DNA of 64,000 bases, taken from NCBI GenBank assembly GCA_016793885.1, contig JAEUHE010000002.1, forward strand, positions 1 to 64,000, written 5' to 3'. The translations under genes were made by a program, and so were the position numbers. Below are positions 1 through 64,000 of the stretch, piece by piece (within the stretch, counting starts at the first letter, position 1; every line of letters starts with the position of its first letter). This stretch comes from Verrucomicrobiales bacterium. GTDB taxonomy: Bacteria > Verrucomicrobiota > Verrucomicrobiia > Limisphaerales > UBA11320. The notes beneath the pieces were generated by a model, which saw only the letters and a program-made list of their open reading frames with translations, was not told the DNA's origin and ran no database searches.

Positions 1-75
1 GGTTCCTTGAGTCGGGTGATGCAAATCTCCGAAGCCGGTGGCATCGCTGCGCGATGCTCCGTACTTTTAACAGTT

Positions 76-97
76 CCGGGGGTGCGAGCACCCCCGG
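76..97. terminator. GC-rich hairpin, possible terminator
   Basis: A 10-base arm (76-85) is the reverse complement of 88-97 with a 2-base loop, giving a very stable hairpin. It lies about 140 bases past the stop of the minus-strand beta-helix gene. No clear T tract follows on either strand, so a role as an intrinsic terminator is only suggested. The rest of 1-236 shows no gene. Confidence 0.35.
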
Positions 98-236
98 CTA
101 GATCTCTTTGAACCCGGCGGGTTCGGGCCCTGCCGGCAAAGTGTGAAACGCTGACATCGCCCAGCTTGTTTCGTGCGCATTTTTGGAGGTAAATCTGAGA
201 GATTTCTGCCGCTTTGCCTCCCCGGCGGATCTGGGC

Positions 237-2321
237 TCAGCGCACTCGCTCCAAACGACGCCGCGCTGCATCATGGCGCAGACCGATTTGATCAAAGGGA
301 ATGGGACGGAAACCTAACTTCCAGGCCGGCGAATTCTTGGGAAGCCGAAAACCATCGGCGGCCGCGGCAACCTGCGAGCCATCAGAGCTTACGAAGTTGT
401 CACGAACCTCAAACGATTCCTGCTTGGCATGCCAACCCGCTTCAAACCACTTTCCGACACACACGTTCCTGACCAGCGAGTTACCTTCAGCTGGCACTCC
501 GACGAACGCCTCGCGATCAATGACCGCCCTGCCCGGCGCTCCGTAGTACGCGTCCAGCGTCTTCATGCCCGGATAGCGCTCGCGGTAAAGCTCCAATGGA
601 ACGGCCGCGAGTTGCTGTCGCATATAGTCGTTAACCATGTTCCGCCACACTGGGGTTCGATCCATGCCGCGGGCATCAGCGCGGACGGCGGGATCGCAGT
701 CGACGAAAAGATTGTTCTCCACCCGATGATCGCGTCCGCCGCCAATGAACATGGCCCAATGGACTTTATAGAACACATTGCCGTACACCTCCGTGCCGCT
801 CACACAATCGTCCATATAGACACCCATCGATCCCATTCCAACTCCGCCGGTCTCATGAATGTAGTTGTGACGAATGCGATTACCTCGATAGGAGTAGTCG
901 CGTCCGGTGTAGATCGCGCCGACGTCGCCGGTTTCCTGGGCGATGTGGTGGATGTCATTGAACTCGATCAGGTGATCATTGCCGGTGAAGAGGATCGCGC
1001 AGTGGGGATGATCGTGGATCAGGTTGTGCGACACCCGGTGCCCTACCCCGTTCAGCAAGACTGCCGGCACGTAGCACTTCGACCAGCGACCCTGCCTTTG
1101 GAAGTGGCAGTTCTCGACGAAATGTCCCGCAGGGGAGAGCGTTTGCCGGTCTCCGCCACCGAGCGACACCCCGCCATCGCCGGTGTCGAAGATGTCGCAT
1201 CCCACCACTCCATGGTCAGTCCCGCCACTCACGCTAACGCCCAGGTTGCCCAGATTTCGGAGCAGACAGCTTTCAATGCGATTACTCTTCCCAGCCTTGA
1301 TCTCAACGCCACTGCCACGAGTCGCCTCGATAGTCAGCCCCCGCGCGGTAACGAACTCAACCTCAGTCAGGCGGATCACGGGTTGATCCATCAAGGAGAG
1401 AATCGTCTGCCCGGAAACGATCGGGGCCGGCGGCCAAAAATAGAGCGAGCCGCTCGCATCATCCAAAAACCATTCACCGGGTTGGTCCAGTTCTTCCAGC
1501 ACGTTCAGAAAATGGAACCGCTGGCTGGCGCGAAAGCCGTAGAGTCCGTGAGGGGGCGCGGTTTGAATCAGGCGTCGATCGAGGTCCAGCCTGGAGACGC
1601 GCTCATAGGAGTTGGCCCAATCCCAAGCCCAGTAGCCATGCACCCACACATGACTCGTGTCACGCCAACGGCGCGGCCGATCGCCCGAATACAAAAACCC
1701 ACCCGGAAGCTCTCCGATATTGCCGCCATGATCATCGTTCTTGCCGCTCTCTGTGGGGAAACCTGCGATTTTTTCCCAGGTCCCTTCGTTCGGCCAACGA
1801 GCCAAAACCATCGGTCGTTGCTTGAAAAACAGCTCGCAGTGGGAGGGAGTCGTGGAACGGGCAAACCCACGCGACTTCATCTCACCAAAGCGGGTGATGC
1901 CGAGCGTTCGCAGATTCAGCTGGAGGACCTGCCCGCGCGCCGAGGGGTCCAGGCGATCCAGGATTGCCTCATCTCGCAGAGTTTCGAAGCCAGTCAGGAC
2001 CTGCCCGCCCAGCAAGCGGACCCTCTCATTTCGGTAGGCGCTCCAGACCACGGGAGCAGACACGGTTCCTGAATCGGCCTTGGTCAATTCGAGGGCATTG
2101 GTGCGTCGATAGTCGCCGCCGCGCAGCCAGACGGTCACGTTGCCTGGGCCGCTTTTGCGCGCTCGCACCGCGTCGCGCGCGCGCTCCAGGGTGGCAAACG
2201 GTTTCTCCTTCGTTCCTGGGTGAGTGTCCAGGCCTTGGGGCGCCACAAAAAAATCAGCCCTCAACGCGAGAGGACTGGTTATCAGCAGCGCGCTGATGAA
2301 GAGCAATCTTCGGATGTTCAT
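237..2321 (-). CDS. Secreted right-handed parallel beta-helix protein
   Basis: A 694-residue protein with an N-terminal signal peptide (MNIRRLLFISALLITSPLALRA). It is followed by the stretch FFVAPQGLDTHPGTKEKPF and then ARDAVRA, typical of the entry strand of secreted parallel beta-helix carbohydrate-active proteins. The middle (about residues 330-550) is rich in short N/G/H turns such as HNLIHDH, NDIHHI and HNYIHETGGVG, the pattern of pectate-lyase-like coils. The ATG at 2321 was chosen because the frame runs open another 62 codons upstream without signal-peptide character. Known relatives act on plant or algal polysaccharides (beta-helix lyases and glycosidases). The exact substrate cannot be read here. 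It stands alone, divergent from the operon at 2727. Confidence 0.8.
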   Translation of the reverse strand: MNIRRLLFISALLITSPLALRADFFVAPQGLDTHPGTKEKPFATLERARDAVRARKSGPGNVTVWLRGGDYRRTNALELTKADSGTVSAPVVWSAYRNERVRLLGGQVLTGFETLRDEAILDRLDPSARGQVLQLNLRTLGITRFGEMKSRGFARSTTPSHCELFFKQRPMVLARWPNEGTWEKIAGFPTESGKNDDHGGNIGELPGGFLYSGDRPRRWRDTSHVWVHGYWAWDWANSYERVSRLDLDRRLIQTAPPHGLYGFRASQRFHFLNVLEELDQPGEWFLDDASGSLYFWPPAPIVSGQTILSLMDQPVIRLTEVEFVTARGLTIEATRGSGVEIKAGKSNRIESCLLRNLGNLGVSVSGGTDHGVVGCDIFDTGDGGVSLGGGDRQTLSPAGHFVENCHFQRQGRWSKCYVPAVLLNGVGHRVSHNLIHDHPHCAILFTGNDHLIEFNDIHHIAQETGDVGAIYTGRDYSYRGNRIRHNYIHETGGVGMGSMGVYMDDCVSGTEVYGNVFYKVHWAMFIGGGRDHRVENNLFVDCDPAVRADARGMDRTPVWRNMVNDYMRQQLAAVPLELYRERYPGMKTLDAYYGAPGRAVIDREAFVGVPAEGNSLVRNVCVGKWFEAGWHAKQESFEVRDNFVSSDGSQVAAAADGFRLPKNSPAWKLGFRPIPFDQIGLRHDAARRRLERVR

Positions 2322-2726
2322 GGTGAGTGCAACCGGTGAAGAGCAGAGTGTGGTTAACTGGCAAGAAGTGCAAGGCGCCTTCGTCTCTCTGAGTGCCCGA
2401 TCCGGCAGGATCTTCTCCCCTTCAGGCATCGCGTCCTTTGCGTCCTTCGCGTTCCAACACGTCGGCCGTCCCCGTCGGAATGGTCCAGAGGGGCCGGCAC
2501 GGCCCACGCTACCATTGTAAAGTCGGCCGTGTCGGACGAGTCCCCGCCCCGCGTGCGCAGTGGGTGTCCGATTTCGGGGGCGACCCTATACGCCCATAGT
2601 CGTATGGCGCCTAGACATCCACTCAGGCTAGGCTCAACCCATGTCGTACGAGACGTCTAGAAACAGGGTTGGACTGCCAACCTCTCCGTCCCCGGAAATC
2701 GGTAGCGAATTCCTGGCAGGCGTGCC
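2322..2726. other. Intergenic region between divergent genes
   Basis: About 400 bases between the beta-helix gene (-) and the operon at 2727 (+), expected to hold both promoters. I could not assign -35/-10 boxes. 2431-2451 holds a short internal direct repeat (GCGTCCTTTGCGTCCTTCGC). It resembles dispersed intergenic repeats that encode runs of A-K-D when read on the minus strand; that likeness is from memory and not tested. Confidence 0.35.
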
Positions 2727-3632
2727 GTGCAGAACTCCCATCCGATGAGACCATCGCTCTATCGGGCAACCCTCGCCTTCCCATCGCTTGTCCCCGAACG
2801 TGGACTCCTGAACCAAGGATCCCTGTCGGAAACTCCCGCTGCGCAAGCATCTAGACCTGAGTTTGAGACCAAGCCAGCCTCCGTGCGTTTCGCTCTGCTG
2901 GCGCTGGCGAACACGGATGACTCTCTCAACCAAGAACATCCGATCAATGCCAAACTGCGCAGCCAGGGTGCCGGCACAGTGCCTATGGTCATTGCCACCG
3001 ACGAGATGGAGAAGTTCGCCATTGTGGTGGCGCGCTCGGTGTCTGCCCAGTTCCGCGTGCCATTCGGATGGCATGTGATCGACAATGGCGAGCAGGTGCG
3101 CGTATTCGAACCGGAAGAGAGAGTTCAGATCCGAATGCAGCGCAAGTCTCGAGAAGGCCGGGATAACTCGGCGATTTTCGATCAAATCGAGACCGAAATT
3201 CGAGCCAACTCGGCGTCTCTTCAAAGCGTTCGGATCCAGGAAGGTAGAATTGATGTGCTCGGGCTGAGAAGACTCACTCGCGGAGATCACGCGCTCGAGC
3301 AGTATCATCTCTTGACTCCGATGCAGCAGAAGCACGCCGTGCTCCACGCCTGCGTGACCACGGTACCAGCTCGCAACACGTCCGCCCTCAACCTCGCCGA
3401 ACTCATCCTGAAAAGCTTGGACTTCAAGAGCTTCAACGGCGGGGAGGCGTCTCCTGGCGCCGGGAGCCGGTTACCCTCGCCGAAGGCGCATCGCAAAGGC
3501 ATGGTGCGAGCACTTCAAGCCAAGGGTTCGGTGGACCTGGCACGGAACGAAGCGGCCGAGAGAGAAGCTCGATCTGATCGTTCTCACGACTCAGCAGCCA
3601 CCTTCACGTCTTCCGGAGCCACAAGTCTATGA
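2727..3632 (+). CDS. Hypothetical protein, PsbP/DUF1795-like
   Basis: Up to 301 residues from a GTG at 2727 (ATG at 2745 is an alternative; the true start may lie further in). Residues about 45-235 look like a folded domain: a hydrophobic strand FALLALAN, then VPFGWHVIDNGEQVRVFEPE and IQIRM-like strands. This order, with a GW-V-D-G turn, recalls the PsbP-like/DUF1795 fold, but the match is from pattern only. The C-terminal 60 residues are basic and low in complexity. The stop overlaps the next start by 4 bases (ATGA at 3629-3632), which supports translation in this frame over the antisense frame at 2634-3347. No function can be given. Confidence 0.55.
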   Translation: MQNSHPMRPSLYRATLAFPSLVPERGLLNQGSLSETPAAQASRPEFETKPASVRFALLALANTDDSLNQEHPINAKLRSQGAGTVPMVIATDEMEKFAIVVARSVSAQFRVPFGWHVIDNGEQVRVFEPEERVQIRMQRKSREGRDNSAIFDQIETEIRANSASLQSVRIQEGRIDVLGLRRLTRGDHALEQYHLLTPMQQKHAVLHACVTTVPARNTSALNLAELILKSLDFKSFNGGEASPGAGSRLPSPKAHRKGMVRALQAKGSVDLARNEAAEREARSDRSHDSAATFTSSGATSL

Positions 3633-4570
3633 TCAAAGTCCTCTTCTGGCTGTTGGTGGCCATTGACGCCATTGTTCTGGTGATCTTCGGACTCTTGGGA
3701 CTCGCCGCCGCAGGGCCATCGCGCACGAACCCCATTGCCGCGCTGATGATCCCCTTCTTTATCCCCGGAGCAATCCTCTTGGGCGCGGTCTGGCTTTTTC
3801 TCAGCGTCCAGGCCCCTGGAGCTCGCGTTCTTGCCCTGCTGATTGCGGCGTCGCCCCTCCTCTTCGTAGTCGGCAGCCAAGTCGCGGGGCGGTGGCAACT
3901 TAAGGGGTTCCGCGACGCGTCCGGAAACATCCGGCAGTTCCGTTCCGAAAGTTTGCGTGCCATCGAGACGGCGATTCTGGCCAACGATGCCGGCGCCGTA
4001 GCGACGGCCGCACGCGGGGCAGCCGAGCTCAACACGCCCGGATTGTCGGGAGCAACTGCGCTGGTCCTGGCGTTCCGCCAACTCCGCAAGTCGCCTGGTG
4101 AGCTCGACGTGATCCGCGCTCTGATTGCGGCCGGGGCCGACCCCAACGTGAGCAAGGTCGAGCTCCCTCTCCAGGTGGCGATCGGCGAGAGCCGAGCTTC
4201 AGGGCCGGAGCCGGTGCGGCTCCTGCTCGAAGCGGGAGCGAAGCCCAATCAACGCTCCGAAGGAGGAGGCCCGGTCTTCTTCTTCGCGGGCGGCGCGGGA
4301 ATAGATGTGGGCATCCTGGAGCTTCTGCTTAAACATGGAGCGGACGTCCGGTTGAAGGACGCCCAGGGCCGCAGCGCCGTGGTAACTGCGGCTATCGTCG
4401 GCAACTGGCCGGTTTTGGAGCTGCTCCTTCAGCGAGGGGCGCCATGGCAGGACCAGAAGGGGACTGGTGGATTACCCTTCCTCAACTTCATAGAAGTAGA
4501 GGCAAACAAGGTCCCGCCACAGACCGCCAGCACGAATGGACTGGCGAGGGTGATGGCGCTGCTACGTTAG
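3629..4570 (+). CDS. Membrane-anchored ankyrin-repeat protein
   Basis: A 313-residue protein. Residues 1-28, about 37-60 and 66-82 are hydrophobic and should form two or three membrane helices. Residues about 165-300 carry roughly four ankyrin repeats with the usual LI-AGADPN, LLLEAGAKPN, LLLKHGADV and LLLQRGAPW ends. Ankyrin repeats bind proteins, so this is likely a membrane-tethered interaction module facing the cytoplasm. It overlaps the upstream gene by 4 bases (ATGA), and its TAG stop shares its last base with the next GTG start. The three genes therefore look translationally coupled. Confidence 0.8.
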   Translation: MIKVLFWLLVAIDAIVLVIFGLLGLAAAGPSRTNPIAALMIPFFIPGAILLGAVWLFLSVQAPGARVLALLIAASPLLFVVGSQVAGRWQLKGFRDASGNIRQFRSESLRAIETAILANDAGAVATAARGAAELNTPGLSGATALVLAFRQLRKSPGELDVIRALIAAGADPNVSKVELPLQVAIGESRASGPEPVRLLLEAGAKPNQRSEGGGPVFFFAGGAGIDVGILELLLKHGADVRLKDAQGRSAVVTAAIVGNWPVLELLLQRGAPWQDQKGTGGLPFLNFIEVEANKVPPQTASTNGLARVMALLR

Positions 4571-5754
4571 TGAAAATGACCCTAGAGCAACAAGAGCAAC
4601 TCAAGCAGTTCCCCCTGCCCTTGCGACGCCTGGTTGAAGCCGAGCTCGCGATAGGAAATCTCATTCTCGAGATCGGCCACAGCCACCCCGCCCCGCCGGC
4701 GGGGGCGTTTGTCAAACTTGCCAACAAAATCTCCACCCATCCCCGCACCTCGGCGAACGGTCTGGATTTTTACGAGCGGAACCATTCGGGCTACTCCGGT
4801 GAGTTCACGAATTCTCAGCGGTTTTACTTCGTCCTCGAGCCGCCAAATCCGCCACCCGAGGAGCCGGACATGGATACCCTCCGAAAAGCGCTCGAGCCGA
4901 AAACATCCCTCTCCGAGAACTCAGGTAACGCCGCTGAAGTCCCTGAAAAACGGTCGGGAGGCAGCCTATCAACATCCAGCTCCCCGAGGAGGGCTTCTCG
5001 CCATGGCACGTTCTCTGACCTCGTCTCCAAAAAGTCTTCCACGAGAGCGACGCCCCTTTCTCTGGCAGAGGAGCCTGGAAAACTCGTTTACCACCTGCAC
5101 TTCCGCGATCCGCGCCCTCCGCACGAAATCCAGCACGCATTGGAACGCAGTCTCATGACGCTGTTCAGCGGAAGCCTGGAGAACCACCGGCTGTTTTACT
5201 GTGCGGACGCCAAGGCCGATGGTTGTCACTACCTATTTAAACTCGATTTTTTGGCGGCATTGCCGAAGGAGAACTGCTACCTCCTTCGGACGGAGGTTTC
5301 CCGGAAAGTCGAAATGGCTACGGATCCTGAGTCCATGAAGCGCCAGTCGGCGAGCTGGCTAGACGTCTGGACACGCGAGCTGACTCCGGCTGCGCCTCCC
5401 AAACGGATCCCAGAGCCGACGGAGCATTACCAGGCCCTGTGCCAGAGTGCTTTGACAGCCGAAGCGCACCTGACCTCCGTCCCTGCGATTCAAGGGGCCA
5501 TCATCGAAGGGCTTCGGCGCGGCGGCCGCTTTACAACCTCCCATAAAGAGGGCACCACTAACATCTACTGGCGGATTGACCGCTATATCCGCTGCGACGA
5601 GGGCGATTATTCCGATATCCACGCCTACACCGACGAGTCGGAATTCCTGACCATGTTGCGCCGCTTCACCGACTTCCAAGTGACGCGTCGCAGCCAGGGC
5701 TTGGAGCGGCCGGAGTTTGACACCTGGAAACTCATCCTAAGGCTCCTGCGCTAG
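4570..5754 (+). CDS. Hypothetical protein, third gene of ankyrin operon
   Basis: A 394-residue protein if it starts at the GTG at 4570, which overlaps the preceding stop by one base. ATG 4576 ([19 protein letters not shown]) is nearly as good. I do not recognise the family. No signal peptide or membrane segment is visible, so it is probably cytoplasmic. It has an N-terminal globular part (residues 1-100), a Ser/Pro/Thr-rich linker (about 110-175), and a longer second globular part with several conserved-looking aromatic blocks such as [19 protein letters not shown] and RFYF/RLFY strands. The reading frame continues open upstream to 4444, but that part is the shadow of the ankyrin gene. Confidence 0.65.
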
Positions 5755-5755
5755 C

Positions 5756-5772
5756 ACCCCTTCGAAAGGGGT
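5756..5772 (+). terminator. Short hairpin after the ankyrin operon
   Basis: ACCCCTT and AAGGGGT flank a 3-base loop one base after the TAG stop at 5752-5754. The 7-bp stem is placed where a terminator would sit, but there is no following T tract, so termination is only likely. Confidence 0.4.
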
Positions 5773-5933
5773 TCACAAGAACAGCAACGTCCGCGCACCG
5801 CCTCTTGCCAGTCCTTCCTCAGACCCGTGGGATCCGCATCCTTCGTGGGCAATACGTCTGTCTTCGCTTCCGCACACTTTTTCCTTGTGTGTCACTGTTC
5901 GCGAACCATTCTGAGGCAGCCTTTAGAACCACC

Positions 5934-7229
5934 ATGCCTGAAGTCTCGACACCGGCCTGCGGTAGACTCAATCGCCGCGAGTTCATCCAACGATCCGGCG
6001 CTGCTCTGGTGGCGTCGGGTCTGACTGCCTCGAGCGCGGCTGCCGAGGTCGCTGCATCTCGGCCACCTCTCCGCCCCAAGACAGTCGCCGCCGTCGTCAC
6101 GGCCTATCAGTTCGGACTGCACGCCGATGTCCTCGTGGGGAAAATCCTCGAAGGCTGGAAGCAGGATGGTGGGCCCGGCCCGGCCCTGCGCCTGGCGTCC
6201 TTGTATGTGGATCAGTTTCCCGAAGGAGATCTGGCGCGTCCCATGGCAGCCAAGCACCAGGTACCCATTTTCACATCGATCGAGGATGCCCTCACGCTGG
6301 GACAGCATCGAATCGCGGTGGATGGAGTCATCAGCATCGGCGAACATGGCGAATACCCTTGGAATGCGAAGCAGCAACACCTCTATCCCCGACGACGGTT
6401 TTTCGACGCCATAGCCGCCACTTTCGAAAAGTTCCGGAAAGTTGTGCCGGTCTTCAACGACAAACACTTAGGCCCGGAGTGGCAAGATGCCCTGTGGATG
6501 TATCGGCGTGCGAAGGCGCTGAAGATTCCGTTCATGGCGGGATCCTCGATGACGGTTGGATTCCGCGTGCCCGACCAGAACCTCCCGATGGGTTCTAGAC
6601 TCGAGGCGGTCGTTGGCATCGGATATTCCGGTTTGGACATCTATGGGAGCCACGCGCTGGAGCTGCTCCAATCGGTGGTCGAACGTCGGCGTGGCGCGGA
6701 AACGGGGGTCGCCTGGGTGCAATGCCTTCAGGGGGAGGCGCTGTGGCAGCACTTCGATTCCAAGGACTTTCGTCGGGACTTGTTCGATGCCGCCTTGGCG
6801 ATCACTCCCCATGCGGCTGATACCGATGTTCGACGCTGCGCCGAAGCCACCTTGTTTCGGTTCCAATATCGTGATGGGCTGCCGGCGGCGGTGTTAATGC
6901 TGCCCGGGTTTGCACAAGGCACCGCAGTGGCGACACGCGTTCGAGGTCAGACTCAGCCGTTCGTCATCCGTTTTGACGAGCGCACCCAGCCCCGACATCC
7001 TCATTTCGCCTACCTGCTGAAGGGAATCGAACGGATGATCCATACGGGCCGACCCCAGTATCCCGTGGAGCGAACCCTACTCACCACCGGCATTCTCGAC
7101 CGTGCGCTGACGTCGCGGCTCGAAGGACAGACACGCCGAGCGACGCCCGAGCTTGCCATCAAGTATCGGCCGGTGGACTACCCACACGCCCCCAACCCCG
7201 CATTGGATTCAGATCCGCGGGTGACTTAG
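5934..7229 (+). CDS. Tat-exported protein, oxidoreductase-like, function unknown
   Basis: A 431-residue protein. The ATG at 5934 was chosen because it is followed by a twin-arginine signal ([18 protein letters not shown]) and an alanine-rich cleavage region; the frame is open upstream but without family-like sequence. The mature part begins with a hydrophobic strand ([24 protein letters not shown]) and later has strands such as [16 protein letters not shown] and [13 protein letters not shown]. This suggests an alpha/beta Rossmann-like fold, as in secreted Gfo/Idh/MocA-type relatives of PVC bacteria, but no clean GxGxxG motif is visible. I therefore leave the activity open. The start is preceded by AGAACCACC rather than a Shine-Dalgarno sequence. 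Confidence 0.65.
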
Positions 7230-7325
7230 CCCTCGAACCCTCGTTACAGTCGTCCATGCTGATCCCAGAGGCCACGCTAGACGAGAACCCAAGACCCCCG
7301 GAGTGAAGCGCTGTTCAAACCGCTG

Positions 7326-7505
7326 TCAATTGCGCTGCTGCTGCCAACCGCCACCGAGCGCCTTGTAAAGTTGAACGATGGCGACCAACTCGCCCACCCG
7401 CGCTTGCACATGCGCGCGTTGAGTCGGATAAAGTTCCTGCTGTGCCTGCAGGACTTCGTAATAACTCGAACGGCCGCCGACGTAACGTTGGGTACCTAAA
7501 GAGCT
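7326..7505 (-). pseudogene. C-terminal remnant of an RND-efflux outer-membrane protein (NodT/TolC family)
   Basis: Read on the minus strand, 59 codons plus TGA give TQRYVGGRSSYYEVLQAQQ, then an ELYPTQRAHVQARVGELVAI stretch and VQLYKALGGGW at the end. This is the well-known C-terminal end of NodT/OprM-type outer-membrane efflux factors. No start codon or upstream part of the gene exists, because the frame runs directly into the 3' end of dps, whose stop overlaps its first codon. The rest of the roughly 470-residue protein is missing. It is best read as a relic of a deletion or recombination that joined dps to the tail of an efflux gene. It is not expected to be functional. Confidence 0.8.
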
Positions 7506-7999
7506 CAGTCCCGCGACTGCACATGCGCTTCGACCATCCAGAGCAACTTATCCACGCCGCGCGAAATCCCGGTGAACAAATCGGCCGTGTCCGCATCCCC
7601 AGCTTTGGAGGCGGTCTCGGTGGCGGCGCGAACGGCTGCGCCAACTGTGGCCAACCCGCGCGACAACGCCTCGATGTGCGCTTTACCAGAGATAGCGTTG
7701 ACCGGATACATGGGGAGTCGCGAGTGGGTCGCAATGATCTGAACCGTTCCCCGCGCGGAGCCCCCTAACGCCACGGCACGTTCCGCGATATCATCGCTGA
7801 ATTTCTCAACCTCCTCCGCGATCTGGTCGAAAAGTTCGTGCAACGCGATGAAGTGCGGGCCTTTCACATTCCAGTGCGCTTGCTTGCTTTGCAGACCGAA
7901 GTCCAGCACGTCGGCTAGATTCTGGTTGAGCAAATCAATCATCTCGCGGCGAATCATCTCGCTTAGATCATTCCTGGTCGGGTGGAGCTTCGATTTCAT
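7505..7999 (-). CDS. dps: Dps ferritin-like DNA-protection protein
   Basis: A 164-residue protein, the usual Dps length. It stores iron and uses peroxide to oxidise Fe(II), protecting DNA in stationary phase or oxidative stress; it normally forms a dodecamer in the cytoplasm. The ferroxidase signature is visible: AHWNVKG (His42), LHELFD (His54, Asp58) and EEVEKF (Glu62), followed by DDIAERAVALGG. The ATG at 7999 (MKSKLHPTRND) lies two bases after the stop of the upstream amidohydrolase gene, which suggests coupling. The 3' end abuts a remnant of an efflux gene. It is the last intact member of the minus-strand accessory cluster. Confidence 0.93.
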   Translation of the reverse strand: MKSKLHPTRNDLSEMIRREMIDLLNQNLADVLDFGLQSKQAHWNVKGPHFIALHELFDQIAEEVEKFSDDIAERAVALGGSARGTVQIIATHSRLPMYPVNAISGKAHIEALSRGLATVGAAVRAATETASKAGDADTADLFTGISRGVDKLLWMVEAHVQSRD

Positions 8000-8001
8000 A
8001 A

Positions 8002-9963
8002 TCAGAAGGCGGAGCAATCACAACCCAGACCGAAGAACCCACCGTAGCGGTTCCGGGCAGCTTCGACGCCGGCCAAAAGTTGATGCGCGGCATGCGAGCA
8101 GCCGTGTTCGTGACAGGTTGAGTTGTGTTGGTGCGCTGGCACCGGAACCCCAAAACGAGCGGACTTGCGAGTATCCAAAGGGGCGCCATAACCGCCAAAA
8201 ACCTTCACCGGCGACCACTCGGGCAAGACTGGAATCGCTGGCGGAGAATGAGGCGCAAACTCGCCTGTCGCGTGAACGATCCTTCCATCCACAACCGTGA
8301 GCACTGATTCGATGGCTTTGATCTGGTCGTCGGGAACGGAGAAATAGTCGTCGCTGAGCACAACCACGTCAGCCAACTGGCCGACGGCAATTGCTCCCTT
8401 CTTCCCACTCTCCGTCGAAAACCAACTGCTGCCCAACGTAAACAGCCGCAACGCCTCCTCGCGACTGAGGCAGTTCTTCTCCGGATACATCGGGACCCCA
8501 CCCACCGTCCTTCCCGTGGTGAGCCAGTAAAGTGTTACCCACGGGTTATAGCTGGCGACCCGCGTCGCGTCGGTACCTGCGCCCACGGGCAAGCCCAGGT
8601 CCAGCATCCTTCGAACAGGTGGCGTGTGTTCGGCTGCCGCTTTGCCATAGCGCTCCATAAAATACTCCCCCTGATAAGCCATGCGATGTTGCACCGCGAT
8701 GCCTCCGCCCAGCGCCCTCACGCGCTCGAGGTTGCGTTCCGAGATGGTCTCACAGTGATCGAAGAACCAGTTCAAGCCCATGAACGGAACATCCCGATTG
8801 ACTTCCTCGAACACGCTCAAGAATCGCGTGATGCTTTCATCGTAGGTCGCGTGTAGGCGGAATGGCCATTTGTTCGCGGCCAACATGGATACGACGTCCT
8901 TCAACTCTCGCTCCAGCGTCGTGTCCAGTTCAGGTCGTGGTTCCAGAAAGTCCTCAAAGTCGGCGGCGCTGAACACGAGCATTTCCCCCGCGCCATTGCA
9001 GCGGAGGAAATCATCGCCTTTACCCGGGCCCGTCATCTTGATCCAGCGTGCGAAGTCCTCCCTCTCCTGTTTCGGCTTCTGTGTAAATAGATTGTAGGCG
9101 ATGCGGAGGGTTAGCTCGCCGCGCTGGTGAAGTTGGTTGATAATGGCGTAGTCGTCGGGGTAATTCTGAAAACCGCCGCCCGCATCTATGATACTTGTGA
9201 GTCCAAGCCGGTTCAATTCGCGCATGAAGTGACGCGTCGAGTTCAACTGATGTTCGGGCGGAAGCTTCGGTCCCTTGGCAAGTGTAGCGTAAAGAATGGT
9301 GGCGTTCGGCCGCGCGATGAGCAGGCCGGTCGGATTGCCGCGATGGTCGCGCTGAATCTCGCCCCCGGGCGGATTGGGGGTGTCCTTGGTATAACCGCAA
9401 GCGCGCAAAGCCGCTTGATTCAGGAGCGCCCGACAATACAAGTGCAGGATGAACACCGGAGTCTCCGGCGCGGCGGCATTGATCTCCTCAAGCGTTGGCA
9501 TCCGACGCTCGGAGAATTGAAACTCACTCCAGCCCCCGACGACTCGAACCCATTGTCCTGGCGGCGTGCGTTGGGCTTGTTGCTTAAGCATCCGCAATCC
9601 GTCCGCCAAGGAAGGGACACCGTCCCACCGCAGCTCCATATTGAAGTTCAATCCCCCTCGAATGACGTGCAGATGGGAGTCGTTAAGGCCCGGGATGACC
9701 CGACGTCCACCGAGGTCGATCACCTTCGTATGGGGCCCGCGTTCGTAGTCCGCGTCGTCGTCTAAGCCCACAATGCGACCGTCTTTAACCGCCAGGCTGG
9801 TGGCCCCGGGTCTATTTGGATCGAGAGTCGACACCCGACCACCCCGCAAAATCAAATCCGCCTGCCTTTTCTTGTTACTTTTCATAATACAGCCTCCCAA
9901 AGTCCCGGTCAGCGCGGCCGCGGTGACCTTCATGAATCGACGTCGTGATGGGTTGCGGTTCAC
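8002..9963 (-). CDS. YtcJ-type metal-dependent amidohydrolase, exported
   Basis: A 653-residue protein from GTG 9963, one base after the stop of the preceding gene. Residues 1-25 carry RRRFMKVTAAALTGTLGGC, a twin-arginine-like signal with a possible lipobox cysteine at 25. The beta-sandwich part starts at ADLILRGGRVSTLD. Metal ligands are seen at NDSHLHV (His97, His99), further at RLHATYDE and FDHCE, and the late aspartate at GAGTDATR. This order is that of the Amidohydro_3/YtcJ group, whose natural substrates are mostly unknown amides or cyclic ureas. The C-terminal tail is rich in His and Cys (HEHGCSHAAHQ, then GLGCDCSAF); similar cysteine-ending tails occur in the group. Confidence 0.85.
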   Translation of the reverse strand: MNRNPSRRRFMKVTAAALTGTLGGCIMKSNKKRQADLILRGGRVSTLDPNRPGATSLAVKDGRIVGLDDDADYERGPHTKVIDLGGRRVIPGLNDSHLHVIRGGLNFNMELRWDGVPSLADGLRMLKQQAQRTPPGQWVRVVGGWSEFQFSERRMPTLEEINAAAPETPVFILHLYCRALLNQAALRACGYTKDTPNPPGGEIQRDHRGNPTGLLIARPNATILYATLAKGPKLPPEHQLNSTRHFMRELNRLGLTSIIDAGGGFQNYPDDYAIINQLHQRGELTLRIAYNLFTQKPKQEREDFARWIKMTGPGKGDDFLRCNGAGEMLVFSAADFEDFLEPRPELDTTLERELKDVVSMLAANKWPFRLHATYDESITRFLSVFEEVNRDVPFMGLNWFFDHCETISERNLERVRALGGGIAVQHRMAYQGEYFMERYGKAAAEHTPPVRRMLDLGLPVGAGTDATRVASYNPWVTLYWLTTGRTVGGVPMYPEKNCLSREEALRLFTLGSSWFSTESGKKGAIAVGQLADVVVLSDDYFSVPDDQIKAIESVLTVVDGRIVHATGEFAPHSPPAIPVLPEWSPVKVFGGYGAPLDTRKSARFGVPVPAHQHNSTCHEHGCSHAAHQLLAGVEAARNRYGGFFGLGCDCSAF

Positions 9964-9964
9964 G

Positions 9965-10513
9965 TTAAGGGGGTGATGGTTCGTTACGTGGATGCAACCA
10001 ACCGTGCAATAGCCGCGTCACCCAAGGCATCACCACCCAGGTCAGAATGGCCACCACACAACCATTGAAGACCGCGCTGCCTATGACAAAATGCCAAGAT
10101 CGGATGACGGGACCCAGGATGAGATTCAGGGCCATGGCCACCGGAAACACCCCTAAAAAGGTTACGACGGCCATCTTCCACTTCGGCGGCGGGAGATGCG
10201 GAGAGCGAAACCAGGCCTCCAACCCGTGCAATGAGCGGTGCGTCCAGGAATTCGATTCCGTCAACGGCTGGCACCTTCTCTCCCAGTTCTTAAAGAGGGA
10301 CGAGGAGTAAAAGGCGTCGCGGTCCTGCTCATTGGCGAATGTGCGCAGAATACCAAACTCTCGCGAGTCGGAGCCTGGGGGTGGCACAATCATGGTGGCC
10401 CCCATCACACCGTCGTGGGCAAATGACGCCTGAAAGAAGTCACGGAGCGCTTCCTGAAACTGAGTCTCGCATCCAGGCTTCACACGACGGCTGATGGCAA
10501 CATGTATGGGCAT
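9965..10513 (-). CDS. Antibiotic biosynthesis monooxygenase (ABM) domain membrane protein
   Basis: A 182-residue protein. Residues 1-100 form an ABM-type ferredoxin-like domain: MPIHVAISRRVKPGCETQF, then FGILRTFANEQDRDAFYSS. Residues about 118-175 hold two hydrophobic helices (MAVVTFLGVFPVAMALNLIL and FVIGSAVFNGCVVAILTWVV). ABM domains act on small aromatic or quinone-like molecules or simply bind ligands; the membrane-anchored form is common but poorly characterised. ATG 10513 is chosen for the domain start and has a GGGAGG sequence about nine bases upstream. The stop is one base from the GTG of the amidohydrolase, so the two are probably cotranslated. Confidence 0.8.
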   Translation of the reverse strand: MPIHVAISRRVKPGCETQFQEALRDFFQASFAHDGVMGATMIVPPPGSDSREFGILRTFANEQDRDAFYSSSLFKNWERRCQPLTESNSWTHRSLHGLEAWFRSPHLPPPKWKMAVVTFLGVFPVAMALNLILGPVIRSWHFVIGSAVFNGCVVAILTWVVMPWVTRLLHGWLHPRNEPSPP

Positions 10514-10583
10514 ACGATAGGCCTCCCGATTAAGACCTGCGCGCGAGTGGGTTTCACCCACCCGCGCCGACGTTCTCCCGGGA

Positions 10584-11261
10584 TTAGTGGCCGCCTTTCG
10601 TCGGGACGACCTGCGGTCTCTGGGCCGACTGCGGCGCCTTGTGGACCATGGTGTAGGCGTATTCCACTCCCGCGCCATAAGCCCCACCTTGCTGCTTGAT
10701 CAAGCGCATCAGGGCATCGTAATGCTCACGTCGGGCCCAATCGCGCTGCCATTCAAGCAGTGCGGCAATGGTGGTGAGCCTGATGGCACCGGCCTGAACC
10801 ATCCGCGACAGCGCGGCCTCGTGGGCGACTTGAGAGGTGGCGCCGCAGCAGTCTTCGACGACGTAAATGTTATATCCCGCCCCCAACATCTCGATGGCCG
10901 GCCAGGCGACGCACACCTCGGTCCACAACCCGGTCAACAGAATGTTCTTCTTGCCGGTGGCCTCGACGGCGCGCCGAAAACCCGCATCATCCCACGCGTT
11001 CATCGACGTCCGCTCGACGACTTCCTGACCCGGGAACACATCCAGGAGTTGCGGCCAGATGTAGCCACTGAAGGACTCCGTCTCTACCGAAGAGAGAATG
11101 GCGGGCACCTGAAATTCCTTGGCCACTTTCGCCAGGAGCGTGACGTTGTTGATCAGTGTGGCGCGGTCGATGTTCGACACGCCAAAGGTCATCTGTGGCT
11201 GATGGTCAATGAACACGACAGCGCTGTCGTGTGCGGTATATAGTTTGTGATAGCTCGGCAT
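10584..11261 (-). CDS. YcaC-like isochorismatase-family cysteine hydrolase
   Basis: A 225-residue protein of the cysteine hydrolase superfamily. Catalytic positions are visible: Asp19 in VVFIDHQPQ, a basic residue (Arg84) in VVERTSMNAW, and Cys117 in LLTGLWTEVCVAWPA. The family hydrolyses amide or vinyl-ether bonds of small molecules; the YcaC subgroup forms octamers and its substrate is unknown. ATG 11261 is preceded by a good Shine-Dalgarno-like AGGAAAAG, unlike most genes in this window. It sits inside the minus-strand cluster between an alpha/beta hydrolase and the ABM gene. That grouping recurs in accessory gene sets of other bacteria, as far as I recall. Confidence 0.88.
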   Translation of the reverse strand: MPSYHKLYTAHDSAVVFIDHQPQMTFGVSNIDRATLINNVTLLAKVAKEFQVPAILSSVETESFSGYIWPQLLDVFPGQEVVERTSMNAWDDAGFRRAVEATGKKNILLTGLWTEVCVAWPAIEMLGAGYNIYVVEDCCGATSQVAHEAALSRMVQAGAIRLTTIAALLEWQRDWARREHYDALMRLIKQQGGAYGAGVEYAYTMVHKAPQSAQRPQVVPTKGGH

Positions 11262-11314
11262 ATTACTTTTCCTTTCTATGGCTTGGTTTTTTGTGAGAAC
11301 GGGCGAGGAGATGG

Positions 11315-12148
11315 TCAGAGCTGAACTGTGCTCGAAGCTGGAGTCGAGGGTTGCTTCGCATGGGCCACGGCCCAGTTGAGTGAGTAATCGGCGACTTCCT
11401 CCCACCCCTTCTCCGCGATGATGTAGTGGCTCCGATTGGAGAATTCCCGGTATTCGACGACGGCTGAGCTCGATCGGTATTTCGAGAAGTTCTTCCGATT
11501 GAGCGCCGCTGGCATAATGACGTCTTTCTCACCACCGACCAGCAACAGCGGGGCGCGGGCACTGTTGGTGAAGTCGATGGTCGCGTGGGAATTCGGGGTA
11601 ACGTTGGACAGAGCCGCCTGGAAAATAGAACGCCCCGAGGCGGGAATGACTTCGCGTTCGTATTCCTGACGGGCATCCCTTTCGGACAGCGTGTTGGCAA
11701 ATACCCTCCACCACTGCGTGAAGCTAAAGAGGAACGTTCTCCTAAACGTGCCGGGCTGCAGCAAGGCGGGCGTCAACGCGAGATAAGTTGAAAGCGGCAA
11801 CACGATAATTCCCTTCGGCGGCACGGAATCAATCGCCACCCCCGCAGCACCCAGCCCCTTATCAAGGAGCAACTGTGTGATGAGTCCGCCATAGGAATGC
11901 CCCATGATAATCGGCGGTTCGGGCAGGCGGAGAATGATCTTCGAATAGTGGGCCAGCACTTCTTCGATTCCGATGCCATATAATCCCGATGGATTTCGCC
12001 GCATGGCCTCGACGTCCTGATTGATGCCAGGCCAGGGGGATGCGATCACCTGGTATCCGAGCTCCTCGAAACGGCTTTTGAAGTTTCTCCAGCTGCTGGG
12101 AGTCACCCACAGGCCGTGGATCAAGACAATGGCTGGTCGGTCGTTCAT
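11315..12148 (-). CDS. Alpha/beta-fold hydrolase
   Basis: A 277-residue alpha/beta hydrolase without signal peptide, so cytoplasmic. The oxyanion strand AIVLIHGLWVTPSSW is followed by the nucleophile elbow GHSYGG (Ser85). An acidic residue in LLLVGGEKDVIMP and a late His in FSNRSHYIIAEKGW complete the triad. The family covers esterases, lactonases and similar enzymes, so the substrate is open. Its neighbours (SDR, haloperoxidase-like hydrolase, YcaC-like hydrolase) suggest a shared role in small-molecule turnover or detoxification. That is inference from context. Confidence 0.87.
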   Translation of the reverse strand: MNDRPAIVLIHGLWVTPSSWRNFKSRFEELGYQVIASPWPGINQDVEAMRRNPSGLYGIGIEEVLAHYSKIILRLPEPPIIMGHSYGGLITQLLLDKGLGAAGVAIDSVPPKGIIVLPLSTYLALTPALLQPGTFRRTFLFSFTQWWRVFANTLSERDARQEYEREVIPASGRSIFQAALSNVTPNSHATIDFTNSARAPLLLVGGEKDVIMPAALNRKNFSKYRSSSAVVEYREFSNRSHYIIAEKGWEEVADYSLNWAVAHAKQPSTPASSTVQL

Positions 12149-12207
12149 GGTTCAAGGGGGTGGAGACTTCCTGGAGGCTGTTAAAGAGGGAGCTCGGGTT
12201 CGTGGTC

Positions 12208-12963
12208 TCAACGAAATCCCCCGGTGATGAAGAGGGATTCGCCCGTGATCATCGCCGAATCGGAGCCGGCCAGAAAGACAACAGCCGGCGCGATGTCCTC
12301 CGGCAGGCAGATACGGCCCAAAGGAGTAGCGGCTTCCGTTTGCTTGCGAAAGTCACTCCCCGTGATTCCCGCCGTGTGGGTGCCCTCCGTTTCAACCATG
12401 CCAGGATTAACGGAGTTAACGCGGATTTTGCGCGACGCAAGCTCCTTGGCAAGGCAGCGGGTCACTGCGTCCACCGACGCTTTGGTAGCACTATAGACCG
12501 CGCCACCCGGCGTGCCCCACGTGCTGACAATCGAGCTGGTGTTGATGACACTTCCGCCTTCGGGTCCGAAGTATTTAAGTGCTTCCTGAGTTGTAAGTAT
12601 CAACCCCAGCACATTTAGGTTGAATTGCTTGTAGAAGAGTTCTTCGGAGACGTTTTCCAGAGGCGCGAACTCGTAAATCCCGGCATTGTTAACCAGGATG
12701 TCAAGGCGACCAAATGCCTTCTTTGTCTCCGTGAACAGACGCTGTATCTCAGCCTTCTTTGCAACGTCGGCCTGCACGGCCATCGCCTTGCCGCCGGCGC
12801 CAGTGATGTCGGCGACGACCTTATCAGCGCCGGCCTTGCTGGAAGCGTAGTTAACCACGACGGAAACGCCTTCCGCTGCGAGATGCCGGGAGATCGCTGC
12901 GCCGATACCTTTCGACGCGCCGGTGACAATGGCGACTTTGCCCGAAAGTTTGTTTGAGTTCAT
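12208..12963 (-). CDS. SDR-family NAD(P)-dependent oxidoreductase
   Basis: A 251-residue classical short-chain dehydrogenase, the normal family length. The cofactor motif TGASKGIG (residues 14-21), NNAG (92-95), the catalytic serine in NTSSIVS (about 143), and YSATK with Tyr157 and Lys161 are all present. The C-terminus GESLFITGGFR is the usual end for 3-oxoacyl-ACP-reductase-like members. An NY-S-S sequence after the second strand suggests an NADP preference, but this is weak evidence. It reduces a ketone or oxidises an alcohol in the cytoplasm; the substrate is unknown. It lies between two alpha/beta hydrolases with short spacers of 59 and 33 bases, so it is likely part of one transcript. 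Confidence 0.92.
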   Translation of the reverse strand: MNSNKLSGKVAIVTGASKGIGAAISRHLAAEGVSVVVNYASSKAGADKVVADITGAGGKAMAVQADVAKKAEIQRLFTETKKAFGRLDILVNNAGIYEFAPLENVSEELFYKQFNLNVLGLILTTQEALKYFGPEGGSVINTSSIVSTWGTPGGAVYSATKASVDAVTRCLAKELASRKIRVNSVNPGMVETEGTHTAGITGSDFRKQTEAATPLGRICLPEDIAPAVVFLAGSDSAMITGESLFITGGFR

Positions 12964-12996
12964 GTTGGTAGTGGGTGGGGGGAGGGGTTGCAGGTT

Positions 12997-13827
12997 CTAG
13001 GACTTTGCGAAATCGAGCAGATCTTGATTGAGCTGCTCCTTGCTCGTATCACCCAGGCTATGCGAGCCGCCCGGGTAAATCTTGAGAGCGCCATTTTTGA
13101 TCAGCTTAACCGACAACCGCGCTGACGCTTCAACGGGAACGATCTGATCATCGTCGCCGTGGATCACGAGCGTCGGCACATCAAATTTCTTGAGGTCATC
13201 GGTGAAGTCGGTTTCGGAAAAGGCCTTGATGCAGTCGTACCCATTCTTATGCCCGCACATCATCCCTTGCCTCCACCACGACTGAATCAGCCCTGGTGAA
13301 ATCTTCGCGCCGGGACGGTTGAAGTTGAAGAAGGGACCACTGGCAACATCTAAGAAGAATTGCGCGCGGTCCTCGAGGTAAGCGCGGCGAAAGCCGTCAA
13401 ACACCTCCAGCGCCAGACCGCCAGGGTTGTTCGTTGTCTTCAACATAATCGGGGGCACCGCGCCCATCAGAACGGCCTTGCCGACGCGCTTGGTGCCATG
13501 CCGACCAATGAACCGCGCCACTTCCCCGCCGCCCGTCGAATGACCCACCATCATGGCCGCTTTCAGATCGAGCTTCTCGAAGAGTTCCTGCAAGTCATCA
13601 GCGTATTGGTCCATGTGATTGCCGTCCCACGGCTGACTGGAACGACCGTGCCCACGCCGATCATGCGCGATGCAGCGGTAACCGTGCGAAGCCAGGAAAA
13701 ACATCTGCGATTCCCAAGCGTCGGCCGACAGCGGCCAACCATGGCTGAAGGTGATGGCGGGGCCGTTCCTTGGGCCCCAATCCTTGTAGTAGATCGTGGT
13801 ACCGTCCCTGGTCGTCATCGTGGGCAT
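12997..13827 (-). CDS. Alpha/beta hydrolase of the cofactor-free haloperoxidase type
   Basis: A 276-residue protein. The start at ATG 13827 ([18 protein letters not shown]) matches the usual beginning of bacterial non-heme chloroperoxidases/arylesterases. Other family marks are [28 protein letters not shown], the nucleophile elbow GHSTGGGEV (Ser97), [11 protein letters not shown] (acid) and [10 protein letters not shown] (His). These enzymes hydrolyse esters or lactones and can make peracids as a side activity, which gave them the haloperoxidase name. It is probably the first gene of the minus-strand accessory cluster. The 268 bases upstream (13828-14095) show no convincing gene and should contain the promoter. 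Confidence 0.9.
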
Positions 13828-14095
13828 AGTTAGATAGAGCTGGGGGTTTCGAATTGCATCGGGTTCCACAACCGCGAGTCGCATCGACGATCGCGTTCAC
13901 TAAGTAAGGCGAGATTCTCCGCCAGAAAGGCCAAGGCAGGACAAAAAATGTTTATGCAGCTGAAGGGAGGCTCATCCTCGACGGGGGAAAGAGAATCTGG
14001 GGCTGGCACGTCGTTGGAGAGGCAGGCGGCTCCAATCCCCGGCCCGGAGACCGCCCGCGCCATCAGGGGGAGCGTGGCGGTGACGAAAGGATAAT

Positions 14096-14653
14096 CTAAC
14101 GGCCCCTACGCATAGCGTCGAACAGCCAGGCACGGGCGAAGGCCCAATAATTTTTGACGGTCGAAACGGAAAGATTCAGCGTCGCTGAGATTTCCTCATT
14201 GGTCAGCCCTCCAAAGTAGCGGAGCTTCACCACTTGAGCCTGGACCGGATGTTCTCGCACCAATGTTTCGAGCGCCTCATTGATGGCCAGCAACTGATCG
14301 TCATCGGCGGGAGCCACCAGTCCCGTTTCGTGAAGTTCCACCCGTTCATACTGGCCGCCGTGTCGCTGGGTTTGACGCCTCCTGGCCCGATCGATGAGGA
14401 TCCGACGCATGGCCTCGGCGGCGGCGGAGAAGAAATGCGCACGATTTTGGAACTTTCGGTCACCCGTGCCAATCAGCTTCAACCAGGCTTCATGGACCAA
14501 CGCCGTGGGTTGGAGGGTATGACCCGGCGCCTCCTGAGCCATTTTGTAAGCCGCCAGACGTCTCAGCTCCTCGTAAAGGAGATCGAGCAACTGATCGGCG
14601 GCTCTGGGATCGCCATCCTCGATCGCGCTCAGCAACAGCGTGGCGTCGCTCAT
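14096..14653 (-). CDS. ECF sigma factor (PVC/Acidobacteria type)
   Basis: A 185-residue sigma-70-family factor of the ECF group. Region 2 is seen in ELRRLAAYKMAQEAPGHTLQ, then ALVHEAWLKLIG and RAHFFSAAAEAMRRILIDRA, which is the hallmark of the group that often pairs with Ser/Thr kinases in Planctomycetes, Verrucomicrobia and Acidobacteria. Region 4 with its helix-turn-helix is VKLRYFGGLTNEEISATLNL, then SVSTVKNYW. ATG 14653 (MSDATLLLSAIEDGDP) fits the family start; the frame is open to 14698. It lies 50 bases after the stop of the kinase gene on the same strand, so the kinase is probably transcribed first. A phosphorylation-controlled regulatory pair is inferred. Confidence 0.9.
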   Translation of the reverse strand: MSDATLLLSAIEDGDPRAADQLLDLLYEELRRLAAYKMAQEAPGHTLQPTALVHEAWLKLIGTGDRKFQNRAHFFSAAAEAMRRILIDRARRRQTQRHGGQYERVELHETGLVAPADDDQLLAINEALETLVREHPVQAQVVKLRYFGGLTNEEISATLNLSVSTVKNYWAFARAWLFDAMRRGR

Positions 14654-14703
14654 ATTCACGCATGAGGATTGCACTGCGGATGAGAGTGGCAATGACATTC
14701 GTG

Positions 14704-17700
14704 TTACAGTCTCTTGACGTTATTCCCAGGCGGAGTTGAGTGGAGCAGAGTTTGCGCTTCGTCCAATGCGATGCGAGCCATCAACCTGGCTGTCCAGGAG
14801 GAGCCAAATTTCTCCAGCCCGTGCTCCGGAGAGATATGCGGGGCCAGTGCCTCCCCCTTCGCGAGCAAGGCGCGCGCTTCCGCCGGTCGCCCAAGGTGCC
14901 AGTTTCCCATCGCGAGAACCGCGCAGGCGTGGGCGCCGGCGTAGTCCGAAGAACCGGCGAGCGCCCTTTCGGCCCAAGAGATGGCCTCGGCATAGCGCGC
15001 CAGGCGGTAGGTGGACATGGCTTTGGAGACTTGGAAATGCGGCAAGGAGGCTGTCTCCCCGCTGCCCCGGCTGATCGCGATGTCAGCCAGCCGGTCCATC
15101 CGCTGCAAATCCACGCCGCTGGCGGGCAGCAGCAGACAATCCATCGCCATCCGCTGCGCCCAATAGGGATTCTCGGTGTGGGGGAACGTGGCGACAATCT
15201 GCTGGCACAGCTGCTCGTAGGCCTTCAGGTCGCCGGTGACGACCAGCAGCGGAGCGAGCATGTGATAATAATAGTGCTCCCCCGGCTGATGTTGGACACA
15301 CAGCATCACGTCGGCTGCAGCCTCATGCCATAAGCCCTGGCGTCCCCGGAGATCAGCCCGCTGGACCAGCAGGGGGACGCTGGCCGGCTTGCTCAGCAAG
15401 GACGGCGTGAGTGCTAGCGAAAGCATCCGTTCTGCCTCTGCGAGCTTCTTCTGCTCACGCAGGGCACGGACGAGCCCTTCTGTCTCCGCAACGGTTTGAG
15501 GGTCTTCATCCCCGTATCGCTGGCGTATCAGTTCCAGACTCTGGCGCCGGACTCTCTCGACCTCCAACCAGTCCCCTTCCTTCTCGAGCACGGAGCTCAG
15601 GCCAATCAGCGTGGCCACCACATCCGGATGATCGTCGCCCAACAGCTTACGTTGAATGGAGAGGGCGGCGTTCAATATGGCATGGGCTTCCGGGACATCG
15701 CCGTTTCGCCGCCTGCGCTCGCCGAGCAGGTAGATGGATTTGGCCACATCAGGATGATCATCACCTAAAACTTTCCTCTGAATGCCAAACGCCTCGGTCT
15801 CCAGCGCTTCCGCCTCCGTGGATTCGTCCCCCACCACCCACGCCAGATCGGCCAACGCTCCCGCGACCAATGGATGATCGTTGCCCAGCAAACGACGGCG
15901 CATGGCCAGCATTTCTCGCGCAGCGTCCTCGGCCTCCGCACGCTGGCCGCGTTCTGCCAGGATTATGCAGAGGTTCCTCAGGGAATCAGCCACGTCGAGA
16001 TGCTCGTTTCCGAAGAGCCGTCGACGGATCTGCAGGCTCAAACGGGTAAGATCCTCCGACTCGCGCAGTTTCTTCTGACGTCGATACACCGCGCCCAGGT
16101 TGTTGAGCGTTGAGGCCACATCTGCGTGGTCGCGTCCGAACCGCTGCTGGCGGATGTCGAGAGCCTCCTGATACGCGACTTCGGCTTCGGCCAGTTTCCT
16201 TTGCTTCCACAGCGCCATCCCCAGATCGTTAAGCGCGGAGGCTGCTTCGGCGCTGGCTGGACCGGCAAGCCCGCGGTAGAGGGCCAGGCCCCGACGCGCC
16301 ATGGCCTCCGCGCCTTCATAATTCCCGATCTCCAGGAAGAGCCGGCCGATCAGGCTTCGCATCTCCGCCTCCACCGCCGGCTGGTTGCCCAACTGCTCGC
16401 CGATCTGCTGCGCCGTCTTGTCCAGAATCTCGCGGAGCATCTCGGTGTTCCTGCCCCGAGCCACGGATGGCCCAACCCCCTCAAGCATGTTCTTGAGAAA
16501 GCGGGTCGCCTGCCGGCTTCGTGCCTCCTCGGTCTGCGCCTTCAGCCGCGCCTGTCGTTCGTTGCGTAGCGAAGCGGTCACCATCGCCAGGCTCGCCACG
16601 ACGAGCACGGCAATAATGCCGATGCCCACGGAGAGCAACTTGTTCCGCTGGATCGCCTTCTTGAACTTATACAGCTTGCTGCAGGGCCGCGCCGAAACAG
16701 TCTCGTTGGCCAGGAAGCGTTTGACATCGAGAGCCAGCCCATTGGCGGTTTCATAGCGACGCGTGCGATCCTTATCGAGCGACTTCATCACAATCCAATC
16801 CAGATCCCCACGTACGGACCGGATGAGATGCGGCGGCTCGGATCGTCGACGCTGAGCGACCGTTGTGAGATCGGCCGCCACCATGGTACTCAGGCGTGTC
16901 GAAGGGCGAGCGGGTTCGACTTCGCGGATCACTCGGCGGATTTCATCGAGACCGGACCTCAACAGCGCCGCACCATCGAACGGCGTGGAGCCGGTCACCA
17001 TTTCATAGAGGAGCACGCCGAGGCTGTAGATGTCGGTCCGTGTGTCCACATCCGCACTGGAGAGGGCAGCCTGTTCGGGGCTCATGTAGGCCGGAGTGCC
17101 AATGAGCATCTCAAACGCGGTGAACAGCGTCTTATCGGTTAAACGCTGATTGGTGGTCGCTTTGGCGATTCCAAAATCAATCACTACGGGCAGCGGCTGT
17201 CCCTCCACCGTACCCGTAACCAGGATATTCGAAGGCTTGAGGTCGCGGTGAATGATGCCCTTCTGGTGGGCATGCTGCACCGCCTGACACACTTGTACGA
17301 ACAGCCCCAGACGCTCCTCGGTGGTCAACGAATTCTCATCGCAGTATTCGGTGATCTTGGTGCCGCGGATCAATTCCATGACGAAAAACGGCCGGCCGGA
17401 CTCAGTCGCTCCGGCATCAAACACTTTGGCGATATTCGGATGATCCATCAGCGCCAGCGCCTGCCGTTCTGCCTCGAAGCGGGCGATGACGCTCTTCGTG
17501 TCCATACCCGGCTTGATGATCTTCAGGGCGACGCGACGTCGAACGGGCTCCTCCTGTTCGGCCATGAACACTACCCCGGCACCCCCCTCCCCGATTTGCT
17601 GCAACAGCTTATAGCGGCCAATCCGGTCCCCTGGTTTCTCTCCAATCGGGTGAAGGTTCCTAAACCCGGGATCCATCGGCGGCTGTTCCATGAACTTGCC

Positions 17701-17853
17701 CGCCTCCAAATCGGCGCGCAGCAGGGCATCGACCCGTGCGCGAAACGCCAGGTCGTCGCCGGATTCACGTGCTAGGAAGGCCGCACGCTCCTCGGGCGGC
17801 AATTCGCGTGCTGCTGCGAACACAGCCACTTCCCGGTTGGCTTTGTCATTCAT
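14704..17853 (-). CDS. Membrane Ser/Thr protein kinase with TPR domain
   Basis: A 1049-residue protein. Residues about 1-60 form a short N-terminal region of the kind common in this family (LPPEERAAFL). The kinase domain covers about 80-375 with the glycine loop GEGGAGVV (88-95), VALK (Lys111), HRDLKPSN (202-209) and DFGIAK (Asp226), so it looks catalytically active. A single membrane helix lies near 406-428 (SVGIGIIAVLVVASLAMV). The outer part carries about eight tetratricopeptide repeats with N-D-LG-A and DHPDVA-S signatures (kinesin-light-chain-like). ATG 17853 is preferred over an upstream TTG at 17868. It likely signals to the adjacent ECF sigma factor. Confidence 0.92.
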   Translation of the reverse strand: MNDKANREVAVFAAARELPPEERAAFLARESGDDLAFRARVDALLRADLEAGKFMEQPPMDPGFRNLHPIGEKPGDRIGRYKLLQQIGEGGAGVVFMAEQEEPVRRRVALKIIKPGMDTKSVIARFEAERQALALMDHPNIAKVFDAGATESGRPFFVMELIRGTKITEYCDENSLTTEERLGLFVQVCQAVQHAHQKGIIHRDLKPSNILVTGTVEGQPLPVVIDFGIAKATTNQRLTDKTLFTAFEMLIGTPAYMSPEQAALSSADVDTRTDIYSLGVLLYEMVTGSTPFDGAALLRSGLDEIRRVIREVEPARPSTRLSTMVAADLTTVAQRRRSEPPHLIRSVRGDLDWIVMKSLDKDRTRRYETANGLALDVKRFLANETVSARPCSKLYKFKKAIQRNKLLSVGIGIIAVLVVASLAMVTASLRNERQARLKAQTEEARSRQATRFLKNMLEGVGPSVARGRNTEMLREILDKTAQQIGEQLGNQPAVEAEMRSLIGRLFLEIGNYEGAEAMARRGLALYRGLAGPASAEAASALNDLGMALWKQRKLAEAEVAYQEALDIRQQRFGRDHADVASTLNNLGAVYRRQKKLRESEDLTRLSLQIRRRLFGNEHLDVADSLRNLCIILAERGQRAEAEDAAREMLAMRRRLLGNDHPLVAGALADLAWVVGDESTEAEALETEAFGIQRKVLGDDHPDVAKSIYLLGERRRRNGDVPEAHAILNAALSIQRKLLGDDHPDVVATLIGLSSVLEKEGDWLEVERVRRQSLELIRQRYGDEDPQTVAETEGLVRALREQKKLAEAERMLSLALTPSLLSKPASVPLLVQRADLRGRQGLWHEAAADVMLCVQHQPGEHYYYHMLAPLLVVTGDLKAYEQLCQQIVATFPHTENPYWAQRMAMDCLLLPASGVDLQRMDRLADIAISRGSGETASLPHFQVSKAMSTYRLARYAEAISWAERALAGSSDYAGAHACAVLAMGNWHLGRPAEARALLAKGEALAPHISPEHGLEKFGSSWTARLMARIALDEAQTLLHSTPPGNNVKRL

Positions 17854-18160
17854 GAACGTTAACGGCAACTCGCTGGCCGGTTTTGAGCCGGGACGTTCCG
17901 CAATCTTCAGCGGATGCGCCCATCAGGATAAAAGCGAGATTTCTCTGCGGATAGGACAAATCTTCAGCATCCAACCTAATCCAGTTGAATCTCAGACGCC
18001 GAATCAGAAGCGAATGGACGGGAATGCAACCCCGTTGAACCAGCCTGAATCTCTTCTCAAGCGCTTGATTTTCAACGAACAGACAAACGCACTCCTGGGG
18101 ATCAGGGATGCCAGCGTGGGCGGGCACCCCGCAGAACGACAGGCTAAGTCCGACGGCCGG
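17854..18160. other. Intergenic region between two minus-strand genes
   Basis: About 307 bases between the stop of the Ig/LamG protein gene and the kinase start. It should hold the kinase promoter. One short GC stem (18120-18132) lies near the upstream stop, but it is too weak to call a terminator. I see no gene. Confidence 0.4.
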
Positions 18161-21100
18161 CTAGGGACCACGGGTGACGTTGCGGACCTGATCGATTTCC
18201 GCAGGTGTCAGAGCGCGGTTGAACAAGGTGATCTCATCCAGCAGGCCATTGAGTTTGTCACCAAGGGTCGTCCGCGCACCAAGGATTCCACGAGGGAGGC
18301 TAATACTGGCCGGCAGGGTTTCCATGTGACTGCCATTAAAATAGAGGGACGTGCTATCCGAAGTGCCAACGAAGGCAACGTGGGTCCAGGTATTCGCCGG
18401 AACGGTGTGGGCGAAGTAATAGTCGGCCACACCGAACTGCGTGAAGCCGACCACGCGCGAGGGGCTGGCAAATTGCTCCAGCTTGAGGCTGGTGAAGTCG
18501 TCAGCGAGGAGAGCGGACGAAGCATCAACGGCATCCTGACGTCGGACCCAAAAACAGGCCGTCCATGGCACCGGCACAGGTACCCCACCCAAGGAGAGCA
18601 ATTTGCTGACCCCGTCGAAGCCAAAGGCTTGGCCTCGTTGGCCGTCTGCAAATCCCAGGTCATTGACGGGCGTGCCGAGAATACCACCGAAGCTGTCCGC
18701 ATAATTGTTATCCGCCGGCCACCAGTTGATAAGGCCGGGGGGCAATTGTTGGGCCGAAACCGCGCGGTAGAAACGGTAGGGTGGCGCGATACTGTTTGGT
18801 TCAGAAAGTTGCCAGACGCCGGAGGCATCAGCAGCGACGATGGAGTGGTAGCGCCAGAGCACCAAATCAGTCGAGGCCTCGATCGCGATGTTCGCATTGG
18901 CCGGTCCGGTGCCGGTGATCAGAACGCCGTTGGGAGACTGAGTTGCGACCTTGGTGATGCGCGCCACGCCGTTCGTAGGATCGGAGTAGACTTCCACGGC
19001 GAAATCGTCAAGACCGTGAGACTCCCACAGGCCACCCGTACGGGCCCCAATGCCGAAGCGCGCGTTGAGCAGCGGGGTATAGCCGCGCACGGGCAATCGT
19101 GTGAAGATAGGGCGGCATCGGTAACTGACGTCGAGCGTGGCATCGGCGTTGAGACGGATAGCCACATCGGCAAAGTCACCGTTAAAACCAGGCAGGAAGT
19201 CCAAGTCGGTCGCGTAATGAGCAATGACATCGTCGCCCCATTTGACGTCGATGGCCGGAGCCTCGCCGAAGCCATTGTCGAAGGTGTCAAAATTCACGCG
19301 CAACCCGCCGCCATCACCTTCCTCGCCGCCGAGAAAGATTCCGTTGGGGAGATCGGTCGCCCAGTTGAAACTGAAACCATCCGCCGGAGGGAATGTGCCC
19401 GGCTGAATGCGCAGCTTGAAGTTGGCGGCGAACCCGCGAACGAGACGTCCGGGAGCAAGATCCGAGGTAAGGAAGCTCCCATACTGGTCGCCCATGTTTT
19501 GGTTCAATTCGAGGACTCCCGTGCCAGCATCCAGAGCGGCGCTGCCGTAGATGGCAGTGCCGGCCGGCAGACCAGAATTGAAGTCGTAGGTGGCCGTGGG
19601 GGAAACCACGGCGATGATGGAAAGAGAGGCGATAGAGCTGGTGACGCTCACAGTTCCGACCGTCACGATGACACGGTACTCGGCGCCGTCGTCGGCCGCC
19701 GAAACAGGTGGAGTGTTCAGGACGAATCCTTCGGCGGTTCCCGGCAGATTGACAAAGGCACCGGCGCCCGGACTGCGCCGCTGCCATTGGTAGCTCGCGG
19801 CCGCCGCATTGGCACGCACTTCGAATCGGACGCTTTCGCCCAGGCAGGAGGCCGCGCTGGCGGGCTGCAACTCGATCAGCAAGGGTGGGGTTGTGAAGGT
19901 GATGTCCTGCCCGGCGCTGGCGCCAAGTCTGTTCTCAGCGACCAAACGATAATGATAGACCGTGGCGGGTTTCAGGTCGGGGACTGCGATCTGCACAGGC
20001 ACTGCCTTAAAAATGTCCGGCCCTAACTCGCCGGGCACCGAGGAACTGCCGTAGCTCCGGGTGAGCCCGTACTGGAAGAAATAGATCGTCGGGACCCCTC
20101 CGGGATGCAAAGTGCCGGTGAAGGCCGCTCCATCAGAGAAGACATTCGTAGCTGCTGTCGTTACCGCCACAGGCGGGGTCAGGTTCAGGACTTCGACCGT
20201 GGCGGGCGAGCTGAAGACGTAGCCGCCCGGGGAAGTGAGCTCCACCCAATAGTTGGTAGTGGCGTTCAGGCTAGGCGTGACGAAAGGATTCGTGGTGGCT
20301 CCGGAGATGGGAAACTTGTTCCCACAGGACGAGCCCGCGTACCATTGATAGGAAACGCCGGCAGTAGTCCCGCCGACCAGAAGTGTGGCCTTCTGGCCAC
20401 GGATGATGTTCGTACTGGCCGGCTGGCTGGTAATCACCGGGGCGGGATACAGGGTCACCAACCCAGGTCCGCTGACGCTGACATTGAAGGTGCCCACCTC
20501 ACCGGCACTGGAGCCGCTGACGACGAGGTAATAGAAGTTGGGGCTTGCGTTCTGATTGAGGGTAAGGGAATCCGCACCCAGTGCACTGAGGTTGACGAGG
20601 GGATTGTCCGGCTGGAAGATGGCTTCATAGAGTTGCAAGCGCCCAGCGAAGCCGACGGTGGAGAGCGAGAAGGTGTATGAACCGCTGGCGGACGCGCGAT
20701 AAACGAATGTCTTATAGAAGCAGCTCTGGCCGCTCGAGACGCCAGCCGAACTCGGCCGAATGAATGTCCGGTCGCAAGCTGTCAGCGCACCAGCCTGCTG
20801 AATCGGACTGGTGCCGACAAAGACCGTTGCCTCACCGGAGTTGTTTGTCACTGTGGGAGTAACCATTCGCACCCAGTAGGGGGTGTTCGCCGTCAATGCA
20901 GGAGTCGTGAAGGTGAACCCGTTGGCTCCCGCGATGGGGTTGCTGATGTCCCCCGATCGTCCGCGATACCACTGAAGGGAGAAAGGAGAACCGCAGGTGG
21001 CCGACACTGCCAAGGTTGCGGTCTGGCCTGATAGGATGGTCGTGTCGAGCGGGCTCGACAGAAATTGCGGAGGCAGGGATGGGAGTAAGTTCACGATGGA

Positions 21101-22129
21101 AGGGCCACCTCCGATCGCACCGGAGAAGGCACCTCCCGGACTCGGCCGACTGATGACGAGTTCGAAAGTGCCGACGGCATAGTTCCCATTCAACAACCCC
21201 CATCGGTTGGCGTTGGGCTGCTGAGGATCAAAGGCGCCCTGGTAGGTGGTGAGTGTGAAACCAGGCGGGGTGGTGAACACGTAGTTGCCTTGCTGCTGGA
21301 TCTGGAAACGCTGGACGGCAAACAGATCTCCGTTCTGCAAGGTGCAGCCTCCCGGCGTCAATGCGCCGGAATAATTCGCGTTCGGATTGCCGGTTACCGT
21401 GACGTTCACCGTGCGACTCGTCACCGAACCGCCCGCGCCCGCCACACGGACCCAGTAGCTCGTGCTGTTGATAAGCGGTCCGGTGTTGTAGTTGGGCGTG
21501 GTGGCCCCGGCGATGGGCAGCGCTGTATTGCCACGTGGTCCTCCGAACCATTGCCAGGTGTGCGGGAGCGGACCGACGCCGTACACCTTCAAGTCGGCCG
21601 AATTCCCGGATGCAATCGTGGCATCCAAAGGTCCAAAGCGTATCTGGGTGGTCGGGATGGGAGTGATGGTGATATTGCCCGGCCCCGAGATGCTCGCGGA
21701 ATAGGTGCCGGCATCCCCGGTGTTCGCGGCGCTGAACACGACCTCAAAAATGGAATTGGCGACCAACGGTTGGGTCCACGTGACGGTACCGGGTGCGCCT
21801 GCGACAACGCCATTGGCCCAGAAGTTAACCCCTGGTTGAGTGGGGTCGAAGGAGCCTTGGTACAGGTTAATCGTCCCGCGGAACCCGATCGTGTTCATCG
21901 TGAACGTATAATTTCCCGCCGGCGCTCCGAACGTGCTGAACTGGTAGGCGATGAACGGCACGGTCTGACCGCTGAACACATTGATCGTGCTCATCCGGTT
22001 CCAGGTGTAATTGTGCCTCGAATCCAGTGGAGTTCCGGCCGGCGCGAAGGCTTGGGCGGCGCGGGCACCCGGTGCCGACAGGCACCACAGCAAAAAGGCT
22101 GCGATCGGGACAAATAAATTACGTTGCAT
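18161..22129 (-). CDS. Large secreted Ig-like/LamG multidomain protein
   Basis: A 1322-residue protein with a signal peptide (about residues 1-24, ending GARA). The first 660 residues contain three copies of a beta-rich module marked by LYQGSFDPTQPGVN, TYQGAFDPQQPNAN and LYEAIFQPDNPLVN. Each is followed by an Ig-like domain with a Q-W-Y/F core (WQWFGG, LQWYRG, YQWYAG). Then come an FN3-like part (YFFQYGLTRSYGSS), another Ig-like domain (YQWQRR), a legume-lectin-like stretch with DGFSFNWATDLPNGIF and VNFDTFDNG, a short beta module ending YRFYRAV, and a C-terminal LamG domain (GLINWWPADNNYADSFGG to GLLDEITLFNRALTPAEID). No enzymatic domain is visible. It is likely a surface or secreted carbohydrate-binding or adhesive protein. 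Confidence 0.87.
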   Translation of the reverse strand: MQRNLFVPIAAFLLWCLSAPGARAAQAFAPAGTPLDSRHNYTWNRMSTINVFSGQTVPFIAYQFSTFGAPAGNYTFTMNTIGFRGTINLYQGSFDPTQPGVNFWANGVVAGAPGTVTWTQPLVANSIFEVVFSAANTGDAGTYSASISGPGNITITPIPTTQIRFGPLDATIASGNSADLKVYGVGPLPHTWQWFGGPRGNTALPIAGATTPNYNTGPLINSTSYWVRVAGAGGSVTSRTVNVTVTGNPNANYSGALTPGGCTLQNGDLFAVQRFQIQQQGNYVFTTPPGFTLTTYQGAFDPQQPNANRWGLLNGNYAVGTFELVISRPSPGGAFSGAIGGGPSIVNLLPSLPPQFLSSPLDTTILSGQTATLAVSATCGSPFSLQWYRGRSGDISNPIAGANGFTFTTPALTANTPYWVRMVTPTVTNNSGEATVFVGTSPIQQAGALTACDRTFIRPSSAGVSSGQSCFYKTFVYRASASGSYTFSLSTVGFAGRLQLYEAIFQPDNPLVNLSALGADSLTLNQNASPNFYYLVVSGSSAGEVGTFNVSVSGPGLVTLYPAPVITSQPASTNIIRGQKATLLVGGTTAGVSYQWYAGSSCGNKFPISGATTNPFVTPSLNATTNYWVELTSPGGYVFSSPATVEVLNLTPPVAVTTAATNVFSDGAAFTGTLHPGGVPTIYFFQYGLTRSYGSSSVPGELGPDIFKAVPVQIAVPDLKPATVYHYRLVAENRLGASAGQDITFTTPPLLIELQPASAASCLGESVRFEVRANAAAASYQWQRRSPGAGAFVNLPGTAEGFVLNTPPVSAADDGAEYRVIVTVGTVSVTSSIASLSIIAVVSPTATYDFNSGLPAGTAIYGSAALDAGTGVLELNQNMGDQYGSFLTSDLAPGRLVRGFAANFKLRIQPGTFPPADGFSFNWATDLPNGIFLGGEEGDGGGLRVNFDTFDNGFGEAPAIDVKWGDDVIAHYATDLDFLPGFNGDFADVAIRLNADATLDVSYRCRPIFTRLPVRGYTPLLNARFGIGARTGGLWESHGLDDFAVEVYSDPTNGVARITKVATQSPNGVLITGTGPANANIAIEASTDLVLWRYHSIVAADASGVWQLSEPNSIAPPYRFYRAVSAQQLPPGLINWWPADNNYADSFGGILGTPVNDLGFADGQRGQAFGFDGVSKLLSLGGVPVPVPWTACFWVRRQDAVDASSALLADDFTSLKLEQFASPSRVVGFTQFGVADYYFAHTVPANTWTHVAFVGTSDSTSLYFNGSHMETLPASISLPRGILGARTTLGDKLNGLLDEITLFNRALTPAEIDQVRNVTRGP

Positions 22130-22501
22130 GAAATTGTCGAGGTTTGAGGCCTGTAGTGGTTGCCGGTGATTTCCGTTCGCCCAGGAGGTTCGTCGCGTGG
22201 AACATCAAGCGACTAAGGCGATCTGGTAACCGATGCTCCGAGCAACTGCGAGGTAAATCTTCGTCGGCATGACAATGTCACAATGACTCATTGATGTGAG
22301 GGCGGTGTCCGTGGAACTGACTAGACTCATCCCTTCCAGCGGAGGAGCGAGCGCGCAAGTCCCTTTCGAAGCGCCATTCTCAGCATCCGTCTTGGACAGT
22401 GTGATTCATCCTGGTGGTGAACGAGCAGTGGGTCATGAATCGAGCCACTCGTAGGATTAGGCTGGCTCTGTCGGCGGAGGTTTCTATGCTGCTGGGCAGA
22501 T
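22130..22501. other. Intergenic region between divergent genes
   Basis: About 370 bases separating two divergent secreted-protein genes, so both promoters should be here. The only clear symmetrical element is TGACAATGTCA at 22270-22280, a perfect 5-1-5 inverted repeat that could be an operator. No gene was found. Confidence 0.4.
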
Positions 22502-24409
22502 ATGTCAATGTTCCGCATGTGTTCGCCGATGGTGTCCACCCGGGCTATCGGCACAGTTATTGGCTTATGGCTTGCACTGGGCAGCCGAATCGCGTTTTGC
22601 CATCAGAACCCGCCAGAGGACCGGCTGCTCTGGCACTTTGCCACCGGAGTCCATTCGATGGCGCAAGGCCGTTGGCCGGATGTGACCGGGCACGCTTCGG
22701 CGCGGGTGTTCGGGGCACCTGTGATCACCAATGTGGGACCTGCCCAAGCGATGCGGTGCGATGGATTCTCGGACTGGTTGCTGGTGGCCAGCGACAGCGA
22801 TGCTGTGTCTTCACTGCCACGGCGTGAATTCACCATCACGGCATGGGTGACGTTGAATGAGCTCCAGGCGAATGGAGGCATAGCCGGATTCACCCAGGAC
22901 AACGGCAACTACGAAAAAGGCTGGGTGCTGGGCTTTAACCAGAAGGCGTTCACCTTTTCTCTCTCCACCAAGGGTGCGGATGACGGCGATGGAAACCTGA
23001 CGCGTCTGGCTGCTCAAACCAGGATCGGTCTCGGGCAGTGGCACTACGTGGCCGGGACTTATGATGGAGCAAGCATGCGGCTTTACGTCGACGGTCGCCT
23101 AGAAAGTGAGACAAACGCCCAATCAGGGGAAATTCTCTATCCCGAGAAGGGCCGTCTGGCACTAGGGGCCTACGTAGATGACAACGAGCTCCATCCGATG
23201 GATGGAGGCTTCTCCGAAATCAAGCTCTATGGACGGGCCTTGAGCGCTGAAGAAATTGCGGCAGTCGCCCGGCGCAACGCCGGGTTGCTGGCCTGGAGAG
23301 CATCGATCAATGAGTCCCTGCGCTTTGTCGTCAAGCCCTACCTGCAAGCGGGAGGCACGCAGAGCATGACGATCATGGCTGAAACGACGCAGCCGGCGAG
23401 TTTTCTGGTGGAATACGGAGAGCGCCAGCCACTGCGCTTGCGCGCAGCAGACGACGCACGCAAAACCATCCATGGCGTCACCTTAAGCGGGCTTAAGCCG
23501 TTCACGCACTACTTCTATCGAGTGACCTGCCTGGACGCCGAGGGTAATGTGGCCCGAAGCGATATCCAGACTCTGCAAACGTTTCCCGACACCCGGACGC
23601 CGTGGAGTTTCGGCATCATCGGCGATACGCAGCGCAATCCCGATGTCACCCGCCGTTGCGCGGAAGGAATTTTCAGCCATCGCCCCAATGTCGTCATCCA
23701 TTGCGGGGACGTAGTGGATGACGGCCATGCCAAGCACCAGTGGGTGCAAGACCTTTTCGCTCCAATGGCAGCGCTCACCGCCCACGTGCCCCTCCAGCCG
23801 GTGATTGGCAATCACGAGCGCAATGCCCACTGGTACTACGACTATTTTCACCTGCCGCCGCCCGAGTACTATTATACGTTCACTGTTGGGAACGCGCAGT
23901 TCTTCATGATCGACTCGAACAAGGACTGCGGCGAAGGCAGCGAGCAATACCGCTGGCTGGAGAAGGCTTTGGCCTCCTCGCGGGCCACCTGGAAGTTCAC
24001 GGCGCATCATCACCCGGCGTTCAGCTCAGATGAAAATGATTATGGCGATCACTGGAAGGGGCGCCCTGCCCCGCCCTTCACGTATGGGGACACAAACGTG
24101 CAGCGCCTCGTGCCATTGTACGAGAAATACGGGGTCGACATCGCCTTAGCCGGACATGTGCACAGCTATGAACGCACCTGGCCTATTTTGCGGATGAGCA
24201 TCCATCAGAAAAAGGGCGTGCGCTACATCGTCAGCGGGGGTGGCGGCGGCGGATTGGAACAAGCCGGTCCTCAACGTACGTGGTTCACCCTGCACGTCGC
24301 CCGGGGCCATCATTATTGTGTCGCTGCAGTGCACGACCGCACCATCCAATTCAAGGCCTACGACATCGAAGGACGGCTGTTCGATACCTTTGAGCTGACC
24401 AAGCGCTAG
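22502..24409 (+). CDS. Secreted LamG-purple acid phosphatase-like metallophosphoesterase
   Basis: A 635-residue protein with an N-terminal hydrophobic export signal (about 12-34). Residues about 45-255 are a LamG/concanavalin-like domain (REFTITAWVTLNE, LRLYVDGRL, and IKLYGRALSAEEI at its end). Residues about 274-360 match the fibronectin-like N-terminal domain of purple acid phosphatases (VKPYLQAGGTQSMTIMAET, then LKPFTHYFYRV). The calcineurin-type catalytic core shows GDTQ (Asp375), GDVVDDG (402-408), GNHE (436-439), HHH (502-504) and GHVHSYER (551-558), a full set of metal ligands. It probably releases phosphate from organic esters outside the cytoplasm. The LamG fusion suggests attachment to a polysaccharide or glycan; this is inferred. 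Confidence 0.88.
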   Translation: MSMFRMCSPMVSTRAIGTVIGLWLALGSRIAFCHQNPPEDRLLWHFATGVHSMAQGRWPDVTGHASARVFGAPVITNVGPAQAMRCDGFSDWLLVASDSDAVSSLPRREFTITAWVTLNELQANGGIAGFTQDNGNYEKGWVLGFNQKAFTFSLSTKGADDGDGNLTRLAAQTRIGLGQWHYVAGTYDGASMRLYVDGRLESETNAQSGEILYPEKGRLALGAYVDDNELHPMDGGFSEIKLYGRALSAEEIAAVARRNAGLLAWRASINESLRFVVKPYLQAGGTQSMTIMAETTQPASFLVEYGERQPLRLRAADDARKTIHGVTLSGLKPFTHYFYRVTCLDAEGNVARSDIQTLQTFPDTRTPWSFGIIGDTQRNPDVTRRCAEGIFSHRPNVVIHCGDVVDDGHAKHQWVQDLFAPMAALTAHVPLQPVIGNHERNAHWYYDYFHLPPPEYYYTFTVGNAQFFMIDSNKDCGEGSEQYRWLEKALASSRATWKFTAHHHPAFSSDENDYGDHWKGRPAPPFTYGDTNVQRLVPLYEKYGVDIALAGHVHSYERTWPILRMSIHQKKGVRYIVSGGGGGGLEQAGPQRTWFTLHVARGHHYCVAAVHDRTIQFKAYDIEGRLFDTFELTKR

Positions 24410-24488
24410 CAGCAACCACCGCCGAGGCGAAGGCACGGCTGCTGTCAGGTGTGGGCACACCTCCGACTCCGTGTGTTCCGTGGGCAAA

Positions 24489-24590
24489 ACTCTTCCTCCG
24501 CGCTCTCCGCGCCTCCGCGAGAAAAGATCCCTCCCCTGACTCCAAAGGACAGCCGAAATCGCTCGCGGAGGCGCGGAGAGGAAAGAGTTC
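24489..24590. repeat. Inverted-repeat element, MITE-like
   Basis: 24503-24521 and 24562-24580 are perfect 19-base reverse complements (CTCTCCGCGCCTCCGCGAG) separated by 40 bases. The symmetry extends imperfectly outwards (AACTCTT at 24489 against AAGAGTT at 24584-24590). The element sits 80 bases after the phosphatase stop. Its size and symmetry suit a small non-autonomous mobile or REP-like repeat. On transcription it would form a strong hairpin and could end or protect the upstream mRNA. The remaining intergenic bases (24410-24806) hold no gene. Confidence 0.7.
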
Positions 24591-24747
24591 ATGGAGAGCC
24601 CGATTTTGCTGAGCTAACTCATGGGAAAGGCCGCGTGGGCTCACGGTAGCAAGTTCGAAGGAGGAGACTTATCTTATAAGGATCCCCCATCGGTCGATCC
24701 CGTTTCCACAAGGCCTCCAAAGCCCCCCCCGGTCCTGCGGTAAAAAA

Positions 24748-24757
24748 TATCGCGATA
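24748..24757. promoter_or_regulatory. Palindrome upstream of the ECF sigma gene
   Basis: TATCGCGATA is a perfect 10-base palindrome 49 bases before the sigma factor ATG and is followed by an AT-rich stretch (CTTTGTCCAAAAC). It could be a regulator site or part of a promoter. A run of eight C lies just before it at 24723-24730. This is position-based only. Confidence 0.3.
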
Positions 24758-24806
24758 CTTTGTCCAAAACTCGCGACTGGCAGGAAGTGATGTTACAGCC
24801 TAACGC

Positions 24807-25364
24807 ATGCCGCCTGACTCATCGCGTCCCTTCGAGGATCAGAACGCCGCCCAACAGCGGTTTCTGTCGCTATTCCTGCGCAGCGAGCGGGAAATCTTTC
24901 GTTATGTCGCCGCGTTGGTCCCGAACGTCGCGGATGCCGAGGACATCGTGCAACAGACTGCACTGTCCCTCTGGGAGAAGTTTGACGCGTATGATCCCAA
25001 CCAGCCCTTCACACCCTGGGCGTGCCGCTTCGCGCTGAACAAAGCCCGGCAATGGATCGAGCGCCGACAGCGCTGGCAAGCGCTGCTGGAAGCCGGGCTG
25101 GCGGAAGAACTGGCGGCGCGTCGGGAAGAATTACGGCCAGAAATGGATGCGCGGCTGAAGCACCTCGAGGCCTGCTTGAACAAGCTGCCCCAGGAGCAGC
25201 AGTCGCTGGTCCATGGCTACTACCACTGTCGCGAAGGCATCGAGAAGCTCGCGGAAGCTTCGGGACGAACTGTCGCGGCCACCTACAAAACGCTGCAGCG
25301 GGCCCGCCAGGCGCTGCAAGTGTGCATTGAAAGCGCGACCAAACCGGAAGGGAAGCCCTCATGA
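24807..25364 (+). CDS. ECF sigma factor (verrucomicrobial/planctomycete type)
   Basis: A 185-residue sigma-70-family factor. Region 2 appears as LRSEREIFRYVAALVPNVAD, then AEDIVQQTALSLWEKFDAYD and FTPWACRFALNKARQW. This is the pattern of the ECF group expanded in Gemmata, Verrucomicrobia and Rhodopirellula. Region 4 is in EEQQSL-like LPQEQQSLVHGYYHCREGIE and KLAEASGRTVAATYKTLQRAR. It overlaps the following FecR-like gene by 4 bases (ATGA at 25361-25364), so sigma and regulator are coupled. It stands at the head of the codirectional xylan-type locus and probably controls it, although no promoter match has been shown. Confidence 0.93.
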   Translation: MPPDSSRPFEDQNAAQQRFLSLFLRSEREIFRYVAALVPNVADAEDIVQQTALSLWEKFDAYDPNQPFTPWACRFALNKARQWIERRQRWQALLEAGLAEELAARREELRPEMDARLKHLEACLNKLPQEQQSLVHGYYHCREGIEKLAEASGRTVAATYKTLQRARQALQVCIESATKPEGKPS

Positions 25365-27016
25365 ACATCCCCTTTCCGTCCCGCCAATTCGACGAGGCGG
25401 TTTCGGCCGTCTGCCATGGCTCGGTGTCGGATGAGCAGGCGCGGGCGTTGAATGAACTGCTGCGCAGCGATGCGGCCGCGCGCGATCAATACCTTCTGCG
25501 CGTCGAACTCCATTCCCGGCTAGCTTCAGAGCCGGACCTATTCACTGGCATGAATGAGGCCAAGGACGCCGGTTCCCTGGAAACCGCAGTCGCACTTCCA
25601 GAGAGCGTTCGCGGGCGTCAATTTCCCCGTCGGGTGCGGGCTCGAAAGCTGAATTGGGCCATCGCCCTAGCGGCCTGCCTCATGTTGCTGGCGACTGGTT
25701 GGTGGGGGGTGAGACAACGGGAGCAAGGCACTCGCGAGGGCTCCACCAGCCAAGCGGTGGCGATGCTCGATCGCGTGGTGGATGCTGAATGGTCGCCAGG
25801 CGATGCACCGCCCCGTCTAGGAGCGCCGCTGGAACCAGGCTGGCTGCGACTCAAAGCGGGCTTTGCTCAAGTGGTGTTCTACAGCGGAGCGCGCCTGGTC
25901 CTCCAAGGGCCAGCCGAGCTGCGGCTCATCTCTCCGGACGAAGCGATCTGCCAGAACGGGCGGCTCATCGCCGAAGTGCCGCCGCAGGCGAAAGGGTTTC
26001 GGGTCAGCACTCCCGAGATGAACGTCACCGATTTAGGCACCGTCTTTGGGGTGGCGGTCAAGGACCTCCAAACGGCGCTCCACGTCTTTCAGGGCAGTGT
26101 TGAATTTCAGTTATCCGCCGGGGCACGCAGTCAGAGCCTGAAGGAAGGCGCCGGCGTCCTGGTTGAGAAATCGCAGGCACCTCAGCCCATCGCCGCCGAC
26201 CGCGCGGCGTTCGCGTCGCTTTTCGATCTTCAATTAAGATCTTCGGATGCGGAGGTCCTGCGCCACGAACAATGGCGGGCCACGAGCAGCCGGCTCGACG
26301 AGGACCCGTCGTTGCTCGTGCACTTCGATTTCGAGCAGGCCGACCCTTCAGATTGGCGACTGCCCAACGCGAGCCGCCGCAGCGAAACGCCTCCCGACGC
26401 GACCATCGTTGGCTGCCAATGGGTCGAGGGCCGCTGGCAGGACAAACGCGCGCTGGCTTTCCGCAATGTCAGCGACCGAGTGCGCCTGAGCATGTCAGGT
26501 GACTACGAGTCGCTGACGCTCGCCGCGTGGGTGCGCGTGCAAGGGCTCGACCGCCAGATCAACTCGCTGTTCATGAGCGACGGCTTCGAGCCTGGAACGG
26601 TTCACTGGTCCATTCGCCATGACGGGGTACTCGGCTTGACCGCGATCGGTGCGGAACCCGGCCGATTCCAGATCTGTGCCAGTCCCCCTGTACTGACACT
26701 GGATCTATTGGGCCTGTGGGTCCATCTCGCCGTGGTGATCGACGGGGGCACCGGCCAGGTAATCCATTACTTTGACGGGATGCCCGTCAGCGCGAAACCG
26801 TTGACTATCAAACCCCCCTTCCACATCGGCACGGCCGAGCTGGGCAACTGGAACGCCCAGGGGTTCCCGAAAAACGATCCTTTTATGATCCGTAATTTCA
26901 GTGGCGCGATTGACGAATTTTGCCTCTTCCGCCGCGCCTTGAGCTCCAGCGAAATTCGGGGGCTGCACGCCGCTGGGAAACCGCAACCAGACGCATTGCC
27001 GCAAAGTCGTCGTTGA
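25361..27016 (+). CDS. FecR-like membrane regulator with LamG ectodomain
   Basis: A 551-residue protein. Residues 1-60 are cytoplasmic and resemble the anti-sigma part (ALNELLRSDAAARDQYL). One membrane helix lies at about 98-117 (NWAIALAACLMLLATGWW). A FecR domain follows (about 150-275: LKAGFAQVVFYSGARLVLQG, FRVSTPEMNVTDLGTVFGV, LHVFQGSVEF). The C-terminal half (about 320-540) is a LamG domain (LLVHFDFEQADPSDW, SLTLAAWVRVQGLD, GAIDEFCLFRRALSSSEIRG). FecR domains pass outside signals to ECF sigma factors. A LamG fused outside the membrane could sense or bind a glycan and free the coupled sigma factor. The ligand is inferred from the neighbouring xylanase genes. An AAGGGAAG lies before the start. 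Confidence 0.9.
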   Translation: MNIPFPSRQFDEAVSAVCHGSVSDEQARALNELLRSDAAARDQYLLRVELHSRLASEPDLFTGMNEAKDAGSLETAVALPESVRGRQFPRRVRARKLNWAIALAACLMLLATGWWGVRQREQGTREGSTSQAVAMLDRVVDAEWSPGDAPPRLGAPLEPGWLRLKAGFAQVVFYSGARLVLQGPAELRLISPDEAICQNGRLIAEVPPQAKGFRVSTPEMNVTDLGTVFGVAVKDLQTALHVFQGSVEFQLSAGARSQSLKEGAGVLVEKSQAPQPIAADRAAFASLFDLQLRSSDAEVLRHEQWRATSSRLDEDPSLLVHFDFEQADPSDWRLPNASRRSETPPDATIVGCQWVEGRWQDKRALAFRNVSDRVRLSMSGDYESLTLAAWVRVQGLDRQINSLFMSDGFEPGTVHWSIRHDGVLGLTAIGAEPGRFQICASPPVLTLDLLGLWVHLAVVIDGGTGQVIHYFDGMPVSAKPLTIKPPFHIGTAELGNWNAQGFPKNDPFMIRNFSGAIDEFCLFRRALSSSEIRGLHAAGKPQPDALPQSRR

Positions 27017-27046
27017 AAATACCAGGTCTTCTGCGCTATCACTTGA

Positions 27047-32526
<5,480 letters not shown>

Positions 32527-32543
32527 CCCCAACGAGTTGACTC

Positions 32544-33938
32544 ATGAATAGCAACGAGCATCACCTCCCACCAACACGTCGAACTCTTCCCACCTGCGTC
32601 CTGTTCGCGCTCCTGTCGCTGTACGGCCTGCTGCCCCTTGTGGTCGCTGAGTCGAACAAGGTCTCGAGCATCGGTCTTCGCGTGGTGACCCAAGGCCTGG
32701 GAGCCCCCATGTCGCTAGCCCCCATTCCCGATGGTTCCGGCCGACTGCTTTTGGCCGAACAGAGTGGCATCATCCATTTGCTCGACCGCGACGGAAACCG
32801 CGCCGAGCAACTCGTTCTCGATCTTCGTCCCAAGATGGTGGCGATCAACCAGGGTATGGAGGAGCGTGGGCTGCTCGGGCTCGCGCTGCATCCGCAGTTC
32901 ACCTCCAATCGGAAGCTCTATGTCGTCTACAGCGCCCCGCTCCGCACGAACGCTCCACCGAAGTGGGATCACACGGAGCGCCTCAGCGAGTTCGAGTTCA
33001 AAGCCAGCGGCCCTGAGTTCACCTCGGTGGATCCAGGTTCGGAGCGCGTGATCCTGGAGATCGACGAGCCGGACTGGAATCACAACAGCGGGCGCATCGC
33101 TTTTGGACCGGATGGCTTTCTCTATATGAGCGTGGGCGATGGGGGTGCCTTCAACGATGTCGGGGATGTCGCGCGCGGACGCGGACATCCGGCAGAGGGT
33201 TTTGGCCAGCGGCTCGACACATTGCTCGGCAAGGTGCTGCGCCTGGATGTGGATCGTGGGAATCCCTACGGCATTCCGAAGGACAATCCCTATGCCGACG
33301 GCAAGAAGGGCCTTCCCGAAATCTACGCCTATGGCTTGCGAAACCCGTGGGGCATGTCCTTTGATCGGGGCGGAAAACACGGCTTGATCCTGGCGGATGT
33401 GGGCCAGGATCGCTGGGAGGAGATCAACGTCATTGTCAATGGCGGCAACTACGGCTGGCGTTTGCGCGAAGGCTTCGATGGATTCGATCCCAACACTCCG
33501 CGCTCGGCCCCCACCAATGCCGTGTCCGTCGGTGCCGACGGAAAACCGTTCGTCGAGCCGGTCCTCACTTACAAGACACTGCGAGGTCGGGGGACGGATT
33601 CGAACGCGTTCGGTGTCACCGTCACCGGCGGCTACGTCTATCGCGGAAAGGCCATTCCCGCGCTGTTCGGAAAATACATTTTCGCCGATTGGTCCCGCAA
33701 CATGGCTTTCCCGGATGGCACCCTGCTCGTGGCCACGATTCCGCCCGGAGCCGGAGGGGCGACAGGTGCGCGCTGGACGGTGGAGCCACTCGCCTTGAAG
33801 GACTTTCCTAACGGCCGCATTAAGTCCTACATTTGGGCCTTGGGTGAGGATGCGGATGGCGAGCTGTACGTTTTGGCGAACGGTATGAACTCGGCGTTCG
33901 GCACGCGCGGCAAGCTATTTAAACTCGTGCCGGAATAA
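32544..33938 (+). CDS. PQQ-type sugar dehydrogenase (glucose/sorbosone dehydrogenase family)
   Basis: A 464-residue protein with a hydrophobic export signal at about 16-36. The beta-propeller has the family marks: GLGAPMSLAPIPDGSGRLLL, GLLGLALHPQF, WNHNSGRIAFGPDGFLYMSV followed by GDGG, EIYAYGLRNPWGMSFD and GGNYGWRLREGFDGF. These soluble enzymes oxidise aldoses to lactones using PQQ or act on related sugars, in the periplasm or outside the cell. It follows the PVC-type cytochrome gene by 17 bases. The pair could pass electrons from sugar oxidation to the heme; this is context only. No pqq synthesis genes are in view. Confidence 0.88.
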   Translation: MNSNEHHLPPTRRTLPTCVLFALLSLYGLLPLVVAESNKVSSIGLRVVTQGLGAPMSLAPIPDGSGRLLLAEQSGIIHLLDRDGNRAEQLVLDLRPKMVAINQGMEERGLLGLALHPQFTSNRKLYVVYSAPLRTNAPPKWDHTERLSEFEFKASGPEFTSVDPGSERVILEIDEPDWNHNSGRIAFGPDGFLYMSVGDGGAFNDVGDVARGRGHPAEGFGQRLDTLLGKVLRLDVDRGNPYGIPKDNPYADGKKGLPEIYAYGLRNPWGMSFDRGGKHGLILADVGQDRWEEINVIVNGGNYGWRLREGFDGFDPNTPRSAPTNAVSVGADGKPFVEPVLTYKTLRGRGTDSNAFGVTVTGGYVYRGKAIPALFGKYIFADWSRNMAFPDGTLLVATIPPGAGGATGARWTVEPLALKDFPNGRIKSYIWALGEDADGELYVLANGMNSAFGTRGKLFKLVPE

Positions 33939-33977
33939 CCATTTTTTCATCGAACCAACACCAAGAGATTTATACTC

Positions 33978-34592
33978 ATGAGAGTTTTCCTCAACACGAT
34001 TGCGTCGGTAGTCCTGCTGGGTTTATCGACCGCCAGAGGCGTGGCCGACGACGCACTGCGGCCCGACAAGGACGGTTACATCCGCGACTGGGTGATGCTC
34101 GCCCCCATTGCCTTGCGCGAGGGTGATACCTGTGCGGAGGCACTGCTCAAGGAGCAGATCAAGGACGAGGCCGCGCTCCGCCCCAAGCCGGGAGATAAGA
34201 TCAAAGTCGCAGGAAAGGAATTGGTCTGGCGGGGACTGAACGCCTCGACAAACTACTTCGACTTCAATGAGGTTCTCAAGTCCATCAACGACCACGTCGC
34301 CGGGTACATCGTCACCTATATCGAATGCGACAGGGATATCCCGGAGGTCATCCTGGCGGTAGCGAGCAATGATCAAGGTAGAATCTACTTCAACGGCGTG
34401 GACATCTATGCGTTCACGGAAGCACGGCCGCTAATGCTGGATGCCGACAAGGGTAAAGTCACCCTCAAGAAGGGAATCAACGCCATCGTGTTCAAGATCA
34501 CCAATGAGCAGAACAGCTGGCAAGGGGCCATGAGGCTTCTGGACAAGTCTGGAGCTCCCCTAAAAGATGTCCGAATCAAATTAGCCCCCTGA
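33978..34592 (+). CDS. Small secreted protein, probable beta-sandwich
   Basis: A 204-residue protein with a signal peptide (about 1-23). It begins DKDGYIRDWVMLAPIALREG, a motif seen at the start of galactose-binding-like domains in many PVC secreted proteins. Later strands are AGYIVTYIECDRDIPEVILA, VASNDQGRIYFNGVDIYAF and KKGINAIVFKITNEQNSW. The order resembles a jelly-roll carbohydrate-binding domain without a fused enzyme. It lies between the sugar dehydrogenase and the GH10 xylanase, with one base between its stop and the xylanase start. A binding accessory for the xylanase is likely but unproved. Confidence 0.75.
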   Translation: MRVFLNTIASVVLLGLSTARGVADDALRPDKDGYIRDWVMLAPIALREGDTCAEALLKEQIKDEAALRPKPGDKIKVAGKELVWRGLNASTNYFDFNEVLKSINDHVAGYIVTYIECDRDIPEVILAVASNDQGRIYFNGVDIYAFTEARPLMLDADKGKVTLKKGINAIVFKITNEQNSWQGAMRLLDKSGAPLKDVRIKLAP

Positions 34593-34593
34593 A

Positions 34594-35868
34594 ATGAACT
34601 CTATAATCGTACGCCACCTCGTTGGCTACTGGCTCCTCGCGACTCTTGCGCTCGCCGTGACGTCGCCAGCCCGCGCTGCGGGACCAACCACTGCGCTGAA
34701 AGACGCTTTCAAGGACCACTTCCCCATCGGCACCGCGGTGAATCGCAGCATGGTGATGGGCGGTCCCGGCTTCCGCCGCAGCGTCGAACAAAACGCCTCG
34801 GATATCGCCCTCCTCAAGCAGCACTTTAACCAAATCACTGCGGAGAACGATACCAAATGGCAGCTCATTCATCCGCGCGAGGGAGCCGATGGATACGACT
34901 TCGGCCCGACCGATGCCCTGGTGAGCTTCGGTGTGAGCAATCACATGCAGATCGTTGGCCACACGCTGGTATGGCACAGCCAGACACCGAACTGGGTGTT
35001 CGCTGGCACGAATCCGCCGCCTGCCTCGGCGACCAATGCAGGACCAGTGACCACCGCCGCTGCTGGGATCACGAATGCGCCGGGCACGAATCAGCCCGGA
35101 AGGCGTGGATTTGGTCCCGGCTTCGGCCGCTACAGTGGACCGCGCGCCTCGCGGGAGGAACTGCTCCAGCGGATGCGCGATCACATCCACACCGTCGTCG
35201 GCCGCTACCAGGGGAAGATCCAGATCTGGGATGTCGTGAACGAAGCGCTCGCCGACGGTAACGGGACAAACGTGCTCCGGAACTCATTGTGGTCGGAGAT
35301 CATCGGTCCGGATTTCGTCGCCAAGGCGTTTCAATACGCTCACGAGGCTGATCCGAAAGCGATCCTCCGCTACAACGACTACGGCCTGGAGAACCCGGCC
35401 AAGCGCAAGCGGCTGATCTCGCTGATCAAGGAGCTCCAGTCGCAGAAGATCCCGGTCCACGCGATCGGGTCGCAGGCGCACGTCAACGTCTCCACCACGT
35501 TCGAGACGATGGACCAGTCGCTCACGGAGATGGCGACGCTCGGCCTGCCCATCCACATCACGGAGCTCGACGTCAACAGCGCACAGGCCGGTCAGCGCGG
35601 CTTCGGCGCCGACGTCGCGAGCAACGCGTCTACGACGCAGGGCGGCTTGGTCGGCGACGCGGACAAGAAGCTCGCCGACGCTTACGCGGGCATTTTTCGC
35701 GCCTTCGTGAAGCACCGCGACTCGGTAAAGATGGTGACATTCTGGGGGGTGAACGACGCGGTCTCCTGGCGGGCGCAAGGCAAACCCCTGCTCTTCGACG
35801 GCGAGAACCGGCCCAAGGCCGCCTTTGACGCGGTGATCGCCGAAGCAAAAGGAGGATCGTCGAAGTAG
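34594..35868 (+). CDS. GH10 endo-1,4-beta-xylanase
   Basis: A 424-residue secreted protein (signal to about residue 29). The GH10 barrel is clear: FPIGTAVN, FNQITAENDTKWQLIHP, IVGHTLVWHSQTPNW, the acid/base in IWDVVNEAL (Glu217), YNDYGLE, IGSQAHVN and the nucleophile in PIHITELDV (Glu324), ending with VTFWGVNDAVSW. It cuts internal beta-1,4 bonds of xylan by a retaining mechanism. An Ala/Thr/Gly/Arg-rich insert of about 48 residues (137-184, including GRRGFGPGFGRYSGP) lies after the WHSQTPNW strand, where most GH10 enzymes have a short loop. This is the key enzyme that identifies the substrate of the locus. Confidence 0.95.
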   Translation: MNSIIVRHLVGYWLLATLALAVTSPARAAGPTTALKDAFKDHFPIGTAVNRSMVMGGPGFRRSVEQNASDIALLKQHFNQITAENDTKWQLIHPREGADGYDFGPTDALVSFGVSNHMQIVGHTLVWHSQTPNWVFAGTNPPPASATNAGPVTTAAAGITNAPGTNQPGRRGFGPGFGRYSGPRASREELLQRMRDHIHTVVGRYQGKIQIWDVVNEALADGNGTNVLRNSLWSEIIGPDFVAKAFQYAHEADPKAILRYNDYGLENPAKRKRLISLIKELQSQKIPVHAIGSQAHVNVSTTFETMDQSLTEMATLGLPIHITELDVNSAQAGQRGFGADVASNASTTQGGLVGDADKKLADAYAGIFRAFVKHRDSVKMVTFWGVNDAVSWRAQGKPLLFDGENRPKAAFDAVIAEAKGGSSK

Positions 35869-35882
35869 CCAGAACACTCCGT

Positions 35883-38618
35883 ATGCCACCACTCTCGTTC
35901 AGGCCGTCAGCACCGATGAAGTCCCGGGCTAACCTCTCCGCGTTCAAGGTTCCCTGGGCCAGCAGGGTGGCGGCCTTGTTGATCGGGGCCATGGGGTCGC
36001 AAGCGAGCGCCGCGAATGCCACGAATGATTCGGCCGCCGCGCGCGAGGCTCAGGCGCTGGACCAGTATCAGAACGTCATCTCGCCGATTCTAAAGACTTA
36101 CTGCTATGAGTGCCATGGCGACGGCGCCAAGAAGGCCGGACTCGCCTTCGACGCGCTGGCCACGAAGGATCAAATCCTCCATGACCCGCAGCTCTGGCTG
36201 AAAGTGTTGCGCAACACGCGATCGCACATCATGCCCCCGCCCGAGGAGGCGCAGCCCAGCGCCGCGGAACTTCAGGCTTTGGAGCAGTGGATCAAGACGA
36301 GCGGCCTCGGCCTTGATCCCCAGCGGCCCGATCCGGGCCGCGTCACGACCCGCCGACTCAACCGGACGGAGTATCGCAACACGTTGCGTGACCTGATCGG
36401 CGTGGACTTCGACGCCGACGCCATGTTGCCGCCCGACGACGTCGGCTATGGTTTCGACAACATCGGCGACGTTCTGAGCATCTCGCCGATGCGCCTGGAG
36501 AAATTCATCGAGGCGGCCATGACGGCCGTGAACCAGGGCGGGCCGATGGACACGGTGGTCATGCCAACCCGGATGCTGCAGGGTGGCGATTTTCTTACCG
36601 CCGACGGTTCTCAGAACGCCGGGCGCATCTCGTACTACCAGGCGCGGACGACCAGCCACACGTTCAAGATTAAAACCGCCGCCGATTACCGCCTCATGCT
36701 CAACACCAAGCTCGACGGCGAGGCGACCCCCGTTGATCCCCAGCGCGTCCGCGTCGTGTGGAAGGCCGATGGGAAGACCTTTTTGGAAAAGGAATACGGT
36801 TGGGCGGACATGGAATATCTGACGGACACGTTCACCTTCAAATGGGAGCCAGGCGACCATGTGGTGAGTTGCGAACTCACGCCGGTTTTCCCCGATCTTC
36901 GACCCCTGCGCACGAAGATGGAGTATCGGGTTCTCTTCGCGATTTTCGATGGTCCGCTCGAGAAGGAAAAGTGGGAACACCACCCCAATTACAAACGCTT
37001 CTACACGCGCGACAAACCGCCGGCCGACGCCGCCGAACGCCGAACATACGCTCGCGAGGTCCTCTCTCGCTTCGCGGCCCGGGCCTATCGCCGGCCCGTC
37101 GCGTCGGAGACGGTTGAGCAGCTCGTTCAAATTGCAGAGAAGAGTTATTCGTTACCAGGCACCACGTTTGAGATGGGCATTGCCCAGGCTCTCATCGCAG
37201 TGCTCGCTTCGCCACGCTTCCTTTTTCACCTCGAATCCACGGAACCCGCCCCGACGGGTCAGCAGGTCGCGCGGATCGATGAATACAGCCTCGCATCGCG
37301 GCTCTCTTATGCCCTGTGGTCTTCGCTGCCCGATGACGAACTAACCGGCCTGGCGGCGCGCGGTGAGTTGAGCAAGCATTTCCAGGCCCAGGTCAGGCGC
37401 ATGCTCGCCTCCCCGAAGGCGCGCGCCTTCTCGGAGAATTTTGCCAGTCAGTGGCTGCAAACACGAAGCATCCTCGACATCCCGATCAATTCAGCCGCCG
37501 TGCTGGCCAGTGAAACTGCACCGTTGGCCCCGGAGGGCGTCACGAACGCCGCTATCGCCGCCGCTGTCGCCGCCGCTGGCACGACGACTGGAGCGGAGAC
37601 CGGACCTGCGCCTGTCACCAATGCTTCATCGTCGCCCCCGGGGGCAGGCGCAGCAGCAGCGGCCGGAGTACCACCGGGAGTTGGCGCGCGTGGTCCCGCC
37701 GGATTCCCCGGACGCGGCGGCCCGTTCGGGCGTGGCCGGCGTGCGCCGATGGGCACGGAGCTGACACCCGAGTTGCGCGCGGCCATGAAGCAGGAGGTGG
37801 AATCCTACTTCGAACACCTCGTCCGCGAGGATCGGAGCGTGCTCGAACTCCTGGAAAGCAATTACACCTTCCTCAATGATCAACTCGGCGCGGTCTATGG
37901 GATCACGAATGTCATCGGCTCCGAAATGCGCCGCGTCGACCTACCCCCCGGCCACGTTCGCGGCGGCGTCCTGACGATGGGCGGCGTGCTCACGGTCACC
38001 TCGAACCCCACGCGCACCTCGCCGGTCAAACGCGGGAAGTGGGTGCTGGAAAACATCCTCGGTTCGCCGCCCGCCCCGCCTCCGCCAAACGTGCCGTCCC
38101 TGGAAGACACGCAGGCCAAGGCCGAGATCAAGGCCGCGACCCAGCGCGAACTCCTCGCGCTGCACCGGGCGGACCCGAAGTGCGCGTCCTGCCACTCGCG
38201 GATGGACCCGCCCGGGCTGGCATTGGAAGGTTTCAACGCGTTTGGCCGCGTCCGTGCGTATGAGTCCGGCCAGAAGATCGATCCTTCGGGCGAACTCGCC
38301 ACGGGCGAAACATTCTCAGGGGTCGGCGACCTGAAGAAGGCGCTGGTCGAGAAGCATCGGATGGAATTCTACCGGACGATCACCGAGAAGCTCCTGACCT
38401 ACGTCCTCGGCCGCGGCGTGGAATACTACGACGTGCCGACGGTCGATGAGATCGTCGCGAAGCTCGACCAGGACAACGGGCGTTTCTCCACGCTGCTCCT
38501 GGGCGTCCTCGAATCCGCCCCCTTCCAGCAACGCCGGACCACCCCGAACGCTTCCAATCGGGACCAGAGGGCGGGTAACATTCCCGCCGCATCCAACGAC
38601 CTTGCCCAAAAGCCATGA
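35883..38618 (+). CDS. DUF1592-family cytochrome-like protein (DUF1587/1595/1592/1588/1585)
   Basis: Up to 911 residues; ATG 35916 (MKSRANLSAF) is an equally possible start and leaves a normal signal peptide. An N-terminal heme-like motif CYECH is at residues 74-78, then the DUF1587 region (TRRLNRTEYRNTLRDLIGVD, about 155-215), DUF1595 (FAARAYRRPVASETVEQLVQ), DUF1592 (RIDEYSLASRLSYALWSSLP), DUF1588 (GGVLTMGGVLTVTSNPTRTS) and DUF1585 (LTYVLGRGVEYYDVPTVDEI) near the end. A second CxxC-H-like site is CASCHSRMDPPG. A Gly/Arg/Pro-rich insert lies at about 580-625. The family is large in PVC bacteria and uncharacterised; the heme motif suggests electron transfer. It overlaps the DUF1552 gene by 4 bases. 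Confidence 0.9.
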   Translation: MPPLSFRPSAPMKSRANLSAFKVPWASRVAALLIGAMGSQASAANATNDSAAAREAQALDQYQNVISPILKTYCYECHGDGAKKAGLAFDALATKDQILHDPQLWLKVLRNTRSHIMPPPEEAQPSAAELQALEQWIKTSGLGLDPQRPDPGRVTTRRLNRTEYRNTLRDLIGVDFDADAMLPPDDVGYGFDNIGDVLSISPMRLEKFIEAAMTAVNQGGPMDTVVMPTRMLQGGDFLTADGSQNAGRISYYQARTTSHTFKIKTAADYRLMLNTKLDGEATPVDPQRVRVVWKADGKTFLEKEYGWADMEYLTDTFTFKWEPGDHVVSCELTPVFPDLRPLRTKMEYRVLFAIFDGPLEKEKWEHHPNYKRFYTRDKPPADAAERRTYAREVLSRFAARAYRRPVASETVEQLVQIAEKSYSLPGTTFEMGIAQALIAVLASPRFLFHLESTEPAPTGQQVARIDEYSLASRLSYALWSSLPDDELTGLAARGELSKHFQAQVRRMLASPKARAFSENFASQWLQTRSILDIPINSAAVLASETAPLAPEGVTNAAIAAAVAAAGTTTGAETGPAPVTNASSSPPGAGAAAAAGVPPGVGARGPAGFPGRGGPFGRGRRAPMGTELTPELRAAMKQEVESYFEHLVREDRSVLELLESNYTFLNDQLGAVYGITNVIGSEMRRVDLPPGHVRGGVLTMGGVLTVTSNPTRTSPVKRGKWVLENILGSPPAPPPPNVPSLEDTQAKAEIKAATQRELLALHRADPKCASCHSRMDPPGLALEGFNAFGRVRAYESGQKIDPSGELATGETFSGVGDLKKALVEKHRMEFYRTITEKLLTYVLGRGVEYYDVPTVDEIVAKLDQDNGRFSTLLLGVLESAPFQQRRTTPNASNRDQRAGNIPAASNDLAQKP

Positions 38619-40012
38619 ACATCAGGAAATCTCTCCCGACCGATCCGCTGGCCCTGAACCGCCGACGTTTTCTCCGCAACTTGGGAGTGTGTCTGGCCGT
38701 GCCCGCTTTGGAGGCATTTCCCCGGCGTGTCTTCGCGGCCGACGGCACGCCGAAACTCGCCGCCACGACCGCGACCGGCGTGCCCCTGCGCACCGCCTTC
38801 CTCTATTTTCCGAACGGCGCCATCCCATCCGCGTGGTGGCCCACGGGAAGTGGAGTTGAATTTGAGCTGAACCGCACGATGGAGCCCCTCGCCAAGGTGA
38901 AGCAGCACCTCCAGGTGCTGGGTGGCCTGAATTGCCTCTCTGCGAACTCCGGCCCCGACGGCGGCGGCGACCACGCGCGCGCCAACGGGACATTCCTCAC
39001 GGGCGTGCGGATCAAGAAGACCAACGGCGCTGACTTCCGGGCCGGCGTTTCTATCGACCAGGTCATGGCCCAGCAAATCGGCTTGCTCACGCCGTTCCGT
39101 TCGCTCGAGCTTTCCTGTGACACCGTGCTCAATGTCGGCACCTGCGACACCGAATACGCCTGCGTCTATCAGCACAACCTCGCGTGGGGTTCTCCCACGA
39201 CGCCGCTCACCCCCGAAGTGAGTCCCCGGGCGCTGTTCGAGCGGATGTTCGGCGCCGGCACGCCGCAGGAACGCGCCAAGAACCTCGCCATCCGGCAGCA
39301 GCAGACGAGCTCGATCCTTGATTTCATCAAGAGCGACATGAAGAGCCTCACGCGCGAGGTGACGGGCCGCGACCGCGACAAGATCGACGAATACTTCACC
39401 GGCGTGCGGGAGATCGAGCAGCGCATCCAGGCCGCCGAGAAGTCCCGCGCCGGCCGTTCCCAGCCGACGGTGGATTCGCCGGAAGCCGGCATCCCCTCCA
39501 GCTACCGGGAGTATGTGCGGCTGATGTTTGACATGCTTTTCCTTGCGTTCCAGACGGATACGACGCGCGTCGCGACCTTCATGATTTCCGGCGACGGGAA
39601 CAACCGCGACTTCGCCGAAATCGGGATCACCGACGGCCATCACAACCTGTCCCATCACGGCAACCGCCAGGATTGGATCCAGAAGGTCGCCACGATCGAC
39701 CATTTCTACGTGAGCCAGCTCGCCTACTTCCTCGAAAAGATGGAGGCCGCGCAGGATCTGGACGGCAAATCACTCCTGCACAACTCCCAGATCATCTACG
39801 GCAGCGGCAACTCCGACGGGAACCGCCACTCGCACACGAATCTTCCAGTCATCCTGGCGGGTCACGCGGGCGGCACACTGAAACCCGGGCGCTACACCAA
39901 GTTCAACGAACTGCCGGTGACGAATCTTTATCTCAGCATGCTGGATCGCATTGGTGGTGCTCAGCGGCTGCAACGCTTCGGCGATTCGACGGCCCGCCTC
40001 GAAAACATTTGA
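38615..40012 (+). CDS. DUF1552-family Tat-exported protein
   Basis: A 465-residue protein with a twin-arginine signal (NRRRFLRNLGVCLAVPALEAF). The body matches DUF1552 as usually found next to DUF1592 proteins: RTAFLYFPNGAIPSAWWPTG, GDHARANGTFLTGVRI, SIDQVMAQQIG, LELSCDT, CVYQHNLAWGS, FASLMISGDG-like TFMISGDGNNRDF and HHNLSHHGN. This pairing recurs across PVC genomes, but no reaction is known to me. The pair sits inside the xylan-type locus, so a role in extracellular sugar or aromatic oxidation could be tested. The start overlaps the upstream stop (ATGA). Confidence 0.9.
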   Translation: MNIRKSLPTDPLALNRRRFLRNLGVCLAVPALEAFPRRVFAADGTPKLAATTATGVPLRTAFLYFPNGAIPSAWWPTGSGVEFELNRTMEPLAKVKQHLQVLGGLNCLSANSGPDGGGDHARANGTFLTGVRIKKTNGADFRAGVSIDQVMAQQIGLLTPFRSLELSCDTVLNVGTCDTEYACVYQHNLAWGSPTTPLTPEVSPRALFERMFGAGTPQERAKNLAIRQQQTSSILDFIKSDMKSLTREVTGRDRDKIDEYFTGVREIEQRIQAAEKSRAGRSQPTVDSPEAGIPSSYREYVRLMFDMLFLAFQTDTTRVATFMISGDGNNRDFAEIGITDGHHNLSHHGNRQDWIQKVATIDHFYVSQLAYFLEKMEAAQDLDGKSLLHNSQIIYGSGNSDGNRHSHTNLPVILAGHAGGTLKPGRYTKFNELPVTNLYLSMLDRIGGAQRLQRFGDSTARLENI

Positions 40013-40029
40013 GCACCGCCAACGACAGC

Positions 40030-41142
40030 ATGCATTCAGCCCCGGCGCTATCCGAGTGGAAGCGGGTCTTAGCCCGCGCCGCAGTCGTGCTTTGCCTATT
40101 CTCAGTTACGCCGCCCCTGTTCGCAGCCGAGCCGGTAACTTCTGTGGGCGCGCCTCGGGGCGGGCGCGTCGGGCGTGGTGGCCCGTTGACAGCCGAGGAT
40201 CAGGCGGCGATCTCGAGGCTGGCCGCGCTCCCTGCATGGAAGCCAGGTGTCGGTGACGGCGATTACTCCATCTCGCCGCCCTACGCGCCCGCGCCCGAGA
40301 ACGCTCCCCGCGATGACGTTCCGCAAGGCAAGGTGGTCACTTTCCACATGGACATGACGGGCAGCACATTTTTCCCGCCGGCCGCCGGGCGCGACGGCGC
40401 TCCGCCCGCACCGCGCGAGGTCAACGTCTATATTCCCGCAGGCTACGCCCCCGGCACACCCGCACCGCTGCTCTTCTGTCACGATGCCATGGGCATGCAT
40501 GACAACAAACCCGCGCCGTACCTGCCCACGATCCTGGACAACCTTATCGCCGAAAAGCGGCTGCCGGCGATGGTTGCCGTCATGGTCATGCCCAGCAACC
40601 AGCGCAGCCTCGAATACGACACGGTCTCCGGGAAATTCGCCGAGTTCGTGGAGACCGAGGTGCTTCCGCGCGTCGGCCAGGAATGCAACGTCACCTTCAC
40701 CAGGGACCCCAATGCCCGCGCCACCCTTGGTGGCAGCTCGGGCGGTGCGGCAGCGCTTTCGATGGCCTGGTTTCATCCCGAGCTTTACCGCCGCGTGCTC
40801 GTGTTCTCCGGCACCTTCGTCCATCTGCGCACCGGCCCCGAAGCGCCGCACGGAGCGTGGGAATACCACGAGACTTTCATCCCCAAGACGGCGCCGATCA
40901 AACCGCTCCGCATCTGGCTCGAGGTCGGCGAGAGGGACAACGGCGCAGGCGTTTCGAGCGCGGGCATGGGCAACTGGGTCATCGCCAATCAACGAATGGC
41001 CGAAGCGTTGAAGGCCAAGGGCTATCCCTATCAGTTCGTGTTTGCCAAGGAGGCCGGCCACGTGGACCGCCCCGTCCGCGCCCACACTTTGGCGCCCGCG
41101 CTGGAATGGCTGTGGAAAGACTACAAGCCGGCGGCGCAGTGA
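40030..41142 (+). CDS. Secreted esterase, enterochelin-esterase/CE1-like
   Basis: A 370-residue protein from ATG 40030, 17 bases after the preceding stop, with an export signal near residues 10-33. A Gly/Arg-rich stretch follows directly (GAPRGGRVGRGGP, about 40-52). The hydrolase domain includes VNVYIPAGYAPGTPAPLLFC, HDAMGMHDN, ILDNLIAEKRLPAMVAVMVM, the nucleophile elbow GGSSGG (Ser237), and a late AKEAGHVDRPV with the likely catalytic His. The family removes acyl groups; acetyl or feruloyl groups of xylan are probable from context. The frame is open upstream into the DUF1552 gene, but that part is its shadow. Confidence 0.82.
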   Translation: MHSAPALSEWKRVLARAAVVLCLFSVTPPLFAAEPVTSVGAPRGGRVGRGGPLTAEDQAAISRLAALPAWKPGVGDGDYSISPPYAPAPENAPRDDVPQGKVVTFHMDMTGSTFFPPAAGRDGAPPAPREVNVYIPAGYAPGTPAPLLFCHDAMGMHDNKPAPYLPTILDNLIAEKRLPAMVAVMVMPSNQRSLEYDTVSGKFAEFVETEVLPRVGQECNVTFTRDPNARATLGGSSGGAAALSMAWFHPELYRRVLVFSGTFVHLRTGPEAPHGAWEYHETFIPKTAPIKPLRIWLEVGERDNGAGVSSAGMGNWVIANQRMAEALKAKGYPYQFVFAKEAGHVDRPVRAHTLAPALEWLWKDYKPAAQ

Positions 41143-41160
41143 ACCCAGGAGACCCTGTTT

Positions 41161-42009
41161 ATGAAGACTAAACCACGATCCTGCCTACTGGCCGTCTTGC
41201 TCGCGTTGAGCACGAACGCCTTTTCGCAGGACACCAACTTCCACGTCTACCTCTGCTTCGGCCAGTCGAACATGGAGAGCGGTGGAAAAATGGACGAGCA
41301 GGACCGGACGGTGGACAAACGCTTCCAGGTCCTGGCGGATTTCGATTCCACCAACCGCGGCTGGAAGAAGGGGCACTGGTATCATGCCGCGCCGCCCTTG
41401 GCCGCGAAAGGCCGTGGGATTTGCATGGTGGACTATTTCGGGCGCACGGTGCTGGCTGCTCTTCCGAAGACTATTCGCGTTGGCGTGGTCAAGGTCGCTG
41501 TACCTGGTTGCAAGATCGAGCTGTTCGAAAAGCTCACGTACACGAACTACTCGGCGACGGTTCAGCCATGGATGAAGAACCTGATCCAGGCCTACGACGG
41601 CAACCCGTATCAATTCCTGGTGGACCAGGCGAAAGTGGCGCAGAAGGATGGCGTAATCAAAGGCATCCTGCTCCATCAGGGTGAGTCTAATCCAGGCGAC
41701 ACGAATTGGCCGAGCAAAGTGAAGGGCATTTACGATCATCTCATCCGGGACTTGCATCTCAAGCCTGAGGAGGTACCGCTCCTGGCTGGCGAAACCGTCA
41801 ACGCGGACCAGGAAGGAAAGTGTGCCGGCTTCAACAAGATCCTGGCCGAATTGCCCAAGGCGCTCCCCAATTCCCATGTCATTTCCTCGGCAGGATGCCC
41901 GAGCAATGACCGCTTGCACTTCAACTCGGCAGGATCGAGGGAATTCGGAAAGCGGTACGGCGAGAAGATGCTCTCGTTGCTAGGTTACACTATCGCCGAA
42001 CCGAAATGA
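41161..42009 (+). CDS. Secreted SGNH acetylesterase (sialate-O-acetylesterase/CE6-like)
   Basis: A 282-residue protein with a signal peptide (about 1-22). The SGNH block FHVYLCFGQSNMESGG gives nucleophile Ser36. The glycine and asparagine blocks are seen around VAVPGCKIE and ILLHQGESNPGD. The C-terminal Asp-x-x-His is SNDRLHFNSAGSREFGKRYG. This order suits the sialate-O-acetylesterase domain family, which includes acetyl xylan esterases of CE6. In a xylan-type locus the acetyl xylan role is the best guess. It lies 18 bases after the previous gene. Confidence 0.87.
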   Translation: MKTKPRSCLLAVLLALSTNAFSQDTNFHVYLCFGQSNMESGGKMDEQDRTVDKRFQVLADFDSTNRGWKKGHWYHAAPPLAAKGRGICMVDYFGRTVLAALPKTIRVGVVKVAVPGCKIELFEKLTYTNYSATVQPWMKNLIQAYDGNPYQFLVDQAKVAQKDGVIKGILLHQGESNPGDTNWPSKVKGIYDHLIRDLHLKPEEVPLLAGETVNADQEGKCAGFNKILAELPKALPNSHVISSAGCPSNDRLHFNSAGSREFGKRYGEKMLSLLGYTIAEPK

Positions 42010-42015
42010 CGAAAG

Positions 42016-42834
42016 ATGACTAAGACACACCCCATGAAAACCCGACTGCTCCGTGTCCTTCCGCTGGTTGCCCTGTGCATCGCGACGCTTGTCCCGGGAC
42101 TCCGCGCCGCCGAAGCGAAAGCAAAGCTTACATTCGTACTTGTCCATGGCGCCACCGCCGGCGCATGGGAGTGGAAGCGCTGCGGCAACTTCCTAACTGA
42201 CGACGGCCACACGGTCTATCGCGCCACGCTCACCGGCCTCGGGGAGCGGATGCATCTAAACAGCACCAACGTGGATCTCCAGACCCATATCAACGACGTG
42301 GTGAACCTGATCCTGTTTGAAGATCTCCACGACATTGTGCTCACCGGCCACAGCTACGGCGGCATCGTGATCACGGGCGTCATGGACCGTGTGCCGAATC
42401 GCATCAAACACGTCGTCTTCCTCGACGCCGCCGTGCCTGATGACGGCATGTCCCTCTGGAACGTCTTCGGGGGCGACGGGCCCCGTGATCCCTCGCGCTT
42501 CGCCGATGGCTACATGCAGGTGCCGTGGGTCAAGGCCGATGCCAAGCCGCCGCACAACGTGAAACAATCCATCCAGTGCTTCAACCAACCCGTCTCCTAT
42601 AAAAATCCAGCCGCCAAGGCGCTGCCGGCGACCTATGTCGCCTTCGTGCCAAAGGACAAATCGATCGAGGAGCGCGCCCGGACGGACAAGGGTTGGCAAC
42701 GCGCGTTGGCCCGCGGGTGGACCATTCGCACCTTCACCGGCGGGCACGTCGCCCAGCAGGAGGATCCCCACGGTGTGGCGACGCTCATCGAGGATTCCGT
42801 CAACGATCGCAACAAAACAGCCTCGGCCAAGTGA
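42016..42834 (+). CDS. Exported alpha/beta hydrolase
   Basis: A 272-residue protein from ATG 42016 (ATG 42034, MKTRLLRVLPLVALCIA, is an alternative with a tidier signal peptide). The fold marks are TFVLVHGATAGAWEWKRC, TLTGLGERMH, the nucleophile elbow GHSYGG (Ser113), VFLDAAVPDDG and a late His in TFTGGHVAQQEDP. It resembles plant-type methylesterase/salicylate esterase-like hydrolases, including those acting on small esters. The real substrate is unknown; the locus suggests esters released from xylan. It starts 6 bases after the previous stop and ends 4 bases before the next start. Confidence 0.83.
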   Translation: MTKTHPMKTRLLRVLPLVALCIATLVPGLRAAEAKAKLTFVLVHGATAGAWEWKRCGNFLTDDGHTVYRATLTGLGERMHLNSTNVDLQTHINDVVNLILFEDLHDIVLTGHSYGGIVITGVMDRVPNRIKHVVFLDAAVPDDGMSLWNVFGGDGPRDPSRFADGYMQVPWVKADAKPPHNVKQSIQCFNQPVSYKNPAAKALPATYVAFVPKDKSIEERARTDKGWQRALARGWTIRTFTGGHVAQQEDPHGVATLIEDSVNDRNKTASAK

Positions 42835-42838
42835 CCCC

Positions 42839-43957
42839 ATGAAAACTCCCCTACTCCGAATCGCCGCGTGCCTGTTCGGCTCCTGCTTGTTGGCTGATGC
42901 TCAAAGCAACCGTCCCGCTCCCCTCAGCTCGCCGGTCGTTCACCCCGACCGCACCGTGACGTTCACCGTCCGTGCGCCAAACGCGAAGAAGGTCGAGTTG
43001 AGCGCGCAGTTCCTCACCTCAAATCAAGTTCTCACCAGGGACACCAACGACGTGTGGAGCATCACCGTCGGCCCGGTGGAGCCAAACCTGTATCCCTACA
43101 ACTTCGTCATCGATGGCATTGGCGTCGCGGATTCGGCCAATCAGCATCTGTTCCCGAACGAACGCTTCAAGCAGAGCCTCGTGGACATTCCTGGCGATAC
43201 ACCGTCGCTGCACGCAATCCAGGAAGTCCCGCACGGTGACGTGACCTACGCCTTCTACACCTCCAAGACGCTGGGGCGCACGCGTCCCTTGATTGTCTAC
43301 ACACCGCCGGGCTACCGCACGGGCAAAGCACGCTACCCGGTTCTCTATCTCGTCAGCGGCACGACGGACACCGAGGAGACCTGGTTCAAAGTCGGCCGCG
43401 CGAACTTCATTCTCGATAATCTGATCGCGCAGAAGAAGGCCATACCCATGATTCTCGTGCTGCCCTACGGCAACATGATGAAAGGCACTCCCCCGCCGAC
43501 ATCGCCACAGGCGGCCGAGATGTATAAGGTCTTCAATGACGAACTCACCCGTGACATCATGCCCTATGTGGAGGCCAACTACCGCGTTAGCCGCGAGCGC
43601 GAGAAGCGAGCCATTGCTGGATTCTCGCGCGGGGGTGGGCAGTCGCTTTTCACTGGGTTCAACAATCTCGATCAATTCGCATGGATCGGCTCCTACAGTG
43701 CTTACCTGACGCCAGAAGTCTTCGACAAATACTTCGCTGCGGCTGCGTCCGATCCGAAGGCGACGAATAAAAAGCTCAAGCTGCTCTGGCTGGGCGTGGG
43801 CAAGACCGACTTTCTCTACAGGCAGGCGGTTGACTTTGATGACTACTTGAAGGGGAAGAAGATCGCCCATCAGTTGCTGGTGACGGAAGGAGGCCACACC
43901 TGGATGAATGCCCGTCATTACCTCACGGAGACCCTCCAGCTCTATTTCAAAAACTGA
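42839..43957 (+). CDS. Secreted CE1-like esterase with CBM48-like N-domain
   Basis: A 372-residue protein with a signal peptide (about 1-22). Residues about 33-115 are an E-set/CBM48-like domain (VTFTVRAPNAKKVELSAQF, LYPYNFVIDGIGVAD). The esterase domain has LIVYTPPGYRTGKARYPVLY, ILDNLIAQKKAIPMILVLPY, AGFSRGGGQS (nucleophile Ser263) and EGGHTWMNARHYL (His). It shares its layout with the esterase at 27062 but uses GFSRGG instead of GLSMGG at the elbow. Feruloyl or acetyl xylan esterase is likely. ATG 42839 follows the preceding stop by four bases; the open frame upstream is not coding. Confidence 0.87.
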   Translation: MKTPLLRIAACLFGSCLLADAQSNRPAPLSSPVVHPDRTVTFTVRAPNAKKVELSAQFLTSNQVLTRDTNDVWSITVGPVEPNLYPYNFVIDGIGVADSANQHLFPNERFKQSLVDIPGDTPSLHAIQEVPHGDVTYAFYTSKTLGRTRPLIVYTPPGYRTGKARYPVLYLVSGTTDTEETWFKVGRANFILDNLIAQKKAIPMILVLPYGNMMKGTPPPTSPQAAEMYKVFNDELTRDIMPYVEANYRVSREREKRAIAGFSRGGGQSLFTGFNNLDQFAWIGSYSAYLTPEVFDKYFAAAASDPKATNKKLKLLWLGVGKTDFLYRQAVDFDDYLKGKKIAHQLLVTEGGHTWMNARHYLTETLQLYFKN

Positions 43958-44079
43958 AACTCAAGTTCGCGACCACTCTTTCATGCCGACCGAGTAGCGA
44001 TAAGCGGAACGATGATCAGCGAGAACCTGGTTGTCCTGGCTTGGCTTTAGATCATCGGAACCACCATAATCACACCTCC

Positions 44080-45486
44080 ATGCAGAAACAGCCGCTCAGC
44101 CTGCGCGAAAAATTCGGCTATGGCCTTGGCGACATGGCCAGCAACATCGTCTATCAGGCCGTTATCAACGTCCTGATGTACTTTTACACGGACATCTATG
44201 GCATCGAGGCCGCGGCGGCCGGGACGCTCATGGTCGTAGTCCGCATCTTCGACGCGATTACCGATCCTATCATGGGCGCGGTGGCCGACCGGACGCGCTC
44301 CCGGTGGGGCCGCTACCGTCCCTGGCTGCTCTGGATGGCCGTTCCCTACGGGATTTTGGCTGTCGCGGCGTTTATCACGCCGGACGTGGCAGTCGGCACC
44401 AAACTGGTTTACGCCTACATTTCCTACGCGTTGCTGATGACCGCCTACACCGCAGTCAACATCCCGTATTCGGCGCTCGCAGGAACGATGACCTCGGACA
44501 AGGACGAGCGCTCCGGACTGCAGTCCTGGCGCTTCGGCATGGCGATGGTCGGCGGCTTCCTCGTGACTGTTTCTATCTGGCCACTCTCGCGATTGTTGGG
44601 CGGCGGGGGTGAGCCAAAGGACCTTCAGCTGGGTTTTCCATTCGCCGTGGCGCTGCTGGCGATCGTCGGTGTCGTCGCGCTCCTCGGTTGCTTCGCTTGG
44701 ACTCGAGAACGCACGTATCCGGACGAGGAGTTGCAAAAGGGACAAGCCGTTCGGACCACCATATCGGAAGACCTGGGCGCCATGTTCCGGAACAGCCAAT
44801 TCCTGATCGTCACCCTGGCCATGTTCATCATTCAGATCCGCGGAGGGCTGCAAGGTAACGTGAAGCCCTACTTCATCCGCTACTACATCGATCACGACCT
44901 CACCGGGTTCTTCGCCATCCGGGAGAACTTCATGGCGCTCTACATGGGGTTGACCATGCTCGCCGGGGTGGTGGGGGTGTTTGTGGCGAACCGCCTGTTC
45001 TTGAAGCTGGGGTGGTGCAAGGTGACGGTGATGAAAACGGCGCTCCTCGGCTCGCTGGTGCCCAACGCTTTGCTGCTGTTCGTTCCCCGGCAATCCTGGG
45101 AAGTGTCGCTGCTGCTCATCATGGCCGGCAACTTCTGTCACATGATGTTCCTCCCCCTGCTCTTTGCCGCCATTCCGGACACGGTCGATTACGGGTTGAA
45201 AACCATCGGCCGTGGCGCGATGGCGATGTTCTTCGCCGGACAACTGTTCGCCTTGAAGATGGGCATCTCCGTCGGCGGCGGATCCGGCGGATGGATCCTG
45301 GGAGTCTTTGGTTACCAGGCCAACGTGGAACAAACAGAACGCTCGTTGACGGGCATCAAGGTCGCGTTTGCTGGCGCACCTTTGGCGGCCGCCATCCTCG
45401 TGGTGATTCTCTTGCAGTTCTATAAGTTGAAAAAGGGATGGGAGCACAACGAAGTCATCATCAGTCCGGGAGTGGAACCCAAGTAG
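44080..45486 (+). CDS. GPH-family sugar symporter (MFS)
   Basis: A 468-residue inner-membrane protein with about twelve hydrophobic helices. Family marks are LSLREKFGYGLGDMASNIVY at the start and the cytoplasmic loop PIMGAVADRTRSRWGRYRPW. These are typical of glycoside-pentoside-hexuronide:cation symporters such as XynP/MelB. It should import xylosides or xylo-oligosaccharides with Na+ or H+. The ATG at 44080 was chosen for the family start; a TTG 39 bases upstream is in frame. The leader has GGAACCACC and no Shine-Dalgarno sequence. It lies directly before the GH43 gene, a combination common in xyloside operons. Confidence 0.92.
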   Translation: MQKQPLSLREKFGYGLGDMASNIVYQAVINVLMYFYTDIYGIEAAAAGTLMVVVRIFDAITDPIMGAVADRTRSRWGRYRPWLLWMAVPYGILAVAAFITPDVAVGTKLVYAYISYALLMTAYTAVNIPYSALAGTMTSDKDERSGLQSWRFGMAMVGGFLVTVSIWPLSRLLGGGGEPKDLQLGFPFAVALLAIVGVVALLGCFAWTRERTYPDEELQKGQAVRTTISEDLGAMFRNSQFLIVTLAMFIIQIRGGLQGNVKPYFIRYYIDHDLTGFFAIRENFMALYMGLTMLAGVVGVFVANRLFLKLGWCKVTVMKTALLGSLVPNALLLFVPRQSWEVSLLLIMAGNFCHMMFLPLLFAAIPDTVDYGLKTIGRGAMAMFFAGQLFALKMGISVGGGSGGWILGVFGYQANVEQTERSLTGIKVAFAGAPLAAAILVVILLQFYKLKKGWEHNEVIISPGVEPK

Positions 45487-45522
45487 GCGAGGTTTTAAGC
45501 TGCAAGATCTTTAATTCTCGTT

Positions 45523-47169
45523 ATGTCTGAGGAATTGCCCATGCCCATCACGAATCCGATCCTGTCCGGCTTCAATCCCGACCCGTCGATCCTCCGGGTC
45601 GGGGATGACTACTACATCGCCACTTCGACCTTTGAATGGTTCCCCGGCGTGCAGATCCATCACTCGCGCGACCTCGTCCACTGGCGATTGCTGACACGGC
45701 CACTCCGGCGCGCAAGCCAGCTCGACATGCTCGGCGATCCGGATTCGTGCGGGGTCTGGGCGCCGTGCCTGAGCTACGCGGATGGGTTATTCTGGTTGAT
45801 CTACACCGATGTGAAGCGCTTCGGTCGTGCCAGCGTGGCTGGCGCCAGCGGCTCCTCGATGCGGGATTTCCACAACTACCTCGTGACCTGTCCGACGATT
45901 GACGGCGACTGGTCCGACCCCGTTTATCTCAACAGCAGTGGCTTTGATCCCTCGCTGTTCCACGAGGACAACGGCAGGAAGTATTTGCTGAACATGCTCT
46001 GGGATCATCGGCCGGGGCACAATCGCTTCGCTGGAATCGTGCTCCAGGAATACTCCGTCACGGAGCGCCGACTCATCGGTGAGCGCGTGAACATCTTCAA
46101 AGGAACCGAACTCGGCTTCACCGAGGCCCCGCATCTCTACAAACGCGACGGCTGGTATTACCTCCTCACCGCCGAAGGGGGCACCAACTGGAACCACGCG
46201 GTCACCATGGCCCGCTCTCGCACGCTCACTGGCCCGTACGAGCTGCACCCAGACACCTACATCCTGAGCGCGAGACAGCGCCCCGACTGCGAGTTGCAAC
46301 GCGCCGGGCACGCCAGTCTCGTCGAAACACAAACGGGCGAAACCTACCTGGCTTATCTCGTCGGTCGACCGCTGCGCAACCGAGGTCGCTGCACGCTCGG
46401 CCGCGAAACCGCGATTCAAAAGATGGCCTGGGGTGAGGACGGTTGGCTACGGACGCTGGATGGGCAAGGGATCCCGTCCATCAAGACGCCGGCCCCGGCT
46501 CTGCCGCCCCAGCCGTTCCCGTCCGGCCTGGTGCGGGAGCATTTCGACACGCCGAACCTCCCACTCGACTTCCAATGGCCCCGGACGCCGTATCCGGAGG
46601 AGATCTTCAGCCTCACGGCACGGCCGGGATTTTTGCGCCTGTTCGGTCGCGAGACGCTGGGCAGCCTTTACCGCCAGGCCCTGGTCGCACGGCGTCAACA
46701 GTCTCATTGCTTCAGCGCATCGACGGTCATCGAGTTCGAGCCCGACCACTTCCAACAACTCGCCGGCCTGATCTGCTATTACAACAGCACCAAGTTCCAC
46801 TACCTCTACCTCTCGCACGACGAAGCCATCGGAAAGCATCTGCGCGTGATGTCCTGCGCCCCGGACTCGATGCAGGCCGACGCCTTCACTCCACCGATTG
46901 CCATCCCCGCCGGCAAGCCCGTGCACCTGCGTGTGGAGGTTGATTTCGAGCGGATGCGCCTTGGATACCGTGTGGATGCCAGGGACGCAGATTGGCGATG
47001 GCTGCCGCAGCAGTTCGATGCCAGCATTCTGTCCGACGAATGCCTCGCTCCAGGCCAGGCCCATTTCACCGGCGCGTTCGTCGGCATGGCGTGCCAGGAC
47101 ATCTCAGGCATGCGTAGGCCCGCGGACTTCGACTTTTTCGAGTATGTGGAGCGGGAGTTCAAGGACTGA
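45523..47169 (+). CDS. GH43 beta-xylosidase/arabinofuranosidase
   Basis: A 548-residue protein without a signal peptide, so cytoplasmic. The five-bladed propeller shows NPILSGFNPDPSILRVGDDY with base Asp20, STFEWFPGVQIHHSRDLVHW, SSGFDPSLFHEDNGRKYLL (Asp142) and the acid Glu201 in GFTEAPHLYKRDGWYYLL. The C-terminal part (about 330-548) is the usual beta-sandwich domain of GH43 xylosidases (HCFSASTVIEFEP, GLICYYNSTKFHYLYLSHD). It should split imported xylo-oligosaccharides into xylose, with arabinofuranosidase activity possible. ATG 45541 is an alternative start. Its last 11 bases overlap the 3' end of the convergent surface-protein gene. Confidence 0.94.
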   Translation: MSEELPMPITNPILSGFNPDPSILRVGDDYYIATSTFEWFPGVQIHHSRDLVHWRLLTRPLRRASQLDMLGDPDSCGVWAPCLSYADGLFWLIYTDVKRFGRASVAGASGSSMRDFHNYLVTCPTIDGDWSDPVYLNSSGFDPSLFHEDNGRKYLLNMLWDHRPGHNRFAGIVLQEYSVTERRLIGERVNIFKGTELGFTEAPHLYKRDGWYYLLTAEGGTNWNHAVTMARSRTLTGPYELHPDTYILSARQRPDCELQRAGHASLVETQTGETYLAYLVGRPLRNRGRCTLGRETAIQKMAWGEDGWLRTLDGQGIPSIKTPAPALPPQPFPSGLVREHFDTPNLPLDFQWPRTPYPEEIFSLTARPGFLRLFGRETLGSLYRQALVARRQQSHCFSASTVIEFEPDHFQQLAGLICYYNSTKFHYLYLSHDEAIGKHLRVMSCAPDSMQADAFTPPIAIPAGKPVHLRVEVDFERMRLGYRVDARDADWRWLPQQFDASILSDECLAPGQAHFTGAFVGMACQDISGMRRPADFDFFEYVEREFKD

Positions 47170-50100
47170 TCACGCGGAAGTAACGTTGCGGATAGAGGTT
47201 CAGGCCAGCCTCTGCGTAGGGTTCTGTAAATTGATAGATGCCCGAGACGTCGGCTGAGTTGGTCAGCACAGGCATCCATGGGATGGGCGCGGTCAGTGTC
47301 GGCGTTGCTTCGAGGATGTAGCTGACAAAAGGCACGCCCTGACCGGTGATGACCATCTTCTCACCGCCGTCCGGCGCGATGCCGGTGATCTTCGAGCCGG
47401 GGATTTCCACGCGGCGCAGAACAACATCGTTGCCGTCGCCGCCCTGATATGTGATGTGGTAGGTGCTCGAGCCGCTGCCCACGAAGGAGCCTTCGGTGGT
47501 GTTGAGGAAGAACCCGTTGATCGGACCTGGGCTGGTCTTCTCCAGAATCAGAAATGTGTCGTTCGTGGTGGGAAGAAAGCCAACGGTGAAGAACAGGCGC
47601 GTGTTGCTCAGGATGACGTTCCCATCGACGCGAAGCTGGTCGTACTGCGCAATGGGTATCGTGCCATTGATCTCGATGCGCAGGTCGGAATCGGTTAGGT
47701 CGGCGTGGCCGGCGACCGTGAGCCGTCCGGGGCTGGCACCCGGCGAGACGGTTCCGCCCGGGTAAGGGAAAATCGCAGGGACGCTGCCATTGCCGGCGAG
47801 CACGCCAAAGGGCGTGTTGGTGATGGTAACGAGCGGACGGTTTAGCTGCACAAGCAAGCTGGAGGCGATGCTGCCGTTAACGACCAGCGTGCCTTCGGTG
47901 GCACCGGATGCGCCGGTGTAGGTATGCGTGCCGTTTAGGATGAGGGTACCCGCCCCGATCTTCTCGAAACCGCCTGCACCGCTGATCACGCCGTCGAAGG
48001 TGGTGGAGAGATCGTTACGTCCTACGATGAGGCCACTAGTTGGATTGCTAAAGTCGATGTTACCGCTGCCTTCGATGGAGCCGACCATGTCCAGGAAGCC
48101 ATCGAGGATCAACTGACCGCTGCCGTTGATCAGCACGCGAGTTCCGTTGTTAATCTCATCGCCCAACCCGCGCACGATCACCCGGTCAGTATTCGGGAGA
48201 CCCACGTTGTCGCCGATGACGAGTGTACTGGCGTTGATGGCCTCGCTCGTGGGTTTGTCGAGAATCAGGTCACCGTCGGCCACGGTGGTGAGCCCAGCGA
48301 AGGTGTTGGCCGGGAGCCCGTTCAGGATGAGGTGGCCGGGGCCGACTTTCCGCAAGCCACCAGGGCCGCTGATCGCGCCACCAAGGGAGAGCGTGCGGGG
48401 AATGCTCAAGACGGAGATGGTGTTCTCCGGCGCCAGCAAGGTGATCGGACCATTCCATTGGTTGAGGCCGGTAAAATTCTCCAGCACGACCGGCGAGCCA
48501 GGGCCGGTGCTGTTCAGCGTTAACGGTTCCATCGTGACGATGTTGCCTCCCGAAGGCTGGAGAAAAATCCTCGCTCCGTTGGTGCCGGACACGGTAGTGC
48601 CTGCGTCGGACGAACCGAGCGCACTGGAGTGCGAAAGAATCAGCGTGCCGTCAGTGACGGAAACGGGGCCAGTGAAGGTGTTCGCGCCGGTCAGTTGTAG
48701 GGGACCATTCCAGCCCTTGTTAAAGCCTGCGGGCGCACCGCCGTCGCTGATCTCGGCCGTGATGAGCAGACTGAGGTTATTCACATCACCTTCGGTGTAG
48801 GCACTGATGCTACGGGTGGCGCCGCCCAGCGAAAGGTGTCCGTGGATACGTGCAGGTTCGGTCTCGAAGAAAGAGCGAATGGAACTGAGGCTGTCGTTGA
48901 GCGTGAGTATCCCGGCACCCGTTTCGATGGTGCTGCCGCCACGAACCGTGAGCCTGCCAACCGTGTCGTTGAAGCCGGCAAGATCAAGCACACCACCAGT
49001 ATGGAGTTCGACGTGAGTGGTGTCGGCTATCTGGTTGTTCTTAATCATCCAAGCTCGAGTGGAGCCCTGCGAGCCGAAGAGGGAGAACCAATATCCCGAA
49101 ATCACGGGCTGGTGGAACACGCCGTCCATGATGAAGTTACCCTCAAACACAGCACTGTATCCCTCATAGCTATTCGTGTAGGGAGTCTTGAACTGCAGCG
49201 TGCCGGGGCCTCGCTTGCTCCATCCGTCGGGGCCGGAGATTTGACCGACGACGGTGAGGGTGGCGTTTGTCTCGACACCGAAGTAAAGGTGCTGCTCAAG
49301 CCGGAGATTGCCGAGCCAGGAAACGTTCCCCTTGAGTAGGCGCAAGTGAGAGTCGGGAGTCGGATTGCCGAGGTCCGCTGCTTCAATGGACTCAGGAATC
49401 CCAAAACTGGTCGGAGGCTCTAGGTAGAGCGTTCCACCCAGAAAGCGGGTGACGCCGTTGGTGGTCCCGAGGGCGTGGCCATCGCTGATCGTGATGGTGC
49501 CGCCTTTGATCTCCACGTCGCCCGAGAAGATATTCGACTGGCTGAGGAAAAGATCGCCGCGGTTTGTTTTGATGAGGTCGGCAGTACTGACACCGGAAAT
49601 CTGTGCACTAATGTTTAATTGCGCCCCGGATGCAACATCCACGATCTGCGCGGCATCGCCGCGCGAGCCAAGATTCAGCCGGCCAGCGATGGTCGACTCC
49701 TTGCTCACGACGCTCGGCACGGAAGCGTAGATGCCGCCGTCGACATTGAGGATGCCCGCGCCGGTGGTGACAGTGCCGCCACGCAGGTTGAGCGTGCCAA
49801 TGGTGTCGTCATCGCCACTGAGTTCGAGGCTGCCGGTGGCGAGGACCGAAACGATCGAAGTGTCAGCGATTTGATGATCACGGTCCAACACAGCAATGTC
49901 GCCAATGACGGTGCTGGCGAAGTCACCGATGACGAGGTTCCCGGCGATGGCCGTGGTGCCGACGAGGGTAAGGCCACCCGAAAGATTGTAGCGGTTCAGG
50001 CGGAGGACTCCGCGGCCAACGGTGGTAGTACCTGTGAACGTGTTTGCGCCGAGCCCTTCGAACCAGAGGCCGCCAGGGTTATTTTTGAACACGCCGCCCG

Positions 50101-50620
50101 TGCCGGCGATAGTCCCGGCGATGGTGATGTCCCCGGGACCTTCTGGCACCAGCGTTCGGGATGTGAGATTGATGTCGCCGTTCACCGTCAAACTGGCCCC
50201 GGCGTCAACAACCTCGAATGAAATGCTCGTTTCAGGCCCTCCGAACGTGATGTCCAAGTCGATGATGTGGTTGCCTGCAGGGTTGCCTACGTTGACCGAG
50301 TTGGTGATCGTGACGCGATTGCCGCGCAGGCGGTAGCCTCCGGTACCAAAGCAGTTGATGACCGAGAACGTCGTTCCTGCAGCGAAATTATTCGTGTTGC
50401 TCGTCTTGCGCGCACCGGATTCCACGAACTGGAGAATGTCCCCGGGCGAAGGCGCGACGCCACCCTGCCAGTTCCCGCCCGTGGTCCAGTTGCCGCTGGT
50501 GGCGGAGGCACCGGTCCAGAAGCGAGTGGCGGCGAAAGCGGACTGAGCCATGCAGAGGACAAGAAGTGAAAGAACCGCAGTGGCGGCGCGGCGGGCGACG
50601 GTACTACTGGAGATGTTCAT
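47159..50620 (-). CDS. Secreted autotransporter-associated beta-strand repeat protein
   Basis: A 1153-residue protein. ATG 50620 is chosen for the signal peptide (MNISSSTVARRAATAVLSLL, ending AFAA). It begins with ATRFWTGASATSGNWTTGGN, a typical start of these repeat proteins. Repeats marked by a G-GTL-L-G--TY-G-T motif occur near residues 173, 467, 635, 752 and 880, for example FEKIGAGTLILNGTHTYTGA. There is no outer-membrane beta-barrel at the C-terminus. Instead it ends with a short module (VSYILEATPTLTAPIPWMPV, YPQRYFRVISP) also seen in the large proteins at 18161 and 55158. It is likely a surface or secreted beta-solenoid; its function is unknown. Confidence 0.88.
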   Translation of the reverse strand: MNISSSTVARRAATAVLSLLVLCMAQSAFAATRFWTGASATSGNWTTGGNWQGGVAPSPGDILQFVESGARKTSNTNNFAAGTTFSVINCFGTGGYRLRGNRVTITNSVNVGNPAGNHIIDLDITFGGPETSISFEVVDAGASLTVNGDINLTSRTLVPEGPGDITIAGTIAGTGGVFKNNPGGLWFEGLGANTFTGTTTVGRGVLRLNRYNLSGGLTLVGTTAIAGNLVIGDFASTVIGDIAVLDRDHQIADTSIVSVLATGSLELSGDDDTIGTLNLRGGTVTTGAGILNVDGGIYASVPSVVSKESTIAGRLNLGSRGDAAQIVDVASGAQLNISAQISGVSTADLIKTNRGDLFLSQSNIFSGDVEIKGGTITISDGHALGTTNGVTRFLGGTLYLEPPTSFGIPESIEAADLGNPTPDSHLRLLKGNVSWLGNLRLEQHLYFGVETNATLTVVGQISGPDGWSKRGPGTLQFKTPYTNSYEGYSAVFEGNFIMDGVFHQPVISGYWFSLFGSQGSTRAWMIKNNQIADTTHVELHTGGVLDLAGFNDTVGRLTVRGGSTIETGAGILTLNDSLSSIRSFFETEPARIHGHLSLGGATRSISAYTEGDVNNLSLLITAEISDGGAPAGFNKGWNGPLQLTGANTFTGPVSVTDGTLILSHSSALGSSDAGTTVSGTNGARIFLQPSGGNIVTMEPLTLNSTGPGSPVVLENFTGLNQWNGPITLLAPENTISVLSIPRTLSLGGAISGPGGLRKVGPGHLILNGLPANTFAGLTTVADGDLILDKPTSEAINASTLVIGDNVGLPNTDRVIVRGLGDEINNGTRVLINGSGQLILDGFLDMVGSIEGSGNIDFSNPTSGLIVGRNDLSTTFDGVISGAGGFEKIGAGTLILNGTHTYTGASGATEGTLVVNGSIASSLLVQLNRPLVTITNTPFGVLAGNGSVPAIFPYPGGTVSPGASPGRLTVAGHADLTDSDLRIEINGTIPIAQYDQLRVDGNVILSNTRLFFTVGFLPTTNDTFLILEKTSPGPINGFFLNTTEGSFVGSGSSTYHITYQGGDGNDVVLRRVEIPGSKITGIAPDGGEKMVITGQGVPFVSYILEATPTLTAPIPWMPVLTNSADVSGIYQFTEPYAEAGLNLYPQRYFRVISP

Positions 50621-50850
50621 GAAGGGGACGAGACTGCTGGGCGAGTCTTTGATAAGAATTATGTGGAACAACATTACAAGCAATTCCGGAACGAGCCCTC
50701 TGCCGCGGACCGGCACGAGGAGATCCTTGGCGATCCAAGTAGATCGTCGGAATTCCAGCATCATAGTGGCGATAAACGCGCCAAATGCAAGGCTAAGGAT
50801 GAGATGAGACTCGGAACGCTGCTCGCTCGCGACCAAGGTGAGAGAGACTT

Positions 50851-51381
50851 TTTAGCCGCAAAAAACACAAGAAGACGAAAGAGGAGGACAACGGCACGAA
50901 TCACTGAGTCCCAATCCCATTCGGTTTTTTCGTCGTCTTTCGCTTTTTGCGGCTAAACGTCTCCTCCCCTGATCCGCGGCTACGTTGGCCCGGCGGCACC
51001 CCACCGCCCAGAACCGGACACCCAGCTGCGGAGGCGGAATGAACCAATTACCGAGCAGGCTGCTTTTAGCCGCAAAAAACAAAAAATGACGAAAGAGGGG
51101 GACAACGCAATGAATCACTGAGTCCCAATCCCATTCGGTTTTTTCGCCGTCTTTCGCTTTTTGCGGCTAAAAGTCCCCTCCCCATTCCGCGGTCCCGCTG
51201 GCCTGACAACACACCGCGCAGAACCGAACATCCAGCTGCGGAGGACGAATGCCCCAATTACCGAGAGAGCTGCATTTAGCCGCAAGAAACAAAAGAAGAC
51301 GAAAGAGGAAGACAACGGCACGAATTACCAAGTCCCAATCCCATTCGGTTTTTTCGTCGTCTTTCGCTTTTTGCGGCTAAA
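50851..51381. repeat. Tandem repeat block 1 (three ~210-bp units with inverted-repeat cores)
   Basis: Three cores of 107 bases lie at 50851-50957, 51065-51171 and 51275-51381, a period of 214 and 210 bases. Each core starts TTTAGCCGCAAAAAAC and ends CTTTCGCTTTTTGCGGCTAA; the ends are reverse complements that continue imperfectly inwards (AAGACGAAAGAG against TTCGTCGTCTTTCG). The spacers are also conserved and carry CCAGCTGCGGAGG. The first core begins 230 bases before the start of the surface-protein gene. The rest of 50621-51502 shows no gene. Short open frames through the cores are judged non-coding. Confidence 0.9.
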
Positions 51382-51502
51382 CGTCCCAAGGTAGGGCAAA
51401 GTTATTTTCGTATGATCTACTTGTCGCTGTCCGCGCCCCTGGCGACTGCAGGATAGGATTCACAGGCGGATTAGGATACTTTGCTCTTTTCATGGAGACG
51501 GG

Positions 51503-52897
51503 GTGCACCTAGGTTGCCAGTCAGTGAAGACCTTGACCTCCAACGCAGCTTCCAGGGCGCCACGCCCAACTAGGCGACTCCGCAGTATTCCTGGTCTGGT
51601 CCTGGCGGTATCCGGGCTCCTGGCCCTTTTTCCTCCCAATCTCCAAGCGCAGGAGACTCCAGTCGCGTTCGTCGGTGCCCAAATACTCCCGATTCAAGGT
51701 CCGCCGCTAGAAGCAGGGGTAATGGTGGTGCATCACGGTCGGATTGTCTTTATCGGGCCCAAAGGCAGCGTCGTGCCAGAAGGTGCGACGATTCGCAATG
51801 TCGAGGGGAAGATTCTCATGCCCGGACTCATTGACACCCACAGCCATATTGGAAGTCCGGAAGGTGGCGACTCCTCGGCTCCCATTCAGCCAGACACCCG
51901 GGTTCTGGACTCAATCGACGTTCGCGATGCGAGCCTGCAAAAGGCCCAAGCGGGCGGAATCACCACGGTGAACATCATGCCAGGCTCCGGCCATCTGATC
52001 AGCGGGCAGACGCTCTATCTCAAGTTGCGCGAAGGTTTGGTTATCAACGAGTTGTTCATCACCAATGACTCGGGCAAAGCGGTTGGGGGTCTCAAAATGG
52101 CGAACGGCACGAATTCCCGCCGTGACCCTCCTTTCCCCGGCACGCGAGCGAAGTCCGCCGCCTTGGTGCGGGAGAAGTTCGTTGCCGCGCAGGAATATCG
52201 CGAAAAGATCCTGAGAGCGAAGGGCGACGCAGAAAAAATGCCCTCGCGTGACCTGGCTTTGGAAACGTTGGTTGAGGTTCTGGAGGGCCGCCGGGTGGTG
52301 CACCATCACACCCATCGTCATGACGACATTCTGACCGTGCTTCGGCTGCAAAAGGAATTCGGATTCCGGGTGGTGCTTCATCATGTGAGCGACGCCTGGA
52401 AGGTGGCCAAGGAGATCGCCCTGGCCGGTGCCTCCTGCTCGATCATTGTCATCGACAGCCCCGGGGGAAAACTGGAGGCGAAGGATATAGACTGGAAGAA
52501 TGGCGCCGCGTTGGAACAGGCCGGGGCTCGCATCGGCTTTCATACCGATGATCCAGTCACCGATTCTCGACTCTTTCTGCGGTCGGCGGCCCTCTCGGTT
52601 CGGGCGGGGATGTCCCGCGAGACCGCCCTTCGCGGGTTGACGCTCGCAGGCGCGGAGATGCTGGATCTTCAGGCTCGAGTGGGCTCCTTGGAGATCGGCA
52701 AGGACGCCGACTTCATCGTGTTGTCCGGCGACCCGCTGAGCGTTTACACCCATGTGCTGGAGACCTGGGTTGAAGGCAAGAAAGTGTTCGATCGAACCGA
52801 TCCGAAGGATCGACTCTGGTCAACGGGAGGACTGGGAGCGGGAAATCCTCGAGCAGCTCATCTCTGCTGCTTTGGAACATGGGAGGAGGCGCGATGA
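51503..52897 (+). CDS. Secreted amidohydrolase (imidazolonepropionase-like), catalytic copy
   Basis: A 464-residue protein from GTG 51503 (a GGAG lies five bases upstream; GTG 51524 is an in-frame alternative). An export signal covers about residues 25-50 (GLVLAVSGLLALFPPNLQAQ). The amidohydrolase core begins VAFVGAQILPIQGPPLEAGV. The metal motif PGLIDTHSH (His113, His115) is present, followed by HHHTHRHDDI, VVLHHVSDAW and FHTDDPVTDSR with a likely Asp. The family hydrolyses cyclic amides or dipeptide-like bonds; the substrate is unknown. It overlaps the next, related gene by 4 bases and is flanked on both sides by the tandem-repeat blocks. Confidence 0.87.
   Translation: MHLGCQSVKTLTSNAASRAPRPTRRLRSIPGLVLAVSGLLALFPPNLQAQETPVAFVGAQILPIQGPPLEAGVMVVHHGRIVFIGPKGSVVPEGATIRNVEGKILMPGLIDTHSHIGSPEGGDSSAPIQPDTRVLDSIDVRDASLQKAQAGGITTVNIMPGSGHLISGQTLYLKLREGLVINELFITNDSGKAVGGLKMANGTNSRRDPPFPGTRAKSAALVREKFVAAQEYREKILRAKGDAEKMPSRDLALETLVEVLEGRRVVHHHTHRHDDILTVLRLQKEFGFRVVLHHVSDAWKVAKEIALAGASCSIIVIDSPGGKLEAKDIDWKNGAALEQAGARIGFHTDDPVTDSRLFLRSAALSVRAGMSRETALRGLTLAGAEMLDLQARVGSLEIGKDADFIVLSGDPLSVYTHVLETWVEGKKVFDRTDPKDRLWSTGGLGAGNPRAAHLCCFGTWEEAR
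52881..52888 (+). promoter_or_regulatory. Strong ribosome binding site of the second amidohydrolase
   Basis: GGGAGGAGG-type sequence (52881-52889) ends four bases before ATG 52894. It fixes that start over the in-frame ATG at 52879 and is unusual here, since most genes in the window lack such a site. Confidence 0.7.
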
Positions 52898-54120
52898 ACC
52901 GTGTTTGGATCTCGACATTCACGCTCTGGATGGGCTGCCTGCTGCAATCTGGACAGGCGGCCGAAAACCTCGCCATCCATGGCGAGACCGTTCACACCAT
53001 GGCCGGCCCTCCGCTCAAGGACGGGGTCGTTTTGGTTCAGGACGGCAAAATCACCTCCGTCGGTGCGGCGGCAAGCATGCGCATCCCGGACGGATTCAAA
53101 AGGCTGCAGGCACGAGTCGTGACCCCCGGTCTGATTGACGCGCGCACGGTGGTCGGACTCTCGGGGATCCTGAATCAACCTCACGACCAGGAGCAGATGG
53201 AAAGGTCCGCTCCCGTGCAGCCGGAGTTGCGCGCCATCGATGCCTACAACTCGCGCGATGACTTGGTGGATTACGTCCGGAGCTTCGGCGTGACCACACT
53301 CCATACCGGTCATGCCCCAGGCTCGGTAATCTCCGGTCAGACCATGGTGGTGAAAACGTATCCTCCTAGTCTGGATCAGGCCCTGATTCTCCCTGAGTCA
53401 ATGATCGCAGCCACTTTGGGCGGCGGGTCGACGAGCGGCGAGAAGGGAAAGTCGCCCGGGACGCGGGCCAAAGCCATGGCGATGCTCCGGGCGGAGTTGC
53501 TGAAAGCTCAAGACTATGTTCGAAAGCAGGCGGTTCCCGACCTCGAGAAACGCCCCGCCAGGGATCTTCACCTGGAGACCTTGGGCAGGGCGCTGTCGGG
53601 AAAGCAGCCCTTGTTAATCACCGTGCACCGGCATCAGGACATCCTGGCCGCCCTGCGCCTAGCGGACGAGTTCAAGCTCAAGATCGTTCTGGATGGGGTT
53701 GCGGATGCCCCTCTAGTCATCGATGCGATCAAAGCCAGCGGGTTCCCCGTGGTCCTGCATCCAACCCAGTTTCGTTCCAGCGGAGAAGCGGAGAACTTGA
53801 GCATGGAGACGGCCTCCAAGCTTCAGGCCGCCGGCATTTCCTTCGCCCTTCAGAGCGGCTTCGAAACCTACGTCCCCAAAACGCGAATCGTGCTCCTGGA
53901 AGCCGCAGTGGCAGCGGCGAACGGCTTAACCTTCGATCAGGCCCTGGCATCGATCACGATCTCGGCCGCTAAGGTGTTGGGTTTAGAGCAGCGCCTCGGC
54001 TCCCTGGAGCCAGGAAAGGATGCCGACCTCGCGCTGTACGACGGGGATCCGTTTGAATATACCACGCATTGCATCGCGGTGATCGTCTCAGGTGTGCAGA
54101 CCGACGCTCGGCCGCGCTAG
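52894..54120 (+). CDS. Secreted amidohydrolase-like paralog with degenerate metal site
   Basis: A 408-residue protein with a signal peptide (MNRVWISTFTLWMGCLLQSG). It follows the upstream gene in order: LAIHGETVHTMAGPPLKDGV, VVTPGLIDARTVVG, DDLVDYVRSFGVTTLHTGHA, then GSVISGQTMVVK, GTRAKAMAMLR and ARDLHLETLGRALSGKQPL. The HxH metal motif is replaced by DART, and the late Asp region (HTDDP in the first gene) is LQSGFETY here. TVHRHQDI is kept. It therefore looks non-catalytic, perhaps a partner subunit of the first protein. Start and stop overlap the upstream gene by 4 bases (ATGA), with a strong ribosome binding site. Confidence 0.85.
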   Translation: MNRVWISTFTLWMGCLLQSGQAAENLAIHGETVHTMAGPPLKDGVVLVQDGKITSVGAAASMRIPDGFKRLQARVVTPGLIDARTVVGLSGILNQPHDQEQMERSAPVQPELRAIDAYNSRDDLVDYVRSFGVTTLHTGHAPGSVISGQTMVVKTYPPSLDQALILPESMIAATLGGGSTSGEKGKSPGTRAKAMAMLRAELLKAQDYVRKQAVPDLEKRPARDLHLETLGRALSGKQPLLITVHRHQDILAALRLADEFKLKIVLDGVADAPLVIDAIKASGFPVVLHPTQFRSSGEAENLSMETASKLQAAGISFALQSGFETYVPKTRIVLLEAAVAAANGLTFDQALASITISAAKVLGLEQRLGSLEPGKDADLALYDGDPFEYTTHCIAVIVSGVQTDARPR

Positions 54121-54166
54121 TAAGCCGTCAGACTGCTCGCTCGCGGGAACGTGCTGAGGAGCTCTC

Positions 54167-55114
54167 TAGCCGCAAAAAACAAAAGAAGACGAAAGAGGGG
54201 GACAACGGCACGAATCACTAAGTCCCAATCCCATTCGGTTTTTTCGTCGTCTTTCGCTTTTTGCGGCTACACGTCCCCTCCCCATTCCGCGGTCCCGTTG
54301 AACTCACAGCACACACCGCGCACAACCGGACATCCAGCTGCGGAGGCTGAATGACCCAATTTCCGAGCAGGCTGCTTTTAGCCGCAAAAAACAAAAAATG
54401 ACGAAAGAGGGGGACAACGGAATGAATCACTGAGTCCCAATCCCCTTCGGTTTTTTCGTCGTCTTTCGCTTTTTGCGGCTAAACGTCCCCTCCCCAGTCC
54501 GCGGTCACGTTGAACTCACAGCACACACCGCGCACAACCGGACATCCAGCTGCGGAGGCGTGATGACCCAATTTCCGAGCAGGTTGCTTTTAGCCGCAAA
54601 AAACAAAAGAAGACGAAAGAGCAGGACAACGGCACGAATCACTAAGTCCCAATCCCATTCGGTTTTTTCGTCGTCTTTCGCTTTTTGCGGCTAAACGTCC
54701 CTCCCCAGTCCGCGGTCACGTTGAACTCACAGCACACACCGCGCACAACCGGACATCCAGCTGCGGAGGCTGAATGACCCAATTACCAAGCAGGCTGGTT
54801 TTAGCCGCAAAAAACAAAAAATGACGAAAGAGGGGGACAACGGAATGAATCACTGAGTCCCAATCCCCTTCGGTTTTTTCGTCGTCTTTCGCTTTTTGCG
54901 GCTAAACGTCCCTCCCCATTCCGCGGTCCCGTTGAACTCACAGCACACACCGCGCAGAACCGGACATCCAACTGCGGAGGCTGAATGACCCGATTACCGA
55001 GGCTGCTTTTAGCCGCAAAAAACAAAAAATGACGAAAGAGGGGGACAACGGAATGAATCACTGAGTCCCAATCCCCTTCGGTTTTTTCGTCGTCTTTCGC
55101 TTTTTGCGGCTAAA
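54167..55114. repeat. Tandem repeat block 2 (five ~210-bp units with inverted-repeat cores)
   Basis: Cores lie at 54167-54270, 54377-54483, 54589-54695, 54800-54905 and 55008-55114, a period of 208-212 bases. They are near-identical to each other and to block 1 and differ at scattered positions (for example AAAAGAAGACGAAAG against AAAAAATGACGAAAG). These two core variants partly alternate in both blocks. The conserved spacers contain CAGCACACACCGCGCA and CATCCAGCTGCGGAGG. The block starts 46 bases after the second amidohydrolase and ends 43 bases from the stop of the giant CotH gene. No gene was found within 54121-55157. Confidence 0.92.
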
Positions 55115-55157
55115 CGTCCCCTCCCCGGTCCGCGGTCACGTTGGCCCGGCGGAGAAG

Positions 55158-58100
55158 TCAGGGTCGACGCGGGGTCAGCACGCGATAGAGCCTGCGCGAC
55201 GCGGGTTCCATGTCCTTGATCGAGTTCATCGTGTTGGTGGAGCGCGCCACCCAGTCCTCAAGCTTGAACCAGTTACCCGTACCCAAGGTATCGCTAAATT
55301 CCACGGTGTAGGTCCGGTTCGACACCGCATCGAACCACAGATTCATCCCGGTCGAATCCAGAAAGCCGTTCAAAAGCAGCCGGTCCCGCGCGTCCCGCGG
55401 ATGTGTGCCCGCCTCATACTCGCTCCTGTTGGGCATGCGGTCTTCATCTACATCCTGCAGCGCGTCGCCAGAGTTGTTCCGGTTGAAACTGAATGCCTCC
55501 TCCCACACATCCGGCATCCCGTCGTCATCCGTGTCGACGAGAACCGTGACCTCTGCCGCCGCTGGTGCAAGTCTAGCAGCGGGGTTGGGCACGCTGCGGA
55601 TCTCCACCCGATATCCAGCTGTGTCTCCGGGCTGAACATTGTCCAGCCGCAGGAATGCCCGGGTCTCGTTGATGGTTCCCGAGCCGATGGAGGCGTCGTT
55701 ACGAAACCACTCCACCTGGAAAGGAGGCGGCCCACCCGCCCATTCCGCGCTGAGCGTGACCGACCCGCCCTGCACGGCGGTTTGACCCACAGGCGCCTGC
55801 AGAAGGGCAAGCGGATTGATCACAGTGAGCACTGCGATGGCGCTCTGGATGGATCCCTCGGCGTCGGTAAGCTCCACCCGATAGTTGCCCTCGTTCGATG
55901 GACCCACTGGCCCGACGGTCAGGCTCGCGTTGGTGGCAGCCGGGATATCCGCATCGTTGAAACGCCATCGATAATGGATGGTGCTGCTGCTGGTAGCTTG
56001 CACTCGGAATATCACCAGGGTTCCGGCGATGGCGTTGGTATCGGCCGGTTGCTGGGTGATGATTGCAGGAACCCGCACGGTGAGGATCGCTTCGGCGCTG
56101 AGGGTGGAGCCGTTGGGGTTTGTCACCTCCACTCGATACGTCCCCGCCTGTGAAGGTTGGACGGAGGGCAGGCTGAGCACGGAATTGGTGGCACCAGGAA
56201 TCGCGCTGGCACCGAACCTCCATTGATAGGTGATGGGCTCGTCGCCTTCCGCCGTGACGGTGAACACGGCCGGTGTGTTGGCCAGGGGGTTCTGGCTAAC
56301 GGGTTGGCCGGTGATGACGGGCGGGCTCAGCACGGTGAGGGTCGCTTCGGCGCTGGTCAGCGAGGTGTTGTCGTCGAACACCGACACCGAGTAGTTGCCA
56401 GCATCCACGGATTCAACGGGGTTGATGGTGAACGAGCTGTTGGTGGCCCCCCCGATGGGCTGGCTGTTGAAGCGCCATTGGTAGCGCAAGGTGCCCGTGC
56501 CGGCAGCACTGACGGCGAAGGTGACACTGCCTCCGCGGGTTGCGGACAGGCTGCGCGGCTGGTCGATCACCACCAGCGGTTGGCTCACGTTCAACAACAC
56601 CCCAGGGCTCAGCACAAATCCCGCCGCATTGTGCACCACCACGGAATACTCACCGGCCTGCGAAGCCTTCGCGTCGGGGATGAGTCGAGTCGCGTTGGTA
56701 GCATGGGGAATGGAAACACCGTTGACCCGCCATTGGTAGCGAAGCGGACCGGTGCCGTCAGCCGATACACTCAACGTCGCCGAACCGCCGGGTCCAAACT
56801 GAATCGTCGGCCCCGAGATAATGGAGGGGCGCACCAGACGGCTCGCCGCGGATCGCGGATCCGTACCATCGAGGAATTCCTCATAGTTGCTTCGGTTGTC
56901 TGTATCCGCGTCCTGGGCCGCATCCGCCGCGTTCGCATTGCTGAAGCCGTTGGCGGTTTCAAAGGAATCGGGCAGACCATCCCGATCCGTGTCAGTGAAG
57001 CTCGATCCCTGGACATTGGCGCGTCCCGGCGTGGGGTCGGCAGCCTTCCAGTTCACGGGATCGTTTCCATATTCGTGCGGACGACGGCGTTGCAGCGAGG
57101 CGCCGACGCCGTCGGCGCCCGCGGGCCAGGGGTAGGCGTCCCCATACACCACGCGATCCACCAGCAGATAAGGGACTTCGCCTGCCGTGGGACCGATGAG
57201 GGTGGGAGCGTCGGGGCGGGTGAGCTTGAGTTCCTCTGTCCGGTTGTTCAGCTGGCCCGAATAGGGGCCGAGGACCCTGACGTCGGCGGGCAAGCCATAG
57301 CGCGCGCGGAAGGCTGCCAGCGCCGGGGCGTTGGTAAGGGGGTCGAAGCTGACAATGAGCGCATACCCATGGGCCTGGAGGTTGAAGCTGGTCGGGAAGT
57401 CGAAATCGGCGCCCCCCCGCAGCCGCCATGTGTTGGTAGGATAGGCAGGATCGAACAGGTTGATGGATGAATCGGTGAGGTTGTGGATTTCCACAAATTC
57501 GTCGGCGGTGTTGTCGTTGGTGCCGCCGATGGGCAACGGGCGGTACATGATCTCCTGGATCACCACCGGCCCGGTGAGCGGCGCGGCATTGGGTTGTCCC
57601 TGGCCCGTTCGAAACTGCTCAACCGTGCCAGGAGCATCGACCCCAAAGGTGCGCGTAACGAGCGGCGGGAAGTCACGTCCGATGCTCGTCTCGTATCGGC
57701 CGAAGGATACTCCATTGGCGGAAGCGCCGAAGCTGGCCGACGAACGATAGCCCGTGAGGTTGCCTGCTGCGTCGGCTGCCGACAGGTAGATCTGATCCCC
57801 ATTGGCCGAGCTCAGCGAGAAGGGGGAAACCAGGTTGTTGGTATTGAAGTCGATTTCGTAGAACACGCGGTGTCCATAGGCAGGAACCAGAGTGCCATTC
57901 GGGATGCGCCATTTCTTGAAGTCCGCGGCTGAATCGCTGAGGAACCAGCCGCCGATGTGGACGGGCTGAGCGGTGCGGTTGTGGACCTCAACGGCGTCCT
58001 CCCAGGGCGGATCCGTATGGGCCAGCGCTTCATTGATGATGACGGTGCCGAGCGCATCGCCTCCCGTACGACCGGGAGATCCGCCTGCTTCCGGACTCGC

Positions 58101-61100
58101 CCTCCAGTTGGAAGGGTCCGCGGGGTTTCCGGAGGGGTCACGCGATTCCAACGACTGGCCCGTGCCATCCGGTTCCGGCGGCCAGGGCGGCGTGGTTCCG
58201 TAGCTCATGCTAAGAAACACCACACCGTTGGAATCTGCCAGCGAGATCCGCTCGCCGGCGTTGTCGAGGCGTCCTGAAAAGATCCCCGGAGCGATCCTCA
58301 TGCCCGCGGTGCTGTAGCGGGAGGCGAACAGGGCCTGGTTTTTCACCACCACCAGGTGTTCCTTAGCTCCCAGCGTGGTGGGACCAAAGGCGTAGTCGAT
58401 GCCCTCCGTGAATCGCACACCGGTGAGATCCAGAGCTGAGTCCCCGATGTTGAGCAGCTCAATGAACTCGTATTCCGTTCCACCGGGCGGGTTGTACATG
58501 ATCTCCGAGATGCGGAGGCTCTCACGCAGGTCGCTGGTGGCGGATGGGTCGATAAGCATCGCGTAATCGAAAGTGGCCTTGATGCGCTGGGCGGTGTCGG
58601 TGGCCAGGAAGAGGCCCGCCTTGCGGGCTGTGGCGCCGGCGGGAAGACCCGCGGAGTGGACTACTGACCAGACATCATTGAGTTTGTGCTCAAACACCAG
58701 CGAGTTGGCGTCCCGGCGAATCCGGATATCGGCTCTGGCACGCGTGACTGGCGTACCACGCAGGAGAGTGCTAGTGCCTGTCTCGGTGATTCTCCGGACA
58801 TTCAGAGCAGTACCGTCCTCGACGCCCATGGCGTAACGGACGAGGCTTCCGGATTCGTCGAACTCCACCATGGCGCCGGTGATGTAGTCGCCGAAAATAC
58901 GGGAATTCAGCGACACTTCGGTGAGGAACATCCAGTCGGTAAGGGGCGGAACGGTGCGCCACAGGTAGGGGTAGACACGGGGAGCGGGAGCGAGGGGGCG
59001 GGAGCGATCCGCCAGCACCTGCAGGGTAAGCATCCCTGGAACCTCGGTCGTGCTGTAATAGGGGGCGGAGGAGTGGTTGTCCCGCTGGCTGACGTTCTCC
59101 AGGTTCCAGAACCCTTCCAGCCCCGGGTCGGTGAAGGGACTGAATCCGTTGGGCCCGAACACTGCGGCTTGGCGGAGGATGGAGTTCGTGGCACCGCCCG
59201 AGTCGGTGGCCCTGACCGTGAAGCTGTAGATACCGGGACGCGAGAAATAGGCGGTCGCGTTGTCGACGCCCCGCGTGTCGAGTTGCGTGTCGGCCGGATT
59301 CGCGGACCAGGAGAAGGAGAGGGGCTGCGCATCCGGATCGTAACTGCGTGACGCGTCCAGCTCCAGGGAATCGAGAACGGAAACATGCAGCGAACCCGGG
59401 CTGGATTCCAGCGACATGATCGGGGGCGCGTTCCCAGTCTTGTTCACGGTGATCGTGTCGGTGACCAGCACGCGTCCATCGAAATCAAGGCCCTGAACGG
59501 TGATGAGGTTGGCACCGGTGCGGAGAGTAAGGTTGGTGATTGTCCAGATGGAGTCATTGGTCCAAAACGCTCCCGAGTTGGGGTGGCCGGGAGCCTCAAC
59601 CCGGAAGACCCGAAGCGGGCCCGTTCCGGTCAGGTTCAAAGTGTTCGAGGTGACGTTCAAAGGCTGGCCACCATTGGTGGTGATGTCGAAGACAGCAGTC
59701 CGGGCGCTGCCCACGGCGGAATACGCCGGGCTCTGCCTTCCTGAGAACCAGTTCTGATAGTCCGTGGACACTGTGTATTGCGTGCTGGCGTCCTCTTCCG
59801 CCTTCAGCCAGGCGTTCATCCTCGCGGAATTCTGCGCGTAGTTCTCAACCAGGGTGGTGAGAAAATGCCGGAACAGGCGCTGGTTGTAGGAACGCTCGTG
59901 CCAGCCCCGGTAGCCCTGCATTCCATTGTAGAAGGCCTCGCCGGTGTTCTGAAATGCCAGGTCGCTGTCCCAATGAAAGAACATGAACCTGCCGTCCGTC
60001 GGCCTCCGGTAGAGATAGCCGTTCTTCCCCCGGTTCAGCGTGAACGAATCCCAATCGCCAATGTAACCGCGCACCGCCGCCATTTGCATGATCGCCACCG
60101 GATCCAAAACCTGCTCGATCTCGGCCTGGGTGTAGGTCGATGTCACCTTGCGGAACATGCCGATGAGCGCGGAGTAGTCGTATTCGTTCTCGCGGGTGCG
60201 CTTCATCCATTCGGAGTGATAACGGCCTGGGTTGTCCGATCCCTTGTAACTCCAGTCCGCATCCCGCTGGCCGCGACCCCAATCGTCATTGAACCACCAC
60301 TCATCATCGATCCGATACAGCTCCCCCTGGTTCCCATCGGGATAGATGCGGTCGAGCATGTCATTGCCCAACGGCTCCACCTCCTCGCGCAGGGAGGAGC
60401 CCCCATTGTTCACGTTCACCTGGATGAACTCGTTTTCGTTCGCCGGGTGACCGAGGAGGTAGAGCCAGTGGCGAGCGATTCGGTTGTGATGCCGGCTGCC
60501 GCCGCCGGCGTCGTTGTCGTAAGTGAGTTTTTCCTTTCCTCGGAAGAGCTGATCTTTCGGGACCTTGAACTTCCCCCGGCTGAGATCGTTGCCACGCGTC
60601 CACGGACTGCCCCCGTTCCGGATTTCACAATCGTAGACAATCTCACGCTCGTTGATGATGAGCGTCATATTGTAGTAGTGGTTGCTGAGGCGGGGGAAAG
60701 CGTGGCCGTTGGGAGGGGTGGGACCGTCGCCCCCGGCGAGATCTGCAATCGCCAACGAGGGCACGATAAAACGCATCCGTCGCAGGTCGGTCAACTGACT
60801 TGGGTTGTCGATGAGAAAGAGCGCGGGTTTCTCCGGGCCGCGCGGCGGCAGCTGGGTCGATTGCCCGTTGGCTGTGGCCACCACGTAGAACTGTGCGATC
60901 TGTCCCGATGCGGTGTACTCCGTCAGTTGTGCGGTGTAGATGCCATCCCCCGCGACCTCGTCCCCTCCGGAGACTCCGTCATCGGACATCGCGCGCGGGG
61001 TCCAAGACCCTCCGCCGGTGACCTCGTCCAAACGATGGTGCAGCACCACCTGTGGGGCGGGAGCAAACGAAGTGACCTGCGCGGTGATCCGAACCGGCTG

Positions 61101-63974
61101 GCCCGGACTCGGCACCGGAGGGCTGTGAAGGATCCTGTCCACCTGTGCCGCAGGCAGCGGGATGTGGCGTGAATTACGTGCTCCAGGTGTGCCGAGATTG
61201 CGGGGAACGGCCAGGGAGATATCGGTGGCGATGCTGTGGTCCCAGGTTTGAACGATCAGCCGGGAAGCTCCCGCGACCCAGCGCGCCTCAAAGCTCACCT
61301 CGTAGGTGGAGCTCCTGGTGAGCGCGGTGGCGTCGAGTTCCACACGATTGGGACGGTTGTCTCCGTGCCCATCCGCGATGAGATGCATTTCCGCTCCCAG
61401 GAAGCGGCTGGCGAAATGGGTACCCTGAGCCAGCCACCCGCCGGCGCTTAACCCGTTCGTCGACATGCGTGTGCTATTCGCCAGGAGGTTCGCTCCCCCG
61501 CCGTTCAACCGAAGCTGGAGGTTGCGCAGCACCACATGGCTGTCGCCCACCAGATGCAGGTGCAGCTCCTTGTAGTCCGTGGTGGCACCCCCCGTCCGCA
61601 GCTCCTGGTAAGGCGCGGAGTAACGGTAGGTCTGAAACACCGACTTGTTGGTTTCATTGCTGTCCTGCCATGCGGATGCCAGCGCGTTGTCCATCCAGGG
61701 ATTACGCAGTTCCATGCTCGTGCCGTCCCCATTCGCCAGTCGCGGCCAGTTTCCGCCCGGCGAGTATTCCACCTCGTCCGCCAAATTCCCCAAGGCATCC
61801 ACGAGTCGAATTCGCTCTCCATTGTTCGCCAGCCTGCCCTCGAAATTGCCCAGCACTGGGATGCCTCCGTACACCTGCTGCAGCACCGAAGCGTCGGCGG
61901 CGACTACCAGATAGGCGTCGGGAGCGAGCCGTGTGCCGGCTGGAAACGTGAACCCGATGCCATCGGAGAATCGCCATCCGGAAAGGTCCACCGTGGTGGT
62001 CCCGCGGTTGTAAAGCTCAACGAACTCGGCCGACGGTTCATCCGAAGGCGCGTCGTACATCACCTCGTTGATCACGATGTCTGTCGGCCGGACTGGGGCA
62101 TTTGGTCCGTTTCGAGTCGATGAGGGTGTGGCATACCACTCATTCCCACCATTGGGAAACGCCTGGAGTGTGTCGCCTGCCTGCGGGCGCTGAAAAACCT
62201 GGGCACCGAGCACGGTGTTCGAGGCGTTCACAAGATACACCGTGACCTCACCGTCCGAGAGCCGGAAAGCCGAGTTGCGGCTGAGGAATCCGCCAGCCGG
62301 CACGGATCCGGTCAACGGGACACGATCGGTGAGGTCGGATCGCGAGGCCAAGAACAGGCCGTCAACTGAAACCGCAGTGGACGAGGTGTTGTGGAGTTCC
62401 ACCCAGTCGAGGGTGTTGGTGGAGCTGAGGTGAACTTCGTTAAGGCGCACCAGGGCTGCGAGGGCGGAGAGACTGGCGTTGGGAGAGTTGCGGGTGGGGT
62501 CGGCGAAGAGAAACCACGAAGCCCCGCCTGCCGGCTTGCGGCCGAGGGAACGGCCATCGAGCGGCATGGCGGCATCGATGGCATTGAGAATAGTCTGGCC
62601 GTCGGGGGCGACGAGATAGACGCGAACAGGACTCTGGACCGCGAATCCGGATTCCGTAAATCCCAGCGACACGAGTCCGGAGGGAGGGACGATAATGTCC
62701 GCGTTAATCCGGAATTTTGCGAGGTTTCCGGGATCGTCGGTGAGGTGGTGGTTCCTCAGGCTGATGTTGGTTCCACGGGGGTTGTAGATTTCGATAAACC
62801 CGGTTCCTGCGGGTCCGGGCAGGACTTCATTAAGAATGAGGCTGGGCTGCGAAGGTGTGGAGATCTTGAGGCGCGCACCGAACACGATGTCCGAGCTGCC
62901 GGCACCGACTTGGTGGACTTCCACCGCCAGAACATTTTCCCCCTGCCGCAGCGCCGTCCCGGGCACGGTGATCACGTTCGCTTCCTCACTGGCGTCGCCA
63001 ACGGTGCGGTTGGCAGGGGTACCGAATCCGATGGCACCTCCGGGCATGCCCGAGCGTCCGAGTTCCGTGCCGTTGAGATAATACACCGCGCCATCGTCCA
63101 GAATTTGGTCGATCGACAGGGTCACGCCGGTGATCGAGCCATTGTAGGTGAAACGGGTGCGCGCGTAATAGGTGAGCTGGTCGAAATCGGCGAAGGGAGT
63201 GCGGATGCCTGGTGATGGCAGGGCAGCGGTTTCGAATCCGAACAGCCCAGGCCCCTCTGGCCAGGAACTGTCGTCATAGTCAGCGCTGCGCCAGGCGGTG
63301 AGGAGATCGACGTTTTGATCATGGATCCGCCAGGCGTCGCCGTAGTTCACGAACGGAATGCCCTCGTTGAGATTCACCTCGGGACTGGGCACGGGAAATT
63401 CGGGGACGGCAACCGCTTCGGTGCCTGGCGTTCCCAGGCGCTTTGAACTCGCTGTCCAGTTGCGAACGTCGTCAATCAGCCGGTCGGGATTCAGGAGCAC
63501 CAGCGTATGGCCCGCTCCGTCCGCAGCCACCGGCCACCGCCCGCGGTCGGTGTAGGCCACGGTGCACAGCACCACGCCATTCTTGTCCTTCAAGGTGATG
63601 CGTTCTCCAGCGTTATCGAGCGATCCGGACCAGGGTCCCAACACCCGGATGCCCGCCGGGACGCCGTAAGCCGATCGCAGCGTAGCAGGGTCGGCGGAGG
63701 TCAGCAGGATCCGTTCGAACGGTTTCAGGAAAGTCAGGGCAGGATCGGTGGGGTTGAAGGCAGGGAAATCGAGGTCGACACCGTCGCGGAGTCGCCACTC
63801 GGCCATGTCGAACGGAGTGGCGGTGGCGTTCTGCACCTCGATGAACTCCGGGAGTGTACCCGGGGGATGATACATAATCTCGCTAATCACAACCTGTTCG
63901 GCATGGGAGGAGGAGATCAGGAGGGTGGAGGCCAGGCAGAGCCAGGTTATGAGACTGGAACGAGACTGTTTCAT
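55158..63974 (-). CDS. Giant secreted lamin-tail/CotH/Ig-like protein
   Basis: A 2938-residue protein, complete in the window; ATG 63974 gives a signal peptide (MKQSRSSLITWLCLASTLLI). About seven lamin-tail-like domains start with VISEIMYHPPG, LILNEVLPGPAG, VRLNEVHLSS, IVINEVMYDAP, LRISEIMYNPPGG, VIINEALAHTD and VVIQEIMYRPL (near 30, 375, 506, 630, 1818, 1976 and 2136). A CotH-type domain lies at about 1065-1400 with GDWDSFTLNRGKNGYLYRR and FFHWDSDLAF. A PKD-like part follows at 1518. DTDRDGLPDSFE (2325) and DTDDDGMPDVWEE (2811) are calcium-binding-type repeats that frame about five Ig-like domains (2376-2803). The last 60 residues form the module shared with other secreted proteins. CotH proteins can be protein kinases; here the role is unknown. 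Confidence 0.9.
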   Translation of the reverse strand: MKQSRSSLITWLCLASTLLISSSHAEQVVISEIMYHPPGTLPEFIEVQNATATPFDMAEWRLRDGVDLDFPAFNPTDPALTFLKPFERILLTSADPATLRSAYGVPAGIRVLGPWSGSLDNAGERITLKDKNGVVLCTVAYTDRGRWPVAADGAGHTLVLLNPDRLIDDVRNWTASSKRLGTPGTEAVAVPEFPVPSPEVNLNEGIPFVNYGDAWRIHDQNVDLLTAWRSADYDDSSWPEGPGLFGFETAALPSPGIRTPFADFDQLTYYARTRFTYNGSITGVTLSIDQILDDGAVYYLNGTELGRSGMPGGAIGFGTPANRTVGDASEEANVITVPGTALRQGENVLAVEVHQVGAGSSDIVFGARLKISTPSQPSLILNEVLPGPAGTGFIEIYNPRGTNISLRNHHLTDDPGNLAKFRINADIIVPPSGLVSLGFTESGFAVQSPVRVYLVAPDGQTILNAIDAAMPLDGRSLGRKPAGGASWFLFADPTRNSPNASLSALAALVRLNEVHLSSTNTLDWVELHNTSSTAVSVDGLFLASRSDLTDRVPLTGSVPAGGFLSRNSAFRLSDGEVTVYLVNASNTVLGAQVFQRPQAGDTLQAFPNGGNEWYATPSSTRNGPNAPVRPTDIVINEVMYDAPSDEPSAEFVELYNRGTTTVDLSGWRFSDGIGFTFPAGTRLAPDAYLVVAADASVLQQVYGGIPVLGNFEGRLANNGERIRLVDALGNLADEVEYSPGGNWPRLANGDGTSMELRNPWMDNALASAWQDSNETNKSVFQTYRYSAPYQELRTGGATTDYKELHLHLVGDSHVVLRNLQLRLNGGGANLLANSTRMSTNGLSAGGWLAQGTHFASRFLGAEMHLIADGHGDNRPNRVELDATALTRSSTYEVSFEARWVAGASRLIVQTWDHSIATDISLAVPRNLGTPGARNSRHIPLPAAQVDRILHSPPVPSPGQPVRITAQVTSFAPAPQVVLHHRLDEVTGGGSWTPRAMSDDGVSGGDEVAGDGIYTAQLTEYTASGQIAQFYVVATANGQSTQLPPRGPEKPALFLIDNPSQLTDLRRMRFIVPSLAIADLAGGDGPTPPNGHAFPRLSNHYYNMTLIINEREIVYDCEIRNGGSPWTRGNDLSRGKFKVPKDQLFRGKEKLTYDNDAGGGSRHHNRIARHWLYLLGHPANENEFIQVNVNNGGSSLREEVEPLGNDMLDRIYPDGNQGELYRIDDEWWFNDDWGRGQRDADWSYKGSDNPGRYHSEWMKRTRENEYDYSALIGMFRKVTSTYTQAEIEQVLDPVAIMQMAAVRGYIGDWDSFTLNRGKNGYLYRRPTDGRFMFFHWDSDLAFQNTGEAFYNGMQGYRGWHERSYNQRLFRHFLTTLVENYAQNSARMNAWLKAEEDASTQYTVSTDYQNWFSGRQSPAYSAVGSARTAVFDITTNGGQPLNVTSNTLNLTGTGPLRVFRVEAPGHPNSGAFWTNDSIWTITNLTLRTGANLITVQGLDFDGRVLVTDTITVNKTGNAPPIMSLESSPGSLHVSVLDSLELDASRSYDPDAQPLSFSWSANPADTQLDTRGVDNATAYFSRPGIYSFTVRATDSGGATNSILRQAAVFGPNGFSPFTDPGLEGFWNLENVSQRDNHSSAPYYSTTEVPGMLTLQVLADRSRPLAPAPRVYPYLWRTVPPLTDWMFLTEVSLNSRIFGDYITGAMVEFDESGSLVRYAMGVEDGTALNVRRITETGTSTLLRGTPVTRARADIRIRRDANSLVFEHKLNDVWSVVHSAGLPAGATARKAGLFLATDTAQRIKATFDYAMLIDPSATSDLRESLRISEIMYNPPGGTEYEFIELLNIGDSALDLTGVRFTEGIDYAFGPTTLGAKEHLVVVKNQALFASRYSTAGMRIAPGIFSGRLDNAGERISLADSNGVVFLSMSYGTTPPWPPEPDGTGQSLESRDPSGNPADPSNWRASPEAGGSPGRTGGDALGTVIINEALAHTDPPWEDAVEVHNRTAQPVHIGGWFLSDSAADFKKWRIPNGTLVPAYGHRVFYEIDFNTNNLVSPFSLSSANGDQIYLSAADAAGNLTGYRSSASFGASANGVSFGRYETSIGRDFPPLVTRTFGVDAPGTVEQFRTGQGQPNAAPLTGPVVIQEIMYRPLPIGGTNDNTADEFVEIHNLTDSSINLFDPAYPTNTWRLRGGADFDFPTSFNLQAHGYALIVSFDPLTNAPALAAFRARYGLPADVRVLGPYSGQLNNRTEELKLTRPDAPTLIGPTAGEVPYLLVDRVVYGDAYPWPAGADGVGASLQRRRPHEYGNDPVNWKAADPTPGRANVQGSSFTDTDRDGLPDSFETANGFSNANAADAAQDADTDNRSNYEEFLDGTDPRSAASRLVRPSIISGPTIQFGPGGSATLSVSADGTGPLRYQWRVNGVSIPHATNATRLIPDAKASQAGEYSVVVHNAAGFVLSPGVLLNVSQPLVVIDQPRSLSATRGGSVTFAVSAAGTGTLRYQWRFNSQPIGGATNSSFTINPVESVDAGNYSVSVFDDNTSLTSAEATLTVLSPPVITGQPVSQNPLANTPAVFTVTAEGDEPITYQWRFGASAIPGATNSVLSLPSVQPSQAGTYRVEVTNPNGSTLSAEAILTVRVPAIITQQPADTNAIAGTLVIFRVQATSSSTIHYRWRFNDADIPAATNASLTVGPVGPSNEGNYRVELTDAEGSIQSAIAVLTVINPLALLQAPVGQTAVQGGSVTLSAEWAGGPPPFQVEWFRNDASIGSGTINETRAFLRLDNVQPGDTAGYRVEIRSVPNPAARLAPAAAEVTVLVDTDDDGMPDVWEEAFSFNRNNSGDALQDVDEDRMPNRSEYEAGTHPRDARDRLLLNGFLDSTGMNLWFDAVSNRTYTVEFSDTLGTGNWFKLEDWVARSTNTMNSIKDMEPASRRLYRVLTPRRP

Positions 63975-64000
63975 GACTGTTACAACGATCGATGACAAGA

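Follow-up and report, generated by a model that had tools for sequence, protein, structure and literature searches.

The two groups of palindromic repeats that flank a pair of amidohydrolase genes in a 64 000-nt stretch of DNA (the window, located on contig C2 of a draft genome that comprises 8.7 Mb in 274 contigs and is 95.7% complete) raise the question of whether these repeats represent a vehicle for the enclosed genes or a family with a life of its own. With a probability of about 0.7, the repeat cores constitute a lineage-specific, non-coding palindromic family of the MITE/REPIN type, which was dispersed through the genome and then amplified in tandem together with neighbouring DNA. What had the appearance of a gene shuttle would thus be a repeat family that is scattered through the genome and locally amplified in tandem.

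In total, eight palindromic cores of ~107 bp each were identified, three upstream and five downstream of the gene pair, all in the + orientation and with a period of ~212 bp. Block 1 consists of core 1 (type A, 50851-50957), spacer 1 (50958-51064, a unit spacer confined to the five C2 blocks), core 2 (type B, 51065-51171), spacer 2 (51172-51274) and core 3 (type A, 51275-51381), with the array ending 6 bp beyond. Block 2 is composed of core 4 (type A, 54165-54271), spacer 3 (54272-54376), core 5 (type B, 54377-54483), spacer 4 (54484-54588), core 6 (type A, 54589-54695), spacer 5 (54696-54799), core 7 (type B, 54800-54906), spacer 6 (54907-55007) and core 8 (type B, 55008-55114), followed by a truncated spacer (55115-55152) at the right edge of the array; all of these elements, spacers included, are assigned to the + strand. 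The core types therefore read A-B-A in block 1 and A-B-A-B-B in block 2, where the three type B cores (5, 7 and 8) are identical in sequence.

Core-to-core spacing inside the blocks is 208-214, and Tandem Repeats Finder assigned scores of 797 and 1707 to the two arrays. The cores exhibit a mutual identity of 89-100%, while the spacers, at 76-95%, are less conserved. The palindromes are imperfect: in every core, arms of 30-32 nt with 84-90% complementarity enclose 47 nt. Folding of one representative core yielded -24.7 kcal/mol, compared with -11.4 for shuffled sequences (z -5.4). The sequence-only reading of this locus had described eight near-identical 107-base inverted-repeat cores, arranged as tandem arrays of three and five copies on either side of the genes, with two alternating variants and no transposase nearby, and its description was borne out in each of these respects, including coordinates, palindromy and identity. 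The arrays are bordered on one side by a gene on the - strand (47159-50836) for a protein of 1225 aa that contains passenger-associated-transport repeats, and on the other, also on the - strand (55158-63998), by that of a very large secreted-type protein of more than 2946 aa, which continues beyond the end of the window.

Both amidohydrolase genes are located on the + strand. The first (51503-52897, Pfam Amidohydro_3/Amidohydro_1) encodes 464 aa from a GTG, its start codon being uncertain, and is overlapped by the second (52879-54120, 413 aa), a paralogue with 34% identity. The sequence-only reading had viewed the pair as a module that the surrounding arrays could recombine, amplify or excise. 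The repeats are indeed direct, positions 50819-51387 being 88.7% identical to 54133-54701 on the opposite side of the genes, and such an arrangement permits these events. Furthermore, the pair is held by only two of the 19 relatives searched, its flanks show no conservation between any two relatives carrying the unit, and the GxxExxY genes of relatives (see below) are similarly placed between full palindromes. However, the scarcity among relatives and the unconserved flanks indicate that the distribution of the pair is patchy in its own right. The two-gene unit was found in six metagenome-assembled genome (MAG) records, among them the Pedosphaera-like congener G003, further Pedosphaera, one Opitutae and one Planctomycetota, and a search for cores near the pair returned none at any of those loci. 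Conversely, most cores occur away from the pair: 19 other contigs together hold 25 or more full-length cores, in mostly intergenic positions and without the pair, and C2 itself carries three further blocks in other places. Intergenic cores without a link to gene movement, which the sequence-only reading had itself named as evidence against its proposal, are largely what was observed. The cores therefore do not mark mobility of the gene pair; the possibility of recombination between direct repeats stands, while a special link between cores and genes is unsupported, and the mobile-module interpretation is weak and distinctly unlikely to be correct.

A search of the genome for the core, which had been proposed as a check, revealed a genome-wide family that lay beyond the view of the sequence-only reading. 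A covariance model built from 34 core copies detected at least 40 full-length cores on 20 contigs, plus two weaker places, among the 150 of 2487 candidates that were scored, and arm searches added several half copies. The family consensus, TTAGCCGCAA... ...TTGCGGCTAA, is ~105 bp in length, and its insertions throughout the genome appear to lie predominantly in intergenic DNA; of 24 blocks, six overlap a (mechanically defined) ORF of ≥140 aa and the remaining 18 are free of such overlap. Alignment of the 34 copies showed the core ends to be TTAGCCGC/GCGGCTAA, and inspection by eye suggests CGNAA units in the arms, in steps of 9 and 10 bp. An all-against-all comparison of ORFs near cores identified no gene common to many core sites, and no cores were found in the plasmid and phage records searched.

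By blastn, the core was present on many contigs, whereas the C2 spacer was absent outside C2. Contig C2 harbours 15 cores in five blocks within 27 kb (at 50.9, 54.2, 69.7, 74.9 and 77.7 kb), all in a single orientation and each block having the form [core-spacer]n-core. The left edge of each block coincides with a core start, except for a truncated first core at C2:74885, and the right edges lie within ~40 bp of spacer past the last core. On other contigs, arrays of two to three copies were observed with periods of ~144, 190, 350 and 362 and with spacers unrelated to those of C2. The metagenome-type draft and the short, near-identical repeats could suggest an assembly artefact, and array copy number could be miscounted; since substitutions distinguish most copies, spacers differ by 5-24% and other contigs carry arrays with other periods, an artefactual origin is highly improbable. 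Separately, a repeated stretch of 146 bp (C2:70285-70430 and C2:77204-77349, 90% identity) is located near two of the core blocks.

Comparison with four congeners returned no core matches in G001-G003, and two weak matches in G004 were shown to represent a different palindrome family. The lack of a counterpart in these four genomes points to a recent expansion, and the core family appears to be lineage-specific within the genomes searched. This distribution also bears on the alternative that the cores act as RNA, being transcribed into long hairpins that bring about termination or stabilisation of transcripts at the ends of genes. Such a role would be in line with the strong hairpin formed by the core, with the greater conservation of arms compared with loops among aligned copies, and with the convergent genes that surround 10 of the 21 classifiable blocks. 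However, tandem and divergent gaps also hold blocks (six and five, respectively, with a further three blocks at edges), no Rfam family exceeded its gathering score (the best match scoring 24.4 bits where 96 would have been required), and three congeners lack the family while the fourth contains only a different palindrome, which indicates that the genus is independent of it. Moreover, the 34 copies exhibited no compensatory base-pair change, a comparison to which near-identical copies lend little power, and this fits copying at the DNA level more than RNA constraint. An RNA function is consequently considered unlikely.

A further alternative is that the cores are ordinary MITEs derived from a DDE-type insertion sequence, which is either missing from this genome or was left out of its assembly. 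Bacterial MITEs are non-coding, measure 70-300 bp with terminal inverted repeats of 15-30 bp and occur in dozens of copies, and the terminal inverted repeats, size and copy number of the cores all fit this description. Unlike MITEs, however, the window family forms arrays with a shared spacer, and neither a cognate insertion sequence nor a target-site duplication was found, the latter being invisible in the aligned flanks of 25 copies, for which there was no empty site for comparison. The arm search of the draft genome identified a single pair of inverted arms a few kb apart, at C250:13694-16097, and the only gene between these matching arms encodes an alpha/beta hydrolase. An origin as a DDE-type MITE is thus regarded as unlikely. 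The C250 locus represents a core of the window family whose two parts lie 2.3 kb apart, with one complete alpha/beta-hydrolase-like gene (694 aa) between them.

Other candidate enzymes were sought within the same assembly. None of the six Y1_Tnp loci had arms matching the core, the three GxxExxY genes had arms of other kinds or none, with no TTAGCC arms, and the IVP (PF05635) genes likewise had no TTAGCC arms and did not adjoin cores; an association of the cores with any of these three gene types in their own genome was therefore rejected. The assembly revealed no RAYT gene and no transposase enclosed by matching arms; being a draft of 274 contigs with 95.7% completeness, it may lack a partner gene. 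On either side of the IVP/four-helix-bundle genes at C133 and C14, repeats of 6-7 bp (GAGTTAT, TCGTAA and GATTTTG) form inverted arrays. Inverted short-period repeats flank three of the four PF05635 genes of this genome, a setting comparable to that of 23S rRNA intervening sequences with S23/IVP genes, but they differ from the window cores in sequence and period and do not adjoin them.

Among known systems, REPINs and REP sequences with their RAYT genes (PMC3116915, PMC3733652) resemble the cores in being ~100-bp intergenic two-arm hairpins that are dispersed, mostly between genes. REPINs also form ordered tandem clusters that include flanking DNA, as the core arrays do, and in Pseudomonas fluorescens REPIN clusters are described as tandem repeats that include flanking sequence (PMC3116915). 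In contrast to REPINs, the window cores possess one long stem with TTAGCC ends and no GTAG-type tag, and whereas in the REPIN/RAYT system a protein gene lies between members of the same repeat family, the Y1 transposase genes of this genome lack core-type arms. The repeats of the window are thus a real, recently expanded palindromic family with tandem arrays, of the same kind as REPINs and MITEs but without the enzyme typical of these.

A candidate for such an enzyme is provided by the GxxExxY genes (TIGR04256/PF13366). In this bacterial order, inverted repeats of similar build bracket 29 of 48 GxxExxY genes, compared with none of 60 control places chosen at random in the same genomes (Fisher p = 7e-14); a smaller first set had given 17/29 versus 0/60, and the stricter demand of a complete palindrome on both sides was satisfied at five of 29 loci and at none of 40 controls. 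The arms around the GxxExxY genes of relatives consist of inverted 9-10-bp periodic units, some loci carrying full palindromes on both sides, and in congener G004 the bracketing arms make up eight further palindromes. In the genome under study, one GxxExxY gene (C17:56804-57154) is flanked on either side by tandem palindromes with a spacer common to both sides. This palindrome family (TCGCGGAGRCGCGGAG..., locus C17:56376-57470) comprises 29 palindromes on 25 contigs, two of them at C17 and at least 27 elsewhere, with a near-constant arm step of 66-70 bp. One copy (CTCCGCG... ...CGCGGAG) lies within the window, at 24496-24583.

The encoded proteins retain the residues expected of a nuclease: E29, D69, K81 and Q93 are kept in 21 of 21 aligned GxxExxY proteins, and E79 and Y97 in nearly all. 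The pattern D...ExK...QxxxY is the signature of the RecB/Cas4/lambda-exonuclease group. The closest matches to the predicted GxxExxY structure (pLDDT 95) were Cas4, lambda exonuclease and their relatives, with modest scores (best E 1.4e-3), suggesting a Cas4/lambda-exonuclease-like fold with catalytic residues kept. GxxExxY genes with their palindromes have the architecture of REPtrons with a different enzyme, and these surroundings point to a possible unrecognised way in which such repeats spread. In the non-subscription literature searched, no paper was found that ties GxxExxY proteins to repeats or that describes repeats of this sort in the group.

The window family shares with the GxxExxY-bracketing palindromes imperfect palindromy, many solo copies and tandem palindrome-spacer-palindrome arrays on either side of a gene, and its arms may likewise be of short period. 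It differs in that none of the GxxExxY genes of this genome lies between its copies and in that its arms, with only a looser CGNAA spacing, deviate from the strict arm syntax of those palindromes, CRCNNA repeated; moreover, a GxxExxY gene between copies of the core family was not encountered. The proposed link between the two is consequently by analogy of architecture in the same genome only. A GxxExxY-type PD-(D/E)XK nuclease acting on palindromes would by analogy be the best candidate enzyme, since similarly built palindromes enclose genes of this type, in one instance in this genome as tandem arrays to the left and right of the gene. We tentatively raise the possibility of an undescribed class of repeat system, REPIN/RAYT-like, in which 9-10-bp-periodic palindromes would be dispersed by GxxExxY nucleases encoded between their copies, and of which the window arrays might be a partner-less branch moved in trans. 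GxxExxY proteins form a widespread family without known function, in which the nuclease residues are intact; their genes are enclosed by palindromes that also occur as solo copies throughout the genome. Should the nuclease prove to cut the palindrome that surrounds its gene, a class of repeats would be explained and an uncharacterised family would acquire a function.

Regarding the dispersed, lineage-specific family favoured here, its dispersal, copy number and absence from congeners are direct observations, from which we infer transposition-like copying; the step to transposition is indirect because neither an insertion/empty-site pair nor a target-site duplication was seen. At several sites, a copy and its neighbouring DNA would then have been amplified in tandem to [core + spacer]n + core, with site-specific periods. 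On C2, a single core-spacer-core unit was probably seeded into five neighbouring sites, the amidohydrolase pair lying by chance between two of them, and the dimer-wise alternation of core types suggests later expansion by slippage or unequal exchange. At one locus (L019), several tandem copies of the 9-mer TGCGGCTAA were present directly outside one end of a core (4717-4820), which suggests slippage at the terminal unit. Finally, positions 1-217 of the window are 83% identical to C2:68778-68994, outside the window, and represent another dispersed repeat, distinct from a tRNA.
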